A stretch of DNA of 64,000 nt from Gemmatimonadaceae bacterium (GTDB lineage: Bacteria; Gemmatimonadota; Gemmatimonadetes; Gemmatimonadales; Gemmatimonadaceae): positions 1 through 64,000 of the forward strand of contig JAIEMN010000027.1 of the NCBI GenBank assembly GCA_019752115.1, given 5' to 3'. How positions within the stretch are numbered: the first letter of the stretch is position 1; every line of letters starts with the position of its first letter. The position numbers and the translations under genes are program-made. Positions 1 through 64,000 of the stretch are shown one piece after another. The notes below the pieces were generated by a model. That model worked only from the letters and a program-made list of their open reading frames with translations. It had not been told where the DNA came from and ran no database searches.

Positions 1-145
1 CCGACCAATCCCTTTGTCTCGTGCCATGCTCCCAATCTCTCAAAGCGGGGAGCCTCCATCAAACCCGGGGCGCTTCAGTCAGCGACCCACCACGCTCGGC
101 GGGCGCTGTTGGTCGCCGAGGGCATGCCCGGCCTTGTCAGCCCAT

Positions 146-319
146 TCGAGTGGCGCGGAGGACGAGCTGGACGTCCGCGCGCTGATGACGGGGATCTCGC
201 TGGGCGGGGACGGTGTCGCCGCGGAGTTGCTCGACGAGTTGGCACGAGAGGGGGTCGCAACCGGAGCGATCGCGACCCGTCGCTATCGCGCGGGATTCCC
301 GCTCACCGCGCTCGAATAG
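146..319 (+). pseudogene. Gene tail remnant, copy A
   Basis: The last 57 codons of an open frame encode an acidic start (AEDELDV), ALMTG, LLDELAREGVATGAIA and RRYRAGF before a TAG stop. A closely related tail lies at 1683-1835, on the other side of the HEPN-like gene, with ALMTDIA, VLEEIARVGVATRAIA and RRYRPGF in the same order. Two related tails without convincing 5' parts suggest duplicated and truncated copies of one gene. The product is unknown. The left limit is approximate because nothing upstream reads as coding. Confidence 0.4.
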
Positions 320-622
320 GCGCCAGCCGGCCCCTGCCACGGGACTGTCGTCTCGGATCCCTGCGCCAGAAACGACGAGAGCCCCACCAGTCAGTCGACT
401 GGCAGGGCCCCGTACCTCGACAACGCCTTTCGCAGCCCGAAGGCTCCTACGCGATCGGCACCGTAACCGAGGAATAACAGAGTAAGTTTATGGGACTTGC
501 CATCTTCCCGCAAGCCCCCCTCCTAAAGGCGCTAAAGTAAGCCTCCAGCCAAAGGCGGACCTTTGTCCCCATGACGAAGGGGCGCCATCTCGTGAGCTAA
601 TCTACCCAATCGTGTACCCCCA
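320..622. other. Intergenic stretch, no gene seen
   Basis: I see no convincing reading frame, RNA gene or strong hairpin here. It presumably holds the promoter of the HEPN-like gene that follows. Confidence 0.4.
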
Positions 623-1516
623 TTGTCCATGACTAGTGCCCCGGCGCTCATCAGTATTGCGGCTTTAGAACGAGCCTTATCGCCAAACCGTCTGGCCGGT
701 TACCGACAGCCGGGTGATAAAGACCTCACCGATGGACTCGCGCGATACATCTGGAATCTTGCGCTCGCCGATGCCATCTCCCCGGTCCTTCATGCGTTTG
801 AGCTGACGCTCCGCAACGAAGTGGTTCGTGCAGCAGCAAAAATCGTCCCGCCTCGCATCACCGCAGCCAATTCAGCTGCTCCAGTAACGGTACCCGTATT
901 CACGCCGGGCTTGTTTCCGACGTGGCTTGATGTGCAGCCCACCATGCTGCTGGACAACGAGTTGGCCAAGCTAAAGCGAGCCAAGAGCGACCTCGGCAGT
1001 GACCGACGAACTCACACCGAAGGCCATCTGATCGCGAAACTCGACCTTGGGTTCTGGGTCGCGCTGTTGCGCAAGCCGTATGCAGACGCTCGCGCTGACG
1101 GACCACGACTGTGGCCAGCCGGACTCAAATACGCATTCCAGCATCGCCCGAAGCATATCAAAGATGCCGTGGATCTATTCCATGCGTTTGACCCCATTCG
1201 GATGTTCCGTAATCGCGTAGCCCATCATGACCCCATTTGGGACCGCAAGTACGTATTTGAGCACGACCGCGCGCTCCACTGCCTCTCGTGGATGAATCCG
1301 ACACTTGCTGCGGCGGTCACGACCATATCGCGTGCCCCTGCCGTGTTCGGTGTAGGCCCCGGCGTTTACCGCCCGTTGGCCGAGGACATACTTGGCGCGG
1401 GTCCCGGTACAAGCGCCGATCCGATTGTTCGCGTCGTTCGCGCCTTGAAGGCCTTACCGGCGAGTGACCGCGAGGAAGCAGCGACCGCGATGCTAGACGC
1501 CATTACTAAGCGGTGA
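623..1516 (+). CDS. Abi-like HEPN-domain protein (putative abortive infection RNase)
   Basis: The 297-residue protein resembles the Abi_2/AbiD-F-like family. An N-terminal helical part (about 10-70, containing RYIWNLALADAISPVLHAFE) is followed by FRNRVAHHDPIWD near residues 195-207. The R196-N-R-V-A-H201 signature matches the R-x4-6-H catalytic motif of HEPN ribonucleases, which act in abortive infection and toxin systems. The frame opens at a TTG, with an ATG two codons later at 629 that is an equally good start. It stands alone, with no evident antitoxin, between two related gene tails (146-319 and 1683-1835), as expected of a defence gene that hopped into an older locus. RNase activity is inferred from the motif only. 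Confidence 0.75.
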   Translation: MSMTSAPALISIAALERALSPNRLAGYRQPGDKDLTDGLARYIWNLALADAISPVLHAFELTLRNEVVRAAAKIVPPRITAANSAAPVTVPVFTPGLFPTWLDVQPTMLLDNELAKLKRAKSDLGSDRRTHTEGHLIAKLDLGFWVALLRKPYADARADGPRLWPAGLKYAFQHRPKHIKDAVDLFHAFDPIRMFRNRVAHHDPIWDRKYVFEHDRALHCLSWMNPTLAAAVTTISRAPAVFGVGPGVYRPLAEDILGAGPGTSADPIVRVVRALKALPASDREEAATAMLDAITKR

Positions 1517-1682
1517 CTGTATGGCTTAAGACCTGCGTCGCGTGCCCGATGCCTCCGGAATCGTCTGAGGCCTTTGGATTCCAGAGTGGCATTCAGGTCG
1601 GGCGGCGGCCCTAGAACGTGTCTTCGCTGCTCTTGTCGTCCTCGAGGAGGCGCATAAGGGTCATGCTGCCGAGCAATGGAGC

Positions 1683-1835
1683 GCCGGAGACGAGCGGGGC
1701 GTAGGGGCGTTGATGACCGATATCGCGCTGAGCGGAGACGCTTCGGCCGTCGAGGTACTTGAGGAGATAGCGCGGGTCGGGGTCGCGACCCGGGCGATAG
1801 CGGCCCGTCGCTATCGCCCGGGTTTCCAGAGATAA
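1683..1835 (+). pseudogene. Gene tail remnant, copy B
   Basis: This frame reads AGDERGVGALMTDIALSGD, then EVLEEIARVGVATRAIA and RRYRPGF before TAA, and matches copy A at 146-319 over nearly its whole length. No start codon or upstream coding sequence is credible, so it is a truncated relative. The product is not recognised. Confidence 0.4.
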
Positions 1836-2212
1836 ATGGCCCGACGCGCAGGGCCATGCTGCCGACGAGCTGACTCACAAGGTCGGATATCTTGTCCCGC
1901 GTATCGTTCCAGGCAATCGCGAGGGGAGTCAAACCCCGCTTGTGACCGTCGCATGTATCCTTCGCGAGCGGGTTGTGATGCGTGAACACGCGTCTGGCGC
2001 CGCACGGACTACGCCGCGCCCCACAGGCAGTAACTCGACCACAAGCTAAGCGGCGCACAGTCGCCAGCTGTGACCCGCCGCTTAGCGGCAAGACCATCGC
2101 TCCGCCCTAGGGCCCGTGAGCGTGGATCAGATTTCGGGGGTCACGTCAGAACCGGAGCGGCTGATCCTTCTCCTTACGTCGTGGTCGTTGTCGGCTGAAC
2201 GCAACCGTGCCT
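1836..2212. other. Intergenic stretch with an ankyrin-like fragment
   Basis: No complete gene is visible. On the minus strand, about 1861-1989, the translation contains HHNPLAKDTCDGHKRGLTP followed by LAIA, reminiscent of one ankyrin repeat (a loop, then G-x-TPL-x-x-A). It has no start, no further repeats and no sensible C-terminus, so it could be a gene relic or chance. Confidence 0.25.
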
Positions 2213-2698
2213 TTACCGAATCTGACCGATGCGAACGCCGCTGCTTCTGAACAGCTGCCATACACTCGCTCGTGCTTGCTCCACACTGTACACATCTACC
2301 GCCACGAAGAGCGAGTCTACCGAGAAGACCGCAATCGCGCGCGTGGTATCTGGCTGCGCGACACCAGCGCTCCCCAACTTGCCGCTCAACGAGTCGATTG
2401 CCCGTCGATACTTCCGACAGATCAGCGTGTCGGAGACAACCACGGGGACGCCGCTCGTGAGTGGCAGGTTCATTTGACTCTTGAGGACCACGTGAGTCGA
2501 ATCAGCGCTCAGCAGAAAACCCGAGAGCAACTTGTAGTTGATATCGGCTAGCTCATCAGTGGTGTCCAGGCAAGGACTGCCGCTTGCTATCGTGCGCACG
2601 ATCGCGGCCTCGCCTGGCTCCCATCGCGTGAAGCCGCTCGTAAGTGCGGGGCCTAGGATCGCGAGGGTCGCGAGAAAATGCTTTACGGCCATGCGCAC
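2213..2698 (-). CDS. Hypothetical exported protein
   Basis: This 161-residue protein has a short basic N-terminus and a hydrophobic stretch (HFLATLAILGPALTSGF) that looks like a signal sequence. The rest is hydrophilic with no motif I recognise. Its start overlaps the 3' end of the upstream JAMM-like lipoprotein gene by 16 bases, so the two are probably co-transcribed and translationally coupled. Function unknown. Confidence 0.6.
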   Translation of the reverse strand: MRMAVKHFLATLAILGPALTSGFTRWEPGEAAIVRTIASGSPCLDTTDELADINYKLLSGFLLSADSTHVVLKSQMNLPLTSGVPVVVSDTLICRKYRRAIDSLSGKLGSAGVAQPDTTRAIAVFSVDSLFVAVDVYSVEQARASVWQLFRSSGVRIGQIR

Positions 2699-4209
2699 AC
2701 TCCCGATTTCCAGTTGTATTCGTACAGCGGCTGATATTTGCTGTCTCCACCCTGGCTCGGCGGCTTGTAAAACATGACGTACTGCTTGTCGATAACGAAC
2801 ATGGGCAATCCTTTCAGCGCAGGATTCGTGACGGGGGTCGTACTTCCAGTCGCCAGATTATAAACGGGATTCATAATCATGAACGATAGGTCCTGAGGAT
2901 TCGCGCCTTTCACGTAGGCTATCCTTGAGGTATCCTGAGCGGGATATGCCGCTGGATCACCACATTGCAAGACCTCGTTCGGTCCATATGGGTGCGTGTG
3001 GATCCAGGATACCAGCGTGTCTCCATCGACCGTCACGTTTGATTGCGGCGGATAGAAGCCGACTCTGCAGGGATTCGGATTGTACGCTGGCGGATCTACA
3101 AATTTGTACACTCCGTTCTTTCGATAAACGAGTCTCATTCTCTCACTTCGCCGATACGTAACGGTATCATCGGCGTTTGAAAGAAGCATCATCCGCTTCA
3201 TCTCGTCTCGCAGTTCGCGAGAATCGAACAAAGGATCGCCACTGCCGCAGGCAACGGAGACACGTGCGCTCGCCTGCTCCTCGACCGCACTGGATCCAGA
3301 GCCGACCAGTGCGCGAAGGTACATTCTGCCGGTCTCAAACACCGGCACCTTGCACGAGGAAGTGCTTGAGGAACACGTACCCGTTCGCGGTGAGACGGAC
3401 GGCTTGCCGACGACTGAATCCGGCACCCAGTACCAGCCGATGACGCTGATCGAGAGTCCGCTCGCAGAGGGGGTGAACAGAACCGAGTCTCCGGCCAAGA
3501 CGCTCGTCTTGTTCGCGGCTAGCGTAAGTACAGTTGCAATCGGCTCTATCCTTACGTTCTGCGATCCGCCAGCGACATACACGCACGGTCCACTACCGCA
3601 GTTGAAGTATCCCGGCCAGGTCGGCTGGCTTTGTCCCCAGCGGCGGACGAATCCTCCGCCTGACACGATGCCGACCGTGCTGTACTCCGACGTCGCATCG
3701 TCGGATGGAGGATTAAGACCCGTTTTGCACGACATGACCCAGTCACCCGGCGAGCCGGATGCCAATCGAAAATCAGTAACCACCACCCCATTGCACATAC
3801 TGCTGACCCACTCGCCGTCTGCATCTAAGTAGAAGTATGGGGCTCCTCTGAGCGAGGCAAAACTCGGAGTCATCGCCGTTGTGTAAGTGCGCGCAAGGCG
3901 ACCTTTGACGGTGAGCTTGACCCGCGTACGATTTGTGTATGATCGAGGCCAAAGCACCGAATCGGCGCCGGTTGCAGGGTCTCGAGCGAGAAGAGTCGCC
4001 TCCGCCAAACCCGGGATGGGGCCTGGAACGAGACTATCTGAGCCAGGCAGCATTATCGGTGAACTCTTGTTAGGCAAACCTACGGGTGGATCAGTGATGG
4101 CGTCCGTACATGCACCCAACAGTGCTACCGTCGCAATCCCCGTGATTCGTACCCATCGCGTAAGGCGTGGCAGAGCGCGCAAGTCATTTTCCTCCGGAAG
4201 TGATAACAC
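2683..4209 (-). CDS. Lipoprotein with C-terminal HTHP (JAMM/MPN-like) motif
   Basis: The 508-residue protein has an uncleaved N-terminal tail, a hydrophobic segment and a lipobox (VALLGAC, Cys about 34). A central part (about 225-315) looks Ig-like (LAANKTSVLAGDSVLF). Near residue 403 it has SWIHTHPYG, a His-x-His-Pro motif typical of JAMM/MPN+ metallopeptidases and of some toxin-associated domains, with Asp residues about 15-25 positions downstream (AQDTSRIAY). A canonical S-x-x-D is not obvious, so catalysis is uncertain. An isopeptidase or peptidase acting at the cell surface is possible. It is first of a two-gene operon with the exported protein at 2213-2698. Confidence 0.6.
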   Translation of the reverse strand: MLSLPEENDLRALPRLTRWVRITGIATVALLGACTDAITDPPVGLPNKSSPIMLPGSDSLVPGPIPGLAEATLLARDPATGADSVLWPRSYTNRTRVKLTVKGRLARTYTTAMTPSFASLRGAPYFYLDADGEWVSSMCNGVVVTDFRLASGSPGDWVMSCKTGLNPPSDDATSEYSTVGIVSGGGFVRRWGQSQPTWPGYFNCGSGPCVYVAGGSQNVRIEPIATVLTLAANKTSVLAGDSVLFTPSASGLSISVIGWYWVPDSVVGKPSVSPRTGTCSSSTSSCKVPVFETGRMYLRALVGSGSSAVEEQASARVSVACGSGDPLFDSRELRDEMKRMMLLSNADDTVTYRRSERMRLVYRKNGVYKFVDPPAYNPNPCRVGFYPPQSNVTVDGDTLVSWIHTHPYGPNEVLQCGDPAAYPAQDTSRIAYVKGANPQDLSFMIMNPVYNLATGSTTPVTNPALKGLPMFVIDKQYVMFYKPPSQGGDSKYQPLYEYNWKSGVCAWP

Positions 4210-4937
4210 CCTACAAGTGTATGGAAATGGAGACTTCTCTATTGAAGAAGCCGCGCTGCTCAGTATTGAAAGACGTCAAGTAAGCGCGGTGGCGGCGCCC
4301 TCGTTCCAACACCACGGACCGCTCACGGGCACAATTCTCATCCGCCGCTTGATCTCGTCAAGAGAAGTTAGGATCGATCCACGCAGAAAACTGTGACGAA
4401 CCGCGATCGGTACATCCTTAGCATGTGTGAACGCACCAACGGTCGCTAGCGGATGCACGCATTCGCCGTAAGGCGAACGCGAGTCCGATATCGTTCCTCT
4501 GCATTACTACCACGCCGGAATGATCTTCACGCGTCGGAGCACACCCTGCGACGCTGCTCAGGCAGCAGCCTCACGACGCCTTCTCGGCCATCGCGTCGAG
4601 GGTTCACCTCGGTCATAAACTCGTCGCGCTTGCCAGCGACTTCATGCCAGCCAATGCCGATGCACCCGACGAGAGACTCGTCAGCGTCACGCTGCTCCGT
4701 CGTGAAGTGTCTACGGTTAGAAGTCTCCGGCAGCGCTCGGGCAGCTCATTTATCGTGCGAAGGAACACCCCTCCCTCAAATCCCTGCTCGGTGTCGCCAA
4801 TGCAAGGCGCAAAGCATGTAGCCACTAGGTACAAGACCTAGTGGCTACTGTGCTTTGAAACCAGACGAGAGAGAAGCCTCATGCGCGCGAACGAAACCGC
4901 TCGTGTTTTAGCTTCCCCCTGCGAATGCACAATCCGT
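4210..4937. other. Long intergenic region, one strong hairpin
   Basis: No frame here has convincing coding character on either strand. It includes the likely promoter of the lipoprotein operon (next to 4210) and a long inverted repeat near 4811-4856. Otherwise I see nothing. Confidence 0.4.
4811..4856. repeat. Long perfect hairpin
   Basis: GTAGCCACTAGGT (4818-4830) and ACCTAGTGGCTAC (4836-4848) form a perfect 13-bp stem around the 5-base loop ACAAG. AAAGCA (4811-4816) and TGCTTT (4851-4856) add six pairs beyond a small internal loop. No T-run follows on either side, so it is not a standard intrinsic terminator. A recombination or attachment site, a protein-binding site, or an mRNA-stabilising 3' structure for the fulvocin-like gene (minus strand, ending at 4938) are all possible. 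Confidence 0.6.
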
Positions 4938-5723
4938 TCAAGTGAAAGGACACCGGCCGTCGCATGGCCACGTCATAAAGCAGCCGCATGAAGCCTGTTC
5001 ACCCGTTTCCGGCGCGCACGGTGATCCACCGATACCACAGTTCCCGCAACTACAGTAGGAGGAAGCGGAGCAGTTGCACGGCCTAAGCTGCACTAGCCCG
5101 AGTTTTGCCGCACCAATGTTAAGGAGTGCGAAAGCCCTTGACCCTCCAATGATGCTTGCCCGGATCAGGTTCGGCTGCACGAGGCTATCGGCAGCTTTCG
5201 GACGGAGCTTTACGTCGGAGACTCCAATGGTTGCGAAGATCGCACCGGCTTGAGCACGACTAAAGAGCGTTCTATTAAACGTACAAAGCTCGTTTGCAAC
5301 TTTCTGTCGCGCCGCGAGCGGCTTACGCTCATCAAATACGTCCGGAAGTCGCTCAATCGCGAAGCGAATCTGTGCAATCTGAGCTTCGGAAAGAGAGTCT
5401 CGGAACGCGAGACGAATGGCTCGCTGCGCGGGTGAGAGCTGCTCGCTTGGGAGAACAAATGAAGAGAGATGTTCCCTCCAAAGTGCAACCTTTTCTTCGG
5501 CACTAAGCATCGCAATTAGAGGGCGCCGGCGACGTTCTGGTTGGGCTGCAATCCCTGAGAGCGTCGTCGGCCGAACATTAGAGCTGAGTTTGAGCCAATC
5601 CTGCACCTCCTTGGTCGGCGTGGGAGGTTTACTGATGTAGCCAATTGCTCCGACGCCAAGCAACGCAATGCCGCAAAAGGTTGCGACGCCCAGCCATGCT
5701 CGCCATGCAGATTGCCGTGTCAT
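4938..5723 (-). CDS. Fulvocin C-related Cys-rich exported protein
   Basis: The 261-residue protein has an N-terminal hydrophobic segment (about 10-30) and a helical, charged middle (about 60-160). Its C-terminal tail (216-261) is Cys-rich, with ten Cys in 46 residues (CNC, YCSCGNC, SCGC, CDGRC). This layout matches proteins annotated as bacteriocin fulvocin C-related, in which a long leader-like part precedes a Cys-rich module resembling the myxobacterial bacteriocin fulvocin C. Release of the tail as a disulfide-rich peptide is inferred. No dedicated transporter or immunity gene is visible nearby. It is divergent from the glutaminyl cyclotransferase gene. Confidence 0.65.
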   Translation of the reverse strand: MTRQSAWRAWLGVATFCGIALLGVGAIGYISKPPTPTKEVQDWLKLSSNVRPTTLSGIAAQPERRRRPLIAMLSAEEKVALWREHLSSFVLPSEQLSPAQRAIRLAFRDSLSEAQIAQIRFAIERLPDVFDERKPLAARQKVANELCTFNRTLFSRAQAGAIFATIGVSDVKLRPKAADSLVQPNLIRASIIGGSRAFALLNIGAAKLGLVQLRPCNCSASSYCSCGNCGIGGSPCAPETGEQASCGCFMTWPCDGRCPFT

Positions 5724-5958
5724 AGAATTGCCTCCAAATAAATAGTGGTGCCGCTATTTGACATTTGCGGCACTGCAGCATAGCAATCACTCGAACCTCG
5801 GCAAGAGGAAAGTTTTGCCCGACAGCCTCGACTGTTCGTCGCGTTATCAGACTCGCGGGACGACTCGCTTCCGTCCTGCACGTTGCTGTTACGTAAGAAG
5901 CCGCTCGCTGTTTCTCCGTTAGATCAATCGAGTGTACGACCGCTGAGGAATTCTGTGT

Positions 5959-6783
5959 ATGCGAGCTGGGGAATTCGGCTTTTGCGCGCGAAAGGCATCA
6001 TTAGTAGCGAGTCTTCTCGTTGCTGGGACTTCACTAAGCTGCGGGAAGGATATGGCCTTGGTTCGTAATCCCGTCGCGAAGGTAGAGCGGTTGCCAGGAT
6101 ACGATGTGGAGGTTGTCGCGAGCTACCCACACGACACCGCTGCATTCACCGAAGGACTAGTATGGTACAAGCAGCGTCTGTTTGAGGGCACCGGTGAAGT
6201 AGGCCACTCGGATATTCGGGAAGTCGCTCTGCAGACGGGCCGCGTCCTACGTAAGCGTGCGTTGCCTTCCCCGCATTTCGGCGAAGGTATCGCGATCCTC
6301 GCTGATCAACTTTATGAGCTCACGTGGCGATCCGGGCGCGCCTTCCAGTTTGACGTGCGCACCTTTCGCCCAGTGCGTGAGTTTGCGTACACGGGCGAAG
6401 GATGGGGACTGACCACGGACGGTTCTTCCCTCATTATGAGCGACGGGTCAAGTACGATCCGTTTTCTGGATCCTTCCACTTTCGCCGTGCGACGCACGAT
6501 TCAGGTTGTTGATCAAACGCTCCCGGTATCCCAGCTCAACGAACTTGAGTGGATCAAGAACGAGATCTGGGCGAACGTTTGGCAAACGGATCAAATCGTT
6601 CGTATCGACCCGGCAAGCGGAAAGGTCGTCGGTTGGATTCACCTTAACGGCCTGCTATCCGAAGCAGAGCGCAGTAGATCCGACGTCCTCAATGGGATCG
6701 CGTACGATTCAGAGCAGGATCGAATCTTTGTGACCGGCAAGAACTGGCCTCGGCTCTTTCAGATTCGACTTCGAGAGCGTTGA
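5959..6783 (+). CDS. Glutaminyl-peptide cyclotransferase (lipoprotein)
   Basis: The 274-residue protein resembles the plant/bacterial-type glutaminyl cyclotransferase family, a five-bladed beta-propeller that turns N-terminal Gln into pyroglutamate. It has a lipoprotein-like N-terminus (SLLVAGTSLSCG), then HDTAAFTEGLVW, FEGTG, HFGEGI, LTW, YTGEGWGLT, SDGSS, LNELEW, VWQTD and NGIAYD, which follow the family's repeat order. Length fits the family. Being exported, it could cap secreted peptides. A link to the divergent Cys-rich gene is only suggested by position. Confidence 0.85.
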   Translation: MRAGEFGFCARKASLVASLLVAGTSLSCGKDMALVRNPVAKVERLPGYDVEVVASYPHDTAAFTEGLVWYKQRLFEGTGEVGHSDIREVALQTGRVLRKRALPSPHFGEGIAILADQLYELTWRSGRAFQFDVRTFRPVREFAYTGEGWGLTTDGSSLIMSDGSSTIRFLDPSTFAVRRTIQVVDQTLPVSQLNELEWIKNEIWANVWQTDQIVRIDPASGKVVGWIHLNGLLSEAERSRSDVLNGIAYDSEQDRIFVTGKNWPRLFQIRLRER

Positions 6784-6845
6784 GTCCCCGATGAGGAGCT
6801 GCCGGATCAGGATTCGGGGGGCAGACCAGCGAAGACTTCCCCGAA

Positions 6846-7259
6846 GTGGCTGACCATCTGCGGCAGCTGTGCGAGCGCGAAATCGCGCGCCTTGGACGCG
6901 TTCAAGCGTGGCATGGCGAGGTGACCGCGGACGACAATGATCGCTATCGAGAGGGCCGCGTGATCACAGAGCGACTCGCCCACCACGCGATGATGCTGCC
7001 GCGGCTACTCGACCTGCCGACTCGGGCGTGGCGTCGGGCGATCAAGGGGCCGAAGACCGCGGTGATCGCTGAGTCGCTTCGGCCGGCGGTCGAATGGATC
7101 GCCGAACAGCTGGGGGATTCGGCCGAAGGGCGCATGGCCCGCTTGGTAGATCTCGCGCCACGACTCACCCCGCGCGAGACCCATGCGGGAGGCGCTGGCC
7201 GTCGCCTTGCGGTGGGCCCCGTGGATGGCGCGCTCGCGATTAGCGAGCGCCGTACTTGA
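6846..7259 (+). CDS. Possible gene fragment, unknown product
   Basis: An open frame here (EREIARLGRVQAW, ERLAHHAMMLPRLLDLPTRA, AVEWIAEQLGD) looks like a soluble helical protein and stays open upstream to about 6795 without a good start. The codon-aligned minus strand is open too. Third-position GC is similar in both, so I cannot decide which strand, if either, is coded. The 3' end overlaps the small minus-strand gene at 7240-7425 by 20 bases. It may be a truncated gene. Confidence 0.3.
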   Translation: MADHLRQLCEREIARLGRVQAWHGEVTADDNDRYREGRVITERLAHHAMMLPRLLDLPTRAWRRAIKGPKTAVIAESLRPAVEWIAEQLGDSAEGRMARLVDLAPRLTPRETHAGGAGRRLAVGPVDGALAISERRT

Positions 7260-7425
7260 GCTGTCGCGCGGTTTCGCGCGGGTGCTGCCCCGTGTGCACC
7301 GTTTCCGTGATCATGGCCTCGACGGCTGGCTGTTGTCGCGCGAAGAGCTGAGCGAGGGCAAGCACAGCGCGATCGTCCGGGTTCGGTGAGGTCGCGAGCC
7401 GATCCCATGGGGTCGGCTGGCTCAT
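7240..7425 (-). CDS. Small protein of unknown function
   Basis: A 61-residue protein starting MSQPTPWDRL, with a helical middle (DDRAVLALAQLFARQQ). Its ATG overlaps the TGA of the upstream nuclease-like gene in an ATGA arrangement, which supports both the start and translational coupling. A small partner, inhibitor or antitoxin of that gene is possible. No family recognised. Confidence 0.5.
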   Translation of the reverse strand: MSQPTPWDRLATSPNPDDRAVLALAQLFARQQPAVEAMITETVHTGQHPRETARQLKYGAR

Positions 7426-8297
7426 GCGCCCATCCCACCCGCGCGCTCCTCGCGACGCACCCATTCATCGAGGCTCGTTTCCGGCTCCCGAAGGAGGCAG
7501 TCGTACCGAAAGCGCCACGACTGTAACGAGTGCGCGCTGCGTCCGGCGATCGCCAAGTGAAAGAAGTCGTCAGGATAGGGTGATTCAGGATAATCCTCAG
7601 GATCAAACATGGCCTCGTCGTCGATCTCCACCTCGGGTGGATAGTAGACGTAGTCCGGCAGCCCGCTCGTTTCGCGAATGGTCGGTGATGCGCACTGCTC
7701 GAGGAGGGCGAGGCCGCGCGCACTGAACTGCGCGGGGTAGAGTCGCCCAATGAGATACAGCACATCCCACGGGCGCCGATGGAGATCCTTTCCTTCGATC
7801 CGTACGATGTCGCGCGCGGCGCGCTCCCCGAGCAGCGCAGCATCCCGCCAGCGATCGCGAACGGGGTGATGGAAGTCGGCGCCGTCGCACTCGATGCCGA
7901 GCCGGCAGCCGTCCGGCGCAATGAGCAGAAAGTCGAGGCGGAACAGACCGCCGATCGTGCGTACCTGGTGCTGCGCGACGAGCTGCGTCTCGCGGTCCAG
8001 CACCTTGACCGCGAAGTGCGCGAACCGCGCCTCGAGTGGGCTCTGCATCCGCTTGGGACGAGCGTGCTCACCGCGCGGACTCTCCAAAAAGTCGTATAAC
8101 AGCGGCCGGATTGTTGTCGGCTGCGCCGCGAACGGCCGCAGGCGCGCCGCCTCGGCGGCCCGACTCTGCTTCACGCTTTCCCATCGACGTACCAATTCCT
8201 CGTGCGTCATGTACTGCGTGCCCCGGAAGACTCGTCGTTTCCCCGCCTCCGCGGGCCCAGAACCGATCGAACACGCGGCCATCAGCGCCGCCATCAT
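7422..8297 (-). CDS. PD-(D/E)XK nuclease-like protein
   Basis: This 291-residue protein has a core reading FRLDFLLIAPDG, then CRLGIECDGADFHH, resembling the restriction-endonuclease-like fold of DUF559/Vsr-type proteins: an Asp strand followed by an E-x-D strand and a downstream Arg/Lys-containing helix (RDIVRIEGKDLHRRP). Such proteins are DNA nucleases, often in defence or repair. The true start may be the later ATG at about 8210 (MTHEELVRRW), because the first 29 residues look low-complexity. It is coupled to the 61-residue gene downstream. An MTase partner is absent. Confidence 0.6.
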   Translation of the reverse strand: MMAALMAACSIGSGPAEAGKRRVFRGTQYMTHEELVRRWESVKQSRAAEAARLRPFAAQPTTIRPLLYDFLESPRGEHARPKRMQSPLEARFAHFAVKVLDRETQLVAQHQVRTIGGLFRLDFLLIAPDGCRLGIECDGADFHHPVRDRWRDAALLGERAARDIVRIEGKDLHRRPWDVLYLIGRLYPAQFSARGLALLEQCASPTIRETSGLPDYVYYPPEVEIDDEAMFDPEDYPESPYPDDFFHLAIAGRSAHSLQSWRFRYDCLLREPETSLDEWVRREERAGGMGA

Positions 8298-8503
8298 TTC
8301 ACGCCGTCCACAACGCCGCTCACCTGGGCGACATCCCCAGCATAGGCACAGCCCGGCTTAAGTTCTAGTTGACAACGTCTACCTGGGGGTTTTGCGCGGG
8401 TGACACCACACCAATGGGTGTCCACCACGCTGCCCCGACCGGTGGCGACGCTGCGTCCGACCGCGGCGCCCGGAGTCCGGTCGGCGACGCGAACCCAGGC
8501 ACG

Positions 8504-8944
8504 CTATGGAGTGCCTTGGGAGATGGCGTCCGTGATGGCCGCCGGTGAATAGGTCCGCCCCCGCCCGAGCTCGACGATCCGCGCTTCGCCTTCGCGCGCG
8601 ACCCACATTCGCAGGCCGTCGTGCCGCCCAGACGATAGGGGGCCGACGTACCAAGTGCGGCCGCGGACATCGATCACTTCGGTACCTTCGAGCGGATGGT
8701 GCACGGGAGCGCGGTCGCCAAGAATGATCGGAGGACGGCGCGGAATGCCGTCGCCCCTGGGTCCGACGCGAGCCCCCGCGCACGCGCCACATTCCTGTGC
8801 GCGCATATGCTGGTCGCTTGGTCGATCGAGGTGGATGAGGGTAGAGTACCGCGAAGCCCTGCCGGTGGCACGCCCCAGGCGTCGGACCTGGGCTGCGGCT
8901 TTGGCGGGGGGGGGACACACGATCAGCGGGTGACCGCCTATCAC
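8504..8944 (-). CDS. Hypothetical protein
   Basis: A 146-residue frame from a GTG, with a plausible globular C-terminal half (EVIDVRGRTWYVGPLSSGRH, GEARIVELGRGRTYSP). The frame remains open upstream of the GTG (QLQFSGFVIGGHPLIV), and runs of nine G (8906-8914) and eight G near 9075 could hide a frameshift, so the true N-terminus is uncertain. No family recognised. It is the last gene before the left end of element 1. Confidence 0.4.
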   Translation of the reverse strand: MIGGHPLIVCPPPAKAAAQVRRLGRATGRASRYSTLIHLDRPSDQHMRAQECGACAGARVGPRGDGIPRRPPIILGDRAPVHHPLEGTEVIDVRGRTWYVGPLSSGRHDGLRMWVAREGEARIVELGRGRTYSPAAITDAISQGTP

Positions 8945-9125
8945 GAACCCGCTGAACTGCAGCTGCGACTTGTCCTGGGTGGACTGGAGCCGGTGGTCTG
9001 GCCGCCGATGCGCTGGGCGCCCGGCCGGGAGGCGCTGACACTGCGCTACAGCGTCGACCGGGAGACCTGCTACCGGGGGGGGTGAGTTCTCTCGGGTTCG
9101 CCGTCCTCGTGCCGGGTCGTGTCAC

Positions 9126-9475
9126 TGTCGTAGCCAGACCGTTTTGAGACGCTCAGCCGTTGCCGGTTTTGAGACAGCGGCAGGCTCCCGAATTGCCTTT
9201 GGAGGGTCGTCGGTAGCTTGATAGCGGCGTGCGCACTAAGCCCTCAAAGAGACATCGCGTTCGGCGCAGCCTGCGACCCATCGCCCAGGCGACCGCCCTG
9301 CTGCGTCGCCTAGGGGTGGTATGGGACGTCCGCTGTACCCCAGCCGGACTGTGGCTCGTCGACTTCTATACCCCGAACAATCTGCGCATCTCCGTCAGGA
9401 CGCCCCAGAATTCCCCGACGCCGCCGGTTCTCGCGCTGATGATCTTTGCTCATGCCGCAGCTCGCAGCCGCACGG
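9126..9475 (+). repeat. Left end of element 1, repeated at 26719
   Basis: About 350 bp here match 26719-27062 in the same orientation at high identity, starting at the same TGTCGTAGCCAGAC. Two copies of GTTTTGAGAC (from 9141 and 9166) are spaced 25 bp and are probable transposase-binding sites. Similarity ends inside the first gene of the element. Confidence 0.75.
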
Positions 9476-9501
9476 TTCTGCCTGAGCTAGCGGCGTTGTA
9501 G
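9229..9501 (+). pseudogene. Truncated copy of the left-end gene
   Basis: The 90-residue frame matches the first 80 or so residues of the intact gene at 26822-27265 (RTKPSKRHRVRRSLRPIA, LWLVDFYTPNNLRI), then diverges after FAHAAARS into an unrelated short tail. The start here is GTG where the intact copy has ATG. Roughly 60 C-terminal residues are missing, so it is probably nonfunctional. Confidence 0.6.
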
Positions 9502-9524
9502 TGCGGCCACGAATGGCGGCAATG

Positions 9525-9812
9525 CTAGTTCGGCGGGACCTCCACCTCGGCAATCTCCTCGAGATTGTCCGCAGCATCGCGCAGCTCCGCGCAACTGCCG
9601 AGCGAGGCGACCTGCACCTCCGAAATCGCGTCGTTCGCCGCTCGGACGTTGGACTGTGCTTCCTCTAGCGCGCTCCGCAGTTTCTGAATTTCGGCCGCTT
9701 GGTCCTCGACCTGCGCCGCCAATGCTTGCTCGTGTTCCGACGGGCCGCACGCGGCAACCGTGACCATAGCGACCACGGTCAGGGCGAGACGGGCCATACG
9801 AGTTTGTGTCAT
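9525..9812 (-). CDS. Small coiled-coil lipoprotein
   Basis: A 95-residue protein with a lipobox (VAMVTVAACG, Cys 22) and a heptad-rich helix (about 28-65, LAAQVEDQAAEIQKLRSALE) predicted to form a coiled coil, then two Cys-free acidic segments. Its ATG overlaps the TGA of the upstream repeat-protein gene (ATGA), so the two formed one operon before the IS481 insertion. Function unknown; it may tether or multimerise at the outer membrane. Confidence 0.65.
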   Translation of the reverse strand: MTQTRMARLALTVVAMVTVAACGPSEHEQALAAQVEDQAAEIQKLRSALEEAQSNVRAANDAISEVQVASLGSCAELRDAADNLEEIAEVEVPPN

Positions 9813-10822
9813 TTGATGCGCTCCACGACAATCTCTCGGTCGACGCCATCGACACGAAGCTTGTATCGCGCACCCGATTTGTAGATGAGGACCTTCGGGC
9901 TGTACTTGTAGTGGACGGTGATCCCGGCTCCAACCTGCTGCCAAATCTGCCCGTTCTGGAGGCGGAATACTGTCTCGCCATCCCATCCCTCGAAATCTCC
10001 GTCGATGCGGGATTCGATCACGGCCGCTGTGGCGGAGGGGGCCTCCGAAGGTTGCGGCGCAACCGTGGAGGTCGACGGACTGGACTGCAGCGGGCGCACC
10101 TGCAGCTTCTTCTTTTCGACGATCATGAATCCCTGCTTCGGACACACCACAACCGACGGGTAATAGGCATAGAGATACTCATACTCAAACTGCACCTGCC
10201 AGAGACTACCGTCGTCGAGGCGGAAGATCTCGTCGTTGTTGCCCAAGAAGGGGGCCGGCGTTCGGATGGTCCCTTCGATACACGCGTCGCTTGTGCGGGC
10301 GCTCAGTGGAGCCCGGCTGCCCGCCTCCGGCGACACCCTCGCCGAACCCTGGCCGCGCACACTGTTGGCGCTCGCTCGTGCCTCCGCTGAGTCCACGCGT
10401 CGTCGTTCCATATCCGAAAGAACCGTCTTGTCGCACAATGCTGGGAACGCGCCGACCAAGCACGTTGCCAGATTTTCTCGACGCTCGGCTGCTCGCACCT
10501 GATCTAGCTCTGATGGGGTCAGCTCAATGTAGCGACAGAGTGCTCTGTACTTGCCCGAACTACACGTCGCCAGATTCTCTCGGCGCTCAGCGGCCGCTGT
10601 TACCGCGCGCGCTTCGGGGCTGAGTTCCTCGTATCGACACAGCGCGCGGTATTTCCCCGAGACACAGGTCTCCTCGTTGACGCGTCGCTCCGCGCGTCGC
10701 GCCTGCTCGCGCTCCTCCGCCGTCAGCCATTCATACCGGCACAGTGCCCGATAGCGCCCGGTCAGGCACGTCCGCGCGTTCTCCGTGCGCGTCGGCGTGG
10801 ATTGCGCTCGCGCAGGCCTAGC

Positions 10823-11859
10823 TGTAGATGCTAAAGAGGTTGTTCACAGGGGATAGCAGTTACAAGCTGAGGTTGTCGAGGCCATCACTCACAACCGCCA
10901 GAGCCCCCATGAACACCCACAAAAATGCCCGCCTCACGGCGTGGGCGCGACAGGCGATCGTGACCCGCGTGGAGGCGGGCGAGACGCAGGGCGCCATCGC
11001 CGCGGCGCTGGGCGTCTCGCGCGAGACCGTGAATAAGTGGTACCGTCGCCTGTCGCAGGCCGCGGAGCCGGCAGAGGCGGCCCCAGACCGCTCCTCGCGA
11101 CCGCAGACGTCGCCCACGCGGTTGCGCCGCACCAAGCGGCGCCAGATCCGCAAAGCCCGGGAGAAGCGCTGGAGCAGCCCGCGCATCGCGCAGCACTACG
11201 ACATTCCGCTGTCGACCGTCACGGCCGAGCTGCGTCGCCAGGGGCTGAACACGCTCGCCGCCCTCGAGCCGCCACGGCAGGTCGTGCGGTATGAACGGCC
11301 GCGTCCCGGGGAGCTGGTCCATCTCGACATCAAGAAGCTGGGCAAGATCGGCCGCGTCGGGCACCGCATTCACGGCCAGCGCGAGACACGGGTGCGAGGC
11401 ATCGGCTGGGAGTTCCTCCACGTCGCCATCGACGATCACTCGCGCCTGACCTATGCCGAGGTCCTCCCCGACGAGCTGGGGGAGACCACCGCCGCCTTCC
11501 TCGTGCGGGCGGTCGCCTGGTTCGCGAGTCACGGCATCACGGTCGAGCGGCTTCTGACGGACAACGGCAGTGCGTACCGCTCGCTGACCTTTGCCACCAC
11601 GTGTCTTGAACTCGGGATCAGTCAACGCTTTACGCGCGCCTACCGTCCCCAAACCAACGGCAAAGCCGAACGCGTGATCCGGACCTTGCTCACGGAATGG
11701 GCCTACGCGCGGGCCTTCGGCCGCTCGTACTGGCGCACCCGTGCCCTCGATGACTACCTGATCTTCTACAACTTTCAGCGACGTCACAGCGCCCTGAACT
11801 ATCTTCCCCCAGCCTCACGCCTACCTGCTGCGCTGTGAACAACGTCCTTAGCAATTACA
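10823..11859 (+). mobile_element. IS481-family insertion sequence (1037 bp)
   Basis: The ends are imperfect inverted repeats: TGTAGATGCTAAAGAGGTTG on the left and TGTAATTGCTAAGGACGTTG (reverse strand) on the right, both continuing TTCACAG. The flanks are the 6-bp direct repeats CCTAGC (10817-10822 and 11860-11865), a clean target-site duplication. It carries one transposase gene. The near-perfect structure implies a recent insertion. Confidence 0.9.
10909..11838 (+). CDS. IS481-family transposase
   Basis: The 309-residue protein starts at ATG 10909 and has an N-terminal helix-turn-helix (GAIAAALGVSRETVNKWY, about residues 27-44). An RNase H-like rve domain follows with the DDE triad in LVHLDIKKLG, LLTDNGSAY and GKAERVIRTL, and a C-terminal YNFQRRHSALNY typical of IS481/IS3-like enzymes. 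The stop codon lies inside the right inverted repeat. It cuts and joins the element's DNA ends. It appears intact. Confidence 0.9.
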   Translation: MNTHKNARLTAWARQAIVTRVEAGETQGAIAAALGVSRETVNKWYRRLSQAAEPAEAAPDRSSRPQTSPTRLRRTKRRQIRKAREKRWSSPRIAQHYDIPLSTVTAELRRQGLNTLAALEPPRQVVRYERPRPGELVHLDIKKLGKIGRVGHRIHGQRETRVRGIGWEFLHVAIDDHSRLTYAEVLPDELGETTAAFLVRAVAWFASHGITVERLLTDNGSAYRSLTFATTCLELGISQRFTRAYRPQTNGKAERVIRTLLTEWAYARAFGRSYWRTRALDDYLIFYNFQRRHSALNYLPPASRLPAAL

Positions 11860-12138
11860 CCTAGCGCCGCCGGTGAACAGTATCCCGGCGAGGAGGCCAA
11901 TCAGCTGGTAACTCTGAACACGGGTCACTGATACCGCTCCTCGTTCTGATGGCCGACGCACAGGCGCGATGCTTCGGCGGTACTCGGGCTCGCGAATCGC
12001 ATAGACTCAAAGAGTGCGCCCAACCCACACCACGCCGTATGCTTTGCCGAAGGCCGTGTACGGCAGCGTCGCCATCCATCACGAACTCGCTTCCGACGCA
12101 TTTTCAGCGCCCGCACCGTTACAAGCCGACGGCGCCGA

Positions 12139-12684
12139 TCACCGGGCGATCCGGAGGATGGGATGGAGCTCAAACCCATTTCGCGCACGCCCTCGTTGTT
12201 TATGAATGAAGTCAAAGAACCCAACGCCTTCGAAGGTGGCCATCGCAGCTCGAGGAACCAGGCGGAGCGAATCGCGCGCGGCAGAAAAGCGGGCCGAGTG
12301 ATCCTGGTTCGTCACGCAGCTCGGGTCGGGAATCTCAACGATCATCGTTGCCGTCGGATTAGCGGAGTCCCGGAGCACCACGTGCCAGTCACGATCATCC
12401 TCTACGATGATCTGGGCAACTTGAGCGCGCACGCGATAGACGCGAAGCTCGTGAGGCGGCAGCCGTCTGGCCTGCGGGTACGCCATCTCCGGTATCGGGA
12501 GCTCGTTCAGCGCCGCGACCGTGGTTTCGACCACGCGGCTATCAATTGCCGCCGCATCCGAGTCGGCGAGCACCTTCACCGGCCAACGATCGACTCCGCA
12601 CCGGGGTTGATGCTGGGGCCGTGGTTCAGCCGCTTCAGTCGAAGCAAGTCCACAGAACGCAACGAATGCCGTTAGCCGTCGCAT
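12139..12684 (-). CDS. Hypothetical exported protein
   Basis: A 181-residue protein with a short signal-like N-terminus (LTAFVAFCGLASTEA). Motifs such as LPPHELRVYRVRAQVAQIIVE and DDRDWHVVL, then EIPDPSCV, suggest a small beta-rich domain seen next to exported Excalibur-like and nuclease-associated proteins. The start overlaps the end of the 12672-13088 gene by 13 bases, so it is part of that operon. Function unknown. Confidence 0.65.
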   Translation of the reverse strand: MRRLTAFVAFCGLASTEAAEPRPQHQPRCGVDRWPVKVLADSDAAAIDSRVVETTVAALNELPIPEMAYPQARRLPPHELRVYRVRAQVAQIIVEDDRDWHVVLRDSANPTATMIVEIPDPSCVTNQDHSARFSAARDSLRLVPRAAMATFEGVGFFDFIHKQRGRARNGFELHPILRIAR

Positions 12685-13088
12685 CGTCGACCGTAGGCAC
12701 CCCGATTGCCTTGGGCCATGGCGTCCTTCTCACTCATGAACACGCCGTTCTTCGTCGTGCCGTAGTTCCGGCTTCCCGGACAATGATAGATATGACTTGT
12801 CCGGTTGACCCACACCTTGGCACTACCGCCGCCCACGGGGGCTCCTGGAGCCGAGCTTGAATCCCTTGGCCTCAGCGCGCTCGAGTCGATGAGTGAACGG
12901 ACAGGCGCTGGCGTAGCCTCCGCGGGCGCGGGCGCCGCAGCAGGCGTACCCACGCGACAGGTTCGGTTCGCCGCGATGCAGCTATTCCCACACGGGATCC
13001 CCTTCTTGCACTGGCGTTGGGCCGATGCGGGGGCCGCCGCACCGAGGATAATGATCGCAACGGCCACCAGGCGGGCAATCGTTCGCAT
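12672..13088 (-). CDS. Exported Cys-rich small-domain protein
   Basis: This 138-residue protein has a clear signal peptide (VAVAIIILGAAAPASAQ) and a Cys cluster (CKKGIPCGNSC, C-x-V). After a Pro/Ala-rich linker there is a C-terminal domain, VWVNRTSHIYHCPGSRNYG then SEKDAMAQGNRGAYGRRC, which is common at the ends of exported nuclease and Excalibur-type proteins and may bind a surface ligand or metal. It overlaps the downstream gene by 13 bases and follows the 13122 lipoprotein gene by 34, suggesting one operon. Confidence 0.7.
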   Translation of the reverse strand: MRTIARLVAVAIIILGAAAPASAQRQCKKGIPCGNSCIAANRTCRVGTPAAAPAPAEATPAPVRSLIDSSALRPRDSSSAPGAPVGGGSAKVWVNRTSHIYHCPGSRNYGTTKNGVFMSEKDAMAQGNRGAYGRRCDG

Positions 13089-13121
13089 GCGACGTTCGGA
13101 TTCGGGACAGAGGGGATGTCG

Positions 13122-13697
13122 CTAGCGGCGACGGCGACCGGAACTCGATGTGCCACCCGTACTCTTCGTGCTCCCTTTGCTCGACGGCTTGGCGCGCGTG
13201 TGCGGTGCCACGCAGACACCATCTTTCCGGCAGTAGCCTTTGACCTGGACCACGTCGCCAGACTTCGCTGACGCGCCGTCTCGGGAGGCGCCGATGGCGC
13301 GCGCTGTCCGCGCGGACGAGATGGACCGAACGGTCGCGAACCCCGCCGAGTCTAGGTGCACCGCGACGAGCGACCGCTTGTCACGGCGCAAAAACGCGTT
13401 TGCTCCCGCGCTCGCGACCGTCTCTCGAGCCTGCTTTCGTGCGCTGACGGCCTCGGTCGAGAATCCTTTCAGGGCTTTCTCCCCCACGATACCGATGCGC
13501 TGGACATGCGCGGCATCAATCTCCTCGAGCGTGACATCGTCGAAAAACTGAACATCCCCCGGCGGCACGCTCGCGAGGACGGGATGCGGCTCAAGCTGCA
13601 CCGTCCCACTCGGCGCGCAGGCCCCCGACAGGAGGCCGGCAAGCAGCAATGAACCGGCGCGTAGCACGTTAGGGAACCGCGACTGGACTCTGTACAT
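13122..13697 (-). CDS. Lipoprotein of unknown function
   Basis: A 191-residue protein from ATG 13697 with a lipobox (LLAGLLSGAC). A middle domain (QFFDDVTLEEIDAAHVQRIG, ANAFLRRDKRSLVAVHLD) resembles small outer-membrane lipoproteins with a YbjP/metal-sensing-like fold, but I cannot name it. A Lys/Ser/Thr-rich tail ends in RRRR, with two Cys at KGYCRKDGVC. It is first in a probable three-gene operon, convergent with nothing, just downstream of the Ig-like gene. Confidence 0.6.
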   Translation of the reverse strand: MYRVQSRFPNVLRAGSLLLAGLLSGACAPSGTVQLEPHPVLASVPPGDVQFFDDVTLEEIDAAHVQRIGIVGEKALKGFSTEAVSARKQARETVASAGANAFLRRDKRSLVAVHLDSAGFATVRSISSARTARAIGASRDGASAKSGDVVQVKGYCRKDGVCVAPHTRAKPSSKGSTKSTGGTSSSGRRRR

Positions 13698-13747
13698 TGG
13701 GATGCTCGTTGGTGAAACGGTGGAAGACGTCACTCACGATCCGCGTC

Positions 13748-15463
13748 CTACGGAAACGTGCAGGTCAGCGCGTATGCGGGCGCGACGCTTGGCGTCTTGG
13801 TCGCATTCACGGTGTAGTACGCGAGTGCGGTGCCGTTCTTCACAATGATCGGCGGTGTTGATGTGTACGGGTTTCTCGCTGAGAGGCTGCTATACGGACT
13901 GCCGTAGGTGCCGTACTGATTGTTGGTGCTCAGCGCCGCATACGGACTCCCGTACTGGCCAAACTGGTTCAACACGGACTCTGCGTCGAAGCGGTTCGTA
14001 AAGCGCCCGAGATACTTCCCATCATTTGCGAAGATCGACGCCCCCGCGATGGCCGTGCAAACATTCGTCGTCGGAGCCAGTACGGTCACCGTGATACTGG
14101 CTTGCCGTCCCTCGACATTGGCGGTGACCACCGCCGCACCGGCGGTGAGCCCGGTGATGACCGCCGTGTCCCCGAAGACCTGGCCATCCACGACGTTGAG
14201 ATTGCTCGAGAACCAGCTGACCGACCGTCCGGTGAGCACGTTGCCCTGCGCATCCCGATAGGTCGCAATCAGCGTGCGGAAGTCCCCCGCCAGCATGCTG
14301 AACGAATTGGTCGAGAGCGTCACGGACGCGACGGCCGCGGCCGTCACGGTGATGGCGGCCGTGGCGGACTTGCCCTCACTGGTCGCGGTGATCGTGGCGC
14401 TCCCCGACGAGACGCCGGTCACCACGCCCGACGACGAGACTTGGGCAATCGTCGCGTTGCTGGTGGTCCAGGCCACCGGTCGTCCCGTCAGCACGTTCTG
14501 CAGATCGTCGCGCAATGTCGCCTGCAACGCGGTGGACTGTCCAACCGCCAGGGTGCTCGTCCCTGGCGTGACTTGCACCGTCGCGACGGGAGCCGGTCCG
14601 ACCGTGAGTGCCGCACTGCCCGTCACGCCTTCGCTCGTCGCGGTGATCGACGCCGCGCCAACACCGATCGCGGTGACCACCCCACTCGCGGAGACCACGG
14701 CCACCGATTCGTTCGTACTCGCCCAGGTGACCGTGCGTCCGCTCAGCGTAGCCCCGCTCGCGTCTCGGGGGAGGGCCGTGGCTTGCGTGGTGCGGCCAGG
14801 TGTGAGGGTCGTGGTGGCCAGACTGACCACGAGACTCGCCACTGGCGGCTGCGTCACCGTAATCGTCGCGCTGGCACTCCGGCCTTCGCACGTAGCGGTG
14901 ATCGTGGCGGTTCCCGGCGCGACCCCTTGAACGAGCCCCGTCTGGGAGACGGTCGCAATCTGCGCCGCACTGGTCGTCCACGTGATTTGCCGGCCTGAGA
15001 GTACGGCGCCGGCGGCATCGCGCGCCACGGCGGTCGCCTGGACGCTGGTATTCGCCACGATCGACGTGGCGGCGAGGGACACGCTGATGCTCGCCACGGG
15101 CACGGGCATTACGGTTACAACCGCCGATCCACTGCGTCCCTCGGCGGTGGCCGTGATCGTCGTGGTGCCCGCACTCAGCGCCGTGACGGTTCCCGATCCG
15201 TCGATCGATGCGACCGTTGGGGTGCTGGATGACCAGGAGACCGTCTTTCCGGAAACGGTTGAACCGGTCGCGGTGCGGAGCGTGGCAGCAGCCGTCGTGG
15301 TCGCGCCGACGGTGAGCGCGCTCGCACCGAGCGAGACCTCGACGGTGGCGATCGAGGGCACCGGGGGCGGCGCCGTGGTCCCCACGTCACCACCGCCACC
15401 ACCGCAACTGACGACACTCAGTACCAGCAGCGAGCGCAGAGCGCTCCGCGCGATTCGCGTCAT
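13748..15463 (-). CDS. Lipoprotein with five BIG2-type Ig-like repeats
   Basis: The 571-residue protein starts at ATG 15463 and has a lipobox (LVLSVVSCGG). It then carries about five tandem bacterial Ig-like (BIG2) domains of about 82 residues, each with a strand such as TATLRDA-x-G-x-x-L-x-GR-x-V-x-W and ending in GTATITAT-x-EG. A C-terminal part has the repeats QYGSPYAALS / TYGSPYSSLS. Such proteins decorate the outer surface and mediate adhesion. Repetitive DNA within the gene shows high inter-repeat similarity, so copy number may vary by recombination. Confidence 0.8.
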   Translation of the reverse strand: MTRIARSALRSLLVLSVVSCGGGGGDVGTTAPPPVPSIATVEVSLGASALTVGATTTAAATLRTATGSTVSGKTVSWSSSTPTVASIDGSGTVTALSAGTTTITATAEGRSGSAVVTVMPVPVASISVSLAATSIVANTSVQATAVARDAAGAVLSGRQITWTTSAAQIATVSQTGLVQGVAPGTATITATCEGRSASATITVTQPPVASLVVSLATTTLTPGRTTQATALPRDASGATLSGRTVTWASTNESVAVVSASGVVTAIGVGAASITATSEGVTGSAALTVGPAPVATVQVTPGTSTLAVGQSTALQATLRDDLQNVLTGRPVAWTTSNATIAQVSSSGVVTGVSSGSATITATSEGKSATAAITVTAAAVASVTLSTNSFSMLAGDFRTLIATYRDAQGNVLTGRSVSWFSSNLNVVDGQVFGDTAVITGLTAGAAVVTANVEGRQASITVTVLAPTTNVCTAIAGASIFANDGKYLGRFTNRFDAESVLNQFGQYGSPYAALSTNNQYGTYGSPYSSLSARNPYTSTPPIIVKNGTALAYYTVNATKTPSVAPAYALTCTFP

Positions 15464-15974
15464 ACGTCCTCCGATTCCCGTCACGGTGCAGCATGACGGC
15501 TTCAATGAAATACCTACAAGTGAACAAACAGCGCGGAAGAAAGTAGACGTCGCGCCACGTAATGCAATACGGCATTACCTGCGTATTTCGTCCCTGCGCA
15601 TGATGCGTGCGAACGCATGCAATCAGCATCAACACGTCTAGGGACGATATGATCGCGCGCGACGGAATACAGTAGCCATTCGGAGTTCACGTTTTCCATG
15701 ACAGCAAACCCGAATGCAGCACGCCACATATCGCGTGGGTGCGCGGCGGGGCCCTTACACAAGCGCGTGATGCTGACATTGATAGACGCGTGGGATTGCC
15801 ATCGCGTCGGTTCAGCGATCGGTCGTCATTGAGGTGCGGCACGGCGACCGCTGCGGTGCGCTACGCATTCTGGCGCGCGCTGCCGTCCGCGCGGGTAGGT
15901 ATCTCATATGGATGAGACAGCTTGCTCCCGGGCACCGATTTAATGAAATTGAAGGTGCCGAATAAATACCGAAA
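15464..15974. other. Intergenic region, no gene seen
   Basis: No credible reading frame. Immediately before the next ATG is CCGAATAAATACCGAAAATGG (15959-15979 region), which resembles the sequence just before the frameshifted relative at 29137. Part of the region is AT-richer and probably carries a promoter. Confidence 0.35.
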
Positions 15975-17327
15975 ATGGCCTCCTCTCTCCAGCTGACTCT
16001 TCCGTTCGCTCCGTCGTGGTCGTGGTGGCTGGTGCGTGAGGCCCAGGTCGCCATGGACCACGTGATTGAGTATGCGCTGACCTGCACCGCACTGGCCCCC
16101 TCGTGGGGCCGTTGGGGCCATCCTGACGCGTGTGTGTCCGCGGTCGATGCGGCGGTGCAGCTGGAGCTGTGGAGTGTTCCAGGGACGGCCCCACGCGACC
16201 CGACGCGTCCGCGATCGGATGCGGTCAGCCTCGCGGATCTCGATGAGGACGACGATCGCGACGATCGCGACGATCGCGATGCGCTCGACGCTGACGACAC
16301 GAACGACGAGGCCGACACCGCGGGGGCCGCAACCGGCGCGGTCTACGAGGCCCGGGACGCGTGGATGGGCATTGAAGCGATTGTTGAACGGCTCGGCGAG
16401 GCGGGAGTCACGGGTAATCCTGAGGTGGTACGGCTCCTCGCGCTGCTGGCGTCACCGGCCTACCGCGCGCACGGGTACGGCCCGCGCTTCTTACTGACGG
16501 CCCCGCCCAGCGCGGGGAAGACGTTTCTGCTCGGCGCCCTCGCCGACGCGCTTGGCGTGCCCAGCCTGCATATCGATGCCAGCATCATTACGCCCGAAGG
16601 CTGGTCCGGCACCAACGTGAGTGAGTTGATCAACGCGCGGATCGGTCGGGGACCGGGCCAGTATTCGATCGAGCAGTGGCGCGCGGGGGCGGTGCTGGTG
16701 CTCGACGAGATCGACAAGGCGTGTCGGGCGTCGCCGGATGACCGGTATGGCACGGAGGTCCGGCTGGAGCGACAGCACGCGATGCTCGGGCTGGTCTGGG
16801 GCGGCACGCCAATTCGCTTGAAGGATGGCGCGGCGATCCGCACCGACCGGTGGGTTGTCGCGGCGTGTGGCGCCTTCGCCACCACGCGGTTCGTCGCGGA
16901 ACAGCGTCCGCCGACCGATCCAGAGTTGATTGCCTGGGGGATGAGTCCGGAGCTCGCCAGTCGGCTCCCGATCCGACTCGTCCTCGCCCCGCTCACGCGG
17001 GCGGCCTTCGTGGAGCGACTGCAGCATGACCCGCGCGGCCTCACGCATGTCCGTGCGCTCGCAGCGACCTTGGGCGTTGAACTCGAGGTGCCGGAGCAGA
17101 CGCTCGCGTTCCTGGCGCAGGCCGCCGAGGCTGATCCGCAGGCCTTCACGGTGCGCGCGGCATCGGGCTGTTTATCACAGGCCGTGCTTGAGCGACTCGC
17201 GCGCATGGGACCGCAGCAGATTGGGCAGGCTTTGCGCCTCGTACCGGACGACCTCACGATTGTGGTGCAGGCGCCCGTACGCCGTCGTCCTCCGCGGGAT
17301 GGCGAGGACGAAGTGTTTGCGCTCTAG
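15975..17327 (+). CDS. ClpX/HslU-like AAA+ ATPase
   Basis: The 450-residue protein has an N-terminal adaptor-like part (1-75) and an acidic linker with a 9-bp tandem repeat (16251-16277) coding D-D-R. An AAA+ domain follows: Walker A APPSAGKT (176-183), GWSGTNV (ClpX-like pore-side segment), Walker B VLVLDEIDKA (240-249), and MSPELASRLPIRL with the arginine-finger Arg. It resembles ClpX/HslU unfoldases, but the N-terminus is not the Zn-binding kind and no peptidase partner is nearby. The start has the same leader as a frameshifted gene at 29137. Probably element 1 cargo, with a defence or regulatory role inferred. Confidence 0.75.
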   Translation: MASSLQLTLPFAPSWSWWLVREAQVAMDHVIEYALTCTALAPSWGRWGHPDACVSAVDAAVQLELWSVPGTAPRDPTRPRSDAVSLADLDEDDDRDDRDDRDALDADDTNDEADTAGAATGAVYEARDAWMGIEAIVERLGEAGVTGNPEVVRLLALLASPAYRAHGYGPRFLLTAPPSAGKTFLLGALADALGVPSLHIDASIITPEGWSGTNVSELINARIGRGPGQYSIEQWRAGAVLVLDEIDKACRASPDDRYGTEVRLERQHAMLGLVWGGTPIRLKDGAAIRTDRWVVAACGAFATTRFVAEQRPPTDPELIAWGMSPELASRLPIRLVLAPLTRAAFVERLQHDPRGLTHVRALAATLGVELEVPEQTLAFLAQAAEADPQAFTVRAASGCLSQAVLERLARMGPQQIGQALRLVPDDLTIVVQAPVRRRPPRDGEDEVFAL

Positions 17328-17469
17328 GCGCTGGGCACGACGGAGGACCTTGCGTCGTCGGGTAGTGTTTACGAGCGCCGCGCGTTGACCGGCGCGACAG
17401 CGGATAGGGGTTCGTGGCGAAAGTAGCGTGCCGCTAAAGTGACCTGACCAAGCGATCGGAGAACTGGTG

Positions 17470-18225
17470 ATGAAGCGAACAACCGGGATCGAATGGACAG
17501 ACGTCACGTGGAACCCGATGACGGGTTGCACGGAGATCTCCGCGGGATGCGAGCACTGCTATGCGGCGTCGGTAGCGCGCACACGCCTTGACACTATCTA
17601 TCGGCAACAGACTCCGGTCCGGGACACGCCACGCAATCGGGCGGATCCGTTTGCCCCTCGGTTTTGGCCAGATCGTTTGCGGCTCCCCACAAGCTGGCGA
17701 GCGCCCCGGCGCGTGTTCGTCAATAGCATGTCCGACGTCTTTCACGCTCATTTCCCGGAATCGCAGATCCGCCAAGTGTGGGAGGCCATGGTCGCCGCCC
17801 CGCAGCACCAGTTTCAGGTCCTGACGAAGCGCCCGGAGCGCGCACGGCGACTCGCCACACTACTTGCGTGGCCGTCGCATATCTGGCTTGGGGTTTCAGT
17901 CGAACACGAAGACACGGCGCGGCGGATCGACCTGCTCCGAGAAATTCCCGCCGCAGTGCGCTTCGTGAGCGCGGAGCCGCTCTTGGGCCCGCTCGATGCC
18001 GTGGACTTTCGTGGCATCGATTGGGTGATTGGCGGCGGAGAGAGTGGCCCCGGCGCTCGCCCGGTCTCTTTGGAGTGGGCACGAGGGCTCCGCGATGGCG
18101 TGAAGCGCGCCGGCGCGGCGTTCTTTTGGAAGCAGTGGGGCGGCGCGCACCCGAAAGCAGGCGGACGCCTGCTCGACGGCGTCGAGTGGAACGAGTACCC
18201 CGCGCCTACCCTGTCCGACGTGTAG
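17470..18225 (+). CDS. DUF5131 (phage Gp37/Gp68) family protein
   Basis: This 251-residue protein matches the DUF5131/Gp37-Gp68 family, a radical-SAM-like group. Diagnostic parts are GIEWTDVTWNPMTGC, EISAGCEHCYA (three Cys motif), VFVNSMSDVFH, VLTKRPERA, IWLGVSVE, AEPLLG, WVIGGGESGPGARP and FFWKQWGG. These proteins are commonly paired with TcmP, which is the convergent neighbour (18229-19125), with only three bases between the stops. The pair is linked to anti-phage and mobile contexts; the reaction is unknown. Confidence 0.9.
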   Translation: MKRTTGIEWTDVTWNPMTGCTEISAGCEHCYAASVARTRLDTIYRQQTPVRDTPRNRADPFAPRFWPDRLRLPTSWRAPRRVFVNSMSDVFHAHFPESQIRQVWEAMVAAPQHQFQVLTKRPERARRLATLLAWPSHIWLGVSVEHEDTARRIDLLREIPAAVRFVSAEPLLGPLDAVDFRGIDWVIGGGESGPGARPVSLEWARGLRDGVKRAGAAFFWKQWGGAHPKAGGRLLDGVEWNEYPAPTLSDV

Positions 18226-18228
18226 GAC

Positions 18229-19125
18229 TCACCCAGCGAACAATCCGAGCTGCGGGCTCACAGTATCCATCTCCCACTCGGCGAGTTTCAGCGCGACTGG
18301 CTTCCGGCTTGCGAAGAACATCGTGTACAACTCGCACGCACCGGTCCGGTAGATGCGACGCGGGCGTAACACATGCGCCAGCCCGAGCGTTGCCAGTTGC
18401 CGTTCGTAGAGCGCTTCGAGCTCCTGCCGCATCTCCGGACTCTCCGCGTCCGTGCGGCGTGCTCGCGCGATGCGACGCCAATCGTCGCAACCGAAGTACG
18501 CGGTTAAGGCGCGCTCCAAGGGATTCCCGCGATAGGAGATCGCGCGATTGACCCCCATCATCCCCGGATACAGCAGGTACAGATCGAGCGCCCCGGGAAC
18601 CGAGGCGCGGAGCGCCTGGCAGGATGCCCAGGGCCAGTGCCCCGGCTTCTCCGGATCGACAAACGCAAAGACATATGGCCGTGGCGGCATCATGCGCGCT
18701 AGGCGTCGCACGACCGCATTGGCGTCGTCGTTGATGACCTGAATGTTCTGCCGCGGAACGGTGAGGCGTCCTTCGGCGTGGAGTGCATCGACACGTGCCG
18801 TCAGCGCGTCGTGATCGTCCTCATCGAGATTGACCAGAATCGCATGCGTGAACTGAGCCCGTCGAGCGCGCGCCGGCTCGCCGAGCGCGTCGAGGACACG
18901 AATCGCGCCCCCCGGCAAGAACTCCCGAGCACGCGCATCAAAGAAGACGCCCGGTCCGGCGAAAAGGTCCACGTACACGCGATGGCAAAAGTGACGTGCT
19001 GCCACCGTCAGCGCAGGTGCCAAGTAGCGATCGAGGAACGACAGCTTGTCGTCTGCCCATCGGCCATTCGAGCGCGCAATGTGGCCGTCATGGGCAACGG
19101 GGTCTCCCTTCCGATACTCCACCAT
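18229..19125 (-). CDS. tcmP: Three-Cys-motif partner protein TcmP
   Basis: The 298-residue protein from ATG 19125 matches TcmP: VYVDLFAGPG near residue 40, then DPEKPGHWPWASC, LYLLYPGMMGVNR and a C-terminal FFASRKPVALKLAEWEM. A Rossmann-like methyltransferase fold is suggested by the G-x-G-like DLFAGPG. It partners the DUF5131 three-Cys protein, encoded convergently. An ATG farther upstream (19215) is open but reads as non-protein, so 19125 is preferred. Confidence 0.9.
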   Translation of the reverse strand: MVEYRKGDPVAHDGHIARSNGRWADDKLSFLDRYLAPALTVAARHFCHRVYVDLFAGPGVFFDARAREFLPGGAIRVLDALGEPARARRAQFTHAILVNLDEDDHDALTARVDALHAEGRLTVPRQNIQVINDDANAVVRRLARMMPPRPYVFAFVDPEKPGHWPWASCQALRASVPGALDLYLLYPGMMGVNRAISYRGNPLERALTAYFGCDDWRRIARARRTDAESPEMRQELEALYERQLATLGLAHVLRPRRIYRTGACELYTMFFASRKPVALKLAEWEMDTVSPQLGLFAG

Positions 19126-19374
19126 CGGTGACTTCACGCACGGCTCCGGGCAAAGGACACGAACGCGGTGACCATGGAGCCTAACACGGTCTCGTGACAT
19201 CCACCAAACGAACACAAAACGCGGAGGAGTGGCTCGCGCTGGTCGCCGACAGTGTCAACATTTGTTGACATGCGAGCGCGCGGCGCGCGTGAGAGGGAGG
19301 CGCGCTTCACTGTCAAGAAAGGCTGACACGGCGTGCGTCTGCACGCTCTCGCGCAGCGCCAACGGGAGTGTCAA

Positions 19375-20337
19375 TCACCCAGGGGGTGCCCAAGCTGCGA
19401 TACGTGCCCAGGACTCCTCAAGGCTGAGTCCGTCGAGCTGAACGCCAGTGCCGTTCGCATCCACCACGAATTGCGCGATGCCGTCGAAGTCGGACGGCGG
19501 CAAGCGACACGATTCGCGCGCGTACGGATTGTGAATGGCATAAAAGCGCGCTTTGGGACGTTCATCGCCGCTAATGGAGAGTCCGGCTACTACGCCCAAC
19601 TGCCGATGCTTGCCAGACTGAACGAACGTGTCCACGAACGAGGGGGTCATCCGCATCGCGCCGCTGTGGAACGCAGCGCCCACGGGAAAGCGGATTTGCA
19701 TCTGTCCGAACAAGCTCTGAAAAATGTCGCCGAACAGGATACCGAACGGCAGCCGCAACACTTCACCGCGACTCACGAGCACTACCAGCGTGGCGCGGTC
19801 GTCATTCGGCAACTGCTTGTAGGCCCCCTTGAGCACACCACGTATTCGGGGACCTTGGACACTGCGGCTATACACGCCGGTGGGCAGTTCTTCGGATTCG
19901 TGGAGGCTCTTCACTTCCACGAATACGGTACGTCCCGACAACGTCCGGAAGGCCCACTCCCCCTTGTGAGAGCCACGGCCCGGGGGCTCATGGGCGAGGT
20001 AGGTCCAGCCCACGAGTCGCTCGAGATAGGCTGCGACGATCAGTTCGTTCGCGATGTCCCAGATTGGATCCGTGCTGCCGCGCTGCTCGCGCTTCGCACG
20101 GGCATGGGTCAACGCATGGGGAGGAATCCCTCGGAAGCGTTCTCGATATGCGTCCAGTAGGCCGTGTCGCTGCGCGAACGCCGCGGCGAGCTGTAGCAGG
20201 TGCCTCCAGTACGCTTCTTCGTCCCCCTTCGTGACTCGCCACGCGCCGAAGGTCTCAGCGTCCCCCGCCTGCAAGGCCTCATACCACGGTGCACCAGCGA
20301 ATAGCGCCGGCCGGAGATCATGCCCAGGAGCATTCAT
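19375..20337 (-). CDS. PD-(D/E)XK endonuclease-like protein
   Basis: This 320-residue protein has a middle segment GRTVFVEVKSLHES, the E-x-K strand of a PD-(D/E)XK fold. Upstream, DIANELIVAAYLERL could supply an acidic residue of the active site, and downstream is LVVLVSRGEVL. Such proteins are DNA nucleases in restriction or Cap4/Lamassu-like systems. It stands alone between TcmP and the XRE gene. Defence cargo of element 1 is inferred. Confidence 0.6.
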   Translation of the reverse strand: MNAPGHDLRPALFAGAPWYEALQAGDAETFGAWRVTKGDEEAYWRHLLQLAAAFAQRHGLLDAYRERFRGIPPHALTHARAKREQRGSTDPIWDIANELIVAAYLERLVGWTYLAHEPPGRGSHKGEWAFRTLSGRTVFVEVKSLHESEELPTGVYSRSVQGPRIRGVLKGAYKQLPNDDRATLVVLVSRGEVLRLPFGILFGDIFQSLFGQMQIRFPVGAAFHSGAMRMTPSFVDTFVQSGKHRQLGVVAGLSISGDERPKARFYAIHNPYARESCRLPPSDFDGIAQFVVDANGTGVQLDGLSLEESWARIAAWAPPG

Positions 20338-20542
20338 GATCGAAGCAGACAGAGGAGATGGGCGGCGGGGGCGGGACCTGATCGCTCATCAGTCACGCTC
20401 CAGTACACGATAGCCATGCCAAGGACCGATCGACGGACAGTCGAAGGTACGAAGCGACAGCGAACATGGGCCGACGCGCTCGTGCTCATGCGCGAGGCCC
20501 GCGAGGGCGTCGCGCGAGGCGTCGGCGCAGTGCCCACCGGAA

Positions 20543-20848
20543 CTATTCGTCGTCGTCCTCAAACTTGGGTATCGCGGCACGCTCGAGCAGGAACTCGTGC
20601 TCGTCCTTGCTCCGGGGAGGACCGAGGAGGTCTTCCACCGTGATCCCGAAGAAGTCAGCGAGTATCCACAGCTTCCGATACGACAGCTCGCGCTGGCCCC
20701 CTTCGTACTCGTTGAGCGCGCCGTGCGAGAACCCGAGCTGTAGCGAGAGATGGCGCGCCGACATGCCCTGCCGCGTACGCCAGGCTTTGATGCGTCTCCC
20801 GACCAGGAGACGAATGTCGACATCCGAAAGATCGGTATAGCCCCACAT
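20543..20848 (-). CDS. XRE-type HTH regulator, divergent from the transposition operon
   Basis: The minimum frame from ATG 20848 is 101 residues. A longer N-terminus is likely, because coding character (NVDWATFRQ) continues upstream with no obvious start. It has an XRE helix-turn-helix (MSARHLSLQLGFSHGALNEY) and a conserved tail, FFGITVEDLLGPPRSKDEHE. The element 2 counterpart (38159-38512) shares WGY, the HTH and DELLGPPRTREEHE. It lies back to back with the transposase gene, as does the element 2 copy, so it is inferred to repress transposition and itself. Confidence 0.75.
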   Translation of the reverse strand: MWGYTDLSDVDIRLLVGRRIKAWRTRQGMSARHLSLQLGFSHGALNEYEGGQRELSYRKLWILADFFGITVEDLLGPPRSKDEHEFLLERAAIPKFEDDDE

Positions 20849-20929
20849 TTGGCGAAACGTAGCCCAATCAACATTTATCCCGTTTTTGCGGTCATATACG
20901 CAAATATGTCCTTGTAAAGCAATGATTAA

Positions 20930-20948
20930 CGTCCGTGTTTGACGGACG
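20930..20948. promoter_or_regulatory. Candidate operator in the XRE-transposase intergenic region
   Basis: CGTCCGT (20930-20936) and ACGGACG (20942-20948) are a perfect inverted repeat around a five-base spacer, placed between the divergent regulator and transposase genes. Inverted repeats of this size are typical XRE-family binding sites. Binding is inferred. Confidence 0.45.
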
Positions 20949-21081
20949 AGCTTGCTTGTGTTTCGGCGTTTGTTCGGTGCAATGTTCTCCCGAATTCGCG
21001 GACGCGGACCGCGAGGACCAGGGTGTCGGCAGGTTGGCGTGCCGAGCGGTGCGCCGACATCGTCGCCCACACGAGGAGAAC

Positions 21082-22956
21082 ATGTTTGGCGGAGAACCAC
21101 GCTTACGCGCCGTGAATCGCCCCACGGACGCGAACCGCGAGGAACAGACGGCGGTCGCAGTACAGGCAGATGAACGCGCACGAGCGCGATGGCAGTGGGC
21201 GCGGGCCATCGCAGTCGCATCACAAACCGCGCGTGGGTCCATCCGCGCCAGACTCAGCGATCTACAGGCGATCGGCATTGCTCCCGCCGGTCCCATTCCG
21301 TCGCCGGCGCAAGTGCGCCGACTGAAGGCGGCGTGGGACGCCGGCCATCGGGAGCCGCACGCCTATCTCGACAAGCCGCGAACCGGACGCCCACGATTCC
21401 ATCGTGACCAAGTGAAGGCTCAAGCGTTTCGGTCCGCCATTCTTCAGGCACAAGCCGTGGCACCGCAAGCCGCGACGATGGTCGTCGCCGAAACCGCGGC
21501 GCAGCGCGGGTGGGCGCAGCCGTCGCCAAGCACCGTTCGACGCCTGTTGGCTGACGTCGGCTATCGACAGCTCGTGGCCGCACGGCATGGCAGTCGCGCT
21601 GCCGAACTGGATGCGAGTGTGACGGGGCATCTCCCCCGAGAGAATACGCACTATCGATGGTGCATCGATGAAGGCATGCTGCCGCTGTGGGCTCGGTACT
21701 TCTGTCCGATCGCGCGTGGCTTCCGTTCGTACCGGCCGTGGGTGGTCGTGGTACGGGATCATACCTCTAGCATCATCGTCGGATGGTATCTGGTGAATCC
21801 CGTGGGTAACGGGAGACCGGACCGTGACCCTCGTTTGGGCTTCGATGCCGATGACGTCATGGCGGCGCTGATCACGGCGGCGTCGGCCGACGTGGCGCCG
21901 CCCTCCTGCCGCCCGTTTGCCGGTGCGAGCCCGAACGTGATCCGCTGGGATAATCACTCGACCCATCGTCTGCTCGAGCGCAGCTGGGCTGACTACCGCG
22001 GCGCGGCGCCAGCGATAGAAGAGGCCGAGCCGCCACGTCACGAGCGCGTGCCGGTGCGACGGCCTATCAATAACGGCGCCGCTGAACGCACGATCGGCAT
22101 CCTCAAGTCGCACCTCGCGACCACGCCATCGCATATGGATCGGGTGCACCCGGCCGATATGGCCAACCTCGAAGTACGCGAGGGGCCCCCACGCGCGCGA
22201 ACGATGGTCGCCGCGCACGGTCCGGAGCGACTCACGAGACACCGCATTGTCGAAGCGGAAGAGCTTCCGGACCACGCCGCCGTGTTTGATCTCGTCGACG
22301 CTGCGGTGACCCAGTACAACGGGTCCCGCTATCAGAAGGGGCGCCTCACGCGAGCCGACGCGTTTCTTCGTCATCGGTCGTCGACCGCCAGGTCTGGTCA
22401 GATGCTGCTCCGGCTCCTGCCCGTGCAAACCCACCGCGTGACCCGAGAGGGCCTGCCTTTTCTGCACCGCGATGGGCGCGTTCTGATCCGGCCAGAAAAC
22501 CCGGCGGCCTTGTTTGCGGCCGCAATTCCTCAGCTGGTGACGTTCTACGGCGATCCCGGAGCGCGCGGCGTCTGGGCGCGCCAGCGCGACGCCCTTGTAT
22601 TCCTCGCACGCCGAGACGAACCGCTCTCGCCGACGGCGTTCCGAGACTTCGTCATCAACGGCGCGGCGCGGGCGCGGCGAGCCTCTGATGATGTCGATCC
22701 GGCCAGCGTGCATCTGGCAATTCCGCAGCCCGACCGTTCAGCGCTGAATCCAAGCGATATGGACGACGCCCTTGACGCACTGTCTGAACAGGCGCGCCAC
22801 CCTGCCGTGTTCACACCAACCGAGAGGCATCACGACCATGCCGGCGAGCGGCACTCCACGCCGCAGGATCTTCGAACCGATTTCGACATCCTCACCGCTG
22901 AGCAGCTCCGCCAGGCTGAGCGCGTCGATCAATACATCGCCGAGGATACCCTGTAA
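21082..22956 (+). CDS. DDE transposase, TniA/TnsB-like, element 1
   Basis: The 624-residue protein starts at ATG 21082 with a GAGGAG site just upstream. Its catalytic rve core has WCIDEGM (D196), RWDNHSTH (D290) and NNGAAERTIG (E335), and a helical N-terminal DNA-binding part begins GGEPRLRAVNRP. The element 2 protein has the same residues at 196, 290 and 329. It likely joins element ends to target DNA, like TniA or TnsB, which work with an AAA ATPase. The stop overlaps the ATPase ATG by one base (TAATG). Confidence 0.8.
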   Translation: MFGGEPRLRAVNRPTDANREEQTAVAVQADERARARWQWARAIAVASQTARGSIRARLSDLQAIGIAPAGPIPSPAQVRRLKAAWDAGHREPHAYLDKPRTGRPRFHRDQVKAQAFRSAILQAQAVAPQAATMVVAETAAQRGWAQPSPSTVRRLLADVGYRQLVAARHGSRAAELDASVTGHLPRENTHYRWCIDEGMLPLWARYFCPIARGFRSYRPWVVVVRDHTSSIIVGWYLVNPVGNGRPDRDPRLGFDADDVMAALITAASADVAPPSCRPFAGASPNVIRWDNHSTHRLLERSWADYRGAAPAIEEAEPPRHERVPVRRPINNGAAERTIGILKSHLATTPSHMDRVHPADMANLEVREGPPRARTMVAAHGPERLTRHRIVEAEELPDHAAVFDLVDAAVTQYNGSRYQKGRLTRADAFLRHRSSTARSGQMLLRLLPVQTHRVTREGLPFLHRDGRVLIRPENPAALFAAAIPQLVTFYGDPGARGVWARQRDALVFLARRDEPLSPTAFRDFVINGAARARRASDDVDPASVHLAIPQPDRSALNPSDMDDALDALSEQARHPAVFTPTERHHDHAGERHSTPQDLRTDFDILTAEQLRQAERVDQYIAEDTL

Positions 22957-23942
22957 TGCCCATCATCCCGACGCTAGACCGGGAATCCGCGCCGGTGCCT
23001 GAGACGATACAGCTGGAGCAACCGGAGGAGCGCGCCTTGCCCTACATCGAGGAGCGTCGACTCGAAGGGCAGCTCCGTCATGCGCTCGTGCAGGCGGTCT
23101 GCGCCAATGCGCGCCTGATTCTCACGGGTCCACGCGGTATCGGAAAGAGCTTCACGGTCAATCGCTTGCTCACGCGCCATCTCCGAGAGCTCGCTGGAGA
23201 TGGACCATTACCGTGTGTGATCGCCTGCTCACTCATTGTCGCCAATACAGCCCGGGACACGTTTCTCGCCATCGCCCGACAGGCGGAGTACCGCCGCATC
23301 GTAGAACGCGTGTCACGCCATCGTGTGCCGGACGACGCGCTGCGCGGCGAACTGCTCAGCGCCATGAGTCAACATGGGCGCACCGTGCTCGTCATCGACG
23401 AGGCGCACAACCTGAGTGGACCGGCCACGCAGGCGATTCTGGATTTGCTTGCCGAAGCGGACGATCGAGCCGGCAATGAAGCGCGGGAGCCCTGGCTTGG
23501 GGTAGTGCTGATCGCATCAACGCCACACGATCGAGCGCTGCTATCCCGCATCGGTCCACGCGAACGGATCCAGAACGTCGTCACCCTCAACGCCGATGCG
23601 CTCGGAGACCTCGCGCGCTATCTCGTCGCGTGGATTCCCGAACTCCGAACCACGCCGGAATTTTCGAGCGACGACAGCGGTGCGGACTGGATCGCGAGAC
23701 ATCTTGGCCATGACGATGTCACGCTCAGAACGATCGTCAGTCTAGCAAGTTCGCTGCGAGTCATCGCGGATCGACTCCAGCAGCGCGGCCCCCTTACGAC
23801 CCAGAGCCTGCTTGGGCAACTGACCGTGCTCGCCCGTCAGTACATCGGCCATCAGCATCGCGAGGGTGCGCGCATCGCCATCCTCCCCGTTCGAAGGAAA
23901 GCCGGGCGCAACAAGAAGCGAGGAACGCCTCATGCCGAATAA
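22956..23942 (+). CDS. TniB/TnsC-like AAA ATPase, element 1
   Basis: The 328-residue protein has Walker A GPRGIGKS (58-65), Walker B RTVLVIDEAHNL (142-153) and LGVVLIASTPH, with the sensor-like Ser/Thr. It resembles TniB, TnsC and IstB, which select or deliver target DNA to the transposase. Its Walker A position is identical in element 2. The frame overlaps the next gene by 11 bases. Confidence 0.8.
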   Translation: MPIIPTLDRESAPVPETIQLEQPEERALPYIEERRLEGQLRHALVQAVCANARLILTGPRGIGKSFTVNRLLTRHLRELAGDGPLPCVIACSLIVANTARDTFLAIARQAEYRRIVERVSRHRVPDDALRGELLSAMSQHGRTVLVIDEAHNLSGPATQAILDLLAEADDRAGNEAREPWLGVVLIASTPHDRALLSRIGPRERIQNVVTLNADALGDLARYLVAWIPELRTTPEFSSDDSGADWIARHLGHDDVTLRTIVSLASSLRVIADRLQQRGPLTTQSLLGQLTVLARQYIGHQHREGARIAILPVRRKAGRNKKRGTPHAE

Positions 23943-25701
23943 AGCCGGTGTCGCAACTTCGTCGACGGTACGCGACCCTCAGGTGATCGCGCTGCTCGAG
24001 GCGATCGTGACACGAGAGCAGGAGCCGCCCGCTCTCGTGCCGACAATACAGTCCGTCGCCAGGCGTTCGCGGCGATCGTTCGACCGCGTTTTTCAGGCCC
24101 TGCTGCGACTCGACGGCACTGCCGTCCACATCGGATATCTGCCGACCGGCGTGCTGGCGGTCGCCCCCGCGACGCATCCCGAGGTGCACCGCATGGTGCC
24201 GGCGAAACACTCGCTGCGACGACGCCAGATCATCGGCCCGTTCGAGCAGGCGCTCAAGGAGCAAGTCGCCCGCGCGGGACGCGGCGTAGAGTCGATGGCC
24301 GTCCGAGATGCGCTCCTGCAGCAGAACATCTTCTGCACCTCGCAGTTTGCCACGGTGTGTTGCCACGCGTTGCTTAAACGCGGAAAGATCACACGCGCAT
24401 TTGTCGCCACCCGCAACCCCGATCAACGACGACCGCGTTGGGTGTGGGGTCCACTCGGAATCGACTTAAAACCAGAACGGGTGATCATTTCGCAGGGCGC
24501 TCTCGCGCATCAGCTCGTCGACGAGTTGGCGCGCGAACTTGGACGTCCGGTGTCACGCGCCGAGATTCGGGCGTGGGCGAAGGCTGGACTGCCCGGGGCC
24601 TCGGCAGCGTTGCTTGAGTATCGCGCCGCGGTCTCTAGACTGATGCAGTCGTACCTGCCCGTGGTACTCGGGCAGACCAAGGGGCTGAACGCCTGGAGGC
24701 CGTCGGGTGCCGCGCGCGGTACGCTCGGTTCGCGGTACTCCACCGGTGGAAGCTCGACGCTGCACCATGACCTCATCGGGCTTGAGGATGCGATCGAACG
24801 CTTCGCGTTCGGTAAAGACCTGGACCTTGAGCACGACCTCCGCTCGCGGGCGGGCTCCATCGGCAGCGCGCTTCAACACGTGCTTGTGGCACGCGACGAG
24901 TATCGGAGGGCGGCGCTTCGGTCCATGGTGCGGAGTGAGGCGGACATCGCGGCGCTGGCCGCACACGCAGTGACGGCCGCGTCGAAGATCATGAGTTGGA
25001 TCACCACCCCGCGCCTACGCAAGACCTGCGAGCGGGTCGTTCTGCGCTGCGAACGTGTGCTCGCCGTCGCGCCGCTCCTGGTGAAGCTCGCCGCACAGGA
25101 TGCCCCCACGAGCAGTAAACGCGTGTTCGTGGCCGATCGAGGGCTTCGCGACTGGACAGCTCTCGAGCGCTGGCGGGCGGAGCTCTTCGAACGTGTGCCG
25201 AGGCGCCGGCGGTCGGCGAGTATTCTGAGCGGCGCCAGGCGGTTCCCTGGCTTAGGCAGAGTGCTGGAGATCTCCACCGCCGAGACGAGCATCGACGTGC
25301 TGGATGGCTTGGAAGGATTGCTGGAGACCATGCCCCTGCCCCGCGCCAAGACTCTTGTTGACACCACGTGCATGCTATTCGGGACCATCATGCGGGATGC
25401 CGCCGTGGTGATCCCGCTGCTGAGTGATCCAGAGGTCCCTCGAGGTATTCGTTACGGCGCGTTGATCGGCGCCTCGCTCTTGGGAGCGCCGCTACGGATT
25501 GACCCGCGATCATTCGGCCATCAGCGGCAGGATATTGATGCGCTGGCATTCGCCGCGGCGGTCGAGCCGGAAGCGTCCGCCGACACGATCGAGGCGGTGT
25601 TGACGCCAATCGCGGCGGAGCCACTGCCTATGCGCGGCCGTGCGCTGAAACTGATTGAGCGAGCCCATGAGGGCGCGCGCCTGACGCTCATTGACGACTG
25701 A
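23932..25701 (+). CDS. Large protein of the transposition operon, unknown family (element 1)
   Basis: A 589-residue protein conserved with 41554-43329 but not recognised. Visible parts: an N-terminal HTH-like segment (VARRSRRSFDRVFQALLRL, 42-60), a second winged-helix-like region about residues 130-185 (ALLQQNIFCTSQ, then PRWVWGPLG), a shared block ELGRPVSRAEIRAWAKAGLP, then RGTLGSRY and GLEDAIERFAFGKDLDLE. Two DNA-binding-like modules in a transposition operon that has no TniQ suggest a target selector. This is inference. Confidence 0.65.
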   Translation: MPNKAGVATSSTVRDPQVIALLEAIVTREQEPPALVPTIQSVARRSRRSFDRVFQALLRLDGTAVHIGYLPTGVLAVAPATHPEVHRMVPAKHSLRRRQIIGPFEQALKEQVARAGRGVESMAVRDALLQQNIFCTSQFATVCCHALLKRGKITRAFVATRNPDQRRPRWVWGPLGIDLKPERVIISQGALAHQLVDELARELGRPVSRAEIRAWAKAGLPGASAALLEYRAAVSRLMQSYLPVVLGQTKGLNAWRPSGAARGTLGSRYSTGGSSTLHHDLIGLEDAIERFAFGKDLDLEHDLRSRAGSIGSALQHVLVARDEYRRAALRSMVRSEADIAALAAHAVTAASKIMSWITTPRLRKTCERVVLRCERVLAVAPLLVKLAAQDAPTSSKRVFVADRGLRDWTALERWRAELFERVPRRRRSASILSGARRFPGLGRVLEISTAETSIDVLDGLEGLLETMPLPRAKTLVDTTCMLFGTIMRDAAVVIPLLSDPEVPRGIRYGALIGASLLGAPLRIDPRSFGHQRQDIDALAFAAAVEPEASADTIEAVLTPIAAEPLPMRGRALKLIERAHEGARLTLIDD

Positions 25702-25707
25702 CCTTCC

Positions 25708-26241
25708 GTGGACCGGACATGCTCAGCCTTGATCGCCTTGCGGAACGCGATGCGGTGGTGTGGTCGACCGGTCACGCACGACGAACTCGATCTTCCGTGG
25801 CGCGACACGGCAGGCGGAGCCATTGAGTGTCTGGCCAAGTGCCACCCCCGATGCATCGCGGAGTACTCAATCGGGACCACAACGTATCTCGCACCAAGGA
25901 TAGGCGCGCAGGGGCTGACGGACTGGGACCGTATTCGGGCCTCAGTCCACTCGCTTCTTCCTCGATTCGAACCGGGGCTTTCCCCCGAGCTGGATGAGCC
26001 GCTTCGAGGACTCGTTGCGCAGGCGACCTCGATCAGAAGTGTCGTCCGCTTTGATCGCGAGAGCTATCTGAATGCGCGCGTGATTGCCAACATGCTTCTT
26101 GAGGCATATACAGCACTCTTGAACGTTGGCTCGCCCGTCAATCTCACGCAGTCGCCTACGATCGCGCATCGCTGGCGTGTTGAGGCCGCAGCCTCTCGTA
26201 CATTCGACGCCTGGCTAGTCCGGCAGCCATTTGCTCGGTGA
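25708..26241 (+). CDS. Small protein of the transposition operon, unknown family (element 1)
   Basis: A 177-residue protein starting at GTG. Its C-terminal half (FDRESYLNARVIANMLLEAY, then HRWRVEAAASRTFDAWLVRQ) aligns with the element 2 protein at 43333-43875, while the N-terminal half is divergent. Six bases separate it from the previous gene, and a terminator follows at 26338. Accessory role in transposition is inferred. Confidence 0.6.
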   Translation: MDRTCSALIALRNAMRWCGRPVTHDELDLPWRDTAGGAIECLAKCHPRCIAEYSIGTTTYLAPRIGAQGLTDWDRIRASVHSLLPRFEPGLSPELDEPLRGLVAQATSIRSVVRFDRESYLNARVIANMLLEAYTALLNVGSPVNLTQSPTIAHRWRVEAAASRTFDAWLVRQPFAR

Positions 26242-26337
26242 GGACCACCCGAGAATAACTCGAGCGAATTGCTCGGCACGAATGTGAGGTATCTATACCT
26301 CTATCGCGCATCGCCTACCACCCGTATCGCAGACTGA

Positions 26338-26372
26338 ACGGCCCGCTGACCTCAGAGTCAGCGGGCCGTTTT
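26338..26372 (+). terminator. Intrinsic terminator of the element 1 operon
   Basis: ACGGCCCGCTGAC and GTCAGCGGGCCGT form a perfect 13-bp stem around CTCAGA, followed by TTTT. It ends the transposase operon, and element 2 has a matching terminator at 43895. Confidence 0.85.
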
Positions 26373-26399
26373 GCCATTCGCGATCGACTGTCGCGATAC

Positions 26400-26487
26400 T
26401 GCACCCTCGACCGCGTCGACCGCTCCGAACTTTTGGTGAGCCGCTCCAAACTTCTGGCGAACCGCATCAAGAGATACGGAGGCCGAC
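26400..26487 (-). repeat. Right end of element 1
   Basis: Read on the reverse strand from 26487: GTCGGCCTCCGTATCTCTTG, TTGAT at offset 18, then TTTGGAG about 40 bases in and TTCGGAG about 60 in. The element 2 right end shares GTCGGCCTCC, ATCTCTTGAT and the same spacing. These are likely transposase-binding sites. Confidence 0.65.
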
Positions 26488-26718
26488 TGTCGGGCTTCAG
26501 ATGTCTTGAGAGGTGCCCTCCGTAAGTCCTGAGAGGACGAAAAGCAGGCACCAGAGTAGCGACAGTCTGTCCGGGTTTCAATCAACACCGAGGGATCCCT
26601 GGCGATACGCCCCGTCGAGGTGGATTGACCGCCATCTCTACTTCGAGATGCGCGCTTCATCGGTGTGCCGAAAGCGGACACGGAGCACATTTTTCGTTAA
26701 TCCTGTCCTATACCGAAC
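26488..26718 (+). repeat. Relic left end of a third element
   Basis: It begins TGTCGGGCTTC directly after the element 1 right end. TTGAG follows at offset 18 (26506) and CTGAG at offset 41, the architecture of the two complete left ends (offsets 18 and 43). About 230 bp without a gene then lead to the element 2 left end. It reads as the remains of an element whose body is gone. Confidence 0.4.
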
Positions 26719-27062
26719 TGTCGTAGCCAGACAGTTTTGACAGACTCAGCCGTTGCCGGTTTTGAGACAGAGGCAGGCTCCCGAATTGTCTTTGGAGGGC
26801 CGACGGTGGCTTGATAGCGACATGCGTACTAAGCCCTCAAAGAGACATCGCGTTCGGCGCAGTCTACGACCCATCGCCCGGGCGACCGCGCTGCTGCGTC
26901 GCCTTGGGGTGGTATGGGTCGTCCGGCGCACCCCAGCCGGACTGTGGCTCGTCGACTTCTATACTCCGAACAATCTGCGCATCTCCGTTCGGACGCCGCA
27001 GAATGCCCCGACGCCGCCGGTGCTCGCGCTAATGATCTTTGCCCATGGCGCGGCTCGCAGCG
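26719..27062 (+). repeat. Left end of element 2, repeat of 9126-9475
   Basis: About 340 bp match 9126-9475 in the same orientation, including two GTTTTGA sites 25 bp apart (26734 and 26759) and the first part of the left-end gene. Differences are scattered single bases, so the copies are older than the IS481 insertion. Confidence 0.75.
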
Positions 27063-27265
27063 GCCATCCACGGGGGTCCCGCGCGTGGTGTGAGGCGTCG
27101 GGCTTCTTCTGGCCGCTTGAGGGTCGGACACCTGATGATCTGCAGCAGATCGATGCGATGTATGATCGCGATGTCCAGAATCTGCGCATACTGACCGATG
27201 CATTCGGCGCGACGGTAGTGCGGCGCTTGGCCGGCTTCGCTGAAGAAATCTTTGCCGAGTATTGA
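26822..27265 (+). CDS. Left-end gene, unknown function (intact copy)
   Basis: A 147-residue basic protein with an Arg/Lys-rich N-terminus (RTKPSKRHRVRRSLRPIARA), a beta segment (LWLVDFYTPNNLRI) and a helical C-terminus. A truncated relative sits at the same place in element 1 (9229-9501), so the gene belongs to the element backbone rather than to cargo. DNA or end binding is only a guess from position and charge. Confidence 0.6.
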   Translation: MRTKPSKRHRVRRSLRPIARATALLRRLGVVWVVRRTPAGLWLVDFYTPNNLRISVRTPQNAPTPPVLALMIFAHGAARSGHPRGSRAWCEASGFFWPLEGRTPDDLQQIDAMYDRDVQNLRILTDAFGATVVRRLAGFAEEIFAEY

Positions 27266-27297
27266 TCGAAGTCGCGTGTGTTGCGACTTTCGATGCT

Positions 27298-27678
27298 ATG
27301 CCATCCCGGAATCCCCAGACACTCGCCGCGCGGCTTGCACAACTGGAAGCGACAATTGCCAGCGGCGTCGACCCCGCCTCGTACATTCCCGAGCTCCGGA
27401 GCATCTTTCGCGACTCGCTCGAGCACGGTCTGCCCTGTTTGAGGGATCATTCATTGGGCAGCGCCGCACACGCGCAGGAAGTCTTTGAGGTGCTCGCCAG
27501 CTCCGTTACTCGCGACATGCGGCCGGGACCCAGCTCACCGCTCGTGCAGCTACTCAGCATGGCGCGAAAAAGCGTGCGGTGCCCCGAGCGACAGCACATT
27601 GACCCGCCTTCTCTGGAGATGGTTGAGGCGGAGGACGGCGTGCGGGATCGACTGCGGCGGCGGGGCCGCCTCGGGTAG
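27298..27678 (+). CDS. Hypothetical protein
   Basis: A 126-residue, mainly helical protein from ATG 27298 (RNPQTLAARLAQLEATI). A TTG at 27262 would overlap the previous stop and is less likely to be the start. No domain recognised; it follows the left-end gene in the same direction and may be co-transcribed. Confidence 0.5.
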   Translation: MPSRNPQTLAARLAQLEATIASGVDPASYIPELRSIFRDSLEHGLPCLRDHSLGSAAHAQEVFEVLASSVTRDMRPGPSSPLVQLLSMARKSVRCPERQHIDPPSLEMVEAEDGVRDRLRRRGRLG

Positions 27679-27708
27679 TCGGTCAGACCTTCGTCTCGCG
27701 AATCCCGC

Positions 27709-28545
27709 TCATTGATGCGGGCAAGCGGCCAAGTAGACACCGTTCTCGTCCGCCTGGGCGCCATGGTGCAGGCCTAAGAACCGCGCTACGCCGTCGGTAA
27801 TCAGGTCCAGTTGCGCCGTGGTGAGTCGCTGTGGAAACACCTGTGCGATATGGTCCGTCGTGCGCACCGAGGCCACATCGGCGGGGCTCCCCGCGAACTC
27901 AACGGACCCCAAATGACCAGTGATCTGCTTTCCCCAGAGCGCGGGGAAGCGGAGCCAGTCCGACGGAAGCTCCTGCACCGTGGTTAGACGCATGTCGTAG
28001 ATGGGCACGACGACGTGCTCTTGTTCGCGTGCTGCGTACGCGGCCGTCGTGAGAATCACGGCATACTCGGTGTGGAAATAGTCATGCCCCACTTTCGTAA
28101 GGCGTGCGATCGCCCCGCGCTCACCGGCCCCAGATGTCGCCCGCCCTGATGTCGACATGCCGGCGGAAATCCGTCGCCGGAGTGCCCACAGATAATCAGG
28201 CGGCAATACACCACGCGGGTTGCCGAGCCGAGCGAGGGGGACGCGCCGGATGGCGGCGCAGTTGAAGTGCGTGAGGTGCTCCACACCACCGTTTGGCGGG
28301 CCGTTGGGCGCCACATCAAGGGCGAAGCAGGGCGCGCCAAAGGCACACTGCGTATACGCACTCGTGCCGAACACCATCACCGCGACATCCGTTTGGGAGT
28401 CACGGCCGACCATGATGTGCCGATGGGCGAAGGGATCGCGATACAGCGAGGCAGCATACTCGGGAACGACGTGCACACGGCCGGCGGGGGCAACGTCAAG
28501 CACCGCGAGCGGAGAGACGGAAGCGGTCGGTCCCGGTGTGGTCAT
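27709..28545 (-). CDS. Possible PemK/MazF-like toxin
   Basis: The 278-residue protein from ATG 28545 (a TTG at 28575 would sit in the terminator) contains GRVHVVPEYAASLYRDPFAH, RHIMVGRDSQTDVAVMV, and IRRVPLARLGNPRGVLPPDY. The order of strands and the closing helix (ALRRRIS) vaguely resemble the PemK/MazF fold. It follows a 66-residue gene of antitoxin size across a terminator. Assignment is weak, and it may instead be a stand-alone unknown. Confidence 0.35.
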   Translation of the reverse strand: MTTPGPTASVSPLAVLDVAPAGRVHVVPEYAASLYRDPFAHRHIMVGRDSQTDVAVMVFGTSAYTQCAFGAPCFALDVAPNGPPNGGVEHLTHFNCAAIRRVPLARLGNPRGVLPPDYLWALRRRISAGMSTSGRATSGAGERGAIARLTKVGHDYFHTEYAVILTTAAYAAREQEHVVVPIYDMRLTTVQELPSDWLRFPALWGKQITGHLGSVEFAGSPADVASVRTTDHIAQVFPQRLTTAQLDLITDGVARFLGLHHGAQADENGVYLAACPHQ

Positions 28546-28573
28546 CCGTATCGTTGGGTCGCAATCGAGGGGC

Positions 28574-28602
28574 AAAAAAAGCGGCCAGAATACTCTGGCC
28601 GC
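28574..28602 (-). terminator. Intrinsic terminator after the small gene
   Basis: GCGGCCAGA (28581-28589) and TCTGGCCGC (28594-28602) form a perfect 9-bp stem with loop ATAC, and seven T follow on the minus strand (28574-28580). It lies between the 66-residue gene and the larger gene downstream, suggesting partial attenuation. Confidence 0.85.
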
Positions 28603-28637
28603 TACACTTCAGCGTTCACTGTCTCAATATAGCGCGA

Positions 28638-28838
28638 TCAGTCCGCAACCTCGTCACTGCGCACGAAGTAGCGCGAGTTCTTGGCGCCGATCGTCGCGAG
28701 GCCCTGATCGTGAATCTGCTTCTGAATGGCCATCGCGTGGGCCCGGCGCGACTCGTCTGAGTCCGACGGCTGCGTGCGGGGCGGCGACGCGACGTCGAGC
28801 AGCGCCCGCGAAGACTTCGAGAGAGTGGTCATATGCAT
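28638..28838 (-). CDS. Small hydrophilic protein (possible antitoxin)
   Basis: A 66-residue protein from ATG 28838 (or 28832). It has a Ser/Asp/Arg-rich middle (SDSDESRRAHAMAIQK) and a C-terminal SRYFVRSDEVAD. Size, charge and position upstream of a larger unknown gene suit an antitoxin. An intrinsic terminator follows. No family recognised. Confidence 0.5.
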   Translation of the reverse strand: MHMTTLSKSSRALLDVASPPRTQPSDSDESRRAHAMAIQKQIHDQGLATIGAKNSRYFVRSDEVAD

Positions 28839-29136
28839 CGAGGGTGAATGCCACACCCTACGGGTCCGTTCAGGGGGTGTCAAGCGAAGCGCCACAGGCA
28901 CCGGTGCAATACCGACGACAAGAAGTACGCCAACGGCACACCGCGCGTTCCCTGGCGTGGCCGCCAGGCATTGCATGTGACGCCGTAACCCATTGTGGTT
29001 CCGTGAGTTTCGGTGTCGACGGCTGGCGACTTCTCTCCTTTTCGCTATGGATCCGTTCGGCGCCGCCGGGTCGGCGTTGTAACGAACTGTCAGTGGGCGG
29101 GTGATATCCGAGAGTACCCGAATAAACTCCGAACCA

Positions 29137-29408
29137 ATGACCTCCCAGCACCCTCTTCCATTTCCACCCTCGCTCGAGTGGTGGAAGTCCGCGATGCGGA
29201 GCTCGCCCGCGACTGGCTGATCGACCGGGCGCTCTTGGTGGCGAGCCCGCATCTCGCGAGTTGGCCCTTGATCCGACTGACGATCACCCCGCAGCCGAGT
29301 CCATGCCCCGTCTGCCGTGATCTATCGCTGATGCCCGCCATCGAGACCGCGACTTTACGGCTCGGCGTCGAGCGGGGCACTCACCTACTGACCGAGTTCC
29401 CCGGCTAA
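29137..29408 (+). pseudogene. Frameshifted relative of the AAA ATPase N-terminus
   Basis: ATG 29137 begins MTSQHPLPFPPSLEWW, like MASSLQLTLPFAPSWSWW of the 15975 gene. The related VRDAELARDWLIDRALLVAS lies in another frame immediately after, so one base has been lost around 29185-29190. The upstream CCGAATAAAC resembles the 15959 leader. After about 60 residues it ends in a CPVC-containing tail without the AAA domain. Confidence 0.5.
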
Positions 29409-29621
29409 CGGCTCACGAGCGATTCACCCAAAAACCTAGGGATGTTCCGCCTGGGGACTTCAAGCCAAACGACACCGACCAAGGCTTACGCGGACAGTCT
29501 GTTGGGCCCATCTGTGGTTGCCCAACAGCTCGCGACGCTTTCCGTTTCACTTCCTGTGCATGAAACGATCTCTCAGCTCAAGCATGCGATAGCCGCTCCA
29601 ATCGTACCTCTCACAGCTGCA

Positions 29622-30254
29622 CTACCGATTCCATCCATGCCTGACGGCTGCGCGTGCCAGATCCGCTGACGCGTCACGATCGGGAACCTCCTGCTGAAGG
29701 TACAAGCGTCTCGCAGCGTCGATCCCAGCCTTCCCTGTCCTAAGAAGCAGGCGTTCGATTGCCCATGTCGCGGCATACCCGGGCTTTCGTGCCACCGCTT
29801 CCAACGCTCCAATGAAGCCGATCGTGTCACGTGGCGAAGCGAGGGCGCGAATGGCCGTGAGTCGGACGTCATCTTCGGTGGACCCTCTCGCGATCGCGAA
29901 CAGACGCGACTCAGCTCCGGCATATCGCACAAAGCGTCCCTCCGACGGAAGCGATGCGTATCCCAATGCTAGGGTGGCCGCGGTGCGGGTGCGAATTGCG
30001 ACGTTAGCGCTGCCGGGCGAGAGTGCGATCGCTACCAGAGAGTCCGCCGCCTCATCAAGATCGCCCCGCGAGGTAGCGGAAGACTGCGGCGTTCGAAGGC
30101 TACGGCCAACCTGTGCAAAGTCTCCTCGGTCTCGAATAGCGCTCGCGACCGACGATGCAAGTCTAATATTCTGGGCGCTCGCCTTAAACGCGAACGAAGC
30201 TCCGAAGATAATCAGTGAGGTGACAGAGGTCAGAAGGCGGTTCATGTTAGTCAC
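29622..30254 (-). CDS. Exported HEAT-like protein
   Basis: The 210-residue protein starts at GTG 30254 overlapping the previous stop, with an ATG at 30245 also possible. It has a signal peptide (SLIIFGASFAFKASAQ) and short helical repeats (DVRLTAIRALASPRDTIGFI, ALEAVARKPGYAATWAIERL) of HEAT type. It is coupled to the HExxH lipoprotein gene upstream. Protein-protein binding in the periplasm is likely. Confidence 0.6.
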   Translation of the reverse strand: MTNMNRLLTSVTSLIIFGASFAFKASAQNIRLASSVASAIRDRGDFAQVGRSLRTPQSSATSRGDLDEAADSLVAIALSPGSANVAIRTRTAATLALGYASLPSEGRFVRYAGAESRLFAIARGSTEDDVRLTAIRALASPRDTIGFIGALEAVARKPGYAATWAIERLLLRTGKAGIDAARRLYLQQEVPDRDASADLARAAVRHGWNR

Positions 30255-31918
30255 CGGTAGAAGTCAATTCTCTGCGTCGTCCATCGTCCGGTGGACAGCG
30301 GCACGTATTTGATGGTCGCGTGGTCCGTGAAAGAGTTCGGATCTAGCGTTTTTGATCTTCTGAAGAGCGAATCCCTAACAACTTCGTAGGCCGTCTCAGC
30401 AAAAAAGCTCGCGACGTTGCTCTCGTTCGCAACAACCCGCTCTGTCAGTCGCTGCAGATCGAATGAAGTGGTGCGGCCCATGTTCACGATCAGATTTGCG
30501 TGACTTGCTTCGTGAGCCCAGATGACCGAGGTAAACCTATTGTATTCTGCTGATTCGGTTGAATAGCACGCATTCATTGACTCATGCGTTCTGCTTGGCT
30601 GGCTACCGGCACAGGGATTCACATAGAAGCCGAAGTCGACCTGCGATAGGCTGTACGTAGGTCCGTCGGCCCGGAACTTCTTGTGCAACTGCGTGCGGAG
30701 ATCTGCACCTACGGCAAACGACGAGACATACCAGAGACCTCGATTCGGCCCTCCACCGACGACCTGATCAAGAGTATATCCGCTCCCCCGCCTATATCGA
30801 CTAGAGATCGGAATGAGGATGTCTGCGTTAACGGTTTGTGCACAACTTGCAGATGCCGTCAGGCCAGCGGTGATCCGATTGGGGCCTTCTGGATCAAAGC
30901 ACCCATCGATATCGCCCGGCGCACCGGGCTGCCATCCAAGAGCGGCGCTCCAAGACCAGCCAGGACGTCGATCAACAGTTACACTCGCGTTCTTGGCGTA
31001 CTGGACGCCGTTGACCCGTACTTGCACGGACACCCGTCCCGACTTGACCATCGGCCCCGACCACGTCAATGCGTTGGTCGTATCCTCGACGACGACATTC
31101 GACTGCATGCCAGAAATCGTGTCTGCTGCCTCAAACTTCCAATACACCGTATCGTCGCCGACTGCGTGACCGGAAATGGTAAGTTTACAGGTGATATTTC
31201 CGCCCCACGGTACTTGTGCGGGCGTACACTCAAAGTCATTTGGCAAGGCGGTTCCCCCCGAGTTTGTCGGGAAGTCCTGATTATCCTGACAAGAGAACCC
31301 GAGGCCCCCTTCCACTGCAAACACCTGACAGCCGTTTCCGCACTCCCAAGAGGATCCAATGAGCGACGCGCCCTGACTACGCAGCGCAGATCTACTAGTC
31401 GCGTAGCCGCCCCAAAAGCAGGTCACTCCGTTACACTCGATTCGATCCGCGTTGCCATAATCAGCAGTACACCAAATTTCGTCACCCGAGAACGTACTGC
31501 GACGCCCATTCGACCGAGCCTGCGCGCCCCTCCAGTTTCTGATGAACGCACGCGACGAGGCCGCTGTTCGCAAGATGCAGTTCGTCACCGCGACAGATCT
31601 GCGCGTTGATCGCGACAGCGCGAAAGCCGAATACGGCGCAAACTCGATCTGCTTGCTTACAGACGCCTCGACGGCCTCACGTTCCGCCGTCCACTTCCGT
31701 GCTGTTGGGTCGAAGCGTTGGGTCTCGCAGACATTCTGATTGGCCGGGATGTTCTCAAGGGTGAATATCGGGATACGGCTCGTCAGTTCTTCGGTGCCTG
31801 CCTTTGACTCTCGCACCTCTGTCGCCATTGACGGAGCCGACGCGAACTCTGAGACGCATCCGAGGAGCACGGCAGAAAAGATGAGACATGCAATGCGATT
31901 ACCATGGGGGATTCTCAT
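30251..31918 (-). CDS. Lipoprotein with HExxH zinc-protease motif
   Basis: The 555-residue protein begins at ATG 31918 and has a lipobox (IFSAVLLGC). A Cys-rich, beta-rich middle (CTADYGNADRIEC, FECTPAQVPWGGNITC) is followed at about residues 469-473 by VIWAHEASHANLIV, an HExxH zinc-binding motif as in gluzincins. A third ligand (Glu in ERVVANESN about 30 residues on) is plausible. It may be a surface or secreted metalloprotease. The 29622 gene is coupled downstream. Confidence 0.6.
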   Translation of the reverse strand: MRIPHGNRIACLIFSAVLLGCVSEFASAPSMATEVRESKAGTEELTSRIPIFTLENIPANQNVCETQRFDPTARKWTAEREAVEASVSKQIEFAPYSAFALSRSTRRSVAVTNCILRTAASSRAFIRNWRGAQARSNGRRSTFSGDEIWCTADYGNADRIECNGVTCFWGGYATSRSALRSQGASLIGSSWECGNGCQVFAVEGGLGFSCQDNQDFPTNSGGTALPNDFECTPAQVPWGGNITCKLTISGHAVGDDTVYWKFEAADTISGMQSNVVVEDTTNALTWSGPMVKSGRVSVQVRVNGVQYAKNASVTVDRRPGWSWSAALGWQPGAPGDIDGCFDPEGPNRITAGLTASASCAQTVNADILIPISSRYRRGSGYTLDQVVGGGPNRGLWYVSSFAVGADLRTQLHKKFRADGPTYSLSQVDFGFYVNPCAGSQPSRTHESMNACYSTESAEYNRFTSVIWAHEASHANLIVNMGRTTSFDLQRLTERVVANESNVASFFAETAYEVVRDSLFRRSKTLDPNSFTDHATIKYVPLSTGRWTTQRIDFYR

Positions 31919-33120
31919 ATGTACTCCGTCGAAGGTTGACAAATCATTCTCAACCGCTTCGGGTAGCCACTCCCGTTGCTTTGTGCAGGGACGTTCAGCT
32001 CGAAAACAGAGAAGTAATTCGCCGCGTCACCGCCGCGTCATCCGTCTGGTCCCAGTAAGCGTCGCATATCCAATTGCGTGCCGGTGGCGAACTCAGCACT
32101 CGTAGCGAGAGGCGCGCGCGACCACCTTCGCCGAATGACGACCATGGATAAACCCGTTTCTTGCCGAAACTTTGGTGTCATCCAAAGTGTCGTGTGACCG
32201 CTGCGCACTTCCGCTGCCTCCCCGTCCCCTCTTCTTCCCGACCTGCAACCCATTGCGCTTCAAAGGGATACGAATGGACTTGGCGGCGCACCAATGCGTA
32301 GTCAGCCACCGGCTCGCTGCACTCGCCGCAGGCCGCGTTCGGCAGTCGCGCGTTCGCTAGCTGTGGGTGGGACGGTAGCTGGGACGGTCGGAGAGACGGT
32401 ACCTCCCTGCGGAGGACGGCGTCGCGCGGTTCGACCGTGTCAATAATCGAATGATTCTCCCCCCAGTGATCGTCTCAAAGTCCCACCGGGTGAAGGTCAC
32501 AGCTCCGCGTGAGCTGTGACGGTGGACCGCCGCAGCCTCGCTTTGCGCTTCTCGCGGAGCCGGCGCGAGTCGCCCCTGATCTTGATCGTGGTCGCGTGGT
32601 GCAGGAGCCGGTCGGTGATGGCGCTGACGATGGCGGCCTCGCCGAAGCCGTCACCCCAGGCCTCGAGGCTCTGGTTGCTGGTCAGCAGGATGGCCCGTCG
32701 TTCCTAGCGGCGGCTGATCAGTTGGAAGAAGAGAGCGCTTCGAAGACGGGATCTGTCGGCACGGCATCGCCGAACCGTAAGGCCTGCTCGGTCGAAAGCG
32801 CGGTTTGGGCCGGCGTCACGCCATGGCCCCTGAGAGGCAGACTCAGGCGGGCTATAGTGTTTCAGTCGAGCACACGCCAGAACGAAGCACCTTTATCAGA
32901 GGTGGATTCGAGCTGATAAGGCCCCGAACCGCTGGCTCTCGCCGAGTCGGCTCTTTGGAATAGAGACGGTATCCCTTCTAGTGGCCACGTAAGCAGCCTG
33001 ATCATTCACACCCGCACAACGGGCGCACGGGATGCTGGACGTCGGCAACGGCAGTGAATACCGCGTAGATTCTCGCTCTGGACATAGGTGGAATCATGCG
33101 GTCGCTGATTGTGAGGGCTA
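31919..33120. other. Intergenic stretch with an IS21 remnant
   Basis: Only the IS21-family fragment (32438-32760) is recognisable. The rest has no credible gene. GGGACGGT occurs twice just outside the IS21 end (about 32370-32390). Confidence 0.4.
32438..32760 (-). mobile_element. IS21-family remnant with degenerate istB
   Basis: The minus strand encodes the C-terminus of an IstB ATPase: LFFQLISRR, then a TAG in place of Tyr, ERRAILLTSN, SLEAWGDGFGEAAIVSAI, DRLLHHATTIKIRGDS and RLREKR. The stop lies at 32497-32499. A terminal-looking TGTCAATAATCG at 32438 and CTTTGAGACGATCAC internally resemble IS21 right ends. The istA gene and most of istB are missing. Confidence 0.75.
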
Positions 33121-33621
33121 ATGACAGGTACCGTTGGATGCATGGCTGGCCTTGGCTACGTCGCCATTGTGATGGCGCTGCTCGGGAGTGGGACGACAGG
33201 CGGCGTCCTCGCGGGTTTCGCGATGATCTTTGGACCGTTCGCAGTCGATGCCATTCAGTCGCTGCGTGAAGCGCGGAGATCACGAGAAGCGATGGAGGCC
33301 GCTGCGCGCGCGCAGGAGGATCGACGCGCCTCGCAGCAAGCAGCGGTCGAAGCGGAGGCAACCTTTGTACAATGGTCCGCACAACACCTCTCGCCGTGGG
33401 CGAGCGCCACCGAGCGCAATGCGGCTCGCCAGCAGTTTGAGCGGGAGCAGCAGTGGCGCGCCCTCGTTACCCAGCGAGAAGAACTGCGGCGCGTGTCAAA
33501 GCTGCATCACGCGAAGACTCCCATAGTCTCCACACCGTCGTCTACGTCATCAGCACCCCGACGGCAGATTCTCTGCGGACGGTGCGGCAGCATCCACGAG
33601 CCCCCAGCGTGCAGTGAATAA
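33121..33621 (+). CDS. Membrane protein with coiled coil and C-terminal Cys motif
   Basis: A 166-residue protein with a hydrophobic N-terminal hairpin (LGYVAIVMALLGSG, GVLAGFAMIFGPFAV) that would span the membrane. A charged helix (about 50-120, EAAARAQEDRRASQQAAVEA) looks coiled. The end has CGRCGSIHEPPAC, a C-x2-C...C that may bind zinc. Unknown function; cargo of element 2. Confidence 0.55.
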   Translation: MTGTVGCMAGLGYVAIVMALLGSGTTGGVLAGFAMIFGPFAVDAIQSLREARRSREAMEAAARAQEDRRASQQAAVEAEATFVQWSAQHLSPWASATERNAARQQFEREQQWRALVTQREELRRVSKLHHAKTPIVSTPSSTSSAPRRQILCGRCGSIHEPPACSE

Positions 33622-33665
33622 CGCCTGCGTGGTGGAAGACAAAAGTCTTGAATCGAAAATATCGA

Positions 33666-35120
33666 TCATCGGCGCTGCCCGCTGACGATTCCGCGATACA
33701 CCGCGTTGTTCTCCCGTCGATCAATCCAGTCAAACTCGATCTTTCCGTTCCGCACGTAACCGTTCACAGCTTTCGTCCGATCTTCCCACTTAAAGGCGCC
33801 CGTTGGCCCGATGGGTGCCATGATGAAGGCCCCTGTACTTCCGCCGACCGTATTGGTGAGCGAAACGTCCGCGAATATCGAGTCCGCGGTAGTCATAATG
33901 GCCGCGGTGCCCGACCAGCTGGTTGGTGTGCCAGTGAAAGAGCCAGCCGTATACGACGTTCGCACCGCGATGTCATAAATGCCCTGCGTATACGACAACG
34001 GGAGATCGATCGGCGTCGCGATGATGCGCAACGTGAGGCGCTCGCGAGGATCCTCACCCGCGATGTAGAACCCACTATCCGTGACCCACCCCTCGAGCGG
34101 GATCCTCCCCGCCTTGACCCCGACACGCCCGCTTCCTGTCGCGACCGCATCCGAGACGAGCATGACGTAGTCGTTAACGTACCGCGGACGCCAGAAGCCC
34201 ACGCCCGTTTCCGGTAGCACGAGCAAACCAGTCACCAGAGTATCCGGGGCTGCGTTGGGGTTCGTTGCTTCCGTCAGTGTTTTGAAAGTGCCGACCAAGG
34301 CGTTCTTCCGTGGTGTCCCGGGCGCCGGCGCTCGAAATGGCGCCCGTGTCGGGGCGTCTGCCGGCGCGGGTGCGGCAGGACGCTTCACCGCCTCGCCGGC
34401 CCCAGATCCGGAAAAGACCTCGGCGACTGAACGCGGCGGCGCAGACCGCGTCTCAGCGAGGAGCGCCAGAGCGTACTTCGCCGGAATCGCGAAGTTAAGC
34501 GCCTGCCCGGCACGAACGGTCGCGCGTGTGATCCCAATGACGCGCGCCTGGTCATCGATCACCGGGCCGCCGCTCGATCCAGGGCTGATCGGAGCGGACA
34601 TCTGAATGCGCTCCCGTCCGCCCTCGACACGAACCGCACTGACAATACCGTCTGAGACCGTATGTTCGAGGCCAAGCGGAGCGCCAATCACGACCACGCG
34701 ATCGCCGACGCTCGGGGCCGTCGACGACAGCGTGAGTGTGGGCAGGTCAATCGCGGTCGCCTTGAGCACGGCGAGGTCGGTGAGGGAGTCGACGTCAATG
34801 ACAGTCACGCGATCGAGGACCTCACCGTTCGCACGAATAAGCCTGGCCTGTGAGGCGCCCGCGAGCACGTGGTGATTGGTAATGACAACCCCGTCTGCGC
34901 GGATAACGAACCCACTGCCGATGCCGATGGTATCGCCGTCCGCCCCGAGGGCGATCACCGTCACGCTGGCCGGTACCGCCTTCGCAGCGATGTCGCGCAC
35001 CGTTCGCACCGGTGCGACACTGGGGCGGCGAGCCTGAGCAGCACCCGCTGTGCTCAGCGTCAGCGCAGCAGCCATGCAGGCAAGGGCGCTGCGTCGGGCG
35101 TCGCGCGGAAACACGGTCAT
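33666..35120 (-). CDS. Exported trypsin-like serine protease (HtrA-type domain)
   Basis: The 484-residue protein from ATG 35120 has a signal peptide (CMAAALTLSTAGAAQA) and a trypsin fold with the catalytic triad visible: H84 in VITNHHVLAG, D115 in TDLAVLK and S183 in SPGSSGGPV. There is no PDZ domain. A C-terminal beta-rich domain (about 300-484) is unfamiliar. It sits 30 bases from the PDZ-domain gene (35169) in the same direction, so the two may form a split HtrA-like system in the periplasm. Confidence 0.85.
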   Translation of the reverse strand: MTVFPRDARRSALACMAAALTLSTAGAAQARRPSVAPVRTVRDIAAKAVPASVTVIALGADGDTIGIGSGFVIRADGVVITNHHVLAGASQARLIRANGEVLDRVTVIDVDSLTDLAVLKATAIDLPTLTLSSTAPSVGDRVVVIGAPLGLEHTVSDGIVSAVRVEGGRERIQMSAPISPGSSGGPVIDDQARVIGITRATVRAGQALNFAIPAKYALALLAETRSAPPRSVAEVFSGSGAGEAVKRPAAPAPADAPTRAPFRAPAPGTPRKNALVGTFKTLTEATNPNAAPDTLVTGLLVLPETGVGFWRPRYVNDYVMLVSDAVATGSGRVGVKAGRIPLEGWVTDSGFYIAGEDPRERLTLRIIATPIDLPLSYTQGIYDIAVRTSYTAGSFTGTPTSWSGTAAIMTTADSIFADVSLTNTVGGSTGAFIMAPIGPTGAFKWEDRTKAVNGYVRNGKIEFDWIDRRENNAVYRGIVSGQRR

Positions 35121-35168
35121 AGTGGTTCTCCTAATCACCTTTGCAAATACGGGGGCATGGGCAGGTAA

Positions 35169-35951
35169 TCACGAAATCGTCAGGCGCTTCGTCAGGGGGC
35201 GACCACCCCGCATGAGGTGCACCTCAACGACGCCAGCCGGCATCTGGCGCGCTACTTCCACAAAATGCTCCGGCGATCGAATGCGAGTGCTGTTCATCGC
35301 GAGGATGATGTCATCGGGAAGGATGTCCGAGTCGAAGGCAGGAGTCCCCTCCACCACAATATCGACGCGTACGCCCGCGTTCGTCTCCAGTTGGCGCCGG
35401 GTGAGGTCGTCCAGCGCGAGTACGAACAGACCTACACGAGCCCGCACCTTCACGAAATAGAGCGCTGTGAAGTCACCGCGATTGATTGTGTACGGCAGCA
35501 TCATGGTTCGACTGCTCGTCGTCGTACTTGTCCCAGACCCAGTCACCGTCGCCGTTCCACCGGCTCCGGTAACCCGCGCCGTTCCGCTCGTATTCGTCGT
35601 CGAGGTTGTCGGAATGGTTAGTGGCGTTGCGCCCTGAATCGTATTCGTGTAGCGCGACGTAACGAGGGCCAGTGACGCGCCAAGCTTGGTCGCTTGGGTC
35701 TGTAGTTGCGACAGCTTCACCGAACTCATGTTGGCATTAAATGCGCTTTGACCGATGAGTGCATACCCCCGACGAAGCAGGTCGCGGCCGTCCCGGTCTA
35801 GGTTGTTGGAGGAGTACACCGCGGGGGCGCCTGCCGCGGGGATCGCCCCCGCTGCCGCCTGGGCGCTCGGTAAGCCCTGGTAAAATTGAGCATAGGGGTT
35901 CGACGCACAGACGCCGAGAAGTATCACGCTGGCTATCCAAGACCGTCGCAT
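35169..35951 (-). CDS. Exported PDZ-domain protein
   Basis: A 260-residue protein with a signal sequence (ASVILLGVCASNPYAQ), a Gly/Thr-rich middle and a C-terminal PDZ-like domain (about 175-260: LETNAGVRVDIVVEGTPAF, ILPDDIILAMNSTRI, VEVHLMRGGRP). The GVRV carboxylate-binding loop replaces the usual GLGF. It probably regulates or recruits substrates to the protease encoded next to it. Confidence 0.8.
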   Translation of the reverse strand: MRRSWIASVILLGVCASNPYAQFYQGLPSAQAAAGAIPAAGAPAVYSSNNLDRDGRDLLRRGYALIGQSAFNANMSSVKLSQLQTQATKLGASLALVTSRYTNTIQGATPLTIPTTSTTNTSGTARVTGAGGTATVTGSGTSTTTSSRTMMLPYTINRGDFTALYFVKVRARVGLFVLALDDLTRRQLETNAGVRVDIVVEGTPAFDSDILPDDIILAMNSTRIRSPEHFVEVARQMPAGVVEVHLMRGGRPLTKRLTIS

Positions 35952-35990
35952 GCGTCGCTCGCAGAAGGGGTTGGAACAACGAAAAGCGCG

Positions 35991-37364
35991 TTAGGGCACA
36001 CGGGTCCACGAACCACAACGGGACACGGTTACTGCCACATCCGTGGAAAGCACGGTCATGGTCGCTGGCGTACTGCCGAGATAATTTCCGATGATGTCGT
36101 CAGTCCCGTTGATGTTGCGGAGGCGCGCCCAGTAACAGCTCGTCCCACCACCGTCTGCCCGCCAGGTTCCGGGATCGATGTCCACGCCCACGAGGTACGC
36201 CCCATCAGTGAAGGGCGCCGAACGTGACGTCGTCGCGGGGCCTGAGATCTCCACCCACGCTTCACAGCGGCTCGACTCAACTGCGACATCCGTCGCCAGT
36301 ACCTCTAAAAGGCGCGGCCCGGGTCCGAGATCGTTAGCAATGATGTCGTTCGCGCCCGTCGTATTGCGAAGCCGCGCCCAGTAGCACGACGCCGACGCAG
36401 CGTTAACACTCCGATAGCGCCCAGGCCGAATGTCCGTGCCGACCAGGCGAACGCCGTTCCCGAAGCTGAATGGCGCGACAGTCAGCACCTGACTGGTGGA
36501 GGAGAGTCCGTTCGCGAAAAACGCCAACGTCACGGCCGCTCCCACTGGCGCCACCACGCCGACGTTCGTAAACGTCGCAAGGCCGTTGACGGCCGTCGCG
36601 GTGAGCCCGCCCTGCGTCGGGCTGTTCGCGCCGAGTTGGACGACGGTGGCGTTGTCCGACGTGATGCGGTTGCCCGCTGCGTCGACGATCTCCACCTGCG
36701 GCTGCACCTGAAAGCGCCAGCTGTTGAATACCCCACTCGCGGGCCGAATTAACCCGAGGCGTACGGCGGCCCCAGGCACGACCGTGATCACTGTCGACGC
36801 GACGACGCCATTGGCTCGCGCGGTCACCGTCGCACTCCCTGCGAGGATGCCGAGCACGCGCCCGTCACTCTCGACCGTCGCCACGTTCGGTGCTGCGCTA
36901 CTCCAGGTGACCGTCGGCACGGCGATGGGCGCATTGAACTGATCGTTGCCCGTCACCGTCAGGGTTGTCCGCTCGCCAGACCGGAGGGTCGAGTTCGCTG
37001 CCGTCAGCACGAGACGGGTGAGCGTCGGGGCGGGCGTCACCGTCACCGCCACGCTCGCGGTGAAACCCCCGCTTGTGCCAGTGATGGTCGCGAGGCCAGG
37101 GGCAACCCCGGTCACTTGCCCGGATTGATCGACCGTCGCCACACCGCTACTGGAGACCCACGCAACGGCCCCGATCGCGATCGGCTGCCCGTTCTGATCG
37201 CGCCCCGACGCCGTAACCGTAGTGGAGGTACCGGCCACGATCGAGCTGGCTGCGATGCTAACGCTCAGACTCGCGAGTCGGGGTGGTGGCGGTGCCGAGG
37301 TGGAGTCACCACCGCAGGCCGCCCCGAAAAGCACAACGAGCCACACATACGAACGCAATGACAT
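35991..37364 (-). CDS. Lipoprotein with BIG2 repeats and duplicated C-terminal motif
   Basis: The 457-residue protein begins at ATG 37364 with a lipobox (VVLFGAACGG). Two BIG2-type Ig-like domains (about 30-185, TVTASGRDQNG, WSSAAPNVATV) and a third beta domain follow. The C-terminus has two copies of a roughly 62-residue unit: G-x-DI-x-PG-x-[YW]R ... SCYWARLRN-x-x-G-x-[ND]DII-x-N-x-LG ... V-x-SRC. The two Cys per unit may pair. Probably a surface protein. Confidence 0.8.
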   Translation of the reverse strand: MSLRSYVWLVVLFGAACGGDSTSAPPPPRLASLSVSIAASSIVAGTSTTVTASGRDQNGQPIAIGAVAWVSSSGVATVDQSGQVTGVAPGLATITGTSGGFTASVAVTVTPAPTLTRLVLTAANSTLRSGERTTLTVTGNDQFNAPIAVPTVTWSSAAPNVATVESDGRVLGILAGSATVTARANGVVASTVITVVPGAAVRLGLIRPASGVFNSWRFQVQPQVEIVDAAGNRITSDNATVVQLGANSPTQGGLTATAVNGLATFTNVGVVAPVGAAVTLAFFANGLSSTSQVLTVAPFSFGNGVRLVGTDIRPGRYRSVNAASASCYWARLRNTTGANDIIANDLGPGPRLLEVLATDVAVESSRCEAWVEISGPATTSRSAPFTDGAYLVGVDIDPGTWRADGGGTSCYWARLRNINGTDDIIGNYLGSTPATMTVLSTDVAVTVSRCGSWTRVP

Positions 37365-37550
37365 GCAGGTCTCCGATTGGTTGGCGCACACCACACGGAT
37401 TCGACATACGAGCGGCACTGACAGAGGCCGCTCCTAACGCAGGATCACCGTTCCAACGTATGCGCCGATCGCCGACGCGCTACTCGGGCGACGCGTCTTG
37501 TCCCAGAGAAAGCACCGGCGCATCGACCGCAGACCGTTTCCCGCAGACCT

Positions 37551-38066
37551 TTGCGCCGTCACGCGCGCCTCGCGTGGGATCCGTGCGGGTGGACCGAGCC
37601 TAAGGCGCGCCGGGGTGCCGCACTCGGCTTACCGGACCAAACCTCCGTACACTACCGGCTCGCGCCGGAATGGCTGAGTCGGCTTGCTTCGGTCCTCGAT
37701 TCGAAGGAGTGCTTCCAACGCCGCGTTAAGGCTCGAAACTGTCCTTCCGTCTCTCCAACGGACCATTCCGTTAACCCCGTTGTGGGAGTGGTGGACGGCG
37801 CGCATTCGGTTCGGGTACCGATTTGCGCATTGAACGCAAATGCTGCGGCGGCGATCGCCGACTCGGCGTGGCAGCGCCTCACTGCCCCCGCAACGGATAC
37901 GTTGGGCGTCAGTGAATGCGCCTTGACCATCGGTGCGGCGGTATGCGAGGCGCAGCGATTACTCGCGGATGGCGCGATCGCATCTGTGGCGCTCCCGATG
38001 CGCTGCTGGCGTATTCATCTCCGTGATGACGACGGCGTGGTCGGCATCACTGGCGGCGTACCGTGA
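37551..38066 (+). CDS. Hypothetical protein
   Basis: The 171-residue frame has high third-position GC in its second half (LNANAAAAIADSAWQRL, LTIGAAVCEAQRLLADG). The first half is less convincing, and the start may lie further in. No family recognised. Confidence 0.35.
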   Translation: MRRHARLAWDPCGWTEPKARRGAALGLPDQTSVHYRLAPEWLSRLASVLDSKECFQRRVKARNCPSVSPTDHSVNPVVGVVDGAHSVRVPICALNANAAAAIADSAWQRLTAPATDTLGVSECALTIGAAVCEAQRLLADGAIASVALPMRCWRIHLRDDDGVVGITGGVP

Positions 38067-38158
38067 CACGGCGTAACTGACGCCCAGTACATCCGGGGTG
38101 ACTAACGCCGAGGCCGGCCAGCGGGTACCGGGCCGCAGGCGATCGGCCTAAGCCGCGC

Positions 38159-38512
38159 TCATTCCTCCTCGTCCTCGTCTTGCCACGCTGCGCTCGGCCG
38201 ATTGGCGAGGATCCCCTGAAACCATTCGTGCTCCTCGCGAGTCCGCGGCGGTCCCAGCAACTCGTCGACGGTAACCCCGAAATGCACGGCGAGGGTCCAA
38301 AGCGTCAGTAACGGCGCGCGCCGTTGCCCATGTTCAAGCTCTGAGACGTAGTTGGGCGCAAAGCCCAGCGTGAGCGAGAGGTCGCGCGTGGACTGATCGC
38401 GCGCGCGGCGCCACCGGCGCACGCGATACGCGAGCAGGCGGCGAATGTCCATGTCGGTCACGCCCTCGTAGCCCCACATGGCCCCAAAGGTACTGCGCGC
38501 CACCTGTGTCAC
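38159..38512 (-). CDS. XRE-type HTH regulator of element 2
   Basis: The 117-residue protein starts MTQVARSTFGAMWGYEG. It has an XRE helix-turn-helix (STRDLSLTLGFAPNYVSELE) and the conserved tail VDELLGPPRTREEHE shared with the element 1 protein. Back to back with the transposase gene; inferred repressor. Confidence 0.85.
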   Translation of the reverse strand: MTQVARSTFGAMWGYEGVTDMDIRRLLAYRVRRWRRARDQSTRDLSLTLGFAPNYVSELEHGQRRAPLLTLWTLAVHFGVTVDELLGPPRTREEHEWFQGILANRPSAAWQDEDEEE

Positions 38513-38735
38513 GTTTGGGCGAACAGATCGGTGAATGGAGCACGTCCCGCGAACCCAGGAGAATGGCCCCGCTTTCCGAGCCGAACAGCATTAATTGTCG
38601 AGTTCGCTTGTCTTTGGTTTTTCTTCGGTTTTTCTTTGGTCCTGTCACGTTTCAGCGAACGCGTTATGCACCCCGCAGTCTGCCCCGCTGATGATCCGCT
38701 GACCGTGAACCACTGAATGCCCCGCTGGAGGACGT

Positions 38736-40565
38736 ATGCTCGGAACGGAACCGAAGCTCCACCCTATTGACCGCCCGACCAAGGCGGCGCGCACCGAGCG
38801 GACCGTGCGTGAGGCGAATGCACTCGCGCGCGCCACGTCGCGCCTCGCGTGGGCCCGCGCGGTCGCGCTGGCGATGCAGTCGGGAGAGACGCCGCGCTAT
38901 CAGCGGCTGCACGAGCTGCAGGCGATGGGTGTGGCCCCGGCCGGTCCCATCCCGTCGCCGGCGACGCTCGCCCGATTGCGGTCGCGGTGGGAAGCAGGTG
39001 CGCAGCGACTTGAGGACTACTTCGATCACCCCCGCACGGGCCGTCCCGCACTGCATCGCGACGCCGAGCATGCGGCCGTGTATCGGCGAACCGTTCTCGC
39101 GGCGCGCGCCACCGCGCCGGCCGTCGCCCACGCCTTGATGTGCCAAGCGGCGACCGCGCGCGGGTGGACCAGCCCATCCGCGACGACGGCGCGACGGGTC
39201 TTGGCGGACATCGGGCACATGCCGCTGGTGGCGGCGCGCCACGGGAGCCGGGCGGCAGAGCTCGATGCCATGCCGACGGGGGTCGTCCCGCGCGGTCACA
39301 CGCACGATCGATGGTGTGTCGACGAGGCCATGCTTCCGATCTGGGCCCGCTTTTACGATCCGTTCTGTCGAGGATTCCGCTCCTACCGGCCATGGATCGT
39401 GATCGTTCGCGACCACGCGTCGAGTGTCATCGTCGGCTGGTACGTGGTGAACCCCGTCGGCCCCGTTCGCCCTGATCGCGAGCCGAGCTTCGGATTTAGC
39501 TCCCTGGATGTCACCGCGGCGTTGATTGCGGCCGCATCGCGCGACGTGGCGCCACCGTCGTGCGTCGCTTTCGCGGGCGCGGCGCCGTTGGCCATTCGCT
39601 GGGACAACCACGCGACGCACATCTCGCTCGAGAAGCAATGGTCCACTCAGCAACCGGGATTGCGCACGTTTGAGACCGAGCGCGGACCGGTTCGCCGGCC
39701 GATCAACAACGGTGCCGCCGAACGGAGCATCGGTGTCGTGAAGCATCTCCTGCAAAAGTCGCCGTGGCACGTGGACGCCGTGCGGCCGCGGGACGCTGAG
39801 AATATTGAAGTGCGGGAGGGCCCGGGGCGCGCGCGGTCACTCATGGCCGCACACACCACGGAGCGACTCGCCCGTCGCGTGTTGGTATCGCCGGAAGACC
39901 TCCCCAATCATGAGGACGTGGCGCGGCTCGTCGACGACGAGATTGCGCGCTACAACAAAAGTACGTTCCGAAAGGGGCGGCTACGTCGAAGCGACGTGTT
40001 TGCATCGCGCGCGTCCCGCTCGCCACGCCCGGGCACGGAGCTGATCCGGCTGTTGGAGCTCCAGACGGCGACCGTATCTCGCGAAGGCGTACGGTGTCGC
40101 CATGACGATGGCGTCGTGATTGTCGCGGCTGAGAACACGCGCGAGCGATTTGCTGCGGCGATTCCGGATGAGATCACCCTGCATCTCGATCCCGCTGCGC
40201 GCGGTGCGTGGGCCGTCCATCAGCGACGCCTGATCTTCCTGCGCCGGGCCGATCAGCCTCTGACGGCGGAGGAGCGGCGAACTTTTGTCATCGAACAGCG
40301 AATCCGAGCGCGTCGAGCATCCGACGAGGCCGCGGCGTACAACGCCTTGGGCGACGAAGCGGCCGGCGGCCGCGGCGATGGCTTTCGGGACGATGCCGGC
40401 GACGCGTCCGTTGACCGCGCACTCGTGGTCGGGTCGTTCGACCAGCTCTACGCGCCGCCCGCGCACCCCGACGATACGGACGATGACGACATGGTGCGGC
40501 GCGATCAGTCCGGCCGCAGTCGTGCACTCGACGAACTCCTGGCCAGCGACGAGGACGCCCTGTGA
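38736..40565 (+). CDS. DDE transposase, TniA/TnsB-like, element 2
   Basis: The 609-residue protein aligns throughout with the element 1 protein. Catalytic residues are D196 (WCVDEAM), D290 (RWDNHATH) and E329 (NNGAAERSIG). GVAPAGPIPSP near residue 70 is shared too. The GTG of the ATPase overlaps its TGA. It is intact and likely active with its ATPase. Confidence 0.8.
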   Translation: MLGTEPKLHPIDRPTKAARTERTVREANALARATSRLAWARAVALAMQSGETPRYQRLHELQAMGVAPAGPIPSPATLARLRSRWEAGAQRLEDYFDHPRTGRPALHRDAEHAAVYRRTVLAARATAPAVAHALMCQAATARGWTSPSATTARRVLADIGHMPLVAARHGSRAAELDAMPTGVVPRGHTHDRWCVDEAMLPIWARFYDPFCRGFRSYRPWIVIVRDHASSVIVGWYVVNPVGPVRPDREPSFGFSSLDVTAALIAAASRDVAPPSCVAFAGAAPLAIRWDNHATHISLEKQWSTQQPGLRTFETERGPVRRPINNGAAERSIGVVKHLLQKSPWHVDAVRPRDAENIEVREGPGRARSLMAAHTTERLARRVLVSPEDLPNHEDVARLVDDEIARYNKSTFRKGRLRRSDVFASRASRSPRPGTELIRLLELQTATVSREGVRCRHDDGVVIVAAENTRERFAAAIPDEITLHLDPAARGAWAVHQRRLIFLRRADQPLTAEERRTFVIEQRIRARRASDEAAAYNALGDEAAGGRGDGFRDDAGDASVDRALVVGSFDQLYAPPAHPDDTDDDDMVRRDQSGRSRALDELLASDEDAL

Positions 40566-41557
40566 GTCTTCGCATCAATCCGCACGACCACGCGCCGCAA
40601 CGCGAGCACACACTAGGGATGTCGCCGCGTTCGGCCGACACGTTGCCTTGGATCGCGAATCGCGCGGTCGAGAATCAATTGCGGCGGGCGCTGGTTGAGA
40701 CGATCGGGGCCTCCTCTCGCTGTCTGGTCTGGGGGCCGCGGGGAATCGGAAAGACCGAAACGCTCCAACGGCTGATTCGCGAGGAGCTACGGACACTGGC
40801 GCACCCACACTCGGCTCCTCGGATCGTCCACGTGCCGCTGATTGGGGTGCAGCGCGAACGCGACGCGCTCATTTCGATGGCCCACTACGTCCCGCTTCCC
40901 TCTCTCGCGCAGCGGGCGCGGCAACATCGCCTCTCCGTCGACAACGTCCGATCCGAGCTCGTGAGCGCATTACGGCAGCAGGGTCGCACCATCCTGATCG
41001 TTGACGAAGCGCATCAGCTGGCGCCGAGTGCGCTGAAGGCGGTGCTGGATCTGATGGTTGAGGCAGACTACGCCACCAATGGCGGCGCGGAAGCGCGCTG
41101 GCTAGGGGTCATGCTCATCGCCTCGAGTCCGCATCACCGCGCGCTGCTTGGCGCGTTCGAGGCTAACGAGCGCGTGCAGTCGATCGTGGAGCTCACCGCG
41201 GACTCGCGCGAGACGATTGCAACCATCCTGCGCCAATGGTTGCCCGAACTGGCCAACCATCCCGCGTTCTCGACGAATCAGGCCGCGTTGGAGCAGTGGA
41301 TCGACCTGCAGTTCGGCGGCGGCGTCCCGAGTCTTCGAGCGATCGCCGACGTCGTGCAGCGATATCAGGCGCGGCAACAGCACGCCGGCGAAGGATCGGC
41401 GGAGGCGCCGCTGAACCTCAAGCTGTTGAACGCGCAAGTGAAGGGACTGTTGGGCGTTCAGCAACGCCTGCTCGCCCCGCCAACGCTGAATGGCTCTGCC
41501 GCACAGCCACCGGCGCGTCGTCCGGAGCGCCCGGACCGCGCGGAGCGTGCGCCATGA
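40562..41557 (+). CDS. TniB/TnsC-like AAA ATPase, element 2
   Basis: The 331-residue protein starts at GTG within the upstream stop (GTGA). Walker A is GPRGIGKT (58-65), Walker B GRTILIVDEAHQL, and LGVMLIASSPHH follows. It aligns with the element 1 ATPase in order and length. Its stop overlaps the next start (ATGA). Confidence 0.85.
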   Translation: MSLRINPHDHAPQREHTLGMSPRSADTLPWIANRAVENQLRRALVETIGASSRCLVWGPRGIGKTETLQRLIREELRTLAHPHSAPRIVHVPLIGVQRERDALISMAHYVPLPSLAQRARQHRLSVDNVRSELVSALRQQGRTILIVDEAHQLAPSALKAVLDLMVEADYATNGGAEARWLGVMLIASSPHHRALLGAFEANERVQSIVELTADSRETIATILRQWLPELANHPAFSTNQAALEQWIDLQFGGGVPSLRAIADVVQRYQARQQHAGEGSAEAPLNLKLLNAQVKGLLGVQQRLLAPPTLNGSAAQPPARRPERPDRAERAP

Positions 41558-43329
41558 CCCGAGCGAACCGATGGTCGACCTCCCCCACCCGACGCGATGG
41601 GGAGGTGCTTGAACACCTCGCGGCGCTCATCGAAGACGCTTCGCGACCGCCTCGTTTCGATGACGCAGTGGCCGCGATCGCCACACGCATGGGGCGATCA
41701 GTCGATCGCGTGGAGCAAGCGCTGCGGAGACTACACCCCGAGCAGGTTGTTATCGGTCACTGGCATGAATCGGAACTGGTGGTCACGCCGACAACCCGGA
41801 GATGGGGCGCCGTCGTCCACGCCGTGGAATTCGATGAGCGCGTAGTGCCGTGGGTGGATGCGATCGAACGCGTGTTACGATCGGAGGTGCAGCGATGCGA
41901 ACGCGCCGTACTCGGCAGCGAACTGCGACGTGCCATGGTTGCCGCCGGACATCCCGTGACGAGCCAGACGGTGTGCCATGGTTTGGCGTGGCTGCGCAAA
42001 CACGGGCGATCCGTACGCGTAGAGATTCCAGCGACGGACACCACGAGACGGCGCGTTCGCTATGCCTGGGGCGTGCCCGACTGCAATCTGCGAGTCGAGC
42101 ACGTGATGGCGACGCATGCGGACCTGCTCTATCGCTGCGTGGATGAACTCACGGCCCGCCTCGGGAGGCCGGCCGCACGCGGCGAGATCAAGGCGTGGGT
42201 CGCCGCCGGACTTCCTGATGCATCCACGGCCCTGCAGGCGAATGCCGAAGCACTGAATCACATTAGTCGGCGACTGCTTCCGGCGCTGCTCACCCAGCAC
42301 GAACGACTCGTCGCACACCGACCGAGCGCAGCCGCCCGTGGTACGCTGGGTCCGCGGTATGCGCTCCACTCGCTGTCAGCTGTTGAAGCGGCGGCGGTGT
42401 CGGTTGAAGACGCGATTGAGCGCTTCCGCTTCGGCTGGGATCTGGACGCGGAGCGCCAACTGCGTGCGATGGTGGACGTCCGCGTACCGGTAATTGCGAA
42501 GCTGCTTGAACGTCGCGCGATCTATCGACGGGCGGCGCTGCGGGTCGCGATTCCGGCCGGTCTCCCCACGAGGGACGGGCTGAACCTCGCCACGACCGCG
42601 GCTGAGGAGATCATCCGCTGGCTGCCCACGTCTACTCTGCAAAAACGAGCGGGCTCCACTTATCGACGTGCCCGTCGGATTCTCGAGGATGCGGCGGTGG
42701 TGGACGCCGAGGCAGCGGGGATTCTCGAGGAGGATCGACGCTGGCAACTCGCCGGAGATGCCGCCCTTCGAGATTGGGGTGTGCTGCAGCAGTGGCAGGA
42801 GGAGCTGGTCGATCTAGCGCCACGTAGTCGCAGCGCATCGTCCATCATGGCGGAGGCCCGCCGCTTTCCTGTCCCCCATCAGCAGTCCGTAGTCGAGACC
42901 GCCGAGACGGCGCTCGACGTCGTCGATGCCCTGCGCCAACTGCTAGCGACCGCGCCATTGCCGGGCGCCAAGGCACTGCTCGACGGCGTATGGATGCTGC
43001 TTGGGAGTGTGATGCGCGCGCCCGAGGAGCTGACGCCCTTGCTCACCCCGGACGATCACGTGCCGCCGCTGCTTCGCCGCGCGGCGCTTGTGGCGATAGC
43101 CATGCTCGGCGGCGATCTGGAGATCAATCCCGTAGAGTATGGCCACCAGCAGCTCGATCTTGATGCGTTGGCCTTGGCGGCCGTACTCGAACCCTCCGCA
43201 AGCCTTGAGAGCATCGTGTCGGCATTAACGCCTATCGCCGATCGCCCACTGGCGACGCGTGCGCGCGCCGAATTGCTGATACGTCGCGCTGAGCAAGGCG
43301 CACGCCTTGGGCTTACGCACGTCTGGTGA
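41554..43329 (+). CDS. Large protein of the transposition operon, unknown family (element 2)
   Basis: The 591-residue protein starts at ATG 41554, coupled to the ATPase. It shares with the element 1 protein an HTH-like stretch (IATRMGRSVDRVEQALRRL, 42-60), a winged-helix-like part (AGHPVTSQTVCHGLAWL), LGRPAARGEIKAWVAAGLP, RGTLGPRY and VEDAIERFRFGWDLDAE. No TniQ or TnsD zinc motif is visible. Target selection is inferred from gene order. Confidence 0.7.
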   Translation: MTRANRWSTSPTRRDGEVLEHLAALIEDASRPPRFDDAVAAIATRMGRSVDRVEQALRRLHPEQVVIGHWHESELVVTPTTRRWGAVVHAVEFDERVVPWVDAIERVLRSEVQRCERAVLGSELRRAMVAAGHPVTSQTVCHGLAWLRKHGRSVRVEIPATDTTRRRVRYAWGVPDCNLRVEHVMATHADLLYRCVDELTARLGRPAARGEIKAWVAAGLPDASTALQANAEALNHISRRLLPALLTQHERLVAHRPSAAARGTLGPRYALHSLSAVEAAAVSVEDAIERFRFGWDLDAERQLRAMVDVRVPVIAKLLERRAIYRRAALRVAIPAGLPTRDGLNLATTAAEEIIRWLPTSTLQKRAGSTYRRARRILEDAAVVDAEAAGILEEDRRWQLAGDAALRDWGVLQQWQEELVDLAPRSRSASSIMAEARRFPVPHQQSVVETAETALDVVDALRQLLATAPLPGAKALLDGVWMLLGSVMRAPEELTPLLTPDDHVPPLLRRAALVAIAMLGGDLEINPVEYGHQQLDLDALALAAVLEPSASLESIVSALTPIADRPLATRARAELLIRRAEQGARLGLTHVW

Positions 43330-43332
43330 GGT

Positions 43333-43875
43333 GTGACGCGACACAGCTGTCGCTGCGTGGCGATTGAGTGCGCGACCTTGGCCTTTCGTCGGCCGGTCTT
43401 GAGCGCAGAGTATCGACTCTGGTTGCCGGGTATTCGCGGCCAGGAGGCATGGCTGGCCAGACCTGCACGCATTGCGGTGGTCGGGCCGCCAGGTTCAGCC
43501 ACTCGACATTTTCTGCTGGTCGCTCCCGAGGGAAGCCCGACGCCTTGGGATAGCGCGCGGGTGGCTATGAGAAACCTTGCCGTTCGATGGCACCAGCGCG
43601 ACCGACCCGTGTTCGATGCGGCCTTGTGGCGTCGATACATCGTACACGCAGTTCGGCAGGGAGAGCGCGCGACGTTTGACCGGGAGGCGTACCTCATCGC
43701 CCGGGCTATTCTGGCCTTGTTGGCCGACGGTCTCGATGCCTGGCTCGGCGACGCGCGACGCATGCCTTGGGGATCGAGTCCACAGCTCGAGCGACGTTGG
43801 CAAAGGGAGGGCGTCGCCTACCGTGAGATCGACGCCTTCGTGGCGAGCCAGATGACGTCTGCGATACGGCGTTAA
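43333..43875 (+). CDS. Small protein of the transposition operon, unknown family (element 2)
   Basis: The 180-residue protein, from GTG three bases after the previous stop, shares its C-terminal half with the element 1 counterpart (FDREAYLIARAILALLADG, QLERRWQREGVAYREIDAFV). Divergence of the N-terminus may reflect specificity. A terminator follows. Confidence 0.6.
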   Translation: MTRHSCRCVAIECATLAFRRPVLSAEYRLWLPGIRGQEAWLARPARIAVVGPPGSATRHFLLVAPEGSPTPWDSARVAMRNLAVRWHQRDRPVFDAALWRRYIVHAVRQGERATFDREAYLIARAILALLADGLDAWLGDARRMPWGSSPQLERRWQREGVAYREIDAFVASQMTSAIRR

Positions 43876-43894
43876 CATCGACCCTACACTCACT

Positions 43895-43931
43895 TCAGCC
43901 CCGCGCCGACACGGTCGCGGGGCTGACTTTT
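43895..43931 (+). terminator. Intrinsic terminator of the element 2 operon
   Basis: TCAGCCCCGCG (43895-43905) and CGCGGGGCTGA (43916-43926) form an 11-bp perfect stem with a ten-base loop, followed by CTTTTTG. It parallels the terminator at 26338. Confidence 0.85.
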
Positions 43932-43959
43932 TGTAAACCGCAATCGCTGTCGCGATAGT

Positions 43960-44048
43960 GTCCGTCGAACCGTCGCGCACCTCTCTCGACTTATGGCGCG
44001 CCTCTCAAAACTTTCGGAAACCCCTATCAAGAGATATGGAGGCCGACA
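43960..44048 (-). repeat. Right end of element 2
   Basis: On the reverse strand from 44048: TGTCGGCCTCCATATCTCTT, TTGAT at offset 18, then TTTTGAG at about 38-44 and TCGAG at 59. The element 1 right end has the same sites at the same spacing. Confidence 0.65.
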
Positions 44049-44070
44049 GCCGACATCGCGCGGTGCGGTG

Positions 44071-44352
44071 TTAGCGGCGCTCCATGGCGTCGCGCACGTC
44101 GAGCAGGATCTCGAAGTAGAGCTGTTCGCGACGATACGAGAAATCGAGCGCGGCCATCTGGGCCGGATCACCGGACTCCTTGGCGCGCTCGAAGGCTTCG
44201 CGGTACATCTCTTCGAGATTGGTCAGGATCCGCTCACGGGAACGCGACATACGCAGGGCCTCGAGGGCTTTGAAGGTCAGGCGGGGCGGGGCGTCGTCAT
44301 CCGTCTCGACACTTTCCGTGGGGTCGAGGAACTTCGTCAGTCGCTCCAGCAT
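44071..44352 (-). CDS. Conserved hypothetical gene at the element insertion site
   Basis: The 93-residue protein from ATG 44352 is charged and helical (RERILTNLEEMYREAFERAK, REQLYFEILLDVRDAMERR). Its stop is 22 bp from the right end of element 2, so the end of this gene may be the attachment site the transposons read. No family assigned. The HNH gene diverges upstream. Confidence 0.65.
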   Translation of the reverse strand: MLERLTKFLDPTESVETDDDAPPRLTFKALEALRMSRSRERILTNLEEMYREAFERAKESGDPAQMAALDFSYRREQLYFEILLDVRDAMERR

Positions 44353-44411
44353 GTAGCGACGGCCGCGATCCTGAATGTCCACGTGTCGAGGGGGATGCAG
44401 GTGGTCACACG

Positions 44412-44837
44412 ATGAACCGCTCGGAGGTCTTTGCCCGCGACGGCTACCGCTGTGTGTACTGCGGCGAGCAGAAGGAGCCGGACGAGCTGAGCGTGGACCA
44501 CGTCCAGCCGCGGATGCGCGGCGGGGATGGGTCTCCCGGCAACGTAGTAAGCGCGTGCAGGGGCTGCAACACGCGGAAGGCGGGGCGCCCGCTGGCACAG
44601 TTCCTGGCCGAGGAGCCGGAGAGTCGACGGAACTTCTTCCGGTTGGCGCGGTATGTCTGGGCACGGCATCTCAAGGCGGTGGCCGAGGAGCTCGTGCGCC
44701 GGGGCATTGTGGAGGCCCCATCGGAACTCGTGGAGGGGGTCCGTGGGCTGCGCAGCTCCGAGGCCATCGCTGAGGTGCTGGGGGAGGCCGAAAGGCCACC
44801 CGACACCCAAGACCAAAAGCCCGGAACCCGAAACTGA
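44412..44837 (+). CDS. HNH endonuclease
   Basis: The 141-residue protein begins NRSEVFARDGYRCVYCG, then LSVDHVQPRMRGGDGSPGN and SACRGCN, the HNH finger with its Cys-x2-Cys pairs. The C-terminal half is helical. It likely nicks DNA. Its last codons and stop lie in a long palindrome shared with the convergent ferredoxin gene. Confidence 0.9.
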   Translation: MNRSEVFARDGYRCVYCGEQKEPDELSVDHVQPRMRGGDGSPGNVVSACRGCNTRKAGRPLAQFLAEEPESRRNFFRLARYVWARHLKAVAEELVRRGIVEAPSELVEGVRGLRSSEAIAEVLGEAERPPDTQDQKPGTRN

Positions 44838-44870
44838 TCAGTTTGGGGTTCCGGGTTTTTGGTTATGGGT
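44805..44870. terminator. Long palindromic bidirectional terminator
   Basis: Arms CCCGGAACCCGAAACTGA and TCAGTTTGGGGTTCCGGG are continued outward by ACCCAAGACCAAAA and TTTTTGGTTATGGGT. The centre is AACTGATCAGTT. Two more hairpins with the same core lie at 51611-51690 and 55680-55765. It terminates both convergent genes. Confidence 0.85.
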
Positions 44871-45235
44871 CATGGGTTCGTACTGGGTTCGGGCTGCATC
44901 CGATGAAACACATGCTCCTCCAGCACCCGCCCACCCTTCAGGTGCTCGAGGACGATCCGCTCCAGCAGCTCGGGGGTGACGTGGTGATACCAGACCCCCT
45001 CGGGGTAGACGGCCACGATGGGGCCGCCGGCGCACACGCCCAGGCAGGGGGCTTCGCTGCGCTTGACGCGGGTGGGGCCGAAGAGCAGCCCTTCTCGCTG
45101 GAGCAGGGAGGCGAGACGCGAGTAGAGACTGCGTCCGGCCCGATTCTCCTGACAGAAGCCCCCCGTGCACACCAGCACGTGGCGACTGTAGGCCTCCATC
45201 TCCGGCACCATCGACTGCCCACTCGACTGCGACAT
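44870..45235 (-). CDS. Thioredoxin-like [2Fe-2S] ferredoxin
   Basis: This 121-residue protein has the cluster-binding pattern VCTGGFCQ (C-x4-C) and PCLGVCAGGP (C-x3-C) and the fold order of thioredoxin-like ferredoxins, with EGVWYHHVTPELLERIV at the end. It likely carries electrons. Length fits the family. Confidence 0.85.
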   Translation of the reverse strand: MSQSSGQSMVPEMEAYSRHVLVCTGGFCQENRAGRSLYSRLASLLQREGLLFGPTRVKRSEAPCLGVCAGGPIVAVYPEGVWYHHVTPELLERIVLEHLKGGRVLEEHVFHRMQPEPSTNP

Positions 45236-45283
45236 CGGCTTCGGCTACTCAGGGTCCGCGGGTGTGACGGCGCCGCGGAAGAC

Positions 45284-45598
45284 TCAGGGCACCGGCGGGT
45301 TCTTGCGCGCCTCATCCGCGGCCGCCTTTTCGGCGGCGCGCTCGCGCACCAGCAGATACATGCCGCGAAGCGCAAAGGCGGTTCCCATGAGCCCGACCGC
45401 GATCCCCCGGTTCCCCGTCGCCTGGAGCCAGCGGGAGGCCGCCGCGCTCATCAGGAAGCCGCCGCCGGCGTAGACGAGCCCCTTGAGCTGGGTGCTGTTC
45501 CACCGGCCGTCCCGCGCGTGCAGGAGCGCCGAGCCCAGAAGCCAGGCGCCGCCGGTGCCGACGATGGCGGAGGCGAGGGTGTCGCGGTCGAGGACCAT
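45284..45598 (-). CDS. Small membrane protein
   Basis: The 104-residue protein has three hydrophobic stretches (AIVGTGGAWLLGSALL, LVYAGGGFLMSAAAS, GIAVGLMGTAFALRGMYLLV) and a charged C-terminus. No family recognised. It is in line with the downstream ferredoxin gene. Confidence 0.65.
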   Translation of the reverse strand: MVLDRDTLASAIVGTGGAWLLGSALLHARDGRWNSTQLKGLVYAGGGFLMSAAASRWLQATGNRGIAVGLMGTAFALRGMYLLVRERAAEKAAADEARKNPPVP

Positions 45599-45615
45599 GT
45601 CCGGAATCTAGTGCC

Positions 45616-46719
45616 TCAATGGCGCCAGAGCGCCAAGAGCAGCTCCAGCACGATCAGGCCAACGATGGCGAACTCCAGCGTCTCGCTGCGGGCGGCCTGG
45701 GCCTCGTCGTTGAGCATGGCGTACGTATCCCGAAGGATCGCCAGCTTGCGATCGATCCCGGCGCGCCAGGCGCGCCCCCGGAAGAGTTCGAGCGCCGCGG
45801 AGTACACGCGGGCCAGATAGACATCGTCGGTCACCTTGAGGGCGTTCTCCACGCGCTCGACCAGTTCGGTGGAATCGGCGACCTGCGCCTGCAGCCGTGA
45901 CAGGAGGGCCCCAAAGCGTCGGCCCGGAAAGACCGCCCGGTTCGCGCGGGCGGCCTGAATGGCGTCGTAGAGCCGCGGCAGTTCGGCATCGAGCAACGCA
46001 TCGTAGTAGCGCAGTTCGAGGAGCTGCGCATTGGCGAACTCCACGATGTACTGGATATCGGTGTCATGCTCGCCGTCTTCGATGACGAGGGCGTTCTCCC
46101 ACGTCACGACGGCGAGGTCGTCGGCATAGTAGCTGAAGCGATGCGGCAGCAGCTCGCGGCGCGCGTCGGCGCTCAATGGGCGCGCTTCCTGGAGCAGCAG
46201 GGGGACGACATCCAGTTCGCTCAGCGCCTCGGGGGTGAGTGGCGCTCCGGCGGTGTCGGTGATGTGGGAGACCCGGAAGACGGTGTACTCCTCGCGGACG
46301 TCGGCGAGCGCCGGTCGCTCAACCGCGGGCGCGATGCGCTCCGCGAGCGTGCGAAGCTGTTGCTGCACCATCGCCTCGATCTGCGGGTGGTGTTCGATCC
46401 CCTGCGCCAGTCGGGCGAACTCGGCCCACGGCATCTCGGGCGCCATGCGGACGCGGGCGCGCAGGGACACGACGCCAAAGTCGAAGATGCGCGCCGAGAG
46501 TTCGACCGGGCACGACCGGTCATCGACGAGCAGCGACTCTGCCCCCAGGAGCACCGTGATGGGCGGGTTGCTGATCTGGAGCGCCTGCGCCTCCCCTCGG
46601 AGCGGCCGGACCCGCTCGGGGGCGCTGGTGGCCAGCACGTCGAGGGCGCGCTCCAGATCGATGGCGTAGCCAATATCGAAGAGCCGATAGCAGACGGCCG
46701 ATCCCGTGACGACGGGCAT
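45616..46719 (-). CDS. RMD1/DUF155-like membrane-anchored protein
   Basis: The 367-residue protein has a central helical region ([39 protein letters not shown]) reminiscent of RMD1/DUF155 proteins and a single C-terminal hydrophobic segment ([18 protein letters not shown]). A tail-anchored inner-membrane protein is likely. The gene diverges from the sulfurtransferase gene with a 64-bp gap that must hold both promoters. Family assignment is tentative. Confidence 0.5.
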
Positions 46720-46783
46720 ACCTCCCTCCTCCGGGCCGCGTTCGGCTGGTTACCGATTCCCGGCGGCGCCGGTACCATTCAAT

Positions 46784-47686
46784 ATGCCTCTGACACCGCT
46801 TCCCGGCTTGCCCGATCCGCGTGTGGTTGCGAAGGGCTACGCCATACCGGACCGTCTGGTGAGCACCGAGTGGCTCGCCGAGCATCTCAACACGCCGGGG
46901 CTGCGTCTGCTCGAATGCAACGAGGATGTGCTGCTCTATGACGTCGAGCACATCCCCGGCGCGCAGAAGCTCGACTGGCACATCGATCTCAACGACAGCG
47001 TCGAGCGCGATTACATCGGGCGGGCGGCGTTCGAAGCACTGTTGCGCGCGAAGGGGATCGACGAGTCGACGCCGGTAATCTTCTACGGCGACAAGAACAA
47101 CTGGTGGGCGACCTACGCGCTCTGGGTGTTCAAGCTGTACGGCTTCACCAACACGCGGGTGCTCGACGGCGGCCGCGCGAAGTGGCTCGAGGAAGATCGG
47201 GAGATGACCACCGATCGCCCGCGCTTTGCGCCCACCGGGTACACGGCGCCGGAGCGCAACGATGCGCGCATCCGGGCGTTCTTTGCCGATGCCCGCGCGC
47301 AGATGGACGCGGGGAAACCGCTCATCGATGTGCGGTCGCCGCAGGAGTACACCGGGGAACGGCTGCACATGCCCGACTACCCGCAGGAGGGCACGCTGCG
47401 GGGTGGCCATATTCCCGGGGCGAAGAGTATGCCCTGGGCCAAGGCCGCCGAGGCGGACGGCTCGTTCAAGGACGCCGCAGCGCTCCGGGCGCTCTATGAA
47501 GGGGAGCTGGGGCTGTTCCCGGCCGACGCGGTGGTGACGTACTGCCGCATCGGCGAGCGGTCGAGCCACACGTGGTTTGTCCTGACGTACCTGCTGGGCT
47601 TTACAGCCGTGCGAAATTACGATGGGTCGTGGACGGAGTGGGGGAACGCCGTCCGGGCGCCGATCCGCAAAGGACCGACGCCGTAA
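46784..47686 (+). CDS. Rhodanese-type sulfurtransferase
   Basis: The 300-residue protein from ATG 46784 has two rhodanese domains. The first has [18 protein letters not shown] and HIPGA, and the second [25 protein letters not shown] and the active loop [11 protein letters not shown] with catalytic Cys. Sulfur transfer from thiosulfate or mercaptopyruvate is likely. The OsmC gene follows by 37 bp. Confidence 0.9.
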
Positions 47687-47723
47687 CTGGGCAGGCATCG
47701 CATTTCTTCGAGAGGGTCACGCC

Positions 47724-48185
47724 ATGAGCTCCGAACAGCTGAAGGACACCGTCGCCATGCCCGCCGTGGGCAAGCCGCCCGCCAAGGTGAGCGTGACGTG
47801 GGCTGGCGAGCACCGCTTCGATGGCATGCGCCAGAGCGGGAGCCCCTCGATTCGCATGGATTCCACCGGGCAGACCGGCCCGTCGCCGGTGGACACCCTG
47901 CTCTGCGCCCTCGCCGGCTGCACCGGCGTGGACGTCGTGGATATCCTCGCCAAGCGCCGCACCCCCGTACAGGCGCTGTCGATCGAGGTGGAAGGCGAGC
48001 GCTTCGCCGGCACGCCCGGGCGCATCACACGCATCCACCTCGTCTACCGCATCATCGGCGCCGACATCGAGCGCCAGCACGCGGAGCGCGCGATCGAGCT
48101 GGCGGTGACGAAGTACTGCTCGGTGCGGGATTCGCTGGATGCGAACATGCCGATTACGTGGGGGTTGGAGTTGAATGGGGCGTGA
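47724..48185 (+). CDS. OsmC family protein
   Basis: The 153-residue protein from ATG 47724 has the OsmC signatures GPSPVDTLLCALAGCTGVDV and KYCSVRDSL, with the two reactive Cys. It belongs to the YhfA-like subset and likely reduces organic peroxides. An intrinsic terminator follows. Confidence 0.9.
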   Translation: MSSEQLKDTVAMPAVGKPPAKVSVTWAGEHRFDGMRQSGSPSIRMDSTGQTGPSPVDTLLCALAGCTGVDVVDILAKRRTPVQALSIEVEGERFAGTPGRITRIHLVYRIIGADIERQHAERAIELAVTKYCSVRDSLDANMPITWGLELNGA

Positions 48186-48211
48186 GGACGTCGCTCCAAT
48201 CGCGAGACCGG

Positions 48212-48241
48212 AGGCCCACCAATGCTTGGTGGGCCTTTTTC
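48212..48241 (+). terminator. Intrinsic terminator after osmC
   Basis: AGGCCCACCAA and TTGGTGGGCCT pair perfectly around TGC, followed by TTTT. Confidence 0.9.
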
Positions 48242-48265
48242 GTGATCTGCCATTGACGGCACTAG

Positions 48266-48293
48266 TACGTACGTACGCTTGCGTACGTACGTA
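48266..48293. promoter_or_regulatory. Palindromic operator of the toxin-antitoxin operon
   Basis: TACGTACGTACGC (48266-48278) and GCGTACGTACGTA (48281-48293) are perfect inverted repeats two bases apart. They sit 12 bases before the antitoxin start and after a TTGACG. Autorepression by the antitoxin is the usual arrangement. Confidence 0.7.
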
Positions 48294-48305
48294 TGAGCAT
48301 TTAGG

Positions 48306-48623
48306 ATGCACACGATGAAGGTCTCCGCCACCCACCTCCGCGCGAACATCTACGCGATCCTCGATCAGATCCTCGCCACGGGCGAGTCGGTCGACATCGA
48401 GCGGAATGGACGCATCATCCGCCTGCAACCGGTGGCCAACCCACCGCGCCTGGCGGTGCGGGAGGCGAGTCCGCCGTACATCGTCGGCGATCCAGATGAC
48501 CTTGTGGAACTCGACTGGTCTCAGGAATGGTCCGAACTCCAATCGCCTGCCTCGATACCCACGTCGTCGCGTGGATCCTCAACGGGCAAACGGAAAAGCT
48601 CGGCAAAGGCGCGCGGTCGCTGA
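48306..48623 (+). CDS. Phd/YefM-type antitoxin
   Basis: The 105-residue protein from ATG 48306 (or 48315) has the Phd/YefM fold: KVSATHLRANIYAILDQIL, GESVDIERNGRIIRLQP. The N-terminal domain binds DNA, and the C-terminal part should neutralise the PIN toxin. The last 97 bases overlap the toxin gene. Confidence 0.8.
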   Translation: MHTMKVSATHLRANIYAILDQILATGESVDIERNGRIIRLQPVANPPRLAVREASPPYIVGDPDDLVELDWSQEWSELQSPASIPTSSRGSSTGKRKSSAKARGR

Positions 48624-48916
48624 TCGACACCGCGGATCTCATCCTCTCGCCGGCGGTGGTGCTGGAGATGCAGTATCTCCACGAACTCGGACGCGTAACG
48701 ACGCCGGCGGCTGATGCCCTGCGGACGCTTCAACGACTGCTTCCGGTCCGGGTGGCCGCCGACAGCTTCGAGCGCATTGTAGTCACCGCGCTCACGGAGT
48801 CCTGGACCCGCGATCCGTTCGATCGACTGATCGTTGCGCATGCGCGGTTGCTCGATGCGCCCCTCGTATCGCGCGACCGTCGCATTGCGCAGGCGTACAA
48901 GAAGACGCGCTGGTAG
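48527..48916 (+). CDS. vapC: VapC-like PIN-domain toxin
   Basis: The 129-residue protein has the PIN acidic quartet: ACLDTHVVAW, SPAVVLEMQYL, TRDPFDRLIVAHA and SRDRRI. It should cleave RNA when free of antitoxin. The overlap with the antitoxin gene indicates coupled translation. Confidence 0.85.
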   Translation: MVRTPIACLDTHVVAWILNGQTEKLGKGARSLIDTADLILSPAVVLEMQYLHELGRVTTPAADALRTLQRLLPVRVAADSFERIVVTALTESWTRDPFDRLIVAHARLLDAPLVSRDRRIAQAYKKTRW

Positions 48917-48929
48917 CGGCGCTCGTGTC

Positions 48930-49271
48930 CTAGCGCACCGCGACCACCACCGGCACCTCCGCCGTCAGCACCGAGGCGCTATAGCCATCCGCCTCGGCGC
49001 GCGCCGTCACCTGCATCCGCGTGCTGCCGGTCGCGCGCGCCGACACCAACCCGGTGCTGTCCACCTGCGCGATCGTCGTGTCGTACACGACGTACGCGTG
49101 GCGCACGCGAGCCGATGCCACAGCCCTGGCGCGCGCCTCAAACCACTGACTGCCGCCGATCACGAGGGTCGCGTTCGCCGGCGAGACCGTGAGCGCGGTC
49201 ATCGCCTGAGGCGGCTGCGCGACGGCGAGTGCCGCGAGTGTTGCGGAGATCAGAGCGAGACGTACGGGCAT
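48930..49271 (-). CDS. Exported single Ig-like domain protein
   Basis: This 113-residue protein has a signal peptide (LALISATLAALAVAQ) and one BIG2-like domain (VSPANATLVIGGSQWF, AQVDSTGLVSARATG, VTARAEADGYSAS). It follows the larger Ig-like gene (49293) by 21 bp and is likely in the same operon. Confidence 0.7.
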   Translation of the reverse strand: MPVRLALISATLAALAVAQPPQAMTALTVSPANATLVIGGSQWFEARARAVASARVRHAYVVYDTTIAQVDSTGLVSARATGSTRMQVTARAEADGYSASVLTAEVPVVVAVR

Positions 49272-49292
49272 GAGACACTCCTCTCGTTGAGA

Positions 49293-50243
49293 TCAGGGCA
49301 CCACCGTCACCGTCGTCCCCACCGTGCGCGTGATCCCGAAGTACCCCGCCACCGCTTGCGCGACCGCGCGGAACGTGAGGTTCTGCGTCCCCGGCCGCAC
49401 GCCGGTCACGGTCCACACGCTGTCACTGCCGGCGACGGTCACGGGGCCGGGCGGGAAGTCGGCCACCGAGATCGCGGGATAGGGCGCGTTCCGCGGCACC
49501 ACGACGGTCAGGGGAATCCGCACGGTGCCGCCGACGGGCACGGTGAGGTTCGTGGGCATATCGAAGAACGTCAACGACGGCGCCGGCACGATGTTGAGTG
49601 TGCGCGTGGCCACCAGACTCGTGGTCTGATACCCGGGCGCCGAGCCGGTCGCGGTGAGCCGAACCGACGTGGTGCCGGCGAAGTACGTCGTGATGACGCC
49701 GTTCACATCGATGCTGCCAAGCAGGGGCTGCTGGATCTGATACGTCCACGTGACCTGCACCGCCGGCGAGGCCTTCACGACCTGCGGATCGAACTGCACG
49801 ATGCCACCCACCGGCGTGGTAAGAATGCCGGGCTGCACATCCAGCGACGTCAGCGCGAGCGGCTGGGAGTTCACGAGCACCGTGCCCGCCATGGAGTCGG
49901 CGCGGAACGCGCCACGCGCCGGTGTCGCGGCGATGGCGAGCAGCGAGAAGGTACCGGGCGCCAGCGACGTCAGAAGCCCGTCGGCGCTTACACTGGCCAG
50001 CCCGGACGGCGAGACCCGCCAGGTCACGACGGGCGCTGGGGCCCCCGCCGCCGTGCTGACCGTCGCAGAGAAGCGCAGCGTGTCGCCCACGCCAAGCGAG
50101 AGCGACCCGGACGGCGTGATCGACACCGACTGAATGGCCGCACGTGGCAGCGTGGTGGTGGGTGCGGTCTCCCCACCCCCACAGCCCCATAGAGCCAGCA
50201 GCGCCAGCAGCGCAGCGCGCATGACCTGCCGGATCCTCTGCAT
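49293..50243 (-). CDS. Lipoprotein with Ig-like domains
   Basis: The 316-residue protein starts at ATG 50243 (or 50222), with a lipobox (ALLALLALWGC). About three beta-sandwich domains follow: SVSITPSGSLSLGVGDTLRF, ALTSLDVQPGILTTPVGGIV and TFFDMPTNLTVPVGGTVRIP. Function is likely surface adhesion or display. Confidence 0.75.
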   Translation of the reverse strand: MQRIRQVMRAALLALLALWGCGGGETAPTTTLPRAAIQSVSITPSGSLSLGVGDTLRFSATVSTAAGAPAPVVTWRVSPSGLASVSADGLLTSLAPGTFSLLAIAATPARGAFRADSMAGTVLVNSQPLALTSLDVQPGILTTPVGGIVQFDPQVVKASPAVQVTWTYQIQQPLLGSIDVNGVITTYFAGTTSVRLTATGSAPGYQTTSLVATRTLNIVPAPSLTFFDMPTNLTVPVGGTVRIPLTVVVPRNAPYPAISVADFPPGPVTVAGSDSVWTVTGVRPGTQNLTFRAVAQAVAGYFGITRTVGTTVTVVP

Positions 50244-50283
50244 ATCCCAAACTACGGCCGCGCCGCCCCGAGTGTTCGTGCGC

Positions 50284-51597
50284 TTACTTGATCACCCAGA
50301 TCCGCTGGTTCACCGGATAGAGCCACTCCACCCCGCGCTCGGTCACGATCGCGTCGTCCTCCAGCGGAATGCGCACCTTGGCGCCGCCCCACTCGGGGTT
50401 GGGGGTCCACGCGAACAGCTCGATGCTGAACGGATTGAACGGCTTGATGGGAAAGGTCATCTGCCGGGGGTTGAACCACGCGATGCTCGGCCCGCTCCCA
50501 TGCCCGCGGTCGCCCACGCTGTGGCAGCCGAACATGACCTCCACCTTCCCGTCGTTGCTCACTTCGTTGAAGGTCCCCTGCATGCGGAAGCCGGCCTTCG
50601 CGATCTCGCCCTTGAGCTGCTCCACCATGGCCCCCGCCGTCGGCCCGGGCTTGATCGTGCGGCGAATGACATCGCGCACCGCCAGCGCATTGTCGAATGC
50701 CGCCTGAATGCCCTTGGGCACCGCCGTCTCGCCGGGCTTGAGCACGTACGCCATGCGCTTCACATCGGTCCACGAACCGAGGTACCCCACGCCCCAGTCG
50801 ATGATGAGCAAGTCACCGCGCTGAATAATGCGCCCGTCGCTCGTCGCTTCGATGCCCTTCGGGCCCGTGATGTACACGCTCGGCATGTCGAAGCTCGAAC
50901 CCAGCCCGCGCTGCTGCAGCTGGTCCATCATCCACCACGCCACGTCTTCCAGCGTGGTGACGCCCGGCGTGATGACCTCGTTGCTCAACGCCCGTTCGGC
51001 GATGCGCCGCGAAATCTCCCCCGCTTCACCAAGCGCCACGATCTGGCTCGCGGTGTAGCCGCTCCGGTAATCACTCACGACCTTCTCCGCGCTCACGAGA
51101 CGCGCGGCGAACTCCGGGCCGATCTCCTTGACCAGGCGATCGTAACTCGTCTTGGAGAGCCCGTCGGCCGCACCGACCTCCTCCGACATGTTGATCGCAA
51201 TGCGCTTGGGATTCCGCTCGGCGATGAACTGCTTGAGGTTCGCGAGCGCCAGCACGCGGTCGTACACCTTGCACGCCTCAAGCAACGCGCCACTCGCGCC
51301 GATCGCGATGCGCTCGATGCGATCGCCGCCCCGGTCGGTGAAGATGTAGTAACCCACGCTGCCGACATAGCCGCGCCCGAAGTCTTCGTACATCGGGTCG
51401 AACTGATTCTCCTTCTGCATCGTGATCCACATGTCCACGCCGTTATCGCGCATGGCACGCGGCAAGATGCGATCGAACTTGTCGCGGCGGATCTGACACT
51501 GACGCTCCCAGCGGACCTTGGCCGGCTCGGCGGGCGGCTGAGCGGCGAGGGGGGAGGCGAGGAGGAGGGCGAGGGAGAGGCGGGAGAGGGTGCGCAT
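50284..51597 (-). CDS. Exported M24-family peptidase (Xaa-Pro aminopeptidase-like)
   Basis: The 437-residue protein has a signal peptide (LSLALLLASPLAAQ) and a pita-bread fold. The metal ligands are readable as IIDWGVG, WTDVKRM, the His in GCHSVGDRGHG, ELFAWTPNPEW and IVTERGVEW. It likely removes N-terminal residues before Pro from periplasmic peptides. Confidence 0.85.
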   Translation of the reverse strand: MRTLSRLSLALLLASPLAAQPPAEPAKVRWERQCQIRRDKFDRILPRAMRDNGVDMWITMQKENQFDPMYEDFGRGYVGSVGYYIFTDRGGDRIERIAIGASGALLEACKVYDRVLALANLKQFIAERNPKRIAINMSEEVGAADGLSKTSYDRLVKEIGPEFAARLVSAEKVVSDYRSGYTASQIVALGEAGEISRRIAERALSNEVITPGVTTLEDVAWWMMDQLQQRGLGSSFDMPSVYITGPKGIEATSDGRIIQRGDLLIIDWGVGYLGSWTDVKRMAYVLKPGETAVPKGIQAAFDNALAVRDVIRRTIKPGPTAGAMVEQLKGEIAKAGFRMQGTFNEVSNDGKVEVMFGCHSVGDRGHGSGPSIAWFNPRQMTFPIKPFNPFSIELFAWTPNPEWGGAKVRIPLEDDAIVTERGVEWLYPVNQRIWVIK

Positions 51598-51610
51598 ACC
51601 CCGATTTTAC

Positions 51611-51690
51611 ACCCACGACCCACAACCAAAAGCCCGGAACCCCAAACTGATCAGTTCTGGGTTTCGGGCTTTAGGTCGTGGGTTGTGGGT
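51611..51690. terminator. Palindromic terminator, ACTGATCAGT core
   Basis: ACCCACGACC, CAACC and AAAGCCCGGAACCCCAAACT pair with AGTTCTGGGTTTCGGGCTTT and GGTCGTGGGTTGTGGGT around the centre ACTGATCAGT. It stands between the HEAT gene's end and the M24 peptidase gene. Confidence 0.85.
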
Positions 51691-52500
51691 TTACCTGCTG
51701 CCCAGCCGCCCCTCTATCCACTGCAACGCTCGGGGGTCGCGCGTCTGCGCCAAGGCCATCACCGCGCTCCGCCGCAATTCCCGGTCGGGCAGACTCTCGG
51801 CGAGCTTCTGCAGTGCCGGAATGGCCTCGTCCGCCGGGCGGCGGGCGAGGGCGAAAATGGCGGCGCGACGGAGCTCGCGGTCGCCGGGCTCGTAGGCGAT
51901 CGAATCGAGCGTGGCGCTCACGCGCTCGCCGACCACTTCCCCGAGCCAGTTCACGGCGCTGTTGCGGACATCCTGTGGGCGCGAGTCGTCGCGGGCGATG
52001 CGCAGCAGGATTGGGCCGGTGGCGATGGAATCGCCCAGGATCGCCGCCTGCAGCGCGCTCCGTGCGACGCGATCGGGGCCGCGCTCGGCCTGGGCCAAGA
52101 GCCACGCGCCGACCTCACGGGCACTGATCGCGCCCAGGTCGGTGATGCCCGTGTCGGCCTTCCAGCGCCCACCGACGTAGGTGCGAAGCTGCTTCGTATC
52201 GCCCTGCTCGCGCACCACGACGAGCCGCACGGGGCCGCGCTCGCAGGTGTTCTCCACATCGCGACTGCCGCCGTCGTAGAAGACCCCGCTCATCTGCGCC
52301 ACACTGCCGCCGTTGCGCGTGCGCGACCAGTTGTTGCCGTTGCCGCACACGCCGAGCGCCGCCGCGAAGGTGAGACGGATGCGACCATCGCGCACGCTGC
52401 CGATGCGCTGCTCCAGCGATTGGGCGCCACTCTCCCGGGCACCCCACAGGGTGGCGCTCGCCGCGAGGGCAAGCGCCGACACCACACCGCGGCGGGTCAC
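51691..52500 (-). CDS. Exported HEAT-repeat protein
   Basis: A 269-residue protein with a signal peptide (SALALAASATLWGARESGAQ) and HEAT-type repeats in the second half (ALQAAILGDSIAT, DVRNSAVNWLGEVV, ELRRAAIFALARRPADEAIP, ELRRSAVMALAQTRDPRAL). It overlaps the larger HEAT gene upstream by four bases. Scaffold role likely. Confidence 0.8.
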   Translation of the reverse strand: MTRRGVVSALALAASATLWGARESGAQSLEQRIGSVRDGRIRLTFAAALGVCGNGNNWSRTRNGGSVAQMSGVFYDGGSRDVENTCERGPVRLVVVREQGDTKQLRTYVGGRWKADTGITDLGAISAREVGAWLLAQAERGPDRVARSALQAAILGDSIATGPILLRIARDDSRPQDVRNSAVNWLGEVVGERVSATLDSIAYEPGDRELRRAAIFALARRPADEAIPALQKLAESLPDRELRRSAVMALAQTRDPRALQWIEGRLGSR

Positions 52501-54374
52501 TTGTTGATGATGTCCTGCAGGAGCTGCAGCGCGCGCGGATCCTTCGTGCGGCTCAGATAGCTCACGGCACTGCGACGGAGCTCCGTGTTCTTCTCGTTCT
52601 TCGCGACATCGAGGAGCTTGTCGATGCCCGGCTCGCCAATCGTCGCCAGACTCGAAAGCGCCTGCCGCTTGAGATCGAGATCGCTGACCTTTTCGTACAC
52701 CGTGGTCAGGGCCGTTGCGGCCGCACTCTGCGACGCCTTTTCGCTCTCGGTCGCCGCGCGCGGCGCCGGCGCCTGCCCCGCCACCACATTGACGGTGCCG
52801 CTCACCCCGCTGCCACTCGAGCCAACCACCGCCAGATTCGACGCCATCGCCGGCGAAGCGGCGTAGGTCATGCCGAACTGCCCGCCGCGCACCGACCAGC
52901 GGCCGCTGGCCCCGAGGTACGACACGGCCGTGCGCCGCAAGTCCATCGGTTCGCGCTCGTTGAGCGCCACGCTCACGAAGAACGTCCGCGACTCGTCACT
53001 CCGCGCCACGCTGATCTGCGACAGCACGCGCTGCCGGAAGTTCATCGTGCCGCCCTTCGCGTACACCTCCTTCAGGTACGCGAACGCCTGCGCCGCATCG
53101 AGGCCGTTGCCGCGCGACGTCACCCAGGTGAGCGCATCCCCGCGCAGCTCTTCGGGCTGATTCTCATCCAGCACGATCTGCCGCAGCGTCTCCTGCGCCT
53201 TGGGCGACTTGGCACGCGACAGCGAGTACACCGCCCGCTTGCGGAGCTCGAGGTCATCGCCGCGCTTCGCGAGATCGATGAGCATGTCCACCGCTTCGTC
53301 GGTCTGCACATTCGCCAGCCAGAACACCGCCTGCTCGCGCACCTCGCGATCAGGATCGTTCTTCGCCACGCCCATCAGCGTCTGCGCGACTTCGGGCTGC
53401 TTGTTGCGAGCGATCAGCATCACCGCCGTGCGGCGGAGCGCCTGCGTGCAGGGTTCGCGACGCGCCAACACCTTCTTCAAGATCGGCAGTGCCTGCTCGC
53501 GATCCATCTGCATCACGGCGTTGAGCGCCTCGATGCGTTCGTCTTCGTCGGCACGCGGGCAGCCATCGCTGGCCACCCGCTCGGCGCGACCGCGCAGCGT
53601 CGTCGCCATGGCCAGATCGCCACCACGTCCCAGCTGCCCTTCAATGCGCGCCCGCAGCGAACGGGCATCGCCGAGCGTGGCAGCCTTGGGAAACTTCTGT
53701 GCCTGCGTTTCGAGACTCGCCAGCGCCTCGCCCAAGTTCCGGTCGCCCCCCTGGCGCTGCAGCGCAAACGCCTGCCAGTAGTAGGCATCAGCGGCGTACG
53801 CGCTCTGCGGATACACGCGCCAGATCTTCCGGAACAGGTCGGCCGACTTTTCATACTGGTCGGCCGAGAGCGCCTTGCGCGCTTCGCGATAGAGCGAGTC
53901 GGCGACATCCTGCGGCGCCCACGGTTCGGGCGCCGCGGTGCGATACCCCTTGGACCAGGCACCGCCCCACGCATTCCCCCTGCCGATGTTCACGGGCGCT
54001 TCCGCGATCGCCGCGAGGTTGGACGCGTCGAGATTGAGCGCGACCTGCGCCTCGGCGAGCGCCCTGGCGCTCACCGCCATGTCCTGCGCCTGGATGCGCG
54101 CGAGTTCGATCTGCGCCTGCGGGATCGCGGCCATCGCCTCGGCCCGGATCTGTGCGAGATCGAGCGACATCACGTCGGCCGCATCGAGCGCATCCAATGG
54201 ATCGAGTGGCGCGCGGGGCGCCGCCGGGGCCGGCTTGGCGACCGGTGCGGGCTTGGACACGGGAGCGGGCGCGTGCGCCGGCGCCGGCGGTGCCTTGGCC
54301 GGGCGTGGCTGTGCGACCAGGGTGGACGCACGGAGCGTGCAGATCGCGAGCAGAGCAAACGTGGTGCGCTTCAT
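52497..54374 (-). CDS. Exported TPR/HEAT-repeat protein
   Basis: The 625-residue protein has a signal peptide (FALLAICTLRASTLVAQ), a Pro/Ala-rich linker and a TPR-like segment (SLYREARKALSADQYEKSAD). A long series of HEAT repeats begins near residue 270 (DREVREQAVFWLANVQTDEA, DLELRKRAVYSLSRAKSPKA, ELRRSAVSYLSRTKDPRALQ). The repeats make a protein-binding solenoid. It overlaps both neighbours, in the sigma operon. Confidence 0.8.
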   Translation of the reverse strand: MKRTTFALLAICTLRASTLVAQPRPAKAPPAPAHAPAPVSKPAPVAKPAPAAPRAPLDPLDALDAADVMSLDLAQIRAEAMAAIPQAQIELARIQAQDMAVSARALAEAQVALNLDASNLAAIAEAPVNIGRGNAWGGAWSKGYRTAAPEPWAPQDVADSLYREARKALSADQYEKSADLFRKIWRVYPQSAYAADAYYWQAFALQRQGGDRNLGEALASLETQAQKFPKAATLGDARSLRARIEGQLGRGGDLAMATTLRGRAERVASDGCPRADEDERIEALNAVMQMDREQALPILKKVLARREPCTQALRRTAVMLIARNKQPEVAQTLMGVAKNDPDREVREQAVFWLANVQTDEAVDMLIDLAKRGDDLELRKRAVYSLSRAKSPKAQETLRQIVLDENQPEELRGDALTWVTSRGNGLDAAQAFAYLKEVYAKGGTMNFRQRVLSQISVARSDESRTFFVSVALNEREPMDLRRTAVSYLGASGRWSVRGGQFGMTYAASPAMASNLAVVGSSGSGVSGTVNVVAGQAPAPRAATESEKASQSAAATALTTVYEKVSDLDLKRQALSSLATIGEPGIDKLLDVAKNEKNTELRRSAVSYLSRTKDPRALQLLQDIINK

Positions 54375-55045
54375 CAGTTGCTGCCTCCGTACACCGGGGC
54401 GTCGGTCCGCGACGAGGCCGTCACGACCGCCCGCACCCGCGTGAGCAGGTTGGTTTCCTTCAAGGTTTCGCGGGGCGCGCGCTGCGTTTCCGGCGCACTG
54501 CCGCGCGCCTGGATGACCTGCACGAGCACCAGCTCGAGGTCCTGCAGCAGCCGGCGCGTCGTACTGTCGCGCAGCTGCGGTTGATCAAGGAGGAGCCGCG
54601 TCGTCGTGAGCAGATCACGCGCCTGCGGCCCGATATCGGGCGCCGTCTTCTGTTCCGATCCGCCCTCGTTGACGGCCGCGAGCAGCGCGACGGTGTGCAC
54701 CAGATGTTCCTGCATCGCCACGCGCGACGGATCATTCGCTGCGAGTGCCGCGGCGTCCGTGCCGCCCTGCGCCAGGGTATCGACGCTGACGGCGGGCGTG
54801 GTGTTCGAGGGCACCACATACCGGCCAATCGCCACGCCGCCCACCAGCACCGCCGCGATGGCCGCGATCTGCCGCCAGCGCCACGTGGTCTTCGGCGCCC
54901 GCTGCTTCTCGATGCGCTTCCACATCAGGTCGCGCGGCACCGCCACCTCGGTGTCGAGATCCTCGACCGCCGCTTTCGCGAGGTCGAGCATCCACGGCTC
55001 GAGGGGCACGTCGTCGTTCGGTTGTTCGTGCGGCTGCTGGTTCAT
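54374..55045 (-). CDS. Putative anti-sigma factor, membrane protein
   Basis: The 223-residue protein has an N-terminal cytoplasmic helix (WMLDLAKAAVEDLDTEVAVP) and a single transmembrane segment (IAAIAAVLVGGVAIGRYVV). Its stop overlaps the HEAT gene start, and it starts within the end of the sigma gene. The position and topology match an anti-sigma factor that holds the ECF sigma factor at the membrane. Confidence 0.7.
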   Translation of the reverse strand: MNQQPHEQPNDDVPLEPWMLDLAKAAVEDLDTEVAVPRDLMWKRIEKQRAPKTTWRWRQIAAIAAVLVGGVAIGRYVVPSNTTPAVSVDTLAQGGTDAAALAANDPSRVAMQEHLVHTVALLAAVNEGGSEQKTAPDIGPQARDLLTTTRLLLDQPQLRDSTTRRLLQDLELVLVQVIQARGSAPETQRAPRETLKETNLLTRVRAVVTASSRTDAPVYGGSN

Positions 55046-55638
55046 GCGGACTCCTGGGTGCGCAACACGGGGGCAAAGGCGGCCAACGCACTGCGCAACT
55101 TTTCGCGGGCCCGGAAGAGCTGCGACTTGCTGGTGCCGACGGCGACACCGAGCGCCTCGCTGATCTCCTCGTGCGTGAATCCTTCCACATCGTGCATCAC
55201 GAACACCCGGCGTGTGCCCTCGGGGAGCGCAGCAATCGCGTGCTTGAGTCGCGTCTTCAAGTCCGGATCGCTGTCGCTCGCCTGAGTGGACACCGCCGTG
55301 GCCTCATCGAGTGGCGCGGCAAAGGCGTCGCGACGCTTTTGCTGACGCAGCCCGTTGAGGGCCACCGACACCGCAATCGCATGGAGCCAACTGCCGAGCG
55401 CGGCGTCGCCCCGGAACTGCCCGATGCGATCGAAGGCTCGAACGAAGGTGTCCTGCGTCCACTCCTGGGCGAGCTCGGGCCGCCCGCTCATCCGGAGGAT
55501 GAGGCGGTAGATCCGATCCACGTGCTGCTCGTAGAACGCGCGTTCCGCCGCGGGATCCCCAGCCTTGAGCCGGTCGAGGAGGGCCGCGTCGGTCACGTGA
55601 ACCCGGGAAAGGGAGGCGGTGACGGGGGGCGCATGCAT
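55042..55638 (-). CDS. ECF-family RNA polymerase sigma factor
   Basis: The 198-residue protein from ATG 55638 has the sigma-2 region (FYEQHVDRIYRLILRMSGRP, EWTQDTFVRAFDRIGQFRG) and the sigma-4 helix-turn-helix (VEGFTHEEISEALGVAVGTS). It should direct transcription of its own operon, including the anti-sigma and HEAT genes. Confidence 0.9.
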   Translation of the reverse strand: MHAPPVTASLSRVHVTDAALLDRLKAGDPAAERAFYEQHVDRIYRLILRMSGRPELAQEWTQDTFVRAFDRIGQFRGDAALGSWLHAIAVSVALNGLRQQKRRDAFAAPLDEATAVSTQASDSDPDLKTRLKHAIAALPEGTRRVFVMHDVEGFTHEEISEALGVAVGTSKSQLFRAREKLRSALAAFAPVLRTQESA

Positions 55639-55679
55639 GTGCGCGGTAAAGACACGGGAGGCGCGGAAAGGGTTGTATG

Positions 55680-55765
55680 AACCCAGGAACCCCAAACCCG
55701 AGAACCCCCAACCCCGAACTGATCAGTTGGGGGTTAGGGGTTCTCGGGTTTGGGGTTCTTGGGTT
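55680..55765. terminator. Palindromic terminator, ACTGATCAGT core
   Basis: The arms AACCCAGGAACCCCAAACCC, GAGAACCCCCAACCCCGAAC and their complements flank ACTGATCAGT. It lies between the coiled-coil gene and the sigma gene. Confidence 0.85.
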
Positions 55766-55768
55766 GGG

Positions 55769-56446
55769 TTAGCGGTTGGCTTCGACCCGCTCCCCCTGCC
55801 CCACGCTGATCGGCTGCGCCGCCCCGGCGCCGAGCTGCCGGTCGCCCATCACCTTCGTGATGAACCGCTGCCCTTCCCCGATGCGCTCGACTTCGAGGGC
55901 GATGGACTCGACGGCCTGGCCCATGGCGTCGAGGCGGTCGGTCACTTCCTTGGGAACGGGTGCGATGACGGTCGCGCCACGCTTCCAGATGCGGCGGGCG
56001 TAGGCGATCGCGATGGGGGCGAATACGAAGATCGTGAGGCAGGAGCCGATGATCGCCGCCGTCTCATCGTACTGCGGGGGGCGCACGGGCTCGGGCTTCT
56101 CGACGATCGCCCCCGGAACCGAAGCCGCTTTGGTCACCGCCGCATCGGCCTGCGCCAGTTGCTTCTCGAGGTCGGAGATGCGAGCATCGGTCTCCTTGAG
56201 GCGCGTCTCGAGGCCGCTGCGGTCGGCAGTGGTGATCTCGTCGTTCTTGAGCCAGCTGGCGACCTCGTTGCGCGTCTCCTGCACCCGTTCGAGCTGACGC
56301 TGGATCTCGCGACGCGCGGCCACCTGCGCCTCGTAGAAGGCCGACGGCGACGCGTTCCCCGGGAGGGAGACCGTGACCCGGCCGCTCGGCACCGGGACCT
56401 CGATGACGTTGGGGGCGCTGGGCGGCTGAGGCGGGGTGGGCTGCAT
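55769..56446 (-). CDS. Coiled-coil membrane protein
   Basis: A 225-residue protein from ATG 56446 with a Pro-rich start, a coiled coil of about 75 residues (EIQRQLERVQETRNEVASWL, LETRLKETDARISDLEKQLA), one transmembrane segment (IIGSCLTIFVFAPIAIAYA) and a second short coil. No family recognised. The gene diverges from the lipoprotein gene at 56574. Confidence 0.65.
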   Translation of the reverse strand: MQPTPPQPPSAPNVIEVPVPSGRVTVSLPGNASPSAFYEAQVAARREIQRQLERVQETRNEVASWLKNDEITTADRSGLETRLKETDARISDLEKQLAQADAAVTKAASVPGAIVEKPEPVRPPQYDETAAIIGSCLTIFVFAPIAIAYARRIWKRGATVIAPVPKEVTDRLDAMGQAVESIALEVERIGEGQRFITKVMGDRQLGAGAAQPISVGQGERVEANR

Positions 56447-56573
56447 GCGATCGGGCGGGCTGAGAGAATCGGGCCGCATGCTCAACCTGCGGCAGCGGCC
56501 GTGCGTTCGACGGGTACGGACTGTACGATCTCTCCCGTCCCCGGTTTCGGCCACTGCCCTTCGTCCCGCGCCC

Positions 56574-57803
56574 ATGCTCCGACTGCTGGACCGTTCGCCG
56601 ATCCGCCGGCTGTGCGTCGCTGGCGCGCTGCTCACCGTGGGCTGTCACGCCGGCCCGCCGGCGCCGCGCGCCACCCCCGCACCGGCGCCCGTGGGTGAGC
56701 CCCTCACGCGGCTGGCACCGGCGCTCAAGAATGCGCGGCTCCCCGACAGCCTCGCCGACAGCACCTGGTGGCGCATGGTGCGCGAGCTGTCCGAGCCCGG
56801 CGGCTACTTCCGCTCCGAGAACTTCGTGTCGAACGAGCTCGGGCTGCAGTACGTCGTGGCCACACTCAAGACCATCGCGCCCCCCGGCGGCGTCTACGTG
56901 GGCGTCGGCCCGGAGCAGAACTTCACGTACATCGCGGCGCTCCAACCGCGCATCGCGTTCATCGTGGACATTCGCCGCCAGAATCTGCTCCAGCATCTCT
57001 GGTACAAGGCGGTCTTCGAGCTCTCCCCCTCGCGGGACGTGTTTCTGGCGCGCCTGTTCGGCCGCCCGCTCGCGCATGGCGCCCCGCATGGTGATGCGTG
57101 GCCGAGTGATTCGCTGATGGCGCGTCTCGAACACACCGCGCCTGACACGGCCTTCTTTCTCAAGACCTTCGACGAGGTGCGCACGCACCTCACCCGCACG
57201 CGGGGGCTCACGCTCGACAGCGCCGATCTCGCCACGCTGCGCTACGTAGACGGCGTCTTCTTTGCGAGCGGCCCGGGCTCCCTCAACTACTCGAGCGGCT
57301 CCGGTGGCGGCTTTGGCGGACGTGGCTTCGGCCGCGGCATGCCGAGCTTTTCACAGATCGCCCGCATGACCGATCCGACCGGCACAAACCTCGGCTTCCT
57401 CGGCACCGAAGCGCAGTATCGCGTGGTGCGCGATCTCGAGCGCCGCAATCTGCTCATCCCACTCGTCGGCAACTTCTCCGGCCCCAAGGCGCTGCGCGCC
57501 GTGGGCGCCTGGCTCCGCGAGCGCGGCGCCAGCGTGAACGTGTTCTACACGAGCAACGTGGAGCAGTATCTCTGGCAACAGGGCGACGACGCGCCCCGCT
57601 TCTATGCGAACGTCGCCGCCATGCCCATCGACACCGCCGCCCGGTTCATCCGCTCGAGCACCGGCGGCTTCGGCCAGCGGGGCGCCGGGGGGTTCCTGAT
57701 GAACCAGCTGACGAGCGGGATTCTGGAGATCACCCAGGCCTCGGCGGCCGGCACGCTCGGCGGGTACTTCGAGGTCATGCGCCGCTCCACACCAGATTTG
57801 TGA
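56574..57803 (+). CDS. Lipoprotein with methyltransferase-like fold
   Basis: The 409-residue protein starts at ATG 56574 with a lipobox (CVAGALLTVGC). Its domain reads YFRSENFVSNELGLQYVV, GGVYVGVGPEQNFTYIAALQ, AFIVDIRRQN and LLIPLVGNFSGPKALRAVG, which has the G-x-G-like and acidic features of a Rossmann fold. A Gly-rich insert (GSGGGFGGRGFGRG) follows. I recognise it only as a conserved uncharacterised type. Acts outside the cell. Confidence 0.6.
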   Translation: MLRLLDRSPIRRLCVAGALLTVGCHAGPPAPRATPAPAPVGEPLTRLAPALKNARLPDSLADSTWWRMVRELSEPGGYFRSENFVSNELGLQYVVATLKTIAPPGGVYVGVGPEQNFTYIAALQPRIAFIVDIRRQNLLQHLWYKAVFELSPSRDVFLARLFGRPLAHGAPHGDAWPSDSLMARLEHTAPDTAFFLKTFDEVRTHLTRTRGLTLDSADLATLRYVDGVFFASGPGSLNYSSGSGGGFGGRGFGRGMPSFSQIARMTDPTGTNLGFLGTEAQYRVVRDLERRNLLIPLVGNFSGPKALRAVGAWLRERGASVNVFYTSNVEQYLWQQGDDAPRFYANVAAMPIDTAARFIRSSTGGFGQRGAGGFLMNQLTSGILEITQASAAGTLGGYFEVMRRSTPDL

Positions 57804-58154
57804 TGTGACTGAGGTGATCGGACCTTCGGAATTCAGAACCAGTCGGGCATCGGAATTCGGTCTCGGGCGCGGGAATCGGAGGTCAGATTTCGGGATTCGG
57901 ACGCTCGGAGCCGAGGCCAGAATCCCGAGGGTCCGACCTCCGACACCCGCGTCCGAGACCGACGTCCGAGGGCCCGCCACGGCTCGGAATTCCGAATTCC
58001 GATTCCTCCACGGGTTGAAATGGGCGGGGGGGCTTGGCGATATTTTCAGGCTCTGCCGAAAACCGGCAACCCGCGGGGCCTTCGGGCCCCACTCCGGGCC
58101 CCCATGATTTGACGCGCTCACCGCCGGAAATGGTGGCGCCAGCTGGAGTTACCG
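57804..58154. repeat. Intergenic repeat region
   Basis: Dense, partly palindromic repeats of TCGGAATTC, GTCCGAGA and CCGACCT types fill about 57820-58010. CATCGGAATTCGGTCTCGGG is identical to part of 61740-61960. The second half has a Gly/Pro-style hairpin GGGGCCTTCGGGCCCC near the L31 promoter. Confidence 0.5.
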
Positions 58155-58400
58155 ATGGCGAAGGAAGGCATTCATCCGCCGTACCACCCGGTCGTCTTCA
58201 AGGACGCCTCCACGGGTGCGCTGATCCTGACCCGCTCGACCATGACGAGCGACATCAAGATCAAGCTCAACGACGGCAACGAGTATCCGCTCATCCTGCT
58301 CGAAATCACGAGCGACTCGCACCCGTTCTACACGGGCACGCAGCGCCTGATCGACACGCAGGGTCGCGTCGACAAGTTCAAGAAGCGCTACGGCCGCTAA
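58155..58400 (+). CDS. rpmE2: Ribosomal protein L31, type B
   Basis: The 81-residue protein reads [44 protein letters not shown] and [10 protein letters not shown], a full-length L31 of the zinc-independent type (no Cys ligands). It is part of the 50S subunit. A terminator follows. Confidence 0.97.
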
Positions 58401-58425
58401 GCCGCCAGCGATTCGGCTCCATGAC

Positions 58426-58455
58426 ACAACGCCCCGCCAATCGGCGGGGCGTTGT
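58426..58455 (+). terminator. Intrinsic terminator after rpmE2
   Basis: ACAACGCCCCGCC and GGCGGGGCGTTGT form a 13-bp stem around AATC. A short T-run is weak on either side, so it may act in both directions. Confidence 0.75.
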
Positions 58456-58482
58456 GCGTTTCATGGCGGCGCTGTCCGACGC

Positions 58483-59823
58483 TCAGTGCCCGTCCAATCG
58501 TGCCGCGGCGAAGCGCGTGCACGTGGCGATGCGGGGATTGCCCGTCACGGCCGCGGTGACCTCCCCCGCGCCGACGATGATGCTCGTGAGTGTGTGGGTA
58601 GGCGCCACCACCTTCGCAATCACATCCACGCGACGCCCCTGCAGGTCGAGCATGTTCCGCTCCGACGCAAAACGCGGGAGCGTGCGACGGGCGTCGTCCA
58701 TGGCGGCACGCTCGGCGTCACTGAGTCCCGTCAGCACCTTCCCCACGCTGCTGCAGGAGGTGTACGACATGAGCCCGTACTGCTCGAAGCGGAAGGCGCG
58801 GGAGAGCGACGCATCCGCCAGATTGCGCGCGGCGTCGGCCTCCCGCACGGCGATCGGTATGCGCTGCGCGTTGGGATTCGAACGGAACGGCTCTGAGCGC
58901 GCGAACAGGTCGCGCTGTCCGGTCAGCGCACTGAGCTGGTGCAGCCCATCGCGCCCGATGTCGATGAGGACACGCCCGGTGAGCGCGTCGAGGAACGAGG
59001 TGCCGTTGTCCACCAGCGCAAAACCGAGTGACACCACCGTGCGCAGCGCCTCTTCCGCCTTGGCGTAGTCGTGCTGCGTGACGTAGTACGCCGCGCGGGC
59101 CACCCCGGCGTCGCCGATCTTGCGCAGGCGCTGCGTGGCCGTCGTGGGCGGATACAACCACGGCGTCTCCGGGTCCAACGGCTTCGCCAATCGGGCGCCA
59201 TCGATATCGATCTGCGCTGCGCGGGCGACCAGATCGGCATCGCGCCACAGCGGCGCCTCGGCGATCTGGCGAAGCCACGCAATCTCCGCCGCCGAGTACC
59301 CCTGCGCGGCTCGCTCGATGACCTTAGTGGCGAGAGGGCCGGGCCAGCGGTTGCTGCGGTGGTCGGCAAAGAGCGCCGCATCGGCGGGGACCCCGTCCCA
59401 CGGCAGCACGTCGGGCACGACGGGGCGCATCGCAATCGCCTGATCCACGCGAGGCGGCGCGAGACGGTACAGCGCCTCCCCAGCCTCGATGGGCGTAATG
59501 CCGGCGCGCGAGCTGAGCGTGAGCGGTCGCAGCCGCTCCACTTCGGCCACGCGATCGCGCGTGCTGTTGGTGGTCCATTCCGCCGGCCCTACAAAAGCGA
59601 TCGTGGCGAGCGGAATCGCCGCGATCACGGCAAAGCCGATGGCCAGGTCGCGTACAACGCGGAGGCCGGTGCGCCACCAGGTGCGCGGCGTCGCCGTCAT
59701 TTCGCCTGCGTCGCCGGTGGTGCGGGGCGCTGCCGATGCGGTGGGCACGGCGAGCCGTCCCCCCATCGCCGGCTGCCAGGCCGCCTCGAGCGGAGTCGCG
59801 AGACGCGCGTCGGGAGTCGTCAT
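58483..59823 (-). CDS. Membrane protein of unknown function
   Basis: The 446-residue protein from ATG 59823 has one transmembrane segment (DLAIGFAVIAAIPLATIAFV, about residues 65-85) and a long soluble domain with helical pairs (SAAEIAWLRQIAEAPLWRD, KAEEALRTVVSLGFALVDN). No family recognised. It starts five bases after the kinase gene and may serve it. Confidence 0.6.
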   Translation of the reverse strand: MTTPDARLATPLEAAWQPAMGGRLAVPTASAAPRTTGDAGEMTATPRTWWRTGLRVVRDLAIGFAVIAAIPLATIAFVGPAEWTTNSTRDRVAEVERLRPLTLSSRAGITPIEAGEALYRLAPPRVDQAIAMRPVVPDVLPWDGVPADAALFADHRSNRWPGPLATKVIERAAQGYSAAEIAWLRQIAEAPLWRDADLVARAAQIDIDGARLAKPLDPETPWLYPPTTATQRLRKIGDAGVARAAYYVTQHDYAKAEEALRTVVSLGFALVDNGTSFLDALTGRVLIDIGRDGLHQLSALTGQRDLFARSEPFRSNPNAQRIPIAVREADAARNLADASLSRAFRFEQYGLMSYTSCSSVGKVLTGLSDAERAAMDDARRTLPRFASERNMLDLQGRRVDVIAKVVAPTHTLTSIIVGAGEVTAAVTGNPRIATCTRFAAARLDGH

Positions 59824-59827
59824 GTCA

Positions 59828-61729
59828 TCAGACCGGTGATGTGGCAATATCCTGCACCGGTGCCGGGCGATACTCGCCAAGCAGCGCGTGCGTTTCCTCG
59901 TGCGCGTCGGCGAGCCGTGACACATCGGCCGACAGCGCGCGGGCGAGATCGACGTGCGTGGTCACACTGGCCACTGTCGCACTCCCCGCGCTCAGGCGCA
60001 GCAAGCCCAGACGCAGCCCCTCGAGGGCCGCGACGGTCTGCTGGAGCCGCTGCTCGGTCTGCGTGCGCTCGGTTTGCCACACGGTACGGGCGTCGTCGCT
60101 CAGCGCGTTCGCATCGGCCAGCACATCCACGACGGCGGCCAACTGCTTCCGCAGCGCGAGCGCATCCCCCTGCAGCTGCTGCAGCACGGCCGGGACATCA
60201 CCGAGGGCCGCGCGCGTCTCGCGCGGCAGCTGCTCGAACAGCTGCTCGGCCGCGAGACTGAGCGACAGTTCGGTCGCGCGATGGGTGACGATCGGCGTGT
60301 CGGCCGCCGCCCCGCGCACGCGTCGCGCGGCAGCGAAGGCCGTCCGTCCGAATGCGCCGGTCCAGAGCGCGCGCCAGAAGGGGATGTCGATATCACGGCG
60401 CATCTGCTGGAGCACCAGCCACGGCAGCACGGTGACGCCGGTCCCGATCGCCACGAAGGTCAGCAATGACGCCACGGGCTTGAAGCGTGGGCTCACCGCG
60501 CCCGCGATGGCGAAGGGCACCAACGCCAGCGACGTGCGCGCGCCAATGCGCACCACGCCACGGGCAATGCGCTCGAGCCAGCGGAGCACGCGGCCCGGCG
60601 ACGCGCTCCGTTCCTCGCGCAGCAATTCAAGTTCGGCATCGAAGGCGGGGCCAACGTCGGCCGCGGTGTATCCCTGCGCGAGCAGTCGCCGCGCCGCGAG
60701 CACGCCAAAGGCCGCCGCGCCCAGCGCACCGGCACCGACGAGTGTCACCACGCCGGCGACGGGACCGAGGAGCGACGCGGCGCCAATGGACGCGCCGAGT
60801 GACGCGATCAGTGTGAGGACCGTCCCCGCGCCATCGGCGCGGCCATCGCGCTTTACGAACGCGCGCAGGGGCGCCGGCAGCTCACGGCGCTGCTCCAGCG
60901 CGGCGCCCAGCTGCGTGGCAATGGCATCGGCACTCGCGAAGCGCGCATCCGGCGTCTTGGCGAGACACTGCTGCACCACGTGCGCCAAACGCCGCGGCAC
61001 CACCAGCCCGCGACCTCCCAGCGGCGGCACCGGCTGCGTGCAATGCTGCGTCAGGACAGCGGCGGCATCGGGGCCGGTGAAGGGCAGCTGCCCACTCAGC
61101 GCAAAGAACGCCGTAATGCCAAGCGCGTAGACATCGCTCGCCGCACTTGGTTCACTCCCGAGGGCGAGCTCGGGTGCCATGAACTCGGGAGTGCCGTGCA
61201 CGCCATGGGCATCCGTGCCCAGCGCGTGCGCGATGCCGAAGTCCGCGACCAGCGCGCGCCCGCTCTCGCGCTCGAGGAGGATGTTGTCGGGCTTGATGTC
61301 GCGATGCACCACACCGCGACTGTGCGCGTAGCTCAGCGCCCAGGCCACTTCCTGCAGCCAACGGGTCGCTTCGCGCGGCGAGACGGGCCCGCGTGCCTGT
61401 ACGCGCTGGGCAAGCGTTTCGCCCTCGACATACGCCATGACGAAAAACACAAAGCCGTCGATGTCATCGACGGCGTGAATCGGCACGATGTGCGGATGCG
61501 ACAGGCTGGCGGCGGTGCGCGCCTCGTGCAGGAACTGCGCCCGGATGGCCGGCTCGGCGGCGCGCTCGGGGGGCAGCAGCTTGATAGCCACCAGCCGGTC
61601 GAGGTGCACCTCGCGCGCGAGATACACGATGCCCATGCCGCCCCGACCGAGTTCGCGGTCGATGGAGTAGCGGCCGGCGATGGCCTGCTGAAAGGCCAGG
61701 AACAGGGCGTCGGGAGGGGTGGGCGCCAT
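59828..61729 (-). CDS. Serine/threonine protein kinase with membrane-anchored C-terminus
   Basis: The 633-residue protein from ATG 61729 has the Hanks kinase motifs GRGGMGIVYLA, VAIKLLPP, HRDIKPDNILL, DFGIA and MAPE in order (residues 20-280), then three or more transmembrane helices (ASLGASIGAASLLGPVAGVV, LVPFAIAGAVS) and a helical C-terminus. It should phosphorylate Ser/Thr at the membrane. Confidence 0.9.
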   Translation of the reverse strand: MAPTPPDALFLAFQQAIAGRYSIDRELGRGGMGIVYLAREVHLDRLVAIKLLPPERAAEPAIRAQFLHEARTAASLSHPHIVPIHAVDDIDGFVFFVMAYVEGETLAQRVQARGPVSPREATRWLQEVAWALSYAHSRGVVHRDIKPDNILLERESGRALVADFGIAHALGTDAHGVHGTPEFMAPELALGSEPSAASDVYALGITAFFALSGQLPFTGPDAAAVLTQHCTQPVPPLGGRGLVVPRRLAHVVQQCLAKTPDARFASADAIATQLGAALEQRRELPAPLRAFVKRDGRADGAGTVLTLIASLGASIGAASLLGPVAGVVTLVGAGALGAAAFGVLAARRLLAQGYTAADVGPAFDAELELLREERSASPGRVLRWLERIARGVVRIGARTSLALVPFAIAGAVSPRFKPVASLLTFVAIGTGVTVLPWLVLQQMRRDIDIPFWRALWTGAFGRTAFAAARRVRGAAADTPIVTHRATELSLSLAAEQLFEQLPRETRAALGDVPAVLQQLQGDALALRKQLAAVVDVLADANALSDDARTVWQTERTQTEQRLQQTVAALEGLRLGLLRLSAGSATVASVTTHVDLARALSADVSRLADAHEETHALLGEYRPAPVQDIATSPV

Positions 61730-61739
61730 ACGACGATAG

Positions 61740-61960
61740 ACGCCCCCGAGTCCCAAGCCGTCACAGCCGTTTGTCGGACTTCCGACCTCAGTGCCCGATC
61801 GGACATCGGAATTCGGTCTCGGGCTCGGCAGTCTGACACTGGCCTCGGGACTCGGACCTCGGCGCCGAGGTCCGAGTCCCAAAGTCCGACATCAGATGTC
61901 CGCTGCCGAGACCGAAGTCTGATGTCTGATCAGGGCTCCGATGTCGGAGGCCCGATCTTC
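61740..61960. repeat. Intergenic repeat region
   Basis: CATCGGAATTCGGTCTCGGG here is shared with 57804-58154. The remainder is built from TCCGACATC, GGACTCGGAC and GTCTGATGTCTGATC units with inverted copies. No gene. Confidence 0.5.
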
Positions 61961-61964
61961 CCGG

Positions 61965-62345
61965 CTACTTGGCGACGGTGAAGTTGAACGTCCCGTTCAT
62001 GGGGTGGCCGTCCTTGGACGCGGCTCGCCACGTCACCGTGTACTTGCCCGCGGCCATCGCCCCGGTGATCGGGACCACCACGCCCGGCTCACTCGGCGTG
62101 CCGGCGCTGGCCAGCTTCCCCACAGCCACGGCGGCACCGGCGCTCGTGGCGAGCGTGACCTTGGTCATGGGCAGCTCCGGGGCTTCCGAGAACCAGAGCT
62201 CGAGCTGCTTGGGCGCCTGGGGCACCGTGCCGTCGGCAGCCGGCAGGCTCCGCGTGAGCTTGAGATGCGGCAGCGGTACCGCGCGCAGCGTGAGCGGCGC
62301 AGCGATGGTGACGGCGAGCACGAGAGCAGCGCGAGCGAAGGACAT
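61965..62345 (-). CDS. CopC-domain copper-resistance protein
   Basis: A 126-residue protein from ATG 62345 with a signal peptide (LVLAVTIAAPLTLRA). The CopC fold has HLKLTRSLPAADGTV, PKQLELWFSEAPE and GKYTVTWRAASKDGHPMNGT. The His in PHLKL and DGHP are the usual Cu(II) ligand positions. It likely binds copper in the periplasm. Confidence 0.85.
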   Translation of the reverse strand: MSFARAALVLAVTIAAPLTLRAVPLPHLKLTRSLPAADGTVPQAPKQLELWFSEAPELPMTKVTLATSAGAAVAVGKLASAGTPSEPGVVVPITGAMAAGKYTVTWRAASKDGHPMNGTFNFTVAK

Positions 62346-62389
62346 GAGACGCGTGGGGCAGAGGCGACGAAGAGCGGACACCGAACAGT

Positions 62390-63514
62390 TTAGCGATTCC
62401 CGACCGTGAACGGCACACTCGCCACCTTATCACCCCACGCCAGCTCGATCGATCCGCGGGTGGCGCCCTGCGCCTTCACGGTGATGGTCATGGTTTCGAC
62501 AAAGCCTGGCGCGTCGGCCAGCGTCATGGGCACCTTGCCCAGGTCCTGGCTGGCGTCGTACTGCGTCCCCCACTGACCGGTGCCCTTGTTCACGATGAGC
62601 ATCGTGCCGCTCTTCGTGTGCTGCACCCACAGCGTGTACATCCCCGGGGCGAGCGTGAGCGACCCCATCGTGAGCGGGCGCGTGGTGAAGAGGTGCGTCG
62701 CATCGTTGGCGCCCATGCGCCACACACTGTCGAAGGGCACGAGCACGCCGCCCCACACACTGCGGTCACGCACCTGCGGGCGGCCGTAGTCCACGATCAC
62801 CATGCCGCCGGGGCCGAACGCGGCGCGCGCATCGTCGCGCAGGGACAGCACGCCAGTGGGCTTCATGCCCTTGGCCATCGCCTCGAAGTCCACCGCGCCG
62901 CCACGCGTGGCCATGACCTTGTTCGTGGTCCCGCTGCCGTCCACCGAGAGCAAGCGCTGCTGCGCGTCATGGCGCAGGACCATGGCGTAGGCACCGCCAC
63001 GGAAGCGCACGGAGTCACCACCGAGTGTGGTAAAGCCGGTGAAGCCCTGATTGCCCGCGCTCCCCACCGCCGGCAGCGAATCGACGGCCAGCTTCTTCGC
63101 GCGCAGCCCGGCCAGCAGCTCGGTGGGGCCGTAGATGAACGTCGGCCAGTTCACGAGCGCCCCCTTGGCGGCAAAGGCGCGCCGCTGGGTGCTGTCGGCA
63201 AACACGATCTCCCGTACGATCGAATCGGGCGTGAGCGTGAAGCGCGTCGTGCTCGGCGCCGGCGCCGCGCTGCCATCCTGATTGAGGCGCTGCAACAACG
63301 CCGCCGTGGGGCGGCCATCCTTGCCGAGCGTGATGGCGTAGCGATAGCGTGCCACCGCCGGGCCGTTGCGCTGCACCATGTCGCCGGCAATCGACGTGGC
63401 CGTGCGTGTGTACTGCTCCACCGCGGCGGTATCCTTGCCCAGGCGATAGACAAAGGACGCCGGCTGCGCCTGAAGCGCGCACGGTACCAGCAGAACGGAG
63501 AGGAGAGCTTTCAT
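62390..63514 (-). CDS. Exported DUF2911 protein
   Basis: The 374-residue protein has a signal peptide (ALLSVLLVPCALQAQ) and a C-terminal DUF2911 domain (VIVDYGRPQVRDRSVWGG, VPFDSVWRMGANDATHL, LTLAPGMYTLWV). Function of the family is unknown. The ATG overlaps the CobW-like stop. Confidence 0.85.
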   Translation of the reverse strand: MKALLSVLLVPCALQAQPASFVYRLGKDTAAVEQYTRTATSIAGDMVQRNGPAVARYRYAITLGKDGRPTAALLQRLNQDGSAAPAPSTTRFTLTPDSIVREIVFADSTQRRAFAAKGALVNWPTFIYGPTELLAGLRAKKLAVDSLPAVGSAGNQGFTGFTTLGGDSVRFRGGAYAMVLRHDAQQRLLSVDGSGTTNKVMATRGGAVDFEAMAKGMKPTGVLSLRDDARAAFGPGGMVIVDYGRPQVRDRSVWGGVLVPFDSVWRMGANDATHLFTTRPLTMGSLTLAPGMYTLWVQHTKSGTMLIVNKGTGQWGTQYDASQDLGKVPMTLADAPGFVETMTITVKAQGATRGSIELAWGDKVASVPFTVGNR

Positions 63515-64000
63515 GGGCGAGAAAGGCCCGCAATGCGGGCGCTGAGGTCATCCGGATCCATCCCCACGCCGATGAACAGCGCGGTGGACTCGGCGTCGTC
63601 GTGAAATTCCGAGCGATCGAGCTTGAGACTGCGGCGGCCGGGCACTTTGTGCCAGACCCACATGGCCGTGGGTGCGTCGGCGAAGCGGATCATCCCTTTG
63701 GCACGGACCACCGTGGCCGGCAGATCGCGCACGAACGCCGTGAACGCCGCGCGATCCACCACCCGCGGCAGCGGCAGCGCGAGACTGCCGAACGGGTGCG
63801 TATGCCCGTGCCGGTGCGCCGGCGCTGCGGCCGGTGCCCGACCGCCGCGATCGGCCGCGGCGTGCACCTCCTGCGAGAGAGCGGTCAGGGTGTCCGCATA
63901 GTCATCCACCTGCACCAAGGCGGCGTTCGGCGCGACCTCGCGCACGCTGGCCCGCACGGCGGTGCGTCGCGCGTCGCCGAGGCGCTCCATCCAGTTGAGC
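63511..64000 (-). CDS. CobW/COG0523-like GTPase, C-terminal part (cut by window edge)
   Basis: The frame runs off the right edge, so its start lies outside. The visible 163 residues cover the linker after the GTPase (RLGDARRTAVRASVREVAPN), a His-rich segment (HRHGHTHPFG) and the CobW C-terminal domain (DRAAFTAFVRDLPATVVRAK, ALFIGVGMDPDDL). These proteins insert or traffic metal ions. Confidence 0.85.
   Translation of the reverse strand, partial: LNWMERLGDARRTAVRASVREVAPNAALVQVDDYADTLTALSQEVHAAADRGGRAPAAAPAHRHGHTHPFGSLALPLPRVVDRAAFTAFVRDLPATVVRAKGMIRFADAPTAMWVWHKVPGRRSLKLDRSEFHDDAESTALFIGVGMDPDDLSARIAGLSRP

Follow-up and report, generated by a model that had tools for sequence, protein, structure and literature searches.

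What brings two related transposons to lie next to one another, beside one conserved small gene, in a genome in which no TniQ target selector is detected? The question is raised by the first 64,000 nucleotides (forward strand, positions 1-64,000) of contig JAIEMN010000027.1 of a Gemmatimonadaceae bacterium (GCA_019752115.1). This whole stretch, called here the window, begins at the start of the contig. It holds two transposition modules, M1 and M2, and we use the same names for the transposons that carry them (element 1 and element 2). Their third genes are called X1 and X2, and their fourth genes Y1 and Y2. Our best explanation, to which we give a probability of about 0.6, is that X is the target selector of these elements or an adaptor to their ATPase.

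Gene content of the two modules

The genes of M1 and M2 are the following.

20543-20848, minus strand: Cro/CI-type HTH regulator of M1, divergent from the M1 operon; a reading frame with clear resemblance to the M2 regulator
21082-22956, plus strand: M1 DDE transposase (TnsB/MuA/TniA-like); PHROG 310 Mu-type transposase, E 2.5e-12; DDE motifs
22956-23942, plus strand: M1 AAA+ ATPase (TnsC/TniB/MuB-like); Pfam AAA_22, weak TniB
23932-25701, plus strand: X1, 589 aa; predicted tandem winged-helix N-terminus, HTH-like third unit and helical C-terminus
25708-26241, plus strand: Y1, small fourth gene of no known family; 32% identity to Y2 over 104 aa
38159-38512, minus strand: Cro/CI-type HTH regulator of M2, divergent from the M2 operon; Pfam HTH_3, E 3.9e-6
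38736-40565, plus strand: M2 DDE transposase; PHROG 310, E 1.6e-12; DDE motifs
40562-41557, plus strand: M2 AAA+ ATPase; Pfam TniB, 26.1 bits against a cut-off of 22.4
41554-43329, plus strand: X2, 591 aa, homologue of X1
43333-43875, plus strand: Y2, small fourth gene, homologue of Y1

Both operons run in the order DDE transposase, AAA+ ATPase, X and Y. Each X gene overlaps the stop codon of the preceding ATPase gene, and Y starts 3-6 bp downstream of X. The frame of the M1 transposase is open from 20935, with the ATG at 21082 as its likely start. The two transposases share 54% identity, a weak match to the MuA I-gamma domain was found, and the DDE motifs are kept in all six transposases examined; the assignment to the Mu/Tn7 type is made by PHROG 310 and is coarse as to the nearest branch. 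The ATPases match AAA_22 and the Mu-type PHROG 296, that of M2 lies above the TniB cut-off, and the match to ShTnsC is weak (E 0.019). Walker A and B motifs are kept in both window ATPases (GPRGIGKS and VLVIDEA in M1). A third, more distant module, with transposase, ATPase and X, lies on another contig of the same genome (contig C32 of G000), and the Cro/CI-type regulator adjoins the transposase in all three modules of this genome.

Element ends and the landing site

The ends of the elements and the gene beside which they lie are listed here.

26379-26487: M1 right end, a terminal site and two repeats of about 21 bp; 75% identity to the M2 right end
26482-26487, plus strand: left copy of GCCGAC, the 6-bp direct repeat flanking M2
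26488-26513, plus strand: M2 left end, TGTCGGGCTTCAGATGTCTTGAGAGG; 21 of 26 bases equal to the M2 right end
44023-44048, minus strand: M2 right end, TGTCGGCCTCCATATCTCTTGATAGG (reading inward)
44049-44054, plus strand: right copy of GCCGAC
44071-44250, minus strand: attachment gene, MSRSRERILTNLEEMYREAF...DVRDAMERR, coding for a conserved small protein; stop codon at 44071-44073

Beyond Y1 and Y2 the two modules agree at 75% identity for about 110 bp, a likeness that ends sharply at 26487 and 44047. Since the same end, inverted, starts again immediately after 26487, M2 is delimited as a transposon of 17,561 bp (26488-44048). Its two ends share a 5'-TGTCGG, with further repeats about 21-23 bp inward, and GCCGAC directly abuts the 5'-TG at either end; a 5-bp reading of the flanking repeat would require asymmetric ends. 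The A at 44055, just after the right GCCGAC, completes the M1 right terminus (GGCCGACA), and M2 therefore sits 1 bp inside that terminus; we infer that M1 now ends with the base at 44055. No left end of M1 was found when 1-20400 was searched with a profile built from the known ends.

How was this place chosen? The genus-wide conserved chromosome begins at about 44064. The attachment gene has 59 codons; its product, of 59 residues or slightly longer, is highly conserved, and the gene is present in the ten sibling genomes examined. The distance past its stop codon was originally 15 bp for the M1 end and is 22 bp for the M2 end. Furthermore, a genome of another species (G006) carries, 14 bp beyond the stop codon of this gene, a relict end which matches the M1 end at 33 of 45 positions, the maximum in 200 shuffles being 26 matches; no relict-type end was seen at the attachment gene of the nine other siblings. 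The simplest reading is site-specific insertion beside the attachment gene. The M1 and G006 insertions may share a common descent, though most siblings have no such insertion, and the adjacency of M1 and M2 could reflect a preference for a transposon end.

Several observations accompany this site. The attachment-gene product is near-invariant across the genus (SRERILxNLEEMYREAFxRAKExxDPAxMxxLDFxYRREQLYFEILLDVRDAxEK). At the same site in G006 (C4, L061:5260-8458), a DNA methyltransferase, restriction-like genes and IS630-like transposases stand behind the relict end. A tRNA was considered as the attachment site, and none was found.

The bounds of M2 also bear on the nature of the modules. They could be remnants of Mu-like prophages, with X a phage early gene, as the matches of transposase and ATPase to the Mu-type PHROGs 310 and 296 and the repressor-like gene divergent upstream would allow. 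We hold this to be most improbable: M2 is bounded at 17.6 kb and carries Trypsin_2, PDZ and Big_2 cargo, no phage structural gene occurs among the ORFs scanned, insertion appears site-specific, and searches of plasmids, phages and viral contigs (including IMG/VR) gave no relative of X or of the transposases.

On the cargo side of M1, a candidate defence pair occupies 17467-19215, with PDC-M41B on the plus strand (17467-18225, DUF5131, E 2.3e-88) and its partner PDC-M41A on the minus strand (18229-19215, E 6.8e-18); an AAA protein (15975-17327) adjoins the pair. In M2, a trypsin-like protease (Trypsin_2), a PDZ protein and a Big_2 protein are encoded in a row on the minus strand (33666-37418). 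A segment of 348 bp on the M1 side (9124-9471) is 91% identical to one in the left part of M2 (26717-27064), while the transposase genes are far more diverged, which points either to a recent exchange or to common cargo near a left end.

Protein X and the choice of target

X1 and X2 align from end to end with 39% identity (E 4e-105), far beyond chance. The original prediction, which had singled out two large conserved proteins at 23932 and 41554, was right about the reading frames, and the block LGRPxxRxEIxAWxxAGLP that it had noticed is indeed common to both (residues 203-221 of X1). X gave nothing beyond noise in Pfam, NCBIfam and PHROGs, and X1 had zero matches in PADLOC-DB.

Structure models of X were made with AlphaFold2 from an alignment two sequences deep. 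The mean pLDDT of the X1 model is 46.5, and more than half of each X model lies below 50. Residues 97-174 are modelled as a winged helix (pLDDT mostly 57-80), which superimposes on Zur with a Z of 11.0 at 1.6 Å over 70 residues. Residues 16-79 repeat its order of helix, helix, helix, strand and strand, with pLDDT mostly 63-74. In these models the second winged helix alone is firm, and the first is less certain. The HTH-like stretch proposed earlier at residues 42-60 falls on the first predicted winged helix, at its helices 35-45 and 50-58, and the later winged-helix-like region corresponds to residues 97-174; the predicted fold is thus not one unrelated to DNA binding. When X2 was folded separately from residue 188, the model started with a three-helix, HTH-like unit (pLDDT 70-87) that contains LGRPxxRxEI. 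The remainder of X is all-helical at low confidence. For the C-terminal 406 residues the best result of the fold search is HEAT/ARM-like with a Z of 7.4, within the chance range for helical models, and sequence profiles against the PDB gave weak HEAT-like matches to the C-terminus only; this part is possibly HEAT-like in its modelled form. Winged helices are common, and regulation or end binding would be equally possible roles for them.

Across the family, X was detected by profile in 7 of 179 genomes. A first scan of a collection of genome contigs had given nothing with X as the query and one truncated copy with the transposase. At eight loci in four genomes the gene right after the ATPase is X, namely M1, M2, C32, G018, G006:C8, G037:C458 (the start of X only), G037:C301 and G006:C23 (a degraded copy); five of these eight loci lie in related Gemmatimonadota. 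At these loci X is not a gene of unrelated operons. The lone exception is G044, where a full-length X of 674 aa (L009:9783-11807) stands with no detectable transposase or ATPase alongside; its neighbours are an ABC-type ATPase and a DUF3800-like gene on the opposite strand. In G323 and G017 the upstream side of X is a remnant or a contig end. The X-side end of the C32 element lies at L006:8037 (TGTCCGACTTGGATTG) and has exact-pattern copies in G016. There this end (TGTCNGNCTTGGNTTG) recurs as two inverted copies, at L045:497 and L045:6139, which suggests a related, possibly non-autonomous element; a consistent flanking repeat is absent from the G016 copies.

For an element to home, some protein must recognise its site and pass that site on to the ATPase. 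Regulator aside, X is the only protein besides the transposase and the ATPase in all complete modules, and it stands directly after these two, where TniQ stands in Tn5053-type operons; the original prediction had placed it at the position of a target selector. TniQ (PF06527) did not exceed its cut-off anywhere in the genome, the best score being 14.9 bits against 27, on another contig. Because no TniQ is detectable, because X is in all complete modules and because of its DNA-binding modules, we consider X the best candidate for the selector or adaptor. Its linkage to the ATPase at eight loci and the homing at one site are observed, and the winged helix is predicted. Against X as selector count the two-sequence depth and low confidence of the models, the lone X of G044, and the fact that no attachment gene was found for the modules of C32, G018, G006:C8 and G037.

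In the mechanism that we propose, X would select the target for a family of Gemmatimonadota transposons of the TnsB/TnsC type. The winged-helix modules at the N-terminus of X would recognise DNA where the attachment gene has its 3' end, and the helical part at its C-terminus might recruit or load the AAA+ ATPase. The ATPase would then bring in the transposase, itself bound to the ends of the element, and insertion would take place about 15-22 bp beyond the attachment gene's stop codon. The earlier view of X as a new functional component thus stands as to a conserved third protein with DNA-binding-like modules, of no known family, in elements that home to one site; its binding of site or ATPase is what we infer.

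Could the small gene Y read the site instead? Y alone, or X together with Y, could do so, with X as the adaptor between site binder and ATPase. Y comes right after X, and M1 and M2, both shown to share the site, have it in conserved form; such an adaptor has a parallel in Tn6022, where TniQ bridges TnsF and TnsC. However, no counterpart of Y was detected in the rest of the genome or seen behind X in C32, G018 and G006:C8, and Y1 and Y2 retain only 32% identity over 104 aa despite their common site. Y, like X, gave nothing beyond noise in Pfam, NCBIfam and PHROGs. We regard this arrangement as rather unlikely, although in M1 and M2 the reading of the site may fall to Y, in part or altogether.

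X could also be a transposition accessory, acting in end binding, assembly, target immunity or expression control, while the ATPase or the transposase chooses the site. Accessory proteins of this sort often contain winged helices, and in systems of the Mu and IS21 type the target is chosen by transposase and ATPase alone. On the other hand, all three modules of this genome come with a Cro/CI-type regulator of their own, and single-site homing is not known of Mu or IS21 ATPases. An accessory role therefore seems to us unlikely.

The selector reading leaves the question of the family to which X would belong. A very diverged TniQ/TnsD without zinc finger would suit the position of the gene, and several HTH domains occur in TnsD-like proteins (PMC10293859). 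Nevertheless, the comparison with TniQ and TnsD, made by profile and by cysteine motifs, revealed no likeness: X has no Pfam or NCBIfam match, CxxC and CxxxC are absent from all six homologues checked, and neither TniQ nor TnsD is among the PDB profile matches. Such a descent is highly doubtful. The fold lists for the low-confidence X models hold mostly winged helices and helical repeats, and the absence of TniQ, TnsD and TnsE from them carries no weight either way. As regards TnsE and TnsF, X drew no match from the general family libraries. We tentatively suggest, as somewhat less than an even chance, that X represents a class of selector unrelated to TniQ/TnsD, TnsE and TnsF, in which tandem winged helices and a HEAT-like arm would read a gene 3' end and load a TnsC-type ATPase, giving Tn7-style site-specific transposition without TniQ.

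Comparison with known transposons

The transposase and ATPase of M1 and M2 resemble the A and B proteins of bacteriophage Mu (PHROGs 310 and 296). The modules differ from Mu in having no phage genes seen, in inserting at a single site and in carrying the extra conserved X. With Tn5053/Tn402 (TniA-TniB-TniQ) they share the order transposase, TniB-like ATPase and third protein, and the 5'-TGTC ends; in contrast, X is not TniQ by profile, no resolvase occurs among the ORFs scanned, and M1 and M2 home to a gene 3' end whereas Tn5053/Tn402 home to res sites. TnsF of Tn6022 is, like X, a selector other than TniQ/TnsD with several DNA-binding modules (Faure et al. 2023, PMC10293859). But TnsF is zinc-finger and tyrosine-recombinase-like and works with TniQ, while X is neither and has no TniQ alongside.

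TniQ/TnsD is described as occurring throughout the Tn7 branch (PMC10293859), and within the library searched our literature search found no TnsC systems lacking TniQ. A homing TnsB/TnsC element with another third protein would imply that the link from target recognition to the ATPase was invented more than once. It would also offer protein-guided insertion at a defined landing site by a compact set of three or four genes.

The closest comparison in behaviour is with Tn7 (TnsABCD/attTn7), which likewise has a DDE transposase of the TnsB type, an AAA+ ATPase of the TnsC type, paired ends with multiple repeated sites and 5'-TGT termini, inserts shortly beyond a conserved gene's stop codon and carries defence-like cargo. 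The differences from Tn7 are a third protein without a TniQ/TnsD profile match and without a zinc finger, another attachment gene, a flanking repeat of 6 bp in M2 rather than the 5 bp of Tn7, and no TnsA among the proteins scanned. Because TniQ/TnsD, by profile, and the 5-bp target-site duplication are not found, we do not file these elements as Tn7-like sensu stricto. In conclusion, M1 and M2 work like a Tn7-type homing transposon and are filed as a TnsB/TnsC (Mu/Tn7) variant with an unrecognised third protein, a little-known Tn7/Mu-like kind of transposon of Gemmatimonadota in which X is the third core gene.
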